A stretch of DNA of 34,850 bases, taken from positions 1 through 34,850 of the forward strand of contig JAFSNR010000166.1 of assembly GCA_017443345.1 (NCBI GenBank), written 5' to 3'. The notes under the pieces were generated by a model. That model saw only the letters and a list, made by a program, of their open reading frames with translations, made no database searches and was not told the origin of the DNA. The stretch is from Prevotella sp. Lineage in GTDB: Bacteria; Bacteroidota; Bacteroidia; Bacteroidales; Bacteroidaceae. The position numbers were made by a program, and so were the translations under genes. Shown piece by piece: positions 1-34,850 of the stretch (position 1 is the first letter of the stretch; every line of letters starts with the position of its first letter).

Positions 1-443
1 ACGGCAGCCATGAAGTCCTCGGTATTGATGTCGGGCGATGCCGTGCGACGGGGCTCACCGCTGCTCTCGCCTGTATATGACGGGTCGAAGGCCAGCGTCA
101 CGAAACCACGCTCCGCCATCCGCATGGCATAAAGTCCGCTCGACTGCTCCTTGGTGGCTCCAAACGGGCCAGAGACTGCGATGGCAGGAAGGCCTCTCCC
201 CCCGCCCTCCCCCATAGGGAGGGAGCTTTTTGGCTCGTAGAGGTCGGCTGCAAGCGCCAGGCCATACTGTGTTTCAAACGTCACCTTGCGGTGGTTCACT
301 TTCTCGCTCAGGGGGAAGACCTTGTCCCACTCCTGCGTCAATTCAAGTTTACTCATATTATCGTCTGTTTTAGTTTGTTGGCTGTCTGTACAGCTCATGA
401 ATGCTATGCCCATGAATGCTGCTAATAACAATGTATTTCTCAT
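1..443 (-). CDS. alpha/beta hydrolase (dienelactone-hydrolase-like), C-terminus beyond window
   Basis: About 147 N-terminal residues are present; the gene runs off the left edge. It opens with a lipoprotein-type signal (MRNTLLLAAFMGIAFMSC). The mature part reads as an alpha/beta hydrolase of the type common in Bacteroidales: a substrate-facing FETQYGLALAADLYEP strand, then the oxyanion-hole loop AVSGPFGATKEQSSGLYA and LAFDPSYTGESSGEPR. The nucleophile elbow would lie beyond the edge. Its ATG overlaps the stop of the preceding cyclophilin-like gene by 4 bp (ATGA), so the two are probably translationally coupled. Oddly, about 12 residues (SSLPMGEGGGRG) sit between the DLYEP strand and LPAIAVSGP, encoded by a GC-rich repeat-like stretch. 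The substrate cannot be told; it should act in the periplasm or on the membrane surface. Confidence 0.85.
   Translation of the reverse strand, partial: MRNTLLLAAFMGIAFMSCTDSQQTKTDDNMSKLELTQEWDKVFPLSEKVNHRKVTFETQYGLALAADLYEPKSSLPMGEGGGRGLPAIAVSGPFGATKEQSSGLYAMRMAERGFVTLAFDPSYTGESSGEPRRTASPDINTEDFMAA
193..226. repeat. in-frame GC-rich repeat inside the hydrolase gene
   Basis: A C-rich run followed by CATAGGGAGGGAG encodes SLPMGEGGGRG in the hydrolase frame. The composition differs sharply from its surroundings and it falls between two conserved strands. Dispersed sequences that translate as LPxGEGxGxG are a recurrent kind of bacterial genomic repeat, so I read this as a tolerated insertion. 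Confidence 0.5.
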
Positions 444-1024
444 TTTATATACTTTTTACCCTTTTGAATTACAATCCCTTTATGACCAGCCTGTGCCAAT
501 GTGCCAGTAAGCGTATATGCCCTCGACTTGCTAGCTTCAGCTTTAATCTGACTAATTCCCGTTGGCTTAGAGATGGAGAGTGTCACGCTGACATTTCCTC
601 CACCAGCATTCACCCACGTCTTGATTTCTGCCTGCGTCATATTATCGAGCTTGCCGATACGGGTGAAGTTCCATGAGTTCGTGTCATAGTAGATGCAGAG
701 GTTCGAGCCTTGATAGAGAATCAGGTCGCCAGGAACAGTGGTAATCTGCGTGTTGTTCTGAGGGAATGAATATCCCAATGGCCCAACTTTCTCGAAGTCT
801 CCGTAGTCATGTGCCTCGTAGGTGATATCGCCCTGTTGAAGTTGCGCTACCAAAGCCTCTGTTGAGGAATTGCTAACAAGTGTAGCAGCCTTTGTCACGC
901 CACCGATGGTGAGATAGAGCTTCTGTGTCATAGTTCCTTCTTTTTTCGTTTGAGCCAATGTCTCTCCTTCCTTGGTGCAGCACGTCAGCAGCATCGCTGC
1001 AAGTAATAAAATGATATTTTTCAT
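440..1024 (-). CDS. cyclophilin-like fold lipoprotein with C-terminal tail
   Basis: 194 residues. A lipoprotein signal ends at about residue 16 (LLAAMLLTCC). Residues about 35-145 match the small cyclophilin-like family found beside hydrolases in Bacteroidales: LYLTIGG near the start, the YGDFEKVGPLGYSFP block, then TTVPGDLILYQGSNLCIYY and WNFTRIGKLDN. No enzymatic activity is established for this family. The last about 28 residues (AYTLTG...HKGIVIQKGKK) are not part of that fold and resemble the tail of the rhamnosidase in this window, so they may be a sorting or anchoring tail. The gene is 8 bp downstream of the amidohydrolase remnant and overlaps the next hydrolase by 4 bp, so it is mid-operon. 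Confidence 0.75.
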   Translation of the reverse strand: MKNIILLLAAMLLTCCTKEGETLAQTKKEGTMTQKLYLTIGGVTKAATLVSNSSTEALVAQLQQGDITYEAHDYGDFEKVGPLGYSFPQNNTQITTVPGDLILYQGSNLCIYYDTNSWNFTRIGKLDNMTQAEIKTWVNAGGGNVSVTLSISKPTGISQIKAEASKSRAYTLTGTLAQAGHKGIVIQKGKKYIK

Positions 1025-1032
1025 CTGCTTTT

Positions 1033-1227
1033 CTATTTAAGTCTTTCGAAAATCTTGCTCATCGTTTCGTGGATTCCCGACTTTTCGTCGCCTACCCGTG
1101 GCCTTTCCCCTTCGAGTGCAGACACAAACTCAGGGGTAATGATGTGTGAGTGAACATCAATCACATTCTGCCCCTGCATCATTGTAGCCATCGTCAATGC
1201 AATTATTGATAGTACTTTTGGCTTCAT
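1033..1227 (-). pseudogene. amidohydrolase remnant with internal deletion
   Basis: A 64-codon frame begins with a signal peptide (MKPKVLSIIALTMATMMQGQ) and the metal-binding start of an amidohydrolase, VIDVHSHIITPEFVSAL, where HxH is the usual first metal ligand pair. It then jumps to a segment ending SGIHETMSKIFERLK, which resembles the end of such enzymes (a helix ending in LFxRL). Members of the family normally have about 300 residues, so most of the barrel is missing while the frame stays open. I read it as an in-frame internal deletion. A small functional protein is possible but it would have no active site. Confidence 0.6.
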
Positions 1228-1333
1228 AATTATTCTCTAATCTCTAATCTCATTATCTTTACGGGGCGGTTATCCAACCAAGGCCGCAGTATAATCCTGG
1301 CAGTCTGCATCATTTATCCTTCTTTCAATGGAT

Positions 1334-1765
1334 TCATTCTCTAAACTTACCTTTAGCCCACAGCTTCCAATACTTCCAACCGCCTGTTGACCAGAGGGCG
1401 ATGAAGATGAGGACAGGCTGGAAGAACAGGCGGATGAGACGCAGCGTGTCTGTGTTCAGACCGAACGCATCGATGTGGTTCACATACTGGTTGATATTGC
1501 CAGGGAAGATGGCCACATAGAAGAGAGCCAGCAGCGCACCTGCGATAGCCCTTTTCTTCGCTGCAAGGAAGATGATGCTAAGGCCAAAGGAAATTTCAAC
1601 CACGCCCGATGCCAGTACCACAAAGTCTGTGAAGCCAGGGCTGAACTGCAACCACGTAGGTACCTGTGCCACGAACTCCTGACGGTTGAACGTCAGATGA
1701 CTTGTGCCAGCGCAAGCCATAAATGCTCCTAAGAGCAGGCGAAAAAGCAGTTTTACGTACTTCAT
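1334..1765 (-). CDS. DoxX-like four-helix membrane protein
   Basis: 143 residues with about four hydrophobic segments: residues about 4-22, 48-68 (VVLASGVVEISFGLSIIFL), 72-90 (AIAGALLALFYVAIFPG) and 108-128 (FFQPVLIFIALW). The GTSHLTF motif after helix 1 and FPGNINQYVNH after helix 3 are typical of the DoxX-like family of inner-membrane proteins. Their molecular role is poorly defined; some members take part in redox and thiol-stress responses. The gene starts 4 bp after the stop of the 48-residue gene, so they are probably co-transcribed, with dinB further upstream. About 106 bp without an obvious gene separate it from the amidohydrolase remnant. Confidence 0.85.
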   Translation of the reverse strand: MKYVKLLFRLLLGAFMACAGTSHLTFNRQEFVAQVPTWLQFSPGFTDFVVLASGVVEISFGLSIIFLAAKKRAIAGALLALFYVAIFPGNINQYVNHIDAFGLNTDTLRLIRLFFQPVLIFIALWSTGGWKYWKLWAKGKFRE

Positions 1766-1769
1766 ATTG

Positions 1770-1916
1770 TTAATCGTTTATGTAATTCTTTGTCATCATA
1801 TCATAGTGTAGCGCCTCCAGCTCTTCGAGCGTGAGGTTGCTCACTGCCGCTTCAATTTTCCGTATCAGTTCTTCCCTGCGGCTTTCAGAAGAGCCAAATT
1901 TCTTATAGAAATCCAT
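1770..1916 (-). CDS. 48-residue charged hypothetical protein
   Basis: A short frame from ATG at 1916 encodes MDFYKKFGSSESRREELI and continues to DMMTKNYIND. It is rich in charged residues and predicts two helices (about 12-24 and 28-42). No family is recognised. It fits neatly between dinB, whose stop is 20 bp upstream, and the DoxX gene, which begins 4 bp downstream. That spacing and the lack of other coding signal between 1766 and 1936 support it as a real gene. A copy of a short dispersed repeat occupies the gap before its start codon. Confidence 0.6.
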   Translation of the reverse strand: MDFYKKFGSSESRREELIRKIEAAVSNLTLEELEALHYDMMTKNYIND

Positions 1917-1919
1917 TGA

Positions 1920-1936
1920 CAATACTTGTTGAAGTT
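1920..1936 (-). repeat. 17-bp core of a dispersed intergenic repeat
   Basis: CAATACTTGTTGAAGTT (plus strand) between dinB and the small gene is identical to the core of the 46-bp repeats at 6576 and 28771. All three lie between minus-strand genes in the same orientation. It contains a small inverted repeat, ACTT-GTTG-AAGT. Confidence 0.6.
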
Positions 1937-3010
1937 TTACCAATCAAAAGTTAATTGCAAATCTCTTTGAACGCCTTCAGGCACGATGGGGCTTGTGATG
2001 GTCAAGCCTAACAGGCGGACAGTTCGTCCGTCCATATCGACCTCATCCAACAGCTGTGTAGCAATATGCAGGATCTCATCTATATCCTCGATGGCTGTTG
2101 TGCCAGTGTGGCTGTGCGTTGTTTGGCGGAAATCGTTATACTTGACTTTGAGCACGAGGGAGCGTCCCTTGAAGTGATTCTTCTCCAGGCGACGAACCAA
2201 TTCCGTAGCGAGTGGTGTAAGCTGAAAAGTCATCTCCTCATGGGTTGTGAGGTCTTCGGCGAAAGTGCGTTCACATCCCACCGACTTACGCACCCATTCT
2301 GTGACAATGGGACGATTGTCGATGCCTCGGGCAAAATCATAGAACACACGTCCCATCTTGCCAAACTCGCGTGTCAGCGTCGTAAGCGACAAGGCGCGTA
2401 GCTGTTTGCCATTCGATACCCCTAAGGTGTGCATCCTTTCCGCCGTCTTCTCGCCCACGCCCCAGAAACGTTCCACCTTGAGGTCGTCGATGAAGGCGAT
2501 GGCTCTGTCGGGATGAACGATGCACAGGCCGTTGGGTTTGCGATAATCACTGGCCACCTTGGCCAGGAACTTGCAGTAGCTGACCCCAGCCGAAGCCGTA
2601 AGTCCCGTCGTTTCCAAGATACGTTGCTTGATCTCCTTGGCAATATCCATCGCCAGGGGAATGGATTTCTTGTTTGTCGTCACATCCAGGTAGGCTTCAT
2701 CCAGGCTCAGCGGTTCGATGAGGTCGGTATAGTCGCGGAAGATGGCGTGGATCTGTGCCGAGACCTCCTTGTAGCGGCTGTAATGACCCTCCACAACGAT
2801 GAGGTTAGGACAGAGCCGATGTGCGGTAGCCACAGCCATTGCCAAGTGTACGCCATATTTGCGTGCCTCATAGTTTGCCGTTGCCACCACACCTCGCGGA
2901 CCGTCGTGCCCCACGACTACAGGATGCCCTTTGAGCGCAGGATTATCGTGTTCCTCGACCGAGACGAAGAACGCATCCATGTCAATATGTATAATCTTGC
3001 GCGTGGTCAT
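1937..3010 (-). CDS. dinB: DNA polymerase IV (Y-family)
   Basis: 357 residues from ATG at 3010, chosen because it gives the conserved family start (TRKIIHIDMDAFFVSVEE) and follows a GGAAAC ribosome site; a longer frame from 3085 would run into the upstream gene's end. It is an error-prone translesion DNA polymerase. Catalytic acidic residues are visible: D10 and D12 in IDMDAFF, and D104-E105 in LSLDEAYLD. The palm and fingers are followed by helix-hairpin-helix motifs (FWGVGEKTAERMHTLGV) and the little-finger domain. The C-terminus ends QLTFDW, compatible with a weak beta-clamp-binding peptide. It starts 34 bp after the rhamnosidase stop, so the two may share a transcript. No SOS-type operator was recognised. 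Confidence 0.95.
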   Translation of the reverse strand: MTTRKIIHIDMDAFFVSVEEHDNPALKGHPVVVGHDGPRGVVATANYEARKYGVHLAMAVATAHRLCPNLIVVEGHYSRYKEVSAQIHAIFRDYTDLIEPLSLDEAYLDVTTNKKSIPLAMDIAKEIKQRILETTGLTASAGVSYCKFLAKVASDYRKPNGLCIVHPDRAIAFIDDLKVERFWGVGEKTAERMHTLGVSNGKQLRALSLTTLTREFGKMGRVFYDFARGIDNRPIVTEWVRKSVGCERTFAEDLTTHEEMTFQLTPLATELVRRLEKNHFKGRSLVLKVKYNDFRQTTHSHTGTTAIEDIDEILHIATQLLDEVDMDGRTVRLLGLTITSPIVPEGVQRDLQLTFDW

Positions 3011-3044
3011 CTGTTTCCTTTCTCTGTTTAATAGTTGACCGCCG

Positions 3045-6000
3045 TTATTTAAGAATGAGTTGTTTGCTGCCTTGTTTGATGACAACGCCGTGATGTGATG
3101 AGGTAGCCTTGATGCCTGAGAGTGCGTAGGCTTGGGTGTTCTCAGTCGTAAGTGGCTTCGTCTGAGCCTGTGGAACGTTGATAGCTGTGGGTATGCCTGT
3201 GGTGAAGTGGTATGTGCCCGATCCGACCTCCACGGTGGCTAGATGGTTGGCGTATGTCACCTGATTCACGCCTTCTGTGGCTGTCGTTACGGTTTGCGTA
3301 CCTTCGATAAGGTACTGTCCATCGGGTACATCCACGATGATCGTGGCCTGCGTGCCTGCGGGCACGGTGAACTGATAGTCGATGGCTTCACCTGTTCTCT
3401 TCCATTCCACTCCTATCTGACCGTATGCACAGGCGGTCTTCACCGCGAGCTGCTGCAGGTCGGCGGGGATGTAGGGCTTCAGGATGATGTGGTCGAAGGC
3501 TGTGCCGTTGTTCTGGATGCCGGCAAGACAGGTGAAGAACCACTCCTCGATGTGGTCCATCATGCAATGGTTCTGCGACTCTATGCCCACGTCCCAGTAT
3601 TCAGGCGTGGTGGTGTAACCCTCTCTGACCCAGTAGCCATAGCTGGGGCAGTCGGTCTGGTTGGCCATCTGCCACACGATGTCGTTGTAGCCGTACTGAG
3701 CCAGGCTCATGAACACGCATTTCAGGGCTATCTCACCCGTCTTGATCTTGTAGCCGTCGCGTCGGACAGCTTCTGCCAGCACGGCAGCCACCTTCGGCTC
3801 GTCGCCTTCGGGCACCAGACCGTAGTAGAGCGGTTGTGCCTGCTCGCTCTGTCTGCCTCCACCGCCTGCTACGCTGGTATAAACTCCCGTCTCAGCATTG
3901 TAGAACTTTGCATTAAAGGCACGCTTCACAGCTGCGGCCAGCGTCCTGTAAGTTGAGGCATCGGAGGTATTGCCCAGCTCTTCGGCCATCTCGGCCATCG
4001 CCTTCAGGATGTAATAATAGGTGGTGGTCTCGGTGAACTCCGTAGGCACCAGCGGGTTCACACCAGCCGTCTGCTGTCCCCAGTCGCTCAGCACGCTGTA
4101 GGAGTTGTTGATGAGGTTGCCCGTGGTGTTGTTGCGGAAGTGCTGCACGAGTCTCTTCATCCGTGTGTAGTAGGTCTCCATGAGGCTCTTGTCGCCATAG
4201 TATTTCCAGCCCCGGTAAGGCACCAGAATGGCAGCACCGCCCCAGTTGGTGTCGTCGCCATAGACATTCATGTAGAAGGGGCAGACGGACGGCACCCAGC
4301 CATTGGCCTGTTGGGCATCGAAGCAGTCCATGACCACCTTCTTGTAGAAGTTCTCCATGCCGAAGTTCATGTTCAGCGACACGTACATCTCGTTGGGTAC
4401 GTCCAGCCAGCCAAGTTTCTCGCGATGGGGACAGTCGGTGATGCTGTTGTAGAGCTGCGAGGCAATGGCGTCGCGACAGATGACGTGGATGTCGTTGATG
4501 AGCTGGTTGCTGGTCTCTACGGAGCCGATCAAGTCGAGGTCCGAACGTATGCGCATGGCTGTGAAATCGCCGGGGCTGGGCTCCTCGTCCAATCCTATGA
4601 TCTGCAGATAGCGGAACCCGTGGTACATGAATTCCGGTCCCCATTGCTCGCCGTCCTTGTCGCCCGCGAAGGTATAAACGTCGTAGGTGTCCGACGGGCC
4701 TGTATAGAAATTCTCCATCATGACGCTGCCGTCGGGGTTGATGTTCTCGCCGCTGCGCAGGCTGATCTGCTGTCCGGCTCTGCCTTTCAGACGGAAGCGG
4801 TATGTGCCGGCGAAGTTGCGACCGAAGTCAATCATCCGCAGGGTGTATCCTCCACTCTGTATGGTCTTGACGCTGACGGCTTTCCATTCTTCCACGACCT
4901 GCAACGGCTCATACATGCGGCTCTTCAGACGTCCGCTGCCGCTCACGCCGCTGTGGGGACTGCTGAAGGCGGGCTTGTCGAGGATTTCACAATTTGACCA
5001 TTTCACCATTTCACCATTGCTGCGGGTCTGATCTGAATCGTCAAATTGTAAATTGTCCAATCGTCCAATTCTGAGCCTCGCATCATAGTCCTCGCCGCCC
5101 CACCAGTTGCTGCCCAAGGTGGGACTGCCAGTGGTGCGCCAGCTGTCGTCTGTGATGATGGTCTGGGAAGTGCCGTCGGAGTAGTCGATATGGAGTTCTG
5201 CGATGAGGGCTGTCTTGCCGTTGTTACGAACCTCACCCTTCGAGAACCGTCCCTCCAGATAGTCAATGTCATAGATGCCGCCAGCCACTTGGGCCACGAG
5301 GCTGTTGTTGCCGCTGTGTAGCAGACTGGTCACGTCGTAGGTGGAGTAGAGTAGGGTCTTCTCATACTCGCTCTCGCCTGGTTCCAGCACAGCCGAGGTC
5401 ACCGCCTCGCCGTTGAGATTCATGGTGAACACGCCCAAGGCCGAGGCATAGATGCGGGCACGCTTTACACTCTTTCCGCTTTCCAGAGTGAAGGTCTTGG
5501 CGAAATAGGGCAGACTCTCTTTGGCCGGGGCACTCTGGCTGTAGGCCACGTCGTAGCTCCTGTTGTCCGATGATGTCTGGATGGTGAATGCGGCAGGGAA
5601 GTTGGCTGCGATGTTGTTGGGTTGGCCTGTGGCATGGTCATCCTGCCGGGGATAGAGCAAGATGCGGTCAACGGTCTGAACGCTCTTCAGGTCGGCGGTC
5701 AGGACGACGGGTGTGCTGGGGTTCTGGGTTGTAGTCCAGCCCAGGGTGCCGCTCGTTTTGCCGTCGTTGACGTAGGCCAGCGACCATCCGTAGTTGGGGA
5801 GTTCCCAGTTGTCGGCACTCTTGCCCACGGTGAAGCGCGCGTTGCGGGCAAGGTTGTTGTCGCCGCTATAGATCTCTACCTCGCTCAATTGTACGAAGGA
5901 ATAACCGGCATCGCCATTTGCACGCAACCCCAACTCGGACACATTCAGGCGGATATAGCGGCATGTGATGGGCGCCTCAAAGGCGATGACCAATGGTTGA

Positions 6001-6434
6001 AGTGTCTGATAAGAGATGGCGGGTGCTGCATGAATCCATTTCGCGCTCCATTCGTTGGCGGACAGGAAGGCGGTCTCGAAGACGGCAGAGCTTTCGGCCT
6101 CATGGCCCTTGTTGTCCGTCACGGTCACGGTCCATGTGTAGGCACTACGGCTCTGCAGCGGCTGACCATCGTATTTGATGCCGAATTGTGCGGCACTCTC
6201 CACGTTGCCAGACTCCCATACCGTGCTGCCCGTGGCGTCAGCCACCGTGATCTGATAGCTCTTTTGTTGGCAACCATTCTCATCACTCTGTAGCATCCAG
6301 CTGAAATGTGGTTGTGCTACATCTATTCCCAACGGGTTACGCAGGCCCTCCACTTTCATCTCAACCAAAGACAATGAAGCTTTGGATGTCAGCCCAAATA
6401 GCATGAGGGCTAAAAGACTAATAAACTTCTTCAT
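3045..6434 (-). CDS. GH78-family alpha-L-rhamnosidase, secreted
   Basis: 1,129 residues with a signal peptide (about 1-19, FISLLALMLFGLTS). It should release terminal alpha-L-rhamnose from plant or microbial glycans. Order of parts: N-terminal Ig-like domain (VEGLRNPLGIDVAQPHFSW), a discoidin/CBM32-like insert at about 150-310 (FVQLSEVEIYSG, DRILLYPR), the rhamnosidase N domain (about 325-450), the concanavalin-like domain, the (alpha/alpha)6 catalytic barrel with DCPHREKLGW at about 665 and ESQNHCMMDHIEEW at about 951, and a C-terminal beta domain. Family members are usually 900-1,150 residues. The last about 28 residues (AYALSG...HHGVVIKQGSK) resemble the tail of the cyclophilin-like protein. 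A low-complexity in-frame insertion sits at about residues 454-482. No SusC/SusD pair is adjacent. Confidence 0.9.
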   Translation of the reverse strand: MKKFISLLALMLFGLTSKASLSLVEMKVEGLRNPLGIDVAQPHFSWMLQSDENGCQQKSYQITVADATGSTVWESGNVESAAQFGIKYDGQPLQSRSAYTWTVTVTDNKGHEAESSAVFETAFLSANEWSAKWIHAAPAISYQTLQPLVIAFEAPITCRYIRLNVSELGLRANGDAGYSFVQLSEVEIYSGDNNLARNARFTVGKSADNWELPNYGWSLAYVNDGKTSGTLGWTTTQNPSTPVVLTADLKSVQTVDRILLYPRQDDHATGQPNNIAANFPAAFTIQTSSDNRSYDVAYSQSAPAKESLPYFAKTFTLESGKSVKRARIYASALGVFTMNLNGEAVTSAVLEPGESEYEKTLLYSTYDVTSLLHSGNNSLVAQVAGGIYDIDYLEGRFSKGEVRNNGKTALIAELHIDYSDGTSQTIITDDSWRTTGSPTLGSNWWGGEDYDARLRIGRLDNLQFDDSDQTRSNGEMVKWSNCEILDKPAFSSPHSGVSGSGRLKSRMYEPLQVVEEWKAVSVKTIQSGGYTLRMIDFGRNFAGTYRFRLKGRAGQQISLRSGENINPDGSVMMENFYTGPSDTYDVYTFAGDKDGEQWGPEFMYHGFRYLQIIGLDEEPSPGDFTAMRIRSDLDLIGSVETSNQLINDIHVICRDAIASQLYNSITDCPHREKLGWLDVPNEMYVSLNMNFGMENFYKKVVMDCFDAQQANGWVPSVCPFYMNVYGDDTNWGGAAILVPYRGWKYYGDKSLMETYYTRMKRLVQHFRNNTTGNLINNSYSVLSDWGQQTAGVNPLVPTEFTETTTYYYILKAMAEMAEELGNTSDASTYRTLAAAVKRAFNAKFYNAETGVYTSVAGGGGRQSEQAQPLYYGLVPEGDEPKVAAVLAEAVRRDGYKIKTGEIALKCVFMSLAQYGYNDIVWQMANQTDCPSYGYWVREGYTTTPEYWDVGIESQNHCMMDHIEEWFFTCLAGIQNNGTAFDHIILKPYIPADLQQLAVKTACAYGQIGVEWKRTGEAIDYQFTVPAGTQATIIVDVPDGQYLIEGTQTVTTATEGVNQVTYANHLATVEVGSGTYHFTTGIPTAINVPQAQTKPLTTENTQAYALSGIKATSSHHGVVIKQGSKQLILK
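4987..5071. repeat. in-frame A/T-rich repeat inside the rhamnosidase gene
   Basis: This stretch is built from short words, TTTCACCATT twice and CAATTTGACCATTTCACC on one side, then TCAAATTGTAAATTGTCCAA and TCGTCCAATT on the other. It encodes a polar linker around DNLQFDDSDQTRSNGEMVKW between two rhamnosidase domains. The words and composition are unlike the rest of this gene but like the other insertions in the window. Confidence 0.6.
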
Positions 6435-6575
6435 ATTCGTATTCGTTTAGTATTTTTCTTTTCTTTTTTAACTTTCGTTTGATACAACGTAATCGCGTCC
6501 CGCATGATATCATCATGGTCGAATGCCAACGCAGGTAGCGGTTACTGCCGGTCTTGGATATTTGTATGTATAAGC

Positions 6576-6621
6576 CATTCAATACTTGTTGAAGTTATAC
6601 TTCTTTCTCAGTTCCTCCTGC
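6576..6621 (-). repeat. 46-bp dispersed intergenic repeat, copy 1
   Basis: Matches 28771-28816 over 46 bp with a single difference (CTCAG against CTCGG). On the minus strand it ends AACTTCAACAAGTATTGA and could encode EELRKKYNFNKY followed by a stop, so it may be the decayed 3' end of an older small gene. Together with 6668-6774 it makes up most of the 408-bp gap between the rhamnosidase and the next gene. No strong promoter was found for the rhamnosidase within 6435-6575. Confidence 0.75.
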
Positions 6622-6667
6622 TTCTCCCCTATCCTACTGCGCACGTAGCTTGCAGTTCTCACAGGGG

Positions 6668-6774
6668 CTCGGAAGTTCGTCTTTTGTCCATTTGTGAGGG
6701 CAAAATTATAGAAAAATGTTTTATCTTTTAGGCTTGTGTGCGAGAAAAAACGTTAATTGGAGGTAAATTTGCGA
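6668..6774 (-). repeat. 107-bp dispersed repeat, copy 1
   Basis: Aligns without gaps to 31013-31119 over 107 bp with about six differences. On the minus strand it starts with the last codons of an HU-like gene (RKFTSN and stop, as in the intact gene at 31098), then a promoter-like TAATTTTG (plus-strand complement at 6701-6708) and an ATG followed by DKRRTSE. At this copy neither flanking gene is intact, so it reads as a stranded fragment of an HU-to-downstream-gene junction. Confidence 0.8.
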
Positions 6775-6842
6775 GCACAGCATCTTCCGCTGCAAACCAT
6801 TCAAGCCTTTGAATCATCAGATGAAGCGCGAAGTGGCTTTCA

Positions 6843-7295
6843 TCATTTACTCTCAGCTCCTTCTATTGCCCTCAGTTTGGCCATTTCTGCTCTAAAATAT
6901 TGATGAGCATTGAAGAACTCGTTTAGCTCTAAGCAAAGATATCTTTCGGGATTTGGAATGTCTGTTGTAAAGTACGCCACTGATTTGCTATGCACATCCA
7001 TCGTTTTCGTTTCCTCGTCAATGGAAAAAAACGTCGATACGCAGCCTTTCCAATTGGCTTCGTTGATGGCCTTTCGCAAGCGTACCACCTCATCAATGTC
7101 ATCCAACGCCACGCCTTCCCATTCATAGTCATAGATAACAATGTAGGGTTCCTCATCATTGGATCGCACCATGAAGCATTCGCCTTGATAACGGAAATAA
7201 AGGAGGTCGTTGTCCTCATTACTTAATTCATAAGGACAACCAAGCTTCGCCAGCGTATCGAGAAATAACTCTCTCGTACTTTTCTTCTTTTTCAT
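6843..7295 (-). CDS. conserved-looking acidic hypothetical protein
   Basis: 150 residues, soluble, no signal peptide. The pattern is a short helix (STRELFLDTLAKLGCPYEL), a strand pair (DLLYFRYQGECFMVRSND), EEPYIVIYDYEWEGVALDD, a helix (DEVVRLRKAINEANW), then strands and a long final helix. This arrangement recalls the YbjN / type III secretion chaperone-like fold, of which Bacteroidales have many small members, but that is a shape impression rather than a match. It stands alone: the composite repeat lies downstream, and the PBP-like gene upstream ends 65 bp before its start. An AAGGAGT directly precedes the ATG. Confidence 0.65.
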   Translation of the reverse strand: MKKKKSTRELFLDTLAKLGCPYELSNEDNDLLYFRYQGECFMVRSNDEEPYIVIYDYEWEGVALDDIDEVVRLRKAINEANWKGCVSTFFSIDEETKTMDVHSKSVAYFTTDIPNPERYLCLELNEFFNAHQYFRAEMAKLRAIEGAESK

Positions 7296-7360
7296 ACTCC
7301 TTCAATCTGGTTTAATTCGGTTCGATGTTTTTCACCAAGGTTTCAAATATTAATCTCTAG

Positions 7361-8440
7361 CTATTCGTTATTGCAAATCCACTCCGCTATATCCTTAAAC
7401 ACAGGACCAAGCATTCCGCCTGCAGTGACTGGAATATGTCGTTTGTTCATGCTGAGGACGATACTGTATTTTGGGTTGTCTGCCGGAAAATATCCACAAG
7501 CATTCATGTGGTATTCCTCAACATCCACTTGCGCTATGCCAACAGAGATAGCCACTATTGTTTTGGGTGTCGCAGCGCGCTTGCCCAAGCCTACTTCTGA
7601 TGTCGTTTCTACCAATGCGCGCTGAATAGATAGTATGTTCTCTGGTTTTGCTATTTGTTCATTGATAACTTCTGTTTGTCCAGTTCTCAATGTTGGCTTC
7701 ATCATTTTTCCTCCATTGGCAATCGCATTGTAGAACGCCAGTAACTGAATAGGCGCAACCAGTCGCTCGTATCCAATTGCATGGTAGATGATCCTTGATG
7801 CCACCCAATTACTGTCATTTGGTGAACTCTGCAGTACGGGTTCAAAGTCTGAGATTCCATCCATGTTCTCGGGTTGTCCGAAACGCATTTGATCGAGTTG
7901 ACTGAACAAGGTCTGCTCTTTATCCTTATATACATTCCATATCACCTTTGATATCCCCACATTCGAACAGAACATCAGGACCTCGTCCATCCTGATTTTC
8001 CTATCATAACCACCTTTTCTCCAGTTGTGGTCTTTCATGAACCGTCCGTCTAACAACCAGACACCATTTCCAACATCTACGGAGTCGTTCATTTGAACCT
8101 CACCTGTTTCCAATGCAGCCAACATCATCACGGGCATCATTGACGAACCCACTTCCTGCTGCACTGCATAGTTCTCACATGCCGCGTAGGTTCCATTAGT
8201 TTCTCTTTCACGTCCCACCATTGCACGGATTTCACCAGTACCTACTTCCATGACGATTGCTTGACCTTGCAAGGCTTCGACCTCTTGCATCTTTTGAACC
8301 AGGAATGAATCCACAACCTCCTGCAAAGTCAAGTCAATCGTGCTACCCAATTCTCCGGCAGCTCCAACCTTTGTTGAGCGGTCGGTGCATCCCAAGCATA
8401 ATCCTAGGATGCAAATGAATATCAAATGATATGTTTTCAT
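7361..8440 (-). CDS. lipoprotein with catalytically degenerate PBP transpeptidase domain
   Basis: 359 residues; signal ending CLGC makes Cys18 a likely lipid-anchored residue. The body follows FtsI/PBP2-type transpeptidases: IDLTLQEVVDSFL, GQAIVMEVGTGEIRAMV, and the C-terminal FxYFPADNPKYSIVLSMNK block. All three catalytic motifs have changed. The SxxK site PGSTFKP is VGSSMMP (Met102 where Lys is needed), SxN is C158-S-N, and KTGT is S299-V-G. The protein therefore should not cross-link peptidoglycan. It may bind peptidoglycan or partners as a pseudoenzyme. It lacks the N-terminal dimerisation domain and membrane helix of true class B PBPs. It is last in the operon, 13 bp after the NAGPA-like gene and downstream of the LytTR gene. 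Confidence 0.8.
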   Translation of the reverse strand: MKTYHLIFICILGLCLGCTDRSTKVGAAGELGSTIDLTLQEVVDSFLVQKMQEVEALQGQAIVMEVGTGEIRAMVGRERETNGTYAACENYAVQQEVGSSMMPVMMLAALETGEVQMNDSVDVGNGVWLLDGRFMKDHNWRKGGYDRKIRMDEVLMFCSNVGISKVIWNVYKDKEQTLFSQLDQMRFGQPENMDGISDFEPVLQSSPNDSNWVASRIIYHAIGYERLVAPIQLLAFYNAIANGGKMMKPTLRTGQTEVINEQIAKPENILSIQRALVETTSEVGLGKRAATPKTIVAISVGIAQVDVEEYHMNACGYFPADNPKYSIVLSMNKRHIPVTAGGMLGPVFKDIAEWICNNE

Positions 8441-8453
8441 AAATCTGTCATTC

Positions 8454-9239
8454 CTATGGCTTAAAAATTAGATAGCTGCAATTCTTAGCGCTCCTCCCCG
8501 TTTCATAGTCCCATTCGTTGGAATGAATAGAGAAGAAATTGGGAGAGTCAGGTAAGCAGATAACATCGGATACGCCCAACGCTGCAATAGCTTTGGCGAA
8601 ATCGTCAACTGATACTTCTTTTTCACTTTCGATGATATAGACATAATCATCTTCCTTTGCCAATGCTCTGCGAACAGCCTTGTCTTTGGCCTCACTTTTG
8701 TGAATCACCCCCTCTATCACCAAGGGAGTCTGCCGGAAGTAGGCACCGCCTTTTGCTATACAAAAGTCGCGTGTGTCATCATCTTCATCCACTTTCCCGA
8801 TGGCAATCTGGCCATTTACAATTGCGCAGTAACCCTCGCCATTCTGCGAAGTACTCTTCCCCTCCTCCTGCACTTGAATAGCCATCAAAGGCTTTCCATT
8901 CAACGTATCCGAAAGGGCTGTCATGTCAAGGGTTAATGTTGCTGTCATATTGGAAGGCTGGATGATACGAAGTGGAACATCCATGACTCCTTCTTCATAT
9001 AACACGTTTATCCTTGGCTCATTTTGCACACGACCGCTCCGAGTTTCTGCAACAGCCTCAGTCGGATCCTCTTTTGCAGAGGTTTTCTCATTGATCAGAG
9101 ACCAAATGTAGAAACATGCAATGATGGCAACGATGCTGATGATGCACGTAACACATATCTTCACCCATCGGTTTTCCCTAGGCTTGTTTATACCCAAAAC
9201 CTGTATCTCGTCTTCCTTCATATTCTTTCCTCCTTTCAT
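8454..9239 (-). CDS. membrane-anchored protein of phosphodiester-glycosidase (NAGPA) fold
   Basis: 261 residues from ATG at 9239 (255 if the second start, 9221, is used; both have a good Shine-Dalgarno). One membrane helix (about residues 26-46, VKICVTCIISIVAIIACFYIW) is followed by a low-complexity linker and an extracytoplasmic domain. That domain shares the landmarks of the NAGPA-like gene at 13581: GYCAIVNGQ, GGAYFRQ, VRRAL, DDFAKAIAALGVSDV and a final YLIFK. In NAGPA enzymes the DAxNLDGG loop contributes to the active site; here it reads DVICLPDS, so catalysis is doubtful. The start overlaps the LytTR stop by 4 bp. I infer a cell-surface sensory or structural partner of the PBP-like lipoprotein. 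Confidence 0.7.
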   Translation of the reverse strand: MKGGKNMKEDEIQVLGINKPRENRWVKICVTCIISIVAIIACFYIWSLINEKTSAKEDPTEAVAETRSGRVQNEPRINVLYEEGVMDVPLRIIQPSNMTATLTLDMTALSDTLNGKPLMAIQVQEEGKSTSQNGEGYCAIVNGQIAIGKVDEDDDTRDFCIAKGGAYFRQTPLVIEGVIHKSEAKDKAVRRALAKEDDYVYIIESEKEVSVDDFAKAIAALGVSDVICLPDSPNFFSIHSNEWDYETGRSAKNCSYLIFKP

Positions 9240-9254
9240 ATCCGTTCCTCCTTT
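9219..9254 (-). promoter_or_regulatory. tandemly duplicated ribosome site plus start codon
   Basis: On the minus strand AAAGGAGGAACGGATATG is followed directly by AAAGGAGGAAAGAATATG. Each 18-bp unit has a GGAGG seven bases before an ATG, and both ATGs are in the frame of the NAGPA-like gene. Strong Shine-Dalgarno sites are uncommon in Bacteroidales, so this duplication is notable and leaves the true start undecided. Confidence 0.7.
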
Positions 9255-9613
9255 CTTTCAGATTCTAAAAACGCTTTTAGCTGCTTCAGGGCCTCACGTG
9301 ATGCCCTGAGGTTAAACGCCTGGTTCAGTTCTTTGTCAGACAGAATCAGCAACTGCTTGTTAGGGTTAATCGTGAATATATAAGACCGATTCACAATCAG
9401 TTGCTTGCCGATACGAATGAAGATCCTCGCATCCTCACCCAGCTGATCTTCTATCAGCTCCTGACAGTGGGCGAGATTCATCGTGAAAAACATCTCGCTC
9501 TTGTCATAGAGCACCATCGTAGAGTAGTTGCCGTCAGAAGTGAAATACACGACCCTTTCCGGCTTCACCCTCACGAGTTCGTTCGCGTTTGATATGACTA
9601 TTGGCTTTGTCAT
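9236..9613 (-). CDS. LytTR-domain DNA-binding regulator without receiver domain
   Basis: 125 residues from ATG at 9613. Residues about 8-100 form a LytTR DNA-binding domain: VKPERVVYFTSDGNYSTMVL, FFTMNLAHCQELIED, FIRIGKQLIVNRSYIFTINPN, where the RIGKxxIVN motif is the LytTR hallmark. There is no response-regulator receiver, so it is not a classic two-component regulator; members of this type often sit with their own membrane partner. It is first in a three-gene operon, with a 4-bp overlap to the membrane NAGPA-like gene and then the PBP-like lipoprotein. A good promoter lies 30 bp upstream. I infer that it controls its own operon, possibly through the membrane partner. Confidence 0.85.
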   Translation of the reverse strand: MTKPIVISNANELVRVKPERVVYFTSDGNYSTMVLYDKSEMFFTMNLAHCQELIEDQLGEDARIFIRIGKQLIVNRSYIFTINPNKQLLILSDKELNQAFNLRASREALKQLKAFLESERKEERI

Positions 9614-9642
9614 CAATGCTTAATGTTTTTTGATTTCTGGCG

Positions 9643-9650
9643 CAAAGATA
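9643..9650 (-). promoter_or_regulatory. -7 box for the LytTR operon
   Basis: The minus strand reads TATCTTTGCGCC, a perfect Bacteroidales TAnnTTTG box, 30 bp before the LytTR ATG. A TTTG lies upstream with a 24-bp spacer, longer than the usual 19-21 bp. Confidence 0.65.
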
Positions 9651-9731
9651 GATCTTTTTCTTTGGAATGACAGTCAAATGGTAAGCGGTATTGTATGAAG
9701 TATTCGAATTGATGTATGAAACAGCATTGGG

Positions 9732-9760
9732 CAACTTCCTGAAGTTGACAGCTGACTGTC
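9732..9760 (-). terminator. two tandem hairpins after the rhuM-like gene
   Basis: CAACTTCCTGAAGTTG (7-bp stem) and GACAGCTGACTGTC (5-bp stem) lie back to back at the stop of the RhuM-family gene and before the LytTR promoter. There is no clear T-tract, so this is a possible terminator rather than a certain one. Confidence 0.35.
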
Positions 9761-10785
9761 TAGTTCTCATAAAAAGGCAATTCGCCCAGATATTTGTCAA
9801 AGTCGCTTTGGAACAGACGGTCTTGAACAATGCGATATTTCTCGAACTCTGTCTCTGCATGTTCTTTTGCTTCTTCGGCAGACACGCTCCCTGCAGTCTG
9901 AAGTACCTCATTGCCACCAGCCGCTAAGATGGTGTCAATCTGTTTAGCCCAATCTTCCATTGTCATCGGTATATGACGCTTGGCCATTCGCTCGGCTATT
10001 TCGAGAACACCGTTTACCAGTTGCCCCATATCAGCCAGTTCCATCTCTTTCAGATAATTCTTGGCTATCGATACATCCGTTTTAACAATCTTGCCGTCAG
10101 GTGCGTTCTCCCAGGTTGTCAGTCCCATGTGCTCCAGTTCAGCATCAGCACGTTCAACTATCAACTCAGCGGATGTTCTGCCATGCACGGCATAATGCAT
10201 CTTATTCTGCATCATCTTGAAGAAAAGTCTTGTCGTTGGTGCATCGCGATTGTAATCAATTGCTGTGGCGTAGATATCCGTCAGTTTCTGATAGAAACGT
10301 CGCTCAGACAGACGAATCTCTCGGATCTCTGCTAACAGGTGCTCAAAGTAGTCTTCATCCAAGAACGTGCCGTTCTCCATGCGTTTTCTATCCAGCACAT
10401 AGCCACGAATAGCATATTCGCGAAGCACGCTTGTGGCCCATTGACGAAACTGAGTAGCCCGGATGCTGTTGACACGATACCCCACACTGATAATCGCGTC
10501 GAGATTATAGAACTGGAGAGTACGATTTACATCTCTGTTACCCTCACGTCGAACTACCGAAATTTTCTCGGTAGTTGCCTCCTTTTTTAGTTCATCCGTA
10601 TCATAGATGTTTTGCAAATGCACGCTTATGTTGTCAGAGGTACAGTCGAACAACATACCCATCGCTTTCTGAGTACACCACACGGTCTTGTCCTTATAGT
10701 ACACCTCCACACCCTGTTCCTTCCCTTCAATCTGGAAAATAAGGAACTCAGCCGTACTATTTCTTATTTCTCTTCGTTTTACCAT
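9760..10785 (-). CDS. RhuM-family protein
   Basis: 341 residues. The N-terminal half has the RhuM signature: VEVYYKDKTVWCTQKAMGMLFDCTSDNISVHLQNIYDTDEL, then NRTLQFYNLDAIISVGYRVNSIRATQFRQWAT. The family is named after a gene of a Salmonella pathogenicity island and is common on genomic islands across bacteria; its biochemical role is not established, though the N-terminal fold recalls phage antirepressor and BRO-type domains. The C-terminal half (about 170-341) is helical and charged. It is the last gene of a run that includes four unassigned AT-rich genes, with 71 bp before it, and marks the island-like nature of this region. It is about the usual family length. Confidence 0.85.
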   Translation of the reverse strand: MVKRREIRNSTAEFLIFQIEGKEQGVEVYYKDKTVWCTQKAMGMLFDCTSDNISVHLQNIYDTDELKKEATTEKISVVRREGNRDVNRTLQFYNLDAIISVGYRVNSIRATQFRQWATSVLREYAIRGYVLDRKRMENGTFLDEDYFEHLLAEIREIRLSERRFYQKLTDIYATAIDYNRDAPTTRLFFKMMQNKMHYAVHGRTSAELIVERADAELEHMGLTTWENAPDGKIVKTDVSIAKNYLKEMELADMGQLVNGVLEIAERMAKRHIPMTMEDWAKQIDTILAAGGNEVLQTAGSVSAEEAKEHAETEFEKYRIVQDRLFQSDFDKYLGELPFYEN

Positions 10786-10856
10786 ATCTCATATCGTTTG
10801 CAAAGTGAATACTATGGTGGGAATTAATGGTGTATTCATATTTGACTTCATTCGTT

Positions 10857-11123
10857 CTATTTGCTGTAACTCAAATCTCTTAGAAGCTGTACATGATAAC
10901 ATTCATATCCCAATGCTCTTGACAACTCATGATCATAGACAACATTTATTGCTTTATATCTTTTGGTCTTACCATCTTTGTGATAATAGTTTCCAATTTC
11001 CGGTTTTACAGAAACAAACTTATCTCCTAAGAAATTCCCTATCCCCATGATATGGTTATCCCCTCTAAAACGAGGTTTGAACTCTGACAGATCTTCTGCA
11101 ATATAAAATTGACACCAAACCAT
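10857..11123 (-). CDS. hypothetical protein, 88 residues
   Basis: A short soluble protein beginning MVWCQFYIAEDLSEFKPRF with several aromatic residues (GNYYHKDGKTKRYKAINVVYDHEL) and no signal or membrane segment. I do not recognise a family. It is in the AT-rich block, 71 bp upstream of the RhuM-family gene and about 122 bp downstream of the 303-residue gene. Codon use is AT-rich like its upstream neighbours and unlike the RhuM-family gene. It could be the surviving end of a larger gene. Confidence 0.5.
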   Translation of the reverse strand: MVWCQFYIAEDLSEFKPRFRGDNHIMGIGNFLGDKFVSVKPEIGNYYHKDGKTKRYKAINVVYDHELSRALGYECYHVQLLRDLSYSK

Positions 11124-11245
11124 TTAAACTCCCTTTATGCGACTACGTGTAATTCCTTATATGTCTAAGTTTTAATATGCTGATAGTGGTTCTTATGCTT
11201 TTTGCATCTGATGCTAAATGAAATAACATTTCATCTCTTGCTAAC

Positions 11246-12157
11246 TTAGTCCCATCCAGGCCATGATTCACAGTTTGAACCACCTTCACCACATTCTCTC
11301 CAAAAAGTTCTGTTCATCTCATCTACCTCATCTTGCCAACTATCTCCAGAATCTCTCCAACTATTCTCTTCTTGATATCTTTTCTCCGCTTCTTCTGCCT
11401 CTTTTATCAATTTGCGCAATTTTTCATCTCCTTCATCTGTTCTTAGAAGGGAAAAACGCTGTTTCCCTTCAACTTCCACCAAAGGAAAATCATTAGGAGC
11501 AAGATCCTTTATTCCTCTATTTACATTGACCATGAACCCAACGGATCTGCCATTAGCTGTTGTAAGCATATAACGATTCCATTCTTGATATCTTGGTACA
11601 AACCGATATACTGATGTAAAAAATTCATTAAAAACAATAAAGGAACTTTGATTTTGATATTGATTATGACCATACTTTTTGTGAAGGATGTTTAAACAAT
11701 ATCTTGTGATATGAGTTGGCAAATTACTATCTTGGAGTCCACTTACGCAAAATTTGGGCTCTTTTATTATTCCTTCTTCATTATAAGAGGATTCCAGCTT
11801 TAATAATATTAAGCAATTGTCTTCATCCAAAAATCTTATGTTATTTAAGGCAGATTGCGAACTATATTTTTGACGTTCCTCTTTAGAAATGCTGTTTACA
11901 TCTTCAAAATCGCTAGTTATTAATCGTATATGCTTTTCGAAGTGTGCTCTTAGCCAATAAACGCAATTGTCCGAGAACTTCTTCATATCCTGATTTGAAT
12001 ATGAAGCTTTAAGATATGGTCTAATTATTGAATAAAGACTAGTAGGTAACTCATCTTGAGGTATAAAGCTATAAGCGGCTTTAACCTTTAAGTAATCGAG
12101 TAAAGGTTTCCAGCCTTCTGGCTTTACATATGTTGGATTTACAAAATATACATTCAT
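11246..12157 (-). CDS. hypothetical protein, 303 residues, AT-rich island gene
   Basis: A soluble protein without recognised domains. It opens MNVYFVNPTYVKPEGWKPLLDYL, has a mixed alpha/beta middle (FLDEDNCLILLKLESSYNEEG, SSFIVFNEFFTSVYRFVPRY) and ends in a helical charged stretch (about 240-290, EKLRKLIKEAEEAEKRYQEE, a likely coiled coil) followed by a Trp/Gly-rich tail. It is 51 bp downstream of the 230-residue gene and belongs to the same minus-strand run as the two preceding unassigned genes. The AT-rich composition suggests recent transfer. A defence or toxin-related job is conceivable from context only. Confidence 0.6.
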   Translation of the reverse strand: MNVYFVNPTYVKPEGWKPLLDYLKVKAAYSFIPQDELPTSLYSIIRPYLKASYSNQDMKKFSDNCVYWLRAHFEKHIRLITSDFEDVNSISKEERQKYSSQSALNNIRFLDEDNCLILLKLESSYNEEGIIKEPKFCVSGLQDSNLPTHITRYCLNILHKKYGHNQYQNQSSFIVFNEFFTSVYRFVPRYQEWNRYMLTTANGRSVGFMVNVNRGIKDLAPNDFPLVEVEGKQRFSLLRTDEGDEKLRKLIKEAEEAEKRYQEENSWRDSGDSWQDEVDEMNRTFWRECGEGGSNCESWPGWD

Positions 12158-12208
12158 ATTCTTATTGATTTTTAATTTAACACGTAACCTTTAAACTACA
12201 AAGGATAA

Positions 12209-12901
12209 TTATCTATTCTTGTCATCATTTTCAACAACACCTCTTATGCCCTCAAACAATGCATTATGGGCGAGTTCACCTTCTAACAACACTTTTTCTT
12301 TCGTATACTTAGGATACTTCATCATTATTCGAGGCACTTGATCTTTTAAATTATCTAACAAGGCACCTCTAGAGCGCCATGCTCTATATACATCAGATAG
12401 TAATGACAAATCATAGAAGTCATCAGTAAGATGACCATTATAATAGTTGATATCTTTAAACGAAGTAGTTAATTCACACTGATATGCCCATCCTTTCATA
12501 TCTTTTAGAAATATATATGCACGGTATCGATTTCCTTTTGTACGTTCTTGTAATGGCAAAGAGGAATTATTTGCCACCATCGAACTAAAGTAGTAACAAA
12601 GCAATGAGGCATTATCTTGTTTCAAGCATGTAAAAATGTCAAACATTGCACACATTGCTACTGATATATCAGTTATCGATCCTGGAACGTACTTCCAATC
12701 ATTTTTCTCAAAAACAGATGCTATCTCAGACAAAGTGTTCTCAAAGAGAAACTTATCCCAATATCTAAACCAATCAGGGTGGTTATATCTATATGAATCC
12801 CAATCTTTGATTTTATTAAATAACACCATATAACTTTCAAAGCCTAAGAAATGAATCGATTCTGTCATTTCTTTATATTTGTTTAATAACCTATTAACCA
12901 T
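12209..12901 (-). CDS. hypothetical protein, 230 residues, AT-rich island gene
   Basis: A mainly helical soluble protein starting MVNRLLNKYKEMTESIHFLGF. Visible stretches include aromatic YRYNHPDWFRYWDKFLFEN and a helical centre (ISVAMCAMFDIFTCLKQDN, ASLLCYYFSSMVANN). There is no signal peptide, no convincing membrane span and no motif I know. It lies 36 bp after the 206-residue gene and 51 bp before the 303-residue gene, so the three look like one transcript. The high share of Asn, Tyr, Lys and Phe follows from the low GC of the block. Confidence 0.6.
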   Translation of the reverse strand: MVNRLLNKYKEMTESIHFLGFESYMVLFNKIKDWDSYRYNHPDWFRYWDKFLFENTLSEIASVFEKNDWKYVPGSITDISVAMCAMFDIFTCLKQDNASLLCYYFSSMVANNSSLPLQERTKGNRYRAYIFLKDMKGWAYQCELTTSFKDINYYNGHLTDDFYDLSLLSDVYRAWRSRGALLDNLKDQVPRIMMKYPKYTKEKVLLEGELAHNALFEGIRGVVENDDKNR

Positions 12902-12937
12902 GTCTTAATCGTATTATTATTTATCCATCATAAGTTA

Positions 12938-13558
12938 TTACCTGATATAATCTTTCTTATTTCTTTGAAAAGCGAACGATATTGCTCTCTCCATTTCCAA
13001 TTTCTTTTTGACGAAATCCAAGCCACATATTTCTTCTTTTTGCTTTTTGATTATTTCTTTTAGTTCGTAATTGTCTGCAATAAGTTGGACTTCTCCCATT
13101 GACGAGCATTTTCTTACTGTCTGGTAAAAATCCCACAATCGTTGAAAAGGCTCGTCCCAAGGATTCTCCCAAGGACCCTGATGCTCTGAAAACCAATTTT
13201 GATTATCTTTACTAAGGCTCAATATTTGGTTCGAAAACTGTCCCCAAGAAGTAATCTCTATATGCCATCCGTTATGTAAATAGCCATTATGGACATTTCC
13301 CTTTTCATCAATGTATTTTATCACATACCATCTGTAATAGTTTGAAACAGCCAAATCGCTATGAGTAAGTATTATTAAACACTCTTCTCCTTTATTGAGA
13401 ACATTTGGTCTTGTTGAGGTCTGAATACTACCATCTTCCATGATAGCAACATAAAGTTGATAATTAACATAATCACAGTCTTTTTTATTGTCATATTCTG
13501 CTTTGAATTCAGAAACGACTTCCTTTGCAATATCAACGAAACTAAATTCTTTTTCCAT
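12938..13558 (-). CDS. hypothetical protein, 206 residues, AT-rich island gene
   Basis: Opens MEKEFSFVDIAKEVVSEFKA, followed by a beta-rich middle (YQLYVAIMEDGSIQTSTRP, YRWYVIKYIDEKGNVHNGYL, GWHIEITSWGQFSNQIL) and a helical charged end (about 165-206). I do not recognise it. It starts 22 bp after the stop of the small NAGPA-like gene, so it may be read through from the AlbA_2-type gene's promoter, and leads the run of AT-rich unknowns. The composition shift begins here, close to the junction at about 13570. Confidence 0.6.
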   Translation of the reverse strand: MEKEFSFVDIAKEVVSEFKAEYDNKKDCDYVNYQLYVAIMEDGSIQTSTRPNVLNKGEECLIILTHSDLAVSNYYRWYVIKYIDEKGNVHNGYLHNGWHIEITSWGQFSNQILSLSKDNQNWFSEHQGPWENPWDEPFQRLWDFYQTVRKCSSMGEVQLIADNYELKEIIKKQKEEICGLDFVKKKLEMERAISFAFQRNKKDYIR

Positions 13559-13580
13559 ATTTGTAAAGTTATTAGTCTTT

Positions 13581-14042
13581 CTATTTCCTAAACACTAACC
13601 AAGGAATAATATCTTTCCATTTCTCATGTGGATAATCGTCTGGCTTTCCTACGTCATGTTTAACTTCATCTTTATCGCGATAGAATACATAATCAGCTCC
13701 ACCAGTTATGTAGATAGCATCAATAAAACCATATTCGCGGAGGGCGTCAGCGAAATCCCAAAGGGTTTCTTTGTGGCGGGTAGCGATATAATAGAGTTGG
13801 TTCCCAACACGCCCTATGGCGCGACGTTCTACTTTGCCATGCAGATAGAAACGGGTGGGGATGGTGCCATCGCTGACGAGGATGAACTGGCGGAAGAAGG
13901 AGCCGCCGCAATCCTGAACGAAGTCTTTGACCTTTTCGCTCCTGGAGATGCCGATGACGCTGTTGTCGCCCAACATGGCCATATAACCCAAACGGTGGTT
14001 GTCACTCTGACGTTCTTTGGAACCGTTTTTGATATTCGTCAT
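13581..14042 (-). CDS. small cytoplasmic protein of phosphodiester-glycosidase (NAGPA) fold
   Basis: 153 residues from ATG at 14042, which overlaps the preceding stop by 4 bp (ATGA); a longer frame upstream only re-reads the neighbour's end. No signal peptide or membrane helix is present. Landmarks of the NAGPA-type fold are GYMAMLGDNSVIGISR, GGSFFRQFILVSDG (46-59), VERRAIGR (71-78), LWDFADALREYGFIDAIYITGGAD (94-117) and the end PWLVFRK. The family's DAxxLDGG loop appears as DAIYITGGAD, keeping both glycines. It is a paralogue of the extracytoplasmic domain of the gene at 8454, but shorter and soluble. Translational coupling to the AlbA_2-type gene suggests a joint role. Two broken copies of its 3' end occur at 15886 and 17435. 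Confidence 0.7.
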   Translation of the reverse strand: MTNIKNGSKERQSDNHRLGYMAMLGDNSVIGISRSEKVKDFVQDCGGSFFRQFILVSDGTIPTRFYLHGKVERRAIGRVGNQLYYIATRHKETLWDFADALREYGFIDAIYITGGADYVFYRDKDEVKHDVGKPDDYPHEKWKDIIPWLVFRK

Positions 14043-15709
14043 TTGCTGCCTTTCTTTGTCTTCAGAACTTTCCACTCGCCACCATGATCTTCTCCTATGC
14101 GTTCAATTACACCCATAGCTCGAAGTTCGGTGATGTCTCGCCATATAGTTTTTAGATGGACATCCAATTTCTCAGCCATTGACTCCAGGCTTATCTGAGC
14201 ATTTTTCGCTATGAGACCAATTATTGCTTGCCGACGCTTGTTCTTCTTTTCAATGGCACGTTTGCCCTCTTTAGGTACTAATGAGACGTCAAGCTCTTCA
14301 TCTGTAAGCTCTGGGACATTTTCCTGTGACATATTCGTATTATCATGGACATTTTCTCCTCTTATCTTGGACATTTTAGAAGGATCTTGGACATTTTGTA
14401 CTTCTGTCAGTGACATTTTCACCACCTCAGTGACATTTCCTTGGACATTTTTGCCACCATCTTGGACATTTTTGCCACCATCTTGGACATTTTCGTCCTG
14501 ATAGGTAATGGAGAAGAGGAACTGAGAGCCGCTGTTGATCTCGATTTTGTAGTTGGGATAGTAAAGCGGTGCATAGCGCAGGATGTTGCGGGTGCCGGAG
14601 CCTAAATCTTCTGCCCAGTTCAGTTCGTGGAACACACGCACCAGCAGTGGGTTCTTGGTGTAGTTGCTCAGTTGCTGGATAGTCAGTTCGCCCTCAGGAA
14701 TCTCTGGAAGCAGACGCGTGGGGTTCTTTGTCACCACACGGTCTTTGAACACGTGGAAGAAGCAGGCATAGCCACTACTGAAATCTGTATGCACACAAAT
14801 ATTTCCTACAATCTCACGGAACAAGTCCCAACGCAGATTCTGGCGTTGCATGGTATTGGCAGGGAGGTAGAACTTGTCGGGCAGATAGCGCTCCACGAAG
14901 GCTCCCAACTGATCATAAACCTGTATAAGGTTCTTGCGAATGGTGCGGCGGTCATCATAGCGGCTGGGAAACTGACTCATGTCGTTGTACTGAGCGTAGG
15001 TGCACATATGGAATACGGCTTCGAAGCGGTAACGAGGCATCAGTTCCGTGATGGCATCTTCTGTGCCGAAAAGGATAAGTGCAGCGTATTTCAACTGTAG
15101 CTTATCTCCAGCCTGCTTGGCTAAATGTGCACTGAGCAACATCTCTTCATTTGTCATCTGCAACCAGGCGTGAGAGGGCTGTATCGTTGCCAGGATGTTG
15201 CGGCAATACTGAAAGGTCTTGGCATCCAGCTGTTCCATCGTCAGGCCATCCACGATGCGTTCTTCAAACAGGTGCGGATTCTTTCTTTCGAAGATGGACA
15301 ACAGCAGTTCAGGCTGGTCGGTCACATCGATGTCAGCATCATCGTTCCGGTCCCAATAGCGGCCCTTGAAACGATAGACATATTGACCGCAGGAGATGTC
15401 GAGTTGCATCACCGTCTTGCCCTCTACCTCCATGATGCGAGGCGTGAAATAGGGGCAGGGAAGAAAAAGTTCAGGATTATTGATGCAGTTGACGATGTCG
15501 GCTTTCAACTTCTCCGCTTTGTCTGGATTCACGCCGATGACGGTTCCGTCATTCTGTACGCCGACAAGGATCTGTCCGCCGGTATGGTTCAGGAAAGAAC
15601 ACACCGATTCATAAAGAGATTCCGATATCTCCTCCGTACAGGTCTTGTACTCTGTTTGAGTATCTTCGCCCTTGCGTGTCAGTGCTATAAATTTATCTAT
15701 TGCTGTCAT
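14039..15709 (-). CDS. AlbA_2 (Schlafen-type) ATP-binding transcriptional regulator
   Basis: 556 residues. Residues about 10-125 are an AlbA_2 domain (TEYKTCTEEISESLYESVCSFLN, GGQILVGVQNDGTVIGV). A helical middle leads to a GHKL-like ATP-binding region (about 300-415: REIVGNICVHTDFSSGYAC, NPLLVRVFHELNWAEDLGSGTRNILRYA). A repeat-rich linker follows (about 410-470, many NVQDGGK-like units), then a C-terminal winged helix (about 495-556: ISLESMAEKLDVHLKTIWRDITELRAMGVIERIG). Such proteins are widespread in Bacteroidales islands and are thought to be ATP-responsive DNA- or RNA-binding regulators; substrates are unknown. A TATCTTTG promoter lies about 120 bp upstream. Its stop overlaps the start of the small NAGPA-like gene. 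Confidence 0.85.
   Translation of the reverse strand: MTAIDKFIALTRKGEDTQTEYKTCTEEISESLYESVCSFLNHTGGQILVGVQNDGTVIGVNPDKAEKLKADIVNCINNPELFLPCPYFTPRIMEVEGKTVMQLDISCGQYVYRFKGRYWDRNDDADIDVTDQPELLLSIFERKNPHLFEERIVDGLTMEQLDAKTFQYCRNILATIQPSHAWLQMTNEEMLLSAHLAKQAGDKLQLKYAALILFGTEDAITELMPRYRFEAVFHMCTYAQYNDMSQFPSRYDDRRTIRKNLIQVYDQLGAFVERYLPDKFYLPANTMQRQNLRWDLFREIVGNICVHTDFSSGYACFFHVFKDRVVTKNPTRLLPEIPEGELTIQQLSNYTKNPLLVRVFHELNWAEDLGSGTRNILRYAPLYYPNYKIEINSGSQFLFSITYQDENVQDGGKNVQDGGKNVQGNVTEVVKMSLTEVQNVQDPSKMSKIRGENVHDNTNMSQENVPELTDEELDVSLVPKEGKRAIEKKNKRRQAIIGLIAKNAQISLESMAEKLDVHLKTIWRDITELRAMGVIERIGEDHGGEWKVLKTKKGSK
14312..14497. repeat. in-frame repeats of a GGACATTTT word in the AlbA_2-type gene
   Basis: The word TTGGACATTTT or a close variant (TGGACATTTT, GTGACATTTC) occurs about ten times. 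Two perfect 21-bp copies (CTTGGACATTTTTGCCACCAT) lie near 14437-14480. The unit length is a multiple of three, so copy changes keep the frame and alter only the linker, read as NVQDGGK, NVQGNV, KMSLTE and similar. Confidence 0.8.
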
Positions 15710-15826
15710 AATGTTCTAGTTGTTGTCTGAAATAGATTCACAAAATGTCAATGAGAGCAACCTCTTTCCTTTTTCGAAGTTCCTCATAGATGCATTGTGC
15801 AAACATCGCTCTTGAACTTTGTCCCC

Positions 15827-15834
15827 CAAAGATA
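15827..15834 (-). promoter_or_regulatory. -7 box for the AlbA_2-type gene
   Basis: The minus strand carries TATCTTTG, matching TAnnTTTG, about 118 bp before the start codon at 15709. No perfect TTTG lies at the ideal upstream distance, so it is a moderate candidate. The 252-bp gap 15710-15961 otherwise holds the NAGPA-like 3' remnant and nothing else I can support. Confidence 0.45.
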
Positions 15835-15885
15835 TTTTTAGTCATATGCTAAATCACTCGAATTATTGATTGTTGTCTGCATAAA

Positions 15886-15972
15886 TTATCTTTTTCTAAA
15901 CACCAACCACGGAATAATCCCCTTCCATTTCTCATGTGGATAGTCTGCGGGATTACCGACGTCATGGGCATA
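15886..15972 (-). pseudogene. 3' remnant of a second small NAGPA-like gene
   Basis: The minus strand encodes 28 residues, YAHDVGNPADYPHEKWKGII then PWLVFRKR and stop. This closely matches the end of the intact gene at 13581 (HDVGKPDDYPHEKW, IIPWLVFRK), with clear DNA identity over about 75 bp. It has no start and is fused to the end of the ATPase gene, whose stop lies inside it. A whole NAGPA-like gene evidently once followed the ATPase, as one still follows the AlbA_2-type gene. Confidence 0.8.
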
Positions 15973-17353
15973 GACCTAATACATCTTGCGGGAGCATTAC
16001 CTGCGCATTTTCACCATTCCTTGGTGGTTGCTTCAGGAACAGGACGATGTGTACGGTATGGTTTTTCTTGATGAATGGCAGATAGCGGGCTGTCTCTTCT
16101 AAGTGGGCTTTCAGTCGGGCGGCATCTTCCTCGCCAGTCCACTTGCACTCGCCAATGAGGATGTGCTTTTTGTCGAACGACTCTGCAAGAACATCTATCT
16201 CTGTCATCTTACCCTCTTTCTCATAGCCTGGAGGGAAAATCTTGCCCCACCAGCGGGAAGCCATCTTATAGGCAATGCCATCAATCATGTTGCCACTGAC
16301 ATAGTGGCGACAGAGATGCTCCCAGCAGTCACCAGCATAGCCAGGGAACTGCTCGTTGACAATCTGCATTATGGTGTCTATGCGTCCGAATTCCAGCAGA
16401 GAGCGATAGGGCGCCACAAAACGGAAATAGAACTCTGTCAGAGGATCGTCGATTCTGTAGATTCCTTTCTTGCTCGTTTTCTCATTCTCTCCGAAAGGTA
16501 TCTCCCTGCGAATGAAACCCAGTTCCCTCAGCTTGGACAGAGGTTCTGTGATGCTGGTGGCCTCCTTGCCAACCCTCGCGGCTATCTCGGAACTGCGGTG
16601 CACGCCATTGCCAATCAACGAGAGTAGTGTGGTTGTCTGTATCGTCTCGCGGAGATCATCGCGCAGCAACCTCTGTGGTTCGTCGGCCAGGATGCCTTGT
16701 GTGTCAAGGAGCATTTTCCGGATGGCCGTTTCCCTATCGACATACTCACGCCTTAGTTCCCAGTAACGGGGGATGCCACCCCATATAGCATATTCCTCGA
16801 CGGCACTCACGGCATCGCACCCTAAGGCCTCGGCTATAAAGCCCGGTGGAATCGGCTGCAGCTTGATGATCTCATCAGCCAGTCCATAAAGGGGTTCTTT
16901 CTTGTCGAGCACCAGCCCCTGCATCAGTTGCTGGGACGAGCCGCAGATAATCAGGTCAAACTTAAACGTCTTTCCATTCAGTAACTTTTGGAGAACAGAT
17001 TTCAAGGAAGGGCAGCTCTTCACCAGATAGGGGAACTCGTCGAGACAAATTTTCACGCGGCGAGTCAACTGCCTGTTCAGAGCCTCAAACAGGACCTCCC
17101 AGTCAGGATAGGTCACTTTGTCGAAGCCCTCAACGGTGAGGCTAACGGACCTTGAAAACAGGAATCGCTGATGCGACTCAGATGTCTGGTCGCACAGAAA
17201 ATACACATCCCCACGGTCAGCGTCCAGCACTTTTTTGATAAGTGTTGACTTCCCTATGCGCCGACGTCCATAGACGACAACGAACTGCGGATTCTTGCGG
17301 CCAAAGGCTTCGTTCAGCCGCTCTATATCGGCCTTTCTGTCTAAGAAATTCAT
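15962..17353 (-). CDS. DUF234-type ATP-binding protein (archaeal-ATPase-like)
   Basis: 463 residues. An N-terminal P-loop ATPase carries Walker A at 29-37 (GRRRIGKST) and Walker B at about 100-108 (VKICLDEFPYL), followed by sensor-like GSSQQLMQGL. After a winged-helix linker (about 235-285: GVHRSSEIAARVGKEATSITEPLSKL), the C-terminal part resembles DUF234 with a nuclease-like core, EIDVLAESFDKKHILIGECKW, where D, E and K match a PD-(D/E)xK arrangement. The family is widespread in Bacteroidetes and archaea without a proven role; defence-related or mobile-element functions are suspected. A strong promoter lies just upstream. Its stop codon falls within the broken NAGPA-like 3' end, so the last few residues may be altered. 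Confidence 0.85.
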   Translation of the reverse strand: MNFLDRKADIERLNEAFGRKNPQFVVVYGRRRIGKSTLIKKVLDADRGDVYFLCDQTSESHQRFLFSRSVSLTVEGFDKVTYPDWEVLFEALNRQLTRRVKICLDEFPYLVKSCPSLKSVLQKLLNGKTFKFDLIICGSSQQLMQGLVLDKKEPLYGLADEIIKLQPIPPGFIAEALGCDAVSAVEEYAIWGGIPRYWELRREYVDRETAIRKMLLDTQGILADEPQRLLRDDLRETIQTTTLLSLIGNGVHRSSEIAARVGKEATSITEPLSKLRELGFIRREIPFGENEKTSKKGIYRIDDPLTEFYFRFVAPYRSLLEFGRIDTIMQIVNEQFPGYAGDCWEHLCRHYVSGNMIDGIAYKMASRWWGKIFPPGYEKEGKMTEIDVLAESFDKKHILIGECKWTGEEDAARLKAHLEETARYLPFIKKNHTVHIVLFLKQPPRNGENAQVMLPQDVLGLCP

Positions 17354-17375
17354 ACCTATTATTAATTATCTGCGA

Positions 17376-17407
17376 CAAAGATAATCCTTTTCAAAGATAT
17401 CTCCAAA
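17376..17407 (-). promoter_or_regulatory. promoter of the DUF234-type ATPase gene
   Basis: On the minus strand TTTG (17404-17407) is followed by a 20-bp spacer and TATCTTTG (17376-17383), the ideal Bacteroidales arrangement, 22 bp before the ATG at 17353. A second TATCTTTG overlaps the spacer at 17392-17399. Confidence 0.75.
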
Positions 17408-17434
17408 TATTTTGCACTCTTTTTCTCTTCTGAG

Positions 17435-17470
17435 CTATTTTCTATGCACCGACCACGGAATAATACCGGG
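17435..17470 (-). pseudogene. shortest 3' remnant of a NAGPA-like gene
   Basis: The minus strand reads PGIIPWSVHRK and stop, matching the IIPWLVFRK end of the intact gene at 13581 and of the remnant at 15886 in both DNA and frame. Upstream sequence (17471-17580) shows no further homology. With the two other copies, it shows that this gene end has been left behind three times in 4 kb. The 227-bp gap 17354-17580 holds only this remnant and the ATPase promoter. Confidence 0.6.
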
Positions 17471-17580
17471 GTTGTTTGATTAATATTTAACTCGTCCGAA
17501 TTTTAACGGGACACTTTTCTATTTCGGTGCAAAGCGCATGATATTCGTTGATGAAAATGCTGTCTTTCTGTCCTAGCCAA

Positions 17581-20500
17581 TTATTCAAAGAAACCGAAGG
17601 CTGCTATCTGTCGCAGCATCTGGACGATGTATTCGCTGGAGGTGTCGCTCCAATGGAAACCGAGACGGTGCAGGACAGAACAGGTGTAACGGTTGTCGCG
17701 TTCGATGACAGCAGCTTTCTTTCCGTGAGTCACATCCTGATAGGCCAGCATAGCCGAGAGCAGTTTTGCCTTCTCGGGATCCTGGCCGGCAAGTTCAATG
17801 GCCTGCTGGAACTCATCAGTTTCCACAAAGCGCATCTCACGCCCTACTTTATCCATGAGGAGAAGCACATCGCCCAGAAGTTCGGTGTGGTTGTTGAAGG
17901 GTTGGAACACATTACATTCCTTAGGCGTAGAAGCAAGGAGCACCACAGCCTTGGCCGTTTCATTGATTGGCGACATCTCGGTATGCTCGTCATAGCTGTC
18001 ATAGGGACAGCAGCCCAGCGTATGGAACACCTTCAGTCGTCCCATGTAACTGTTGCTGTTGAAGTTGGCCTGGAACTCACCGTCATAGCTGCGCGGTGCC
18101 AGATTACCGACACGCATTACCTTACCACTCAGACCATGATGGGCAACGGCATCGAGCACCAGACGCTCTGCCAAGAACTTGGAGTGGATGTAACGGTTGT
18201 CGAGGAACTGGCCGAACCAGAGCTTACGCTCGTCCAACATTGGCACCTGTTCTCCGTCGTTGCGGACAATCCAGACTTCACCTACGGAGGTTGTGGAAAT
18301 ATGTACCAGCCGGGCGCCAGTCTTCAGACAGAATTCCACGCAGCGCTGAGCACCGCCGATATTCACGTCCTCAATGTCCGTTCCCTTGGAGAAGTGCTTC
18401 ACGTTGGCAGCACAGTTGAACACGGTGTCTATTGATTTACGATTTGACGATTTACAATTTACGATTTCTGTGAAATCCTGGGTCACGTCGCCATTCACCA
18501 CAAAGATGCGGCTACCGAAGAGTTCCTTAAATGACCGCTCAAAATAGTAGAACATCAAGTTCTTAAGTCGGTGCTCAGCGGAAGCCTGGTCTTTGCCTCG
18601 CACAACACACGTGATGGTTGTGGCATCGCTATCGATGAGTTCACGCAGCACGTGGATACCCAGATAGCCCGTGGCGCCTGCCAGGAGGACATGACCCAGT
18701 TGCTGACGCTCGCCTTTGAGGAACGTCTCGATATTGTTGTGCTGCAAGATGGCATCGATGCCCGAATAATCGAAGTTCTCAATCTCGGTGTCAACCTCAT
18801 TTTCCGGGGCTGCCCCACCCACAAACTGTGCCAGCAGTCGTGGCGAGGGATGATCGAATACATCACCGTATGCCACATGATGTCCGGCCTTATCGGCCTC
18901 AATAATCACCTTGGTCACCATGAGCGATGTGCCGCCCATCTCAAAGAAATTGTCAGTAGCGCCCACCTTGTCAAGCGACAAGACTCCAGCGAAGATATCA
19001 CAGAACAACGTCTCTACATCCCCTACAGGAGCCACATAATCGTGTTCCTCGACCTGTATCTGCGGTGCGGGCAGGGCGCGACGGTTCACCTTCTGGTTCT
19101 GGTTCAGTGGAATGCTGGGAATCTGCATCGTGGCAGCAGGCACCATATAAGGCGGCTTGCGGTCGCGGATGAAGGCATTCAGTGCCTGGATATCAATCTG
19201 CTGGTCGCTCACCACGTATGCCGCAATGAACTTACCGCCATTGGGATAATCGAAAGCCTGCACGGTGGCATCGCCAATGCCCGGGAACTCGCGAATGACG
19301 GATTCTACCTCCTTGAGCTCGATGCGGAAGCCACGAATCTTCACCTGCCCGTCGCGACGTCCCACAAACTGGATGTTACCGTCAGACAGATAGCGCACTA
19401 CATCGCCTGTGCGATAGCATCGCTTCCCGTTCCATTGTATATAGGTGTCGGCTGTCTTCTCCGGCAGGTTCAGGTAGCCGCGGCTCACTTGAGGACCGGA
19501 AACCAGCATCTCACCGGCGGCTCCCAATGGCAGGCGGTTCATGTCCTTATCCACAATGAAGAGTTGCAGGTTGTCCAGCGGTTTGCCGATAGGTGCATTC
19601 TGCTCGAACTCCTTCAAGGCGTAGGTGGTAGTGAAGATGGTACACTCCGTAGGACCGTAGCCATTATGCAGCTGATAGGCAGTCGGCGGCGTGAGCGGCA
19701 GAATCTTTTCACCACCGACCGAGAGGTGTCGCAGCGAGTGGTTGTCGCAGTTCATGGCAAACTGGCAGCCCACCTGTGTGGTCATGAACGAGTGCGTCAC
19801 GCCCTCCTCGTTGAAATAGGCATTCAAGTCAGGAAGGTTCAGACGGATGTCATCGCCCACAATCACAACGGCAGCACCCGATGTCAGTGCCGGATACATA
19901 TCCATCATGCAGGCATCGAAGCCGTAGCTGGCGTAGGCTGCCACCTTGTCGCCTGGTTTCAGACCATAGTAACGCTGGAACCAATGGCAGAAAGCCACGA
20001 GGTTGCGGTGCTCCAGCTGACAGCCCTTCGGATTGCCCGTAGAGCCGGAGGTATAGAGCAGGATGAAGAGATCTTCGGGTTTTATTTCGACATTTCGACA
20101 TTTCGACATTTCGATATTTCGAAGATCTTTTGTCAAGAGCACAGGGCCTTGGTACTCACTTACTTTCTCCAGCAGTGCCTCCTCGGCTATCAGCAATTTG
20201 GCGTCGGCATCCTGCATCATGAAATTCAGACGCTCTGTCGGGTAGCTGGGATCCAGCGGCTGATAAGCACAGCCGGCCTTCAGTACACCCAAGGATGCCA
20301 GCACCATCCACTCGCTACGGCCGATGAGGATGGACACGACAGGTTCGGAGTTGAGAGTTCTTGAAGGGTCAAGCGTCGCAGAGCGCCGAGCGGAGAGTTG
20401 AGAGTTGAGAGTTGACTGGATTAAGGCGGCTATGGCATCGGTCCTTTCATCCACCTCTTTATAGGTGAGTCGCACGTCATGATAGACAACAGCCAGATTA

Positions 20501-23500
20501 TCGGGCGTCTCTGCCACCTGACGGCGGAACAGCGAAATGATGGTCTGCGTGTTGTCGTAATCTACTGCTGTCTCGTTGAAAGAATCCAGCAGGGAGATGC
20601 CGGCGTTATCGGTCAACGAGATGCTGCGCAGCGGTTTGTCGGCAGCGGCAGCAAAAGCACTCACGGCATTGCTCACGCTCTGTGCCAAACTCTGCATCAT
20701 CGCCTCGCTGTACTGGCCGTTGTCGTATTCGATGGCCACGCTGGGAACATCCTCTACTTCGGTGATATAGAAGGCAATCTTGAACTTAGGCACATTCAGC
20801 TCCATCGTCTCGTCAGCCAGTACCTTCTTTCCACCTACACGGTAATCGCTCAGCACACCAATCTGGTAGGCGAACATGATGTCAGCCTTGAGACCGAAGT
20901 CAGCGGCGACACGTGCAAAGGGATAGTTCTCGTGGGCAAGGGTCTGCTCAAAGGTATCGGCACTCTCATGCAGGAACTCTTGTACACTCTGGTTATCTAT
21001 CTTGGAAGAGAGCGCAAGGGTGTTCACGAACATACCCATCGTATTGGCCACCTTCAGGTTGTTGCGGCCGTTGGAGATGGTAGTGATGCACACCTGGTCG
21101 TTACCGGAGAAACGGGCAAGACTATAGAAGACGGCACTCAGCAGTACGGCAGAAGGCTTCACGCCCTGCTGCTTGGCCAGCTGCTCAGCATCGTCCCACA
21201 CGATGGGAGCCCATACACGGCCGTTCTCGCCCTGCGGACGAGGATTGGTAAGGTCTGGTGCAAGTTCTGTCACTTCCTCCACTTCGCCCAAACGCTGCTT
21301 GAAGAACTCGGCAGCCTCGGCAAAGGCCTTACTCTGTTCAGCGGCCTTTTGCTCGGCAACGAACTGATGATAGCTACACATTTCAGGCTCAATCTCCTTA
21401 CCATCCATGAGGTCACAGATTTCGTGTATGAACAAGTCGTAGGAATAACCGTCACACACCAGGTGATGGATATCGCTATATAGATAAAGCGCTTTTTCCG
21501 TACGGATGGTGGCTAAGCGGAAGAGGCGGTCTTTGCCAAGGTTGAACGGACGTACGAAGCCGTGGCGGAAGGCGAGTGCTTCCTCTTCGCTCATGGTATA
21601 GTCTTCTACTTCTACCGGTGTCTCTCTGTCGCCCATCACCTGAACGACGCCAGTCTCGTTGGTCGTAAACTGTACGAAGAGTGCCGGATGGTTCTCCACA
21701 GCCTGCACCGCAGCCTTCTTCAGTGCTTCTACATCGGTTTCTGCAGGGAAGGTCAGGCATACGGGGGTGTTATACAGCGTGGAGGTAGGATTCTTCATGC
21801 AGTCGAAATACACGCCAGTCTGCGCATAGGCGAGCGGAGCAGACATCGGAAGGCTTGTAGTACTAGTAGCACTAGTTGTACTAGTAACACTAGCAGCTCC
21901 TCCTGAGAGGAATGCTTCCAAAATAGCATTCTCTATCGTCTGGATATTGGCACCCTTAGTGAGAAGTTGGGCATCCAGCTGTACGCCGAAACGCTTGTAA
22001 ATCTGAGTCGCCAACTTGATAGCCAAGATGGAGGTGAGGCCAACATAACGGAGGTCTGTAGTGATGCCGAAGGAGTCAGTATTCAATACTTCTGTCACTA
22101 TCTCCTTCAACTGTTGCTCAAGGATATTAAGCGGCGCAGCAGATTCTGTCTCTGTTTCTTCGGCAGCACCGAAGACTGGCTCCGGCAGCGCACGGCGGTT
22201 CACCTTTTGGTTCTGGTTCAGCGGAATGGCATCAATCTGCATCGTGGCAGCAGGCACCATATAGGGTGGCTTCTGATCCATGATGAAGCTGTTCATCGCC
22301 TTGACGTCAATCTGTTCATCGGACACAATGTATGCCGCAATGTATTTTCCGCCGGTGGGATAGTCAAAGGCCTGCACCGTGGCGTCCTTGATGCCCGGAA
22401 ACTGACGGATGACGGCTTCTACTTCCTTCAGCTCGATGCGGAAGCCGCGAATCTTCACCTGACCATCCTTACGGCCCACGAATTCGATGTCGCCGTTTTC
22501 ACGGTAGCGCACGATGTCACCCGTACGATACACGCGTTTCCCGTTCCACCCCACGAAGGCGGCAGCAGTCTTCTCTGGCTGATTCAAGTAACCTATTCCC
22601 ACCTGTGGACCGGCAATAATCAGCTCACCGGAAGCCCCCCAAGGCACCTGTTTTCCGAAACGGTTTACGATATGGAGTTCTACATGATCATTTGGCTTGC
22701 CAATGGGAATATTTGGCTCGTTCTTATCTACATAGTGGCTGCATACATAGCAGGTGGTTTCCGTTGGACCGTATGCATTGAGCAGGGCGTAGGAAGGCGG
22801 ATTCAGGCTCATGAGCTTCTCACCGCCCGTTCCAAGATATTCGAGTCCGGGAATATTGGGATAGTTGATAGCCATCTGCGTAGCCATCTGCGTGGTCATA
22901 AAGCAGTGGGTGATGCCTTCCTTGCAGATGTATTCATAGAGAGCCTCCAGATTGAACCGTATGTCATCTTGTATAATATAAATAGTAGCACCAGCCCATA
23001 CGCAGGCCCACAGGTCGTGTTGGTAGGCATCAAAGCCGTAACCGGCATAGGTGGCATAACGCGAACCGGCTTTCAGACCGGTATGCTTAACGTGGAAGTC
23101 GGTGAAGATGCGGAAGTTCTCTTCACTCAGTATCACGCCCTTTGGTGTACCCGTGGTGCCACTGGTGTAAAGCAGTACCAAGGCATCTTTTCCGTCATAG
23201 GCAGAGGCATCCTTTTTCATGAACTCCAGTCGTTCCTCAGGATAACTGCTGTCCAATGGCAGCTGGGTGAGTCCGGCCTTGGCAATGGCCAGCGGCGCCA
23301 GCACCATCTTCTCGTCGCGTGGGACGCTGAAGCCCACTACGCGTTCGCCGCAGCGGACAGTATAGGCCGGGTCGATGGTATCCGTCAGCTTATCCACCTC
23401 TGCGAAGGTGAGCCGTGTGTCGCCGGCCACCACGAAGATATCATTGGGACGCTCTGCAACATGCTGCTTGAAGCGCTCTATCAGCGTCGGCAGGCCCTCA

Positions 23501-24849
23501 GCTCCTTTCGGCGTGGGATTCAGCTTGTTGAGCCATGCCTTCTGCTCAGGGGTGCTATATTCCAGCTCACGGATCTGCTGGGCGGTTGTCATCGAATGAA
23601 GGATGGCGCCGTAGCTTGCAGCCAACTGTTCGATGAAGGCATCCGAGTAGTCACCACTGCTGTAGCCTAACTTGAGCGCATAGCCCTCTGCTTCCTCAAA
23701 GAGCTCTGCACAGAGCTTCCAGCCGGGTATCGGCTGACGCAGGTCGCTATGCATCGTTCTCTTGTCGTTTACTTGTACTGAGCCTGTCGAAGTATCGTTA
23801 AGGTCAAGGTTCATGTCGATGACCTCGCCCAGACGCTTTCCCTGGTAGGCAAACAATACCTGGTTGCTCAGTCCCAGGTCGAGCAGGGCGTCGGCATAGG
23901 AATAACACTGATAGCGCTTCAGCTGTTCTTTCTGCTCTGTCAGCATGGTGAAGAGTTCACCCAGAGGCATGTCGCCCTTCGTCTGCACAAAGACGGGCTG
24001 AGTATGTATCATCATCGTGATCGTGTTCTCGGTGCGCTGGTCGGTGCGTCCCGAGTGTATCGTGCAGTAGGATGCCTTGTCCTCTGCGCTATAGGTGGCC
24101 AGCAGCTGTGCCCAGGCTGCCTGCATGACAATGCTCTCCTTTGTAGCCCAGCGCTCCGTGATGGTTCTTACTTCCTCTTTCGTCACGTTCAGCGGGAAGC
24201 ATACGACGCGCGGCGTGGGGGGCGCCGTAGCATCCAGTGTCATCTCTGGCATGGGCAGCGAGTCGGTCTCCGCCGCATCGCAGAAGGTGCGGGCATACCA
24301 TTCCTTGGCTTCGTCCATCAGGGCCTTGTCGGCACGCTGTTGCTCTTCCGCCTCGGCAATGGCGGCTCCGTCCATCTGCTCGCCAAGGGCCTTCTCACCC
24401 TTGTAACAGCGTTCTATCTCATGCACGAACACCATGATGGAATAGCCATCTGCTATCAGGTGGTGGAAGTCCAGATAGAAATAGCACTCGCCCTTTGCTG
24501 TCTGGTAAAGCTCACAGCGATAAAGACGTTCGTCTGTCACCTCCATCGTACGGGCAAAAGTAGTCTTCACCTCGTCGATAGCACCAATCTGGCACAGGGG
24601 TACACACTGCTCCATCGCAGGGAAGCTACCACTCTCCATCTGCGGTTGGCCGTCGTTATCCATGACGACGTGCGAGGCCAGATAGGGATGTGCACAGAGC
24701 GCATCCCAGACCGCCTGTTGCAACCGCTTCATATCGGTGCCTTGGGGAAGGGTAAACAGGAAGGGTATCTGATAGTTCTTGACGTTACCGTCTGCAGCCA
24801 TGCTGGCGTAGTACACACCAAGCTGACTCTTGCTGAATGAAGATATCAT
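17581..24849 (-). CDS. dimodular NRPS, C-A-T-C-A-T-R, reductive release
   Basis: 2,422 residues, a cytoplasmic assembly line. C1 has an intact HHLIADG at about 127-133. A1 carries LLYTSGTTGTPKG at about 556-568 and ends NQNQKVNRRALP. T1 has GLTSIL at about 939 instead of the usual GGxS. C2 has HHLVCDG at about 1125. A2 has LLYTSGSTGNPKG at about 1597. T2 has DNFFEMGGTSLM at about 1966-1977. The terminal thioester reductase starts GATGYLG at about 2057 with YIHSK at about 2219. There is no thioesterase, so an NADPH-dependent reductase should release a dipeptide aldehyde, which can cyclise to a pyrazinone. The leading C domain suggests N-acylation. Tentative specificity residues are D-A-H-F-G-G-A-C-Y (A1) and D-A-M-F-S-G-G-I-F (A2). 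It starts 30 bp after the NSS transporter. Five in-frame low-complexity insertions lie in loops. No phosphopantetheinyl transferase is nearby. Confidence 0.95.
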   Translation of the reverse strand: MISSFSKSQLGVYYASMAADGNVKNYQIPFLFTLPQGTDMKRLQQAVWDALCAHPYLASHVVMDNDGQPQMESGSFPAMEQCVPLCQIGAIDEVKTTFARTMEVTDERLYRCELYQTAKGECYFYLDFHHLIADGYSIMVFVHEIERCYKGEKALGEQMDGAAIAEAEEQQRADKALMDEAKEWYARTFCDAAETDSLPMPEMTLDATAPPTPRVVCFPLNVTKEEVRTITERWATKESIVMQAAWAQLLATYSAEDKASYCTIHSGRTDQRTENTITMMIHTQPVFVQTKGDMPLGELFTMLTEQKEQLKRYQCYSYADALLDLGLSNQVLFAYQGKRLGEVIDMNLDLNDTSTGSVQVNDKRTMHSDLRQPIPGWKLCAELFEEAEGYALKLGYSSGDYSDAFIEQLAASYGAILHSMTTAQQIRELEYSTPEQKAWLNKLNPTPKGAEGLPTLIERFKQHVAERPNDIFVVAGDTRLTFAEVDKLTDTIDPAYTVRCGERVVGFSVPRDEKMVLAPLAIAKAGLTQLPLDSSYPEERLEFMKKDASAYDGKDALVLLYTSGTTGTPKGVILSEENFRIFTDFHVKHTGLKAGSRYATYAGYGFDAYQHDLWACVWAGATIYIIQDDIRFNLEALYEYICKEGITHCFMTTQMATQMAINYPNIPGLEYLGTGGEKLMSLNPPSYALLNAYGPTETTCYVCSHYVDKNEPNIPIGKPNDHVELHIVNRFGKQVPWGASGELIIAGPQVGIGYLNQPEKTAAAFVGWNGKRVYRTGDIVRYRENGDIEFVGRKDGQVKIRGFRIELKEVEAVIRQFPGIKDATVQAFDYPTGGKYIAAYIVSDEQIDVKAMNSFIMDQKPPYMVPAATMQIDAIPLNQNQKVNRRALPEPVFGAAEETETESAAPLNILEQQLKEIVTEVLNTDSFGITTDLRYVGLTSILAIKLATQIYKRFGVQLDAQLLTKGANIQTIENAILEAFLSGGAASVTSTTSATSTTSLPMSAPLAYAQTGVYFDCMKNPTSTLYNTPVCLTFPAETDVEALKKAAVQAVENHPALFVQFTTNETGVVQVMGDRETPVEVEDYTMSEEEALAFRHGFVRPFNLGKDRLFRLATIRTEKALYLYSDIHHLVCDGYSYDLFIHEICDLMDGKEIEPEMCSYHQFVAEQKAAEQSKAFAEAAEFFKQRLGEVEEVTELAPDLTNPRPQGENGRVWAPIVWDDAEQLAKQQGVKPSAVLLSAVFYSLARFSGNDQVCITTISNGRNNLKVANTMGMFVNTLALSSKIDNQSVQEFLHESADTFEQTLAHENYPFARVAADFGLKADIMFAYQIGVLSDYRVGGKKVLADETMELNVPKFKIAFYITEVEDVPSVAIEYDNGQYSEAMMQSLAQSVSNAVSAFAAAADKPLRSISLTDNAGISLLDSFNETAVDYDNTQTIISLFRRQVAETPDNLAVVYHDVRLTYKEVDERTDAIAALIQSTLNSQLSARRSATLDPSRTLNSEPVVSILIGRSEWMVLASLGVLKAGCAYQPLDPSYPTERLNFMMQDADAKLLIAEEALLEKVSEYQGPVLLTKDLRNIEMSKCRNVEIKPEDLFILLYTSGSTGNPKGCQLEHRNLVAFCHWFQRYYGLKPGDKVAAYASYGFDACMMDMYPALTSGAAVVIVGDDIRLNLPDLNAYFNEEGVTHSFMTTQVGCQFAMNCDNHSLRHLSVGGEKILPLTPPTAYQLHNGYGPTECTIFTTTYALKEFEQNAPIGKPLDNLQLFIVDKDMNRLPLGAAGEMLVSGPQVSRGYLNLPEKTADTYIQWNGKRCYRTGDVVRYLSDGNIQFVGRRDGQVKIRGFRIELKEVESVIREFPGIGDATVQAFDYPNGGKFIAAYVVSDQQIDIQALNAFIRDRKPPYMVPAATMQIPSIPLNQNQKVNRRALPAPQIQVEEHDYVAPVGDVETLFCDIFAGVLSLDKVGATDNFFEMGGTSLMVTKVIIEADKAGHHVAYGDVFDHPSPRLLAQFVGGAAPENEVDTEIENFDYSGIDAILQHNNIETFLKGERQQLGHVLLAGATGYLGIHVLRELIDSDATTITCVVRGKDQASAEHRLKNLMFYYFERSFKELFGSRIFVVNGDVTQDFTEIVNCKSSNRKSIDTVFNCAANVKHFSKGTDIEDVNIGGAQRCVEFCLKTGARLVHISTTSVGEVWIVRNDGEQVPMLDERKLWFGQFLDNRYIHSKFLAERLVLDAVAHHGLSGKVMRVGNLAPRSYDGEFQANFNSNSYMGRLKVFHTLGCCPYDSYDEHTEMSPINETAKAVVLLASTPKECNVFQPFNNHTELLGDVLLLMDKVGREMRFVETDEFQQAIELAGQDPEKAKLLSAMLAYQDVTHGKKAAVIERDNRYTCSVLHRLGFHWSDTSSEYIVQMLRQIAAFGFFE
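18429..18470. repeat. in-frame repeat in the NRPS reductase domain
   Basis: The words ATTTACGATTTGACGATTT and ACAATTTACGATTT encode EIVNCKSSNRKSID just before the conserved VFNCAANV. The same vocabulary appears in the rhamnosidase insertion near 5041. Confidence 0.65.
20083..20122. repeat. in-frame tandem repeat in NRPS A2
   Basis: The word TTTCGACA is repeated about four times (TTTCGACATTTCGACATTTC and onward), encoding NIEMSKCRNVEI immediately before the A3 core motif. Confidence 0.75.
20345..20418. repeat. in-frame repeat in NRPS A2 N-terminal region
   Basis: GAGAGTTGAGAGTTGAGAGT and a GC-rich piece (AAGCGTCGCAGAGCGCCGAG) encode about 24 residues (STLNSQLSARRSATLDPS and on) between the helix AIAALI and the conserved VVSILIGRS strand. 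Confidence 0.75.
21855..21895. repeat. ACTAGT-type repeat in the T1-C2 linker of the NRPS
   Basis: Repeats of (G)TACTAGTA and (G)CACTAGTT encode SVTSTTSATSTTS between the first carrier domain and the second condensation domain. Confidence 0.75.
23771..23803. repeat. CTGAGCCTGTCGAAG-type repeat in NRPS C1
   Basis: ACTTGTACTGAGCCTGTCGA followed by AGTATCG encodes DTSTGSVQV within a C1 loop that is shorter in C2. The core (complement CTTCGACAGGCTCAG) is a dispersed repeat known from many bacterial genomes. Confidence 0.65.
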
Positions 24850-24879
24850 ATATTAAAGATTTTTAGTTCATGGTAGGAG

Positions 24880-26211
24880 TTATATGATATGAATGGAGTC
24901 GAGGAAAATGATAAGAATGGCTATGGGCACGAGCCAACGCAGTACCACCAGATACAAGAATGACCACACACGTGAACCCTGATACCTCGCTTTGGGAACG
25001 AACCATCCTGAGAACAAGGCCGTTCCCAGTGCACCGACTGGTATCAGGATGTTGGTGGATAAGGCATTAGAGGAAATAAACAGGTTCTGCCCCATTACAG
25101 TGAGCCAGTCGGCATGGCCCGTCATCGACAGGATGCACAGCATATTGGCAACCACCAGTATCAATGCTGTCACGATAGCGCTCTGATGACGACTCAGCGG
25201 TCTCTTTGTCGTCGAAGTGGCTTCACAGATAAAAGCAATCACCACCTCCATCAGGGAGATGGTAGATGTAAGGGCTGCAACACACATTAGGCCAAAGAAC
25301 GTCACGCTGGTCAGCACCGGACTGAACATATGCTGGAAGACGGCCGGCAACGTGACGAATGTCAGTTCGGGGCCTTCAGAGGGGCTGAAACCGTAGGCGA
25401 ATACTGCGGGGAAGATGATCATACCCGACAGTAATGACACAATGATGACGAGCACAATCATCTGTAGCGACGTGGAAGCGACATCCTGATCCTTAGGCAT
25501 ATAGCCGCCATACGTGATGAGAATACCCATGCCTACGGATAAGGTGAAGAAGCTGAGTCCCATCGCCTGCAAGATGACCTTCGAAGTGATTTTCGAGAAG
25601 TCTGGCATAAACAAATACCGTAATCCGTCAGTGCCGCCGTCCAAGGAAAGCATGTGGGCGACCATGACGATTAAGAACAGGAACAAGATGGGCATGAGAA
25701 TCTTGCTCAGGCGCTCTATACCCTTGTTGACATCGAACCACAATACCGATGCCGTCAGCACAATGGCAATGATGGCATAGATGGCCATCTGCAGCGCATT
25801 ACCCTCAAACGCACTGAAATGGGCTCTCAGCGCTGCGGCATCCATTCCTGCAAAGGTGTTCGTAGCTGCCTCAACCAAGTAGTAGAAGCACCATCCCGAG
25901 ACTAGGAAATAGAAACTCATAATGACAATCACAGACACCAGAAACACCCATGAGAGCCACTGCCACCGGTTGGTGCCGGTCAATGCACGGAATGCACCGT
26001 ATGCGCTCCTGCCTGACAGCTTGCCAATCAGGAACTCGTTCATCACCAAGGGCAATCCGAACACCAGCGAACAGACAATATACAGGATGATGAACGCCCC
26101 GCCGCCATTTTCTCCCACAACGTATGGGAACTTCCAAATACTGCCCAGTCCTACGGCACTGCCTGCTGCCGCCAGCAGCACCCCTATTTTCGATGAGAAA
26201 GACTTCTCCAT
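24880..26211 (-). CDS. sodium-dependent NSS (LeuT-fold) transporter
   Basis: 443 residues with about 11 hydrophobic segments. The first helix carries GSAVGLGSIWKFPYVVGENGG, the sodium- and substrate-binding signature of the neurotransmitter:sodium symporter family, which imports amino acids or amines with Na+. The length suits bacterial 11-helix members. It lies 36 bp after the STAS gene and 30 bp before the NRPS gene in one minus-strand run, so it probably supplies or retrieves an amino acid used by, or related to the product of, the NRPS. The substrate cannot be read from sequence. Export is an alternative but is not typical of the family. Confidence 0.9.
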   Translation of the reverse strand: MEKSFSSKIGVLLAAAGSAVGLGSIWKFPYVVGENGGGAFIILYIVCSLVFGLPLVMNEFLIGKLSGRSAYGAFRALTGTNRWQWLSWVFLVSVIVIMSFYFLVSGWCFYYLVEAATNTFAGMDAAALRAHFSAFEGNALQMAIYAIIAIVLTASVLWFDVNKGIERLSKILMPILFLFLIVMVAHMLSLDGGTDGLRYLFMPDFSKITSKVILQAMGLSFFTLSVGMGILITYGGYMPKDQDVASTSLQMIVLVIIVSLLSGMIIFPAVFAYGFSPSEGPELTFVTLPAVFQHMFSPVLTSVTFFGLMCVAALTSTISLMEVVIAFICEATSTTKRPLSRHQSAIVTALILVVANMLCILSMTGHADWLTVMGQNLFISSNALSTNILIPVGALGTALFSGWFVPKARYQGSRVWSFLYLVVLRWLVPIAILIIFLDSIHII

Positions 26212-26247
26212 AATAATCTCTTGGCTTTTAGTGATGGTGCGCTTCGC

Positions 26248-26550
26248 TTATTCGAACTCGAAGAGGCTGATGAATCCCGTCAGTTTGAAAACATTCTTGA
26301 TGTCGTCGTTAACACCCTTCATCACCACCTTGCTGCCACTGGCCTTGGCTCCTTTCAGGATGCTCAGCAGAATACGCAGACCGCTGGATGCAATATATTC
26401 CAGCTTCGTGCAGTCTATAATGACATCCTTGCCTTCGCTTTGGTACAGCGGCTTCAGCACCTCCTCGACCTCGATAGCCGCAGCGGTATCCATTTCTCCT
26501 TCTAACGTAGCAACATACTTGCCGTCGATTTCTTCAATTGTTGTTTTCAT
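26248..26550 (-). CDS. STAS-domain anti-sigma-factor antagonist (RsbV/SpoIIAA type)
   Basis: 100 residues from ATG at 26550; a TTG start six bases earlier is less likely. The whole protein is a STAS domain: VATLEGEMDTAAAIEVEEVL, DVIIDCTKLEYIASSGLRIL and a final helix. Ser55-Ser56 in YIASSGLR matches the phosphorylated serine of SpoIIAA/RsbV. In partner-switching, the unphosphorylated form binds the anti-sigma kinase and a SpoIIE-type phosphatase regenerates it. The phosphatase/kinase fusion ends only 2 bp before this ATG, so both halves of the switch are coupled. No sigma factor is encoded nearby, so the downstream target is unknown. Confidence 0.9.
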   Translation of the reverse strand: MKTTIEEIDGKYVATLEGEMDTAAAIEVEEVLKPLYQSEGKDVIIDCTKLEYIASSGLRILLSILKGAKASGSKVVMKGVNDDIKNVFKLTGFISLFEFE

Positions 26551-26552
26551 AA

Positions 26553-28751
26553 TCAATTTTTATTTAAAGTTTTTATTAATGTCAATATATTCTTTCCGTC
26601 TTCACGTTCGTAGTTGATAGAGTCCATGAGTTCACGGACCAGAAGGATACCAAGACCGCCGATCTGCCGGTCTTCAACAGAAAGCGTGGTGTCGGTCTTG
26701 TCCTGCTTTGTGGGATCAAAGGGAACGCCTGCGTCAATAATCTGGAAGCGCAGGATATGGCCGTCAGACATCATCTTAATCGTGATGTCGCCGTCAGTGC
26801 CTACCGGATAGGCATAGTCTATCACATTCACCACGGCCTCCTCGACAGCAAGCCGCAACTGGCGGACCAGCGATGCATCGATGTCCAGCTTCGCGAGGGC
26901 CGATTTTATGAAACTGCTGAAGCGTGTCACTTCGTGGACATCATTCTTTAGCACGAGCGTTTCCGCCAGCGTGCTTTCAAACTGCTTGGGCGTATATCGG
27001 ATCGCCAGCATCGTCAAGTCGTCGCTCTGCTCGGCATCCTTCACGAAACCATTGACAGACTGGGTTATCTTCTCCAAAATCTCCTTGGGACCGTTATCGG
27101 CGCAGGTGTTGAGCATTGCCTGTACGCGCTCCAACCCAAACAGTTTGTGCTCCACATTCTTCGCCTCCGTCAGTCCGTCGGTATAGAGGAATATGGTGCT
27201 GTCTGGCTGTATAGATATCTCCTGAACGGTATATTTCGTATCCTCGAACACACCGACGGGCAAATGGGGATTTACGGACAGTGCGGTAGCAAATTCTTCA
27301 TTCTTCATTCTTAATTCTTCATTCATAATGAATGGCGCATCATGCCCCGCATCGCAATAGCGCAGACGTCCTGTGGGCAGATCAAGCACACCGACAAACA
27401 TCGTGATAAACATATTCGTGTCGTTGCCCTGACAGGAGACCTCGTTGATAGCTTCCATGATATGGGCTGGATTGCTATCGTGGGCAGAAGCCGAACGGAA
27501 CAGCCCATGCGTGACTGCCATCAGCATGGCCGAAGGCGCACCCTTGCCACTGACATCGCCAATGCAGAAGAACAGTTTCTCATCTCGTATAAAGTAATCA
27601 TAGAGATCACCGCCCACCTCACGGGCAGGAACCAGCGAACCCCAGACGTCCACATCATCACGGTGCAGATGATGTTCGGGCAGCATACTCTGCTGTATCT
27701 GACTGGCCACACGCAGCTCCCCGCCTATGCGTTCTTTCTCGGCATTGATCCTCCGCAGACGCTCCAGATTGCGGGAACTGCGCCAGACGATGAACCCAAC
27801 AATAAGCAGCCCTATCATCACCGGCAGCAGCAAGAAGAAGCGAATCCTGCGCAGTTTGCCGAACACGTCATTGTCGTCCAGGATATTGATAAGCACCCAG
27901 TCGGTCTTTCCGCCTATGGGGGCATAGAACACATGTTTCTTGCCACCATCTTCGTCCTCCGCCGTGAAGTAGCCTTCCTTGTCGCTATCGGTTTTCAATA
28001 TCCTGGCTGTCTCCTTGAACATCGGGCTGTCCTCACCTCCCAGCAGATTGTAGCTGCCTGTAGTTATAAACCGCTGGGTTGATTTATAGACCTTGTCCTC
28101 GTTGACGACATCGTCCAGCCAGCCGATCGAAATGTCGGCAATGACAACAGCCACTGTCCTCCCGTCGTCATCGTGTACCGGCACGCTGTAGGTGGTCACC
28201 TCAACCCGCGAGCCGTCAACATCCATGTATGGCTCGCTCCAGATACAACTGTCTGTAGCCATCGGTACGGTGTAGAACTCCGACTTGGTGTAATCATGGT
28301 TGGCTGACCCCACTTGCTTGCTTTCTATGCTGCCGTCAGCCTTGCGCAGTGTAACGGGTTCAAACCATCGTCCCTTCTCGGGATAATAGTTGGGAACGAA
28401 GGCGATGGCGCTTCCCGTGATTACGGGATTATCCTTCACCAACATTTCCGTGATCTCAAACATCCAGTCGGCTTCTTCCAGGTCTCGGCCCACCACCCAC
28501 GACATATTATCGAGTGTCACCTCAATCTTGGCCAGTTTGTTTTGTATGCAGAGGTTGAGGGCATTCATTTCGCGTTGGATGATACGCTCCACATTCTGCT
28601 GTATAATGTCCTGAGCAGAGTAGTACAAGATGCCCGTCGTCACCTCCAGCAGCAATGCCGCCGCAACGATGACAGCGAGACTGGTGTTGCTCCGGATGAA
28701 CATCCTAAAATGCCCCCACCAACCTTTATCGGCAGATTCTTTTTTATTCAT
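26553..28751 (-). CDS. sensor SpoIIE-type phosphatase fused to an RsbW-like kinase domain
   Basis: 732 residues. TM1 at about 22-42 and TM2 at about 318-338 (FFLLLPVMIGLLIVGFIVW) flank a periplasmic Cache-like sensor domain (about 45-315: ITGSAIAFVPNYYPEKGRWF, SVPVHDDDGRTVAVVIADIS). After a linker helix comes a PP2C/SpoIIE phosphatase with metal ligands in REVGGDLYDYF and GDVSGKGAPSA (about 395), ending FLYTDGLTEAKN. The last about 120 residues form a GHKL kinase-like domain (RLAVEEAVVNVIDYAYP, DAGVPFDP, GGLGILLVRELMD). One protein thus senses an external ligand, dephosphorylates the STAS antagonist and may also phosphorylate it. Residues about 474-486 (MNEELRMKNEEF) are an in-frame repeat insertion. 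It leads the STAS-transporter-NRPS operon. Confidence 0.93.
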   Translation of the reverse strand: MNKKESADKGWWGHFRMFIRSNTSLAVIVAAALLLEVTTGILYYSAQDIIQQNVERIIQREMNALNLCIQNKLAKIEVTLDNMSWVVGRDLEEADWMFEITEMLVKDNPVITGSAIAFVPNYYPEKGRWFEPVTLRKADGSIESKQVGSANHDYTKSEFYTVPMATDSCIWSEPYMDVDGSRVEVTTYSVPVHDDDGRTVAVVIADISIGWLDDVVNEDKVYKSTQRFITTGSYNLLGGEDSPMFKETARILKTDSDKEGYFTAEDEDGGKKHVFYAPIGGKTDWVLINILDDNDVFGKLRRIRFFLLLPVMIGLLIVGFIVWRSSRNLERLRRINAEKERIGGELRVASQIQQSMLPEHHLHRDDVDVWGSLVPAREVGGDLYDYFIRDEKLFFCIGDVSGKGAPSAMLMAVTHGLFRSASAHDSNPAHIMEAINEVSCQGNDTNMFITMFVGVLDLPTGRLRYCDAGHDAPFIMNEELRMKNEEFATALSVNPHLPVGVFEDTKYTVQEISIQPDSTIFLYTDGLTEAKNVEHKLFGLERVQAMLNTCADNGPKEILEKITQSVNGFVKDAEQSDDLTMLAIRYTPKQFESTLAETLVLKNDVHEVTRFSSFIKSALAKLDIDASLVRQLRLAVEEAVVNVIDYAYPVGTDGDITIKMMSDGHILRFQIIDAGVPFDPTKQDKTDTTLSVEDRQIGGLGILLVRELMDSINYEREDGKNILTLIKTLNKN
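27292..27327. repeat. in-frame ATTCTTCATTC repeat in the phosphatase gene
   Basis: ATTCTTCATTCTTCATTC followed by TTAATTCTTCATTC encodes NEELRMKNEEF between the GHDAPFI motif and the LPVGVF motif of the phosphatase. Sequences reading NEELRMKNEEF are a familiar Bacteroidales repeat product. Confidence 0.75.
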
Positions 28752-28770
28752 GTCACTTAGAGTTCTGTAT

Positions 28771-28816
28771 CATTCAATACTTGTTGAAGTTATACTTCTT
28801 TCTCGGTTCCTCCTGC
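28771..28816 (-). repeat. 46-bp dispersed intergenic repeat, copy 2
   Basis: Matches 6576-6621 with one difference. It fills most of the 74-bp gap between the BRO/Fic gene's stop and the start of the phosphatase gene. No -7 box is visible in that gap. Confidence 0.75.
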
Positions 28817-28825
28817 CATCCATCT

Positions 28826-29701
28826 CTATTCTTCCTGCTCATAATAGTACGAGTAGTCGATTCCTTTCATGAAGATCTCGCGGTCATCAATCTTGTCGGT
28901 CATTGCCCCTTGGAGCAGAGCCTTGATGGCAGCAGAATCCGTAGTGCTTCTTCGCATGGCGGCCAGATATTCTTTCTTATCAATCTGGCTCCAGTCCACG
29001 CATAGCTTCAGGCGTTTCTTGAAAATCAAGTCCAGCCAAAGGCGCGTGCTTCGACCGTTGCCCTCCATGAAAGGATGGGCCACATTCATTTCCACATACT
29101 TGTTCACTATTTCATCGAACGTTGTTTCAGGCATCGTCTCTATCTGCTTCAGGTTCTGCATCAGATACTCTGCCCGGCAGAATAGCGTGCCGTCTTTCCA
29201 AATCGTCTTGGTTCGTATTTGTCCCGCAAAGTCGTAGAGGCCGCCAAACAAGTATGCATGAATTTGTTTCAGACACTCAATCGTCCCGGGGGTCATGCTA
29301 TCAAGCAGCCCACTCTCTATGAGTGTATAGGCCTTTTTCTTGCTTTGTCCGTCGATGCTGTTGTCGCTATAGGTGAACCACTCCAGGAACTTACGGGCGC
29401 GGTTGTTCGGATAGTTCTTCGCCAATGTCTGCACGCAGTCTGCATCCAACGCATCGGCAAAGCGTTGCTTGCCGTCGGGGGCTTGAAATTTGAAGTCGTG
29501 AGTAACGCTCACGAGTTGAACGCCCTCCGTGGTCAACTTCTTCTTCAGCCAGCGCCAATAGTTACCTGCCTTGATGTAGTCATCTTCATCGTTAATGGCC
29601 CGCACGACGTCCGTAGCCGAGAACCACCACTTGCTGTGTTCCTCGTCCCACACCGCCCGCACCTCGCGGTCATTGAAAAATCGTATCGATTTCTTAGTCA
29701 T
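28826..29701 (-). CDS. BRO-N / Fic domain fusion, putative AMP-transferase
   Basis: 291 residues. Residues about 5-110 look like a BRO/antirepressor N-terminal domain (FFNDREVRAVWDEEHSKWWFSATDVVRAINDEDDY, GKQRFADALDADCVQTLAK). Residues about 125-280 form a Fic domain with the catalytic HPFMEGNGRSTR at about 208-219, complete with His, Phe, Gly-Asn-Gly-Arg and the second Arg. Fic enzymes transfer AMP or related groups to proteins. No clear inhibitory (S/T)xxxE(G/N) helix was seen before the core, so regulation may come from the C-terminus (GIDYSYYYEQEE) or a partner. It lies 74 bp upstream of the phosphatase gene and could be co-transcribed with the NRPS operon. Confidence 0.85.
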   Translation of the reverse strand: MTKKSIRFFNDREVRAVWDEEHSKWWFSATDVVRAINDEDDYIKAGNYWRWLKKKLTTEGVQLVSVTHDFKFQAPDGKQRFADALDADCVQTLAKNYPNNRARKFLEWFTYSDNSIDGQSKKKAYTLIESGLLDSMTPGTIECLKQIHAYLFGGLYDFAGQIRTKTIWKDGTLFCRAEYLMQNLKQIETMPETTFDEIVNKYVEMNVAHPFMEGNGRSTRLWLDLIFKKRLKLCVDWSQIDKKEYLAAMRRSTTDSAAIKALLQGAMTDKIDDREIFMKGIDYSYYYEQEE

Positions 29702-29782
29702 ATCTCGTCTTACTTTTCTCTATAACGTTTTTATCTCGTTCCTTATTGTCACATCAGCCATCATCCCTCATACATCAGTCAT

Positions 29783-29813
29783 CATTAACCTTGAACCATT
29801 AACCATGAACCAT
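29783..29813. repeat. intergenic ATTAACC/TGAACC repeat
   Basis: CATTAACCTTGAACCATTAA and CCATGAACCATAA repeat short words like the intragenic insertions, but here between the two Fic genes. The 192-bp gap 29702-29893 shows nothing else clear. Confidence 0.5.
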
Positions 29814-29893
29814 AAATATTAGTATGGAAAACTCGGAAATGATATATCATTGTGTTGTTAATCCGTCGTAGCCATCTTTTTTGTTTTCGTTTA

Positions 29894-30991
29894 CTATTCC
29901 TCTTTAATCACTTCCCAATGGCCACCTTTATCAGGACCTACACGGCGGATGATGCCGTCTGCTTGCAGCTTCTTAAGATGCTTGGATACGGCGCTGCGGT
30001 TGATGCCGAGGGTTGCGGCCATCTGGGTAGAGGTGACCTTGGCGTTCCGATTAATCACGTCCAAGATAGCATCGCGAGTTTTCTGTCCACCTTTTCTGTC
30101 CACTTCTATGGTTTTCTGTCCACCTTGCCTACGGCGAATTCCGTCACGACTCGGCCATTCAAGCAAGCTTAATGGCTCTCGCTGCTCCGTCATTTCTTCT
30201 GAGGTCGAGCGAATGAATTGTTCAATATCATGTTGCAGGTGCTGACAATGAAGGCGGACCATACAATCGAGGAAGATGTTGAGGTCTTCGCTCTCGCGGG
30301 TGTCTATCAATGCCTGGATGTATTCGGCCTTGTCTTCCTTGAGTACCTTGGTCGGCAGCACATCGAACTCCCATTGCAGCAGGTTCATCAGCAGACGGCA
30401 GGTGCGTCCGTTGCCGTCTGCCCAGGGATGGATGGCCACCAGTTCGAAGTGTGCCCAGAAACTGAGGTCATAGACAGCTGCTACATCAGCGGAATCGATG
30501 GCTTTTCGACGCTTGTTAAGCTCCTCGCAAAACGCGGCCAGACGTGCAGGCACTTCCTGATACGACATATAAGACCTGCCACCCATGCCAGCCGTGACAT
30601 TCAACTTGCGCAACTCTCCCTTGGTAGCAGAAAAATCGCCGCCTAACGCGTGATACTCGCAACCCGTGCGAGCCATCACCTTCGACGCCAAAAGAACGAG
30701 CCAATCGACGGTGATAGGATCATGCCGACGAATCCACTCGCGACCGTAGTCATAAGCCACCTTCAGATCGAGGTTCATCTGCTGCTCCAGCATGGTACGC
30801 TTGCTGCTGGTGATACCTTCGTCGAACAGCAGTTGCGCCTCCACCTCCGTAACCGTACTGCCCTCTATGGCCGTAGAGTGGGTAATGATGGAGTAGAGAT
30901 AGAACTTGTCGAAGTCTATCTGGTCGGATATGCCCAATGCCTTGTGTTGCTGGAGCAATCGCAGTAGTCTGTCTTTATTCTCTTGCGTCAT
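29894..30991 (-). CDS. Fic protein with N-terminal inhibitory helix and C-terminal winged helix
   Basis: 365 residues from ATG at 30991, preceded by AAAAGG; a frame starting at 31036 inside the 107-bp repeat would add 15 residues. An inhibitory helix motif S39-TAI-E43-G44 (HSTAIEGST) is present, typical of self-inhibited Fic enzymes. The catalytic core HPWADGNGRTCR lies at about 187-198. The C-terminal part holds two GGQKT repeats (about residues 289-305) and a winged helix (about 310-365: VTSTQMAATLGINRSAVSKHLKKLQADGIIRRVG). It is thus a Fic enzyme that may also bind DNA and regulate its own expression. The 107-bp repeat upstream supplies a likely promoter. Confidence 0.9.
   Translation of the reverse strand: MTQENKDRLLRLLQQHKALGISDQIDFDKFYLYSIITHSTAIEGSTVTEVEAQLLFDEGITSSKRTMLEQQMNLDLKVAYDYGREWIRRHDPITVDWLVLLASKVMARTGCEYHALGGDFSATKGELRKLNVTAGMGGRSYMSYQEVPARLAAFCEELNKRRKAIDSADVAAVYDLSFWAHFELVAIHPWADGNGRTCRLLMNLLQWEFDVLPTKVLKEDKAEYIQALIDTRESEDLNIFLDCMVRLHCQHLQHDIEQFIRSTSEEMTEQREPLSLLEWPSRDGIRRRQGGQKTIEVDRKGGQKTRDAILDVINRNAKVTSTQMAATLGINRSAVSKHLKKLQADGIIRRVGPDKGGHWEVIKEE
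30079..30126. repeat. in-frame TTTTCTGTCCACC repeat in the Fic gene
   Basis: TTTTCTGTCCACC occurs three times in 48 bp, encoding GGQKT units between the Fic and winged-helix domains. Comparable GGQK repeats are common in Bacteroidales Fic and AlbA_2 proteins. Confidence 0.75.
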
Positions 30992-31012
30992 ACCTTTTCG
31001 TTTAAATATGGC

Positions 31013-31119
31013 CTCGGAAGTTCGTCTTTTGACCATTTGTGAGGGCAAAATTATAGAAAATTGTTTTATATTTTAGGTTCGTGCGCGAGAAAAAACGTTA
31101 ATTGGAGGTAAATTTGCGA
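31013..31119 (-). repeat. 107-bp dispersed repeat, copy 2, spanning HU 3' end and Fic promoter
   Basis: Gap-free match to 6668-6774. Here it covers the last codons and stop of the HU-like gene, the intergenic part, and an upstream ATG in frame with the Fic gene. TAATTTTG (complement at 31046-31053) fits the -7 box for Fic transcription; a -33 TTTG at the right distance is not clear. Confidence 0.8.
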
Positions 31120-31694
31120 TACCTGGTCTTATTGCCAGTACCCTCGCGCACGAGGCGGCCATCGGCGACGAGGCGTGAGAGGAGGTCGCTGAGGCGATGG
31201 TTGGAGAGCGTGTGGTCGAGCGCGGCAGCGAGGTCGCGGCGTGTGATGTACGGACCTGTGGCAAAGAGCGTTGCCAGGGCTGCTTCGACCGACGCGTCAT
31301 CCACATAGGGTCGCACGGGAAGGGGTGTCTGCTCCACCTCCAGACGACCCAGATCCTGGAGCAGCTCCTCGTCCGGTGTGAAGCGGATGCCATCGACATG
31401 CACGCCGCTGCCCACATATTTGCCGTCCCGCACCTCCACCTTGCCGCCGAGCGACAGCGTGAAGGTACCCAGGGAAGGCAGGTGGATGGGGGTGCCGTTG
31501 CTCATCATATCTATCAGCGCATCGCGCATCGCATAGAGACAGCCCACCATCGTGCCGGGCGTGATGAACTGCCCCTGACGGTGATAGTGGTCCATGAACT
31601 CTTCTGGGCTTCCGCTCTTGAGACGCGGCACCAGCTCCTGCTCGCCCGATGGCGACGTGTGGTTGGCTACTGTATAATGTATCTTACTAAACAT
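31098..31694 (-). CDS. HU-like DNA-binding protein with C-terminal winged helix
   Basis: 198 residues. Residues about 1-110 match the extended HU family of Bacteroidetes: IHYTVANHTSPSGEQE, GQFITPGTMVGCLYAMRDALIDMM, GTPIHLPSLGTFTLSLGG, VHVDGIRFTPDEELLQDL. A winged-helix-like segment follows (about 130-190: ASVEAALATLFATGPYITRRDLAAALDHTLSNHRLSDLLSRLVADGRLVREG). Such proteins bind and bend DNA. It lies 152 bp downstream of the VirE-type gene on the same strand, and that gap carries one arm of a long inverted repeat, a plausible binding site for it. Its last codons are part of the 107-bp dispersed repeat. Confidence 0.85.
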   Translation of the reverse strand: MFSKIHYTVANHTSPSGEQELVPRLKSGSPEEFMDHYHRQGQFITPGTMVGCLYAMRDALIDMMSNGTPIHLPSLGTFTLSLGGKVEVRDGKYVGSGVHVDGIRFTPDEELLQDLGRLEVEQTPLPVRPYVDDASVEAALATLFATGPYITRRDLAAALDHTLSNHRLSDLLSRLVADGRLVREGTGNKTRYRKFTSN

Positions 31695-31708
31695 GGTTCT
31701 AATATGGT

Positions 31709-31831
31709 TCGTGAATGATTATATGATTTTTCATACACTTTTACACGTTTTCAGTATAAATTGTTGTTATTGGTTGTGTTACATCGGAATATTTGGTGTA
31801 TTTTTAGTGTATTTTAGCGTGTAAAAGTGTA
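31709..31831. repeat. left arm of ~125-bp inverted repeat flanking the VirE-type gene
   Basis: Its complement matches 34200-34324. Best blocks are 31724-31746 against 34287-34309 (21 of 23 identical) and 31795-31831 against 34200-34236, where TACAC words recur at 8, 12 and 11 bp in both arms. It also contains a perfect 14-bp internal inverted repeat (TACACTTTTACACG at 31734 and its complement at 31818). Confidence 0.75.
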
Positions 31832-31846
31832 AATCAGAGATTATTC

Positions 31847-34051
31847 TTAGATGATCGGCATAGATTTGCGTCGCAGATGATAGACAAAAGTCTTATTTGT
31901 GCGCTTCTTGTTCAGCCTTTCTTCGTTCACATTGTGCTCAAGATGGGCATACACCTGCTTGATATCCTCCCTGGAGAACTTGCGACCAGTATGGCGCTGG
32001 AGGTACTCCACGATCTCGCTGCGCGTCAGCTCTACCGTACTCTGGTCGCCACGCAACTTGGGCGTCGCCAGCATCTCGAAGCAGTCGCCGAAGCGTTCGA
32101 CGGCATAGCTGCGGACACGGAAATGGCGGTTGTTGTTCTCGATGGCCTCGCGCTCCTCGTCGGTGAAGTAGCAGCGCCCATAGACATCGTCGTCCGCGAA
32201 GCGGCTGGGATAGTCGCGACGCGCATTGATCTCATCGACGGCCTGCGCATAGAGCTGGAAATGGTCGAGGCGCGCGGGCAGCACGATCTTGTCCTCCACC
32301 CGCACGCAGATGAAGCGGCGCGAGCCGGTCTCATCCACCAGTACCTCCGTGGGGTTGCACGTGGCGATGAACGACGCCAGACGCTGACGCACCTGCATAT
32401 TCGTCCGCCACATTTGTTTCGTGCGCACGTCGGCCAACTGCAGCAGGTTCTTCAGCGGCCCGCGCTGCGAGTCGCCGCGATACTGGTCGAACTCATCGAT
32501 GTTGATGAGCAGCGTCTGCCCCATCTGACGGATCAGCTGCTCGCGCTTCGACAGGTCGATATGGTCCAGATAGCCCCACATCAGTTCGTCGGGCAGCAGC
32601 GAGCGGCAGAACGTGCTCTTGCCCGTACCCTGAGGGCCGCACAGCAGGGGCGCTACGGCATTGCCGTGCTCGCGATGGATGCCCATCCACTGTTGCACCA
32701 CACCCAGGAACCACACATGGAATGCCTTCTCCCACAGGGGGTTGTCCTTCGCCACGGCGCGCGCCACCTCTGTGATGCGGTCGCGACCGTCCCACTGGCC
32801 TTCCACGTCGTCCAGGAATTCGCGCAGCGGGTTGCGCCGAGGGATGCGGTCGCTCATCAGGAACGTCCTGACCACGTTGGGCGATGCCACCACGCCGGCC
32901 TCCAGTGCCTCCAGGATCATCCCCGCCTGCTTCGTCTCATCCAGCACCTGCCAGCGGCCGCGGGTCGTGCGGGGACGGTAATAGACGCCGCCGTCGATGT
33001 CGTTGTGGTACATCTCGTAGTTGGTCACCAGCAGCGCCTGCATCTCCCTCACGCCCTTGGCCTTCTTATCCTGAGTGCCTGTGACAGGTGCATGTTCGGC
33101 ATAGTAGTCGTTGACGAAGTTGCCCCACGCCAGCGCCCGCTCTTCAGGTTCGCCATCCACGATGCGCATTCGCGTCTCCGCCAGAGGGATCTGCAGCTCG
33201 AAGCATTGTGCCGTCAGCGCCTGCATGAAGGCTTCGCGCTCAATCGAGGGGTCGCGATGCTCTTCGCGGAAGCGCGCCAGCACCAGCCGTCGCGCCATCA
33301 TAAAGCGCTCATAGTAATAAAGATAGTGCGGGCCGTCGGCAGGAGGCACGGCGCTGGGCGTCTCCATAGTACCAATAGTAGCATCGGTGGGCGACACGCG
33401 CATCGCCGTGGCATTGCTGTTCCACGCCACCTCCGTGTCGATGCTCAGACGGAAGCTCGCCGACATGGAGAACTCCGGGTCCTCTTTCAACGGACGGCCC
33501 AGGATGCCACTGTACGTAGCCAGCACCTGACGGTAGGCCGCGCGATGCAGCGCCTCCACCTCGTCCCAGTTGCGCGACAGCCGTCCATCGCTGGGCCAGT
33601 AGCGCACCAGCACCTTCAGGCTCATGCCGCTCGCCCCCACGAAGGCGCCCAACGTCATCGGCAGCGACATCGCGCGCTGCTTCAGGCGCTTCACCTCGTC
33701 TGCCGAATACACATCGGGCACATTCAGCAGCACGATGCCGTTGAACACGGTGGCGTTCACCCGACCACTTTTGTTGTGACGCAGGCACGAGGGCACGACC
33801 CACGCCACCTTATCCATTTCCCTGGGCTCGTCATAAATGCCGCGCGACTTAGGCAGACTTTCTCGCAACGCCTCCACCGCCTGCCGATGTTTGCCGTCGT
33901 GCAGCAGCCCCAGCAGCCCCTCGGGCGTCAGCTCCTTGCGCGACACCCGGTCCTTACCGTACAGCCTCTCCAGCGTGAACCTCATGTTCTCCACCTTCGG
34001 TTCCCGCCTCTTGAGCCGCACCTTCTTGTTTATGTTCTGTTCTGTTTCCAT
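31847..34051 (-). CDS. VirE/VapE-type P-loop ATPase with BT4734-like N-terminus
   Basis: 734 residues. The N-terminal third (about 60-215) is BT4734/primase-like (WVVPSCLRHNKSGR, FNGIVLLNVPDV, MTLGAFVGASGMSLKVLVRY). The centre is a VirE/VapE superfamily-3-like ATPase with Walker A GPQGTGKST at about 470-478, Walker B TLLINIDEFDQY at about 512-523 and an arginine-rich FIATCNPTEVLVDETGSRRF. The C-terminus (about 660-734) resembles DUF3874 (LTRSEIVEYLQRHTGRKFSR). Relatives occur on phage satellites and islands, where they act in DNA replication. Strong promoter upstream; the gene is bracketed by inverted repeats and next to an HU-like gene. Higher-GC codons than the region-3 island. Confidence 0.88.
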   Translation of the reverse strand: METEQNINKKVRLKRREPKVENMRFTLERLYGKDRVSRKELTPEGLLGLLHDGKHRQAVEALRESLPKSRGIYDEPREMDKVAWVVPSCLRHNKSGRVNATVFNGIVLLNVPDVYSADEVKRLKQRAMSLPMTLGAFVGASGMSLKVLVRYWPSDGRLSRNWDEVEALHRAAYRQVLATYSGILGRPLKEDPEFSMSASFRLSIDTEVAWNSNATAMRVSPTDATIGTMETPSAVPPADGPHYLYYYERFMMARRLVLARFREEHRDPSIEREAFMQALTAQCFELQIPLAETRMRIVDGEPEERALAWGNFVNDYYAEHAPVTGTQDKKAKGVREMQALLVTNYEMYHNDIDGGVYYRPRTTRGRWQVLDETKQAGMILEALEAGVVASPNVVRTFLMSDRIPRRNPLREFLDDVEGQWDGRDRITEVARAVAKDNPLWEKAFHVWFLGVVQQWMGIHREHGNAVAPLLCGPQGTGKSTFCRSLLPDELMWGYLDHIDLSKREQLIRQMGQTLLINIDEFDQYRGDSQRGPLKNLLQLADVRTKQMWRTNMQVRQRLASFIATCNPTEVLVDETGSRRFICVRVEDKIVLPARLDHFQLYAQAVDEINARRDYPSRFADDDVYGRCYFTDEEREAIENNNRHFRVRSYAVERFGDCFEMLATPKLRGDQSTVELTRSEIVEYLQRHTGRKFSREDIKQVYAHLEHNVNEERLNKKRTNKTFVYHLRRKSMPII

Positions 34052-34098
34052 ATTTTCTATACTTTTTATTAATGATTTTTCATGTCATATTGATGCTG

Positions 34099-34130
34099 CA
34101 AAGATAGCACATTTTATTGAATTCTGCAAA
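34099..34130 (-). promoter_or_regulatory. promoter of the VirE-type gene
   Basis: On the minus strand TTTG (34127-34130) is followed by a 20-bp spacer and TATCTTTG (34099-34106), the ideal Bacteroidales layout, 48 bp before the start codon. It lies between the gene and the right arm of the inverted repeat. Confidence 0.8.
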
Positions 34131-34199
34131 TTTTTCGCGCAGTTTTTCATCAAATATTAGCCTATTTTCGCCCATTTTTCAGCCATTTTCTTCATGTTA

Positions 34200-34324
34200 T
34201 ACACTTTTACACCTATAAATACACGCAAAATACACCATTATTATACACGCTATTGTATTAGTTATCAGTCGTATAGCATCGCAAAAGTGTAAACGTGTAT
34301 GAAATATCACATAGTTTTACACGA
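34200..34324. repeat. right arm of ~125-bp inverted repeat flanking the VirE-type gene
   Basis: Matches the complement of 31709-31831. TACAC words begin at 34200, 34208, 34220, 34231 and 34244; the first four have exactly the spacing of the left arm. The outer part ends ATAGTTTTACACGA against ATAATCATTCACGA in the left arm. Confidence 0.75.
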
Positions 34325-34380
34325 GATGCGCGACAAACCAACATCTCACTCACCACACACCATCACCCCCACCCCACCCT

Positions 34381-34512
34381 ATCGCCTCAGCCATCTCTTC
34401 CTATCTCATCCGTCAACTCTCCCTATCGTCTCTGCCACCTCCCCCTATTGCATCCGCCAACACACCACGCTGCATCTGCCAACACGACCTATTGCATCCG
34501 TCGTTCGGTCGC
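34381..34512. repeat. six tandem 22-bp imperfect repeats
   Basis: Units start at 34381, 34403, 34425, 34447, 34469 and 34491, each 22 bp, with approximate consensus AT(C/T)GCATCCGCCAAC and then a C-rich end CCT. A seventh, weaker unit may start at 34359. It lies in the 607-bp gap between the VirE-type gene and the final gene. Short plus-strand frames across it look non-coding. Confidence 0.75.
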
Positions 34513-34596
34513 GACCTAACGACGACAAGCACGGCATCTTTCCCCTCCAAGCCATTGCTCATTCTCGTCCCCTTACGTGCAAAAATCCACGATTCT

Positions 34597-34628
34597 TTTG
34601 GCCGATAACGAAATAATCGTTACTTTTG
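34597..34628 (+). promoter_or_regulatory. promoter of the last, plus-strand gene
   Basis: TTTG (34597-34600), a 20-bp spacer and TACTTTTG (34621-34628) match the Bacteroidales promoter exactly, 30 bp before the ATG. Confidence 0.8.
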
Positions 34629-34658
34629 CAACGTAAAACAATAAAAAGCATCAATATT

Positions 34659-34850
34659 ATGACAAATAGCGCAACAATGCAGGGCGTTTATGTAAACGTT
34701 CCTATCGTAGATTGGTCGCTGTTCCGTGAACTCATCCGTAAGTTCGGATGGCAGGTAGAAACGCGTGAACAGCTATTGGACCGTTTCGTCTCTTCCCGTC
34801 CAGCTACGCCAGCTATTAGCGAAGACGAAATCATGGATGAGGTAAAAGCC
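34659..34850 (+). CDS. small conserved hypothetical protein, possible antitoxin-like, 3' end cut
   Basis: 64 residues are present before the window ends, starting MTNSATMQGVYVNVPIVDWS; a second ATG at 34677 would begin MQGVYVNVP. The pattern YVNVPxxDxxLFRELIRKFGW, then ETREQLLDRFVSSRP and SEDEIMDEVKA, resembles short Bacteroidales proteins encoded next to RelE-like toxins, so an antitoxin is possible, but no partner is visible because the window stops here. It is the only plus-strand gene, has a clear promoter, and points away from the VirE cassette. Confidence 0.75.
   Translation, partial: MTNSATMQGVYVNVPIVDWSLFRELIRKFGWQVETREQLLDRFVSSRPATPAISEDEIMDEVKA

Follow-up and report, generated by a model that had tools for sequence, protein, structure and literature searches.

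The window, that is, the whole 34,850-nucleotide stretch of Prevotella sp. DNA analyzed here, contains a minus-strand operon of four genes. The first gene (26553..28751) encodes a 732-residue sensor protein in which Pfam, an AF2 model, Foldseek, and PDB sequence matches identify a membrane dCache/PDC domain, a SpoIIE (PP2C-type) phosphatase, and a C-terminal RsbW-like HATPase kinase (Pfam MCP-like_PDC_1 2.3e-18, SpoIIE 3.6e-49, HATPase_c_2 3.4e-26). It is followed by genes for a STAS protein of 100 residues counted from the ATG (26248..26550; Pfam STAS 1.3e-16; above the cut-off of NCBIfam TIGR00377 ant_ant_sig), a 443-residue SNF/NSS family sodium-dependent transporter (24880..26211; Pfam SNF 8.3e-43; above the cut-off of NCBIfam NF037979 Na_transp), and a 2422-residue NRPS with the organization C-A-T-C-A-T-reductase (17581..24849), in which Pfam finds AMP-binding in three stretches, two Condensation and two PP-binding domains, and a C-terminal NAD_binding_4 domain. 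With the STAS start taken as the ATG (an alternative upstream TTG at 26556 is in the ORF list), the intergenic gaps are 2, 36, and 30 bp. A first-pass annotation, made from the sequence alone, had proposed this co-directional arrangement, the domain make-up of all four products, a periplasmic Cache-like domain in the sensor protein, and the lack of a sigma factor in the operon; the coordinates, the Pfam matches, and Foldseek matches to dCache domains bear it out on each of these points.

Modeled with AF2 (pLDDT 80.8, pTM 0.51, built from 8 sequences only), the sensor protein matches the RsbU-RsbW domains of Rv1364c, the PP2C domain of SiaA, and several dCache domains (3lib, Mlp24, PctA, TlpA) in Foldseek, while its phosphatase part matches the phosphatase domains of SiaA, RssB, and SpoIIE. 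PDB sequence matches of the sensor protein are Rv1364c, SiaA, RsbW, and SpoIIAB, and those of the STAS protein are anti-anti-sigma structures and also MlaB. The D/G motif columns of the PP2C domain are invariant across eight aligned proteins, and in the alignments the metal-site motifs of the window SpoIIE appear intact and the N and G boxes of the RsbW-like kinase are visible; judged by motif, the SSG of the STAS protein (Ser55/Ser56) falls at the position of the phosphorylated serine in RsbV/SpoIIAA-type proteins. By these sequence comparisons, all parts of an RsbU/RsbV/RsbW-type partner switch are present in the window, with motifs that look intact.

The motifs that we take to characterize the NRPS domains (HHxxxDG in both C domains, the carrier serines, and GATGYLG and YxxxK in the reductase) are all found in the translation, and the product is predicted to be released as a peptide aldehyde or alcohol. 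AusA (aureusimine), the nearest NCBIfam model, likewise has two modules and a terminal reductase; the window NRPS differs in having an extra N-terminal condensation domain, and at 997.5 bits it lies far below the equivalog cut-off of 2500 and is not assigned to the AusA family. The gut dipeptide-aldehyde NRPS families are also two-module enzymes with a terminal reductase.

Just upstream of the operon are two consecutive Fic-family genes on the minus strand (28826-31048), the second with a winged-helix C-terminus by Pfam. Genes for RhuM-like, AlbA_2/RecG-like, and VapE-like proteins and a DUF234 ATPase lie around the operon (window 9760-17353 and 31847-34051), a setting that suggests an accessory region.

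Linkage of switch genes and reductase NRPS in the genus

With the C-A-T-R half of the window NRPS as query, 114 of 299 sampled genus genomes matched at 1e-60. Sixty regions were fetched from these 114 genomes, mostly full-length matches by score, with split and contig-edge matches largely left out, and two further regions were added (L031, initially found by means of a SpoIIE search, and L039), giving 63 NRPS ORFs with the window excluded. Removal of five ORFs under 1600 aa and ten with less than 2.5 kb upstream left 48, in which the near-identical cassettes L117/L119 and L131/L133 are each counted separately.

A same-strand SpoIIE gene is located within 6.5 kb of 33 of the 48 NRPS ORFs and a STAS gene within that distance of 32; both are present on the same strand in 32, and the order SpoIIE > STAS > NRPS is kept in 31 of these. 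Only about 0.04 SpoIIE-protein matches per 20.5 kb are expected by chance from the same-genus density (128 matches to the window sensor protein in 23 genus genomes, sensor-only matches included). Because two-thirds of the ORFs have both genes, nearly all in the order of the window, the linkage goes beyond chance, and the gene order is conserved in relatives as the operon proposed in the first-pass annotation implied. L096 has SpoIIE and STAS on the strand opposite the NRPS, and L121 scored as kinase-only owing to a short stretch; L243, which holds the same cluster, has both SpoIIE and STAS genes upstream. For 12 of the 48, neither strand carries a SpoIIE, STAS, or kinase gene within 6.5 kb; one of these, the second NRPS of L122, follows a cassette in tandem. 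The tree of the NRPSs contains a clade, to which L128-L133 belong, that is without the switch in the sequence examined, and the switch is spread across much of the remainder. L153, outside the 48, has SpoIIE-kinase and STAS genes behind its NRPS, and no SpoIIE or STAS gene was found near the single-module NRPS of L135-L137 or the reductase-less NRPS of L154-L157 in the stretches examined.

The four-gene set with SNF, which the first-pass annotation took as the unit, is not the typical form. Among the 32 loci with both switch genes, an outer-membrane barrel is encoded in 21, a MATE exporter in 19, and SNF in four, and the commonest cassette is SpoIIE-kinase > STAS > outer-membrane barrel (Alginate_exp) > NRPS > MATE. 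The window is a cassette variant in which SNF replaces the barrel and the MATE exporter. SNF also lies immediately upstream of the NRPS in L081, L083, and L121/L243, with SNF fragments in L079, L091, and L108, and close relatives of the window show intermediate forms: STAS > barrel > SNF > NRPS in L081, and a barrel upstream with SNF downstream in L085. SNF adjoins an NRPS without switch genes in L083 and L095, and the closest NRPS relative (G083, 92% identical) has an SNF fragment only, with no switch gene in the 2.7 kb present. SNF proteins are mostly importers, so the window SNF may import a precursor instead of exporting the product. In eight loci (L086, L089, L092, L102, L103, L112, L123, and L134) the STAS gene directly adjoins the NRPS gene, with a gap under about 160 bp. 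In L111 (1687-2843), genes for a phosphopantetheinyl transferase and for a separate RsbW-like protein immediately precede SpoIIE > STAS > barrel > NRPS > MATE.

Outside the genus, 22 of 395 genomes in a phylum sample have a match at 1e-100. Beyond the family, switch genes are in the cluster at three of 13 Bacteroidales loci fetched (L138, L139, and L140, from three further families); several of the 13 are truncated by the end of the contig, and in L146 a STAS gene lies at a distance of about 6 kb.

Across 26 cassettes, the window included, the sensor changes fastest (median identity 0.30) and the STAS protein is most conserved (0.72). Distances between switch proteins do not track those between the NRPSs (Spearman -0.22 to 0.18), and the switch parts co-vary with each other. 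A fast-changing sensor combined with a constant STAS protein suggests an exchangeable input module and a STAS target that is common across clusters. As far as sequence can indicate, transporters would fit such a shared target better than a specific NRPS surface; a shared regulator would also fit.

MATE-kinase fusions in relatives

The MATE exporter of the L121 cluster provided the first case of an exporter with an extra C-terminal domain, matching Pfam HATPase_c_2 at 8.7e-13. This domain has matches in 35 of the 299 genus genomes, and at all 30 loci among the matches listed MATE and kinase are in a single ORF (three ORFs are cut). NRPS domains are found nearby in 10 of 20 genus fusions whose surroundings were examined. 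Among GTDB contigs, a scan detected 123 relatives, and 78 of the best 80 are fusions. Within the stretches examined, these 78 have an NRPS in 34 cases, STAS or SpoIIE in 16, and both in 10; the other 44 are without an NRPS, and most of the fusions are without STAS or SpoIIE. They come mostly from Prevotella, Prevotellaceae, and Bacteroidales of the rumen and other ruminant stomachs, and also from Muribaculaceae, Bacteroides, and one Fibrobacter, in which STAS, SpoIIE, and one kinase gene lie divergently next to the fusion (L297). No archaeal locus is among the best 80 of the 123. When five genomes behind the GTDB fusion loci were searched with the NRPS, one matched. The fusions of L205, L212, and their relatives adjoin a lon protease gene, with no NRPS in the stretches examined.

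In eight loci (L222, L223, L226, L230, L241, L242, L243, and L249) the fusion gene lies between STAS and NRPS, and in L226, L230, and L241 it overlaps the STAS gene by a few bases. L243 has the order SpoIIE-kinase, STAS, barrel, MATE-kinase, SNF, NRPS. In L223 the order is SpoIIE without kinase, STAS, MATE-kinase, NRPS; because its SpoIIE protein ends after the phosphatase domain, the kinase of the exporter is the sole HATPase that the profiles used find in its 20.4 kb. The STAS proteins beside the fusions have the SSG motif in seven of the eight and SSSG in L230.

The fused domain matches SpoIIAB (3.7e-05) and RsbW (0.0016) in PDB profile searches, and the catalytic-box residues E, N, D-x-G, and G are invariant among 29 aligned fusions. 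A model of the fusion (pLDDT 83.4) shows a MATE fold (TM 0.84 to the Pyrococcus furiosus MATE) followed by a mixed alpha-beta domain. The fusion is missing from the window, whose SNF ORF has no kinase domain by Pfam; at E 1e-12, a search with the domain gave no match in the genome to which the window belongs. In the open-access literature we found no published description of MATE and an RsbW-like kinase joined in one protein. Within that literature, the exporter-kinase fusion of the relatives appears to be the new element of this widespread Bacteroidales cassette.

Sigma factors and other switch loci

Sigma70_r3 proteins number two in the window's own genome, two in each of six genus genomes with at least ten SpoIIE matches, and, among nine genus genomes without SpoIIE matches, two in eight and three in one; ECF factors are outside this count. 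An extra sigma factor of the group surveyed was rejected as the switch target, its number not rising with that of SpoIIE. That the number stays at about two with none or many SpoIIE matches, ECF factors uncounted, supports an output other than a sigma factor, for which the first-pass annotation had suggested the transporter, the NRPS, or a remote factor. The Bacteroidota -7 box has the consensus TAnnTTTG; none was found upstream of the SpoIIE, STAS, SNF, NRPS, or Fic genes, but with only 0.09 occurrences expected per 300 nt this absence has no bearing on separate promoters, which the first-pass annotation had named as a refutation of the operon. The profiles used detect no regulator gene in the NRPS cassettes, in which some flanking ORFs are without assignment.

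The window's own genome has 13 STAS matches and 22 SpoIIE Pfam matches, of which two fall in a single split ORF. Many of its switch genes (e.g. L035, L036, L038, and L042-L048) lie beside other transporters or metabolic genes, and some genus genomes have none. A second NRPS of the same architecture in this genome (C147; L039:157-7998 and L151:13796-15163) has a lone RsbW-like kinase gene 42 bp upstream and a MATE gene downstream. This kinase is 65% identical to that of the window, and cross-talk with the window's STAS protein is possible.

Eight SpoIIE-kinase loci away from NRPS genes were examined: five adjoin a transporter (SNF, CitMHS twice, SBF, MFS), two lie beside DNA-binding regulators, and one lies beside an outer-membrane barrel. 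At L033:10725-11590 and L038:10067-10975, a regulator gene (of the AraC type and the LuxR/GerE type, respectively) is located directly behind STAS, and these two Bacteroidales modules may be partner switches with DNA-binding proteins as targets. At L030:5649-6842, one ORF combines STAS with an APH-like phosphotransferase domain; its neighbors encode a SpoIIE-kinase and a CitMHS transporter.

Discussion

We favor a model whereby the window encodes a ligand-set RsbU/RsbV/RsbW-type partner switch that is tied to the synthesis and export of the NRPS product and has as its output most likely transport and not a dedicated sigma factor; we assign this reading a probability of about 0.45. It builds on what is directly established: which genes and domains are present, that their linkage and order are conserved, that relatives have kinase-exporter fusions, and that switch-rich genomes show no additional sigma-70 group protein. 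On the outer side of the inner membrane, a ligand would bind the dCache domain and change how the SpoIIE phosphatase and the RsbW-like kinase of the same polypeptide balance each other; this balance would set STAS phosphorylation at Ser55/56, and STAS or the kinase would contact the transporter directly (SNF in the window, mostly MATE in its relatives), thereby controlling the transport step. That a ligand is sensed, that STAS is phosphorylated, and that the transporter is the target are all steps that we infer.

The fusion of the kinase to the exporter in some relatives suggests that the switch may control transport and not gene expression alone, and it favors the transporter over the NRPS as target. 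The transporters next to most of the examined SpoIIE-kinase loci away from NRPS genes count in the same direction. A precedent comes from MlaB, a STAS-only protein reported to bind the MlaFEDB transporter and to be needed for it; MlaFEDB differs in being an ABC transporter, and the account has no phosphatase/kinase partner switch (PMC7367683). Counted against the transport output are the dozen NRPS ORFs without switch genes in reach, SNF beside switch-less NRPSs (including the fragment in G083), the many fusions without NRPS, STAS, or SpoIIE, the STAS genes beside DNA-binding regulators in L033 and L038, the lack of a MATE-kinase fusion in the window and its own genome, and switch distances that do not follow those of the NRPS. 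We are tentative about the stricter version of the model, a doubtful proposition in which partner switching is free of transcription and STAS with an RsbW-type kinase (in relatives inside MATE) gates transport of the NRPS peptide upon an extracellular ligand, perhaps the product itself.

Partner switching, control of a transporter by a STAS protein, direct enzyme targets, control of secretion, and NRPS genes beside switch genes are all already in print. RsbU/RsbV/RsbW and SpoIIE/SpoIIAA/SpoIIAB combine a phosphatase, a STAS protein, and a HATPase kinase as in the window, and Rv1364c, like the window's sensor protein, has its phosphatase and its kinase on a single polypeptide; the window differs from these systems in having no cognate sigma factor in the operon, a membrane dCache sensor, and transporter and NRPS neighbors. 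SiaABCD of Pseudomonas aeruginosa is described as sigma-free, with a membrane SpoIIE-type phosphatase, a small partner protein, and an enzyme as target; it differs in its separate kinase SiaB and its diguanylate cyclase target. The window was rejected as a SiaABCD system (NCBIfam SiaA 55.5 bits against a cut-off of 700, a fused RsbW-type kinase, and no diguanylate cyclase among the four genes). In the outline given by a review, switch proteins of Bordetella (BtrUVW) act on secretion, with type III secretion as an output that differs from ours, and SypE/SypA of Vibrio fischeri pairs a dual kinase/phosphatase with a STAS protein and has a non-sigma or unknown output in a biofilm context (PMC8256260). 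Both systems also differ from the window in their gene surroundings.

A close parallel is in an archaeon. By its description, Methanobrevibacter ruminantium M1 has NRPSs of two C-A-T modules beside switch genes and MatE (mru0066-0071 and mru0512-0516; PMC2812497). In that paper, genes for two serine phosphatases, an anti-sigma factor antagonist, and MatE surround an NRPS gene, and the authors suggest that they serve in sensing and in control of the NRPS; the text names the terminal domain a thioesterase, the Figure S8 legend a thioester reductase, and the second locus joins a PPTase, a serine phosphatase, STAS, and an RsbW-type kinase, resembling L111 with its PPTase gene among switch genes (PMC2812497). 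Compared by description only, these loci differ from ours in their archaeal host and, in the account given there, in the lack of any mention of a MATE-kinase fusion, and the window differs in having SNF. Because this coupling was published in 2010, the claim of the first-pass annotation that none had been described is only partly right.

Among other outputs, we consider transcriptional control the most serious contender, if rather an unlikely one: the RsbW-like domain or STAS would bind a distant sigma or ECF factor or a DNA-binding protein and thereby control either a remote regulon or the operon of the NRPS. Partner switching canonically has such an output, as reviewed (PMC8256260), the paralogous modules L033 and L038 carry their AraC- or LuxR-type gene directly behind STAS, and for M. 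ruminantium it was NRPS expression that the authors proposed to be regulated (PMC2812497). However, neither the NRPS cassettes, as far as their ORFs are assigned, nor the Sigma70_r3 counts, as far as these reach without ECF factors, point to a partner of this kind. Moreover, the similar gene set beside the archaeal NRPS cannot work through a bacterial sigma factor, which, to our knowledge, archaea cannot use, and the kinase-exporter fusion is hard to explain through transcription alone.

We think it improbable that the transporter is instead the input, with a kinase fused to MATE or near SNF reporting flux to a STAS protein that acts elsewhere. CbrA-type symporter-histidine kinases exemplify a transporter fused to a sensor kinase, so a transporter-fused kinase could be a transport-coupled sensor, and L223 has only the kinase of its exporter; however, the cassettes already have a dedicated periplasmic sensor and no downstream effector was found. 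Least probable is that STAS or the kinase toggles synthesis by acting directly on the NRPS megasynthase: STAS abuts the NRPS in the eight loci from L086 to L134, a lone RsbW does so in the window's own genome, and STAS proteins can activate enzymes directly, as reported for SiaC and the diguanylate cyclase SiaD, but none of the annotated loci shows a switch domain fused to an NRPS, the distances of the switch proteins do not correlate with those of the NRPSs, and more than half of the 78 MATE-kinase fusions have no NRPS in the stretches examined.

If the switch acts on the exporter, as we favor, partner switching would gain a direct membrane-transport output. If, in addition, the transcription-free version is true, the exporter-kinase fusion would represent a transporter class that is regulated by, or reports to, a partner switch, and the presence of similar gene sets beside an NRPS in one archaeon would make sense. 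The fusions turn the question of the targets of sigma-less partner switches into one for a binding or transport assay. Rumen and gut Bacteroidales have many NRPS clusters with uncharacterized products and regulation, and a figure of 934 NRPS gene clusters is given for Bacteroidaceae (PMC8241843); a conserved sensor-switch cassette in which the sensor evolves fast and the STAS protein stays constant offers a handle for switching such clusters on.
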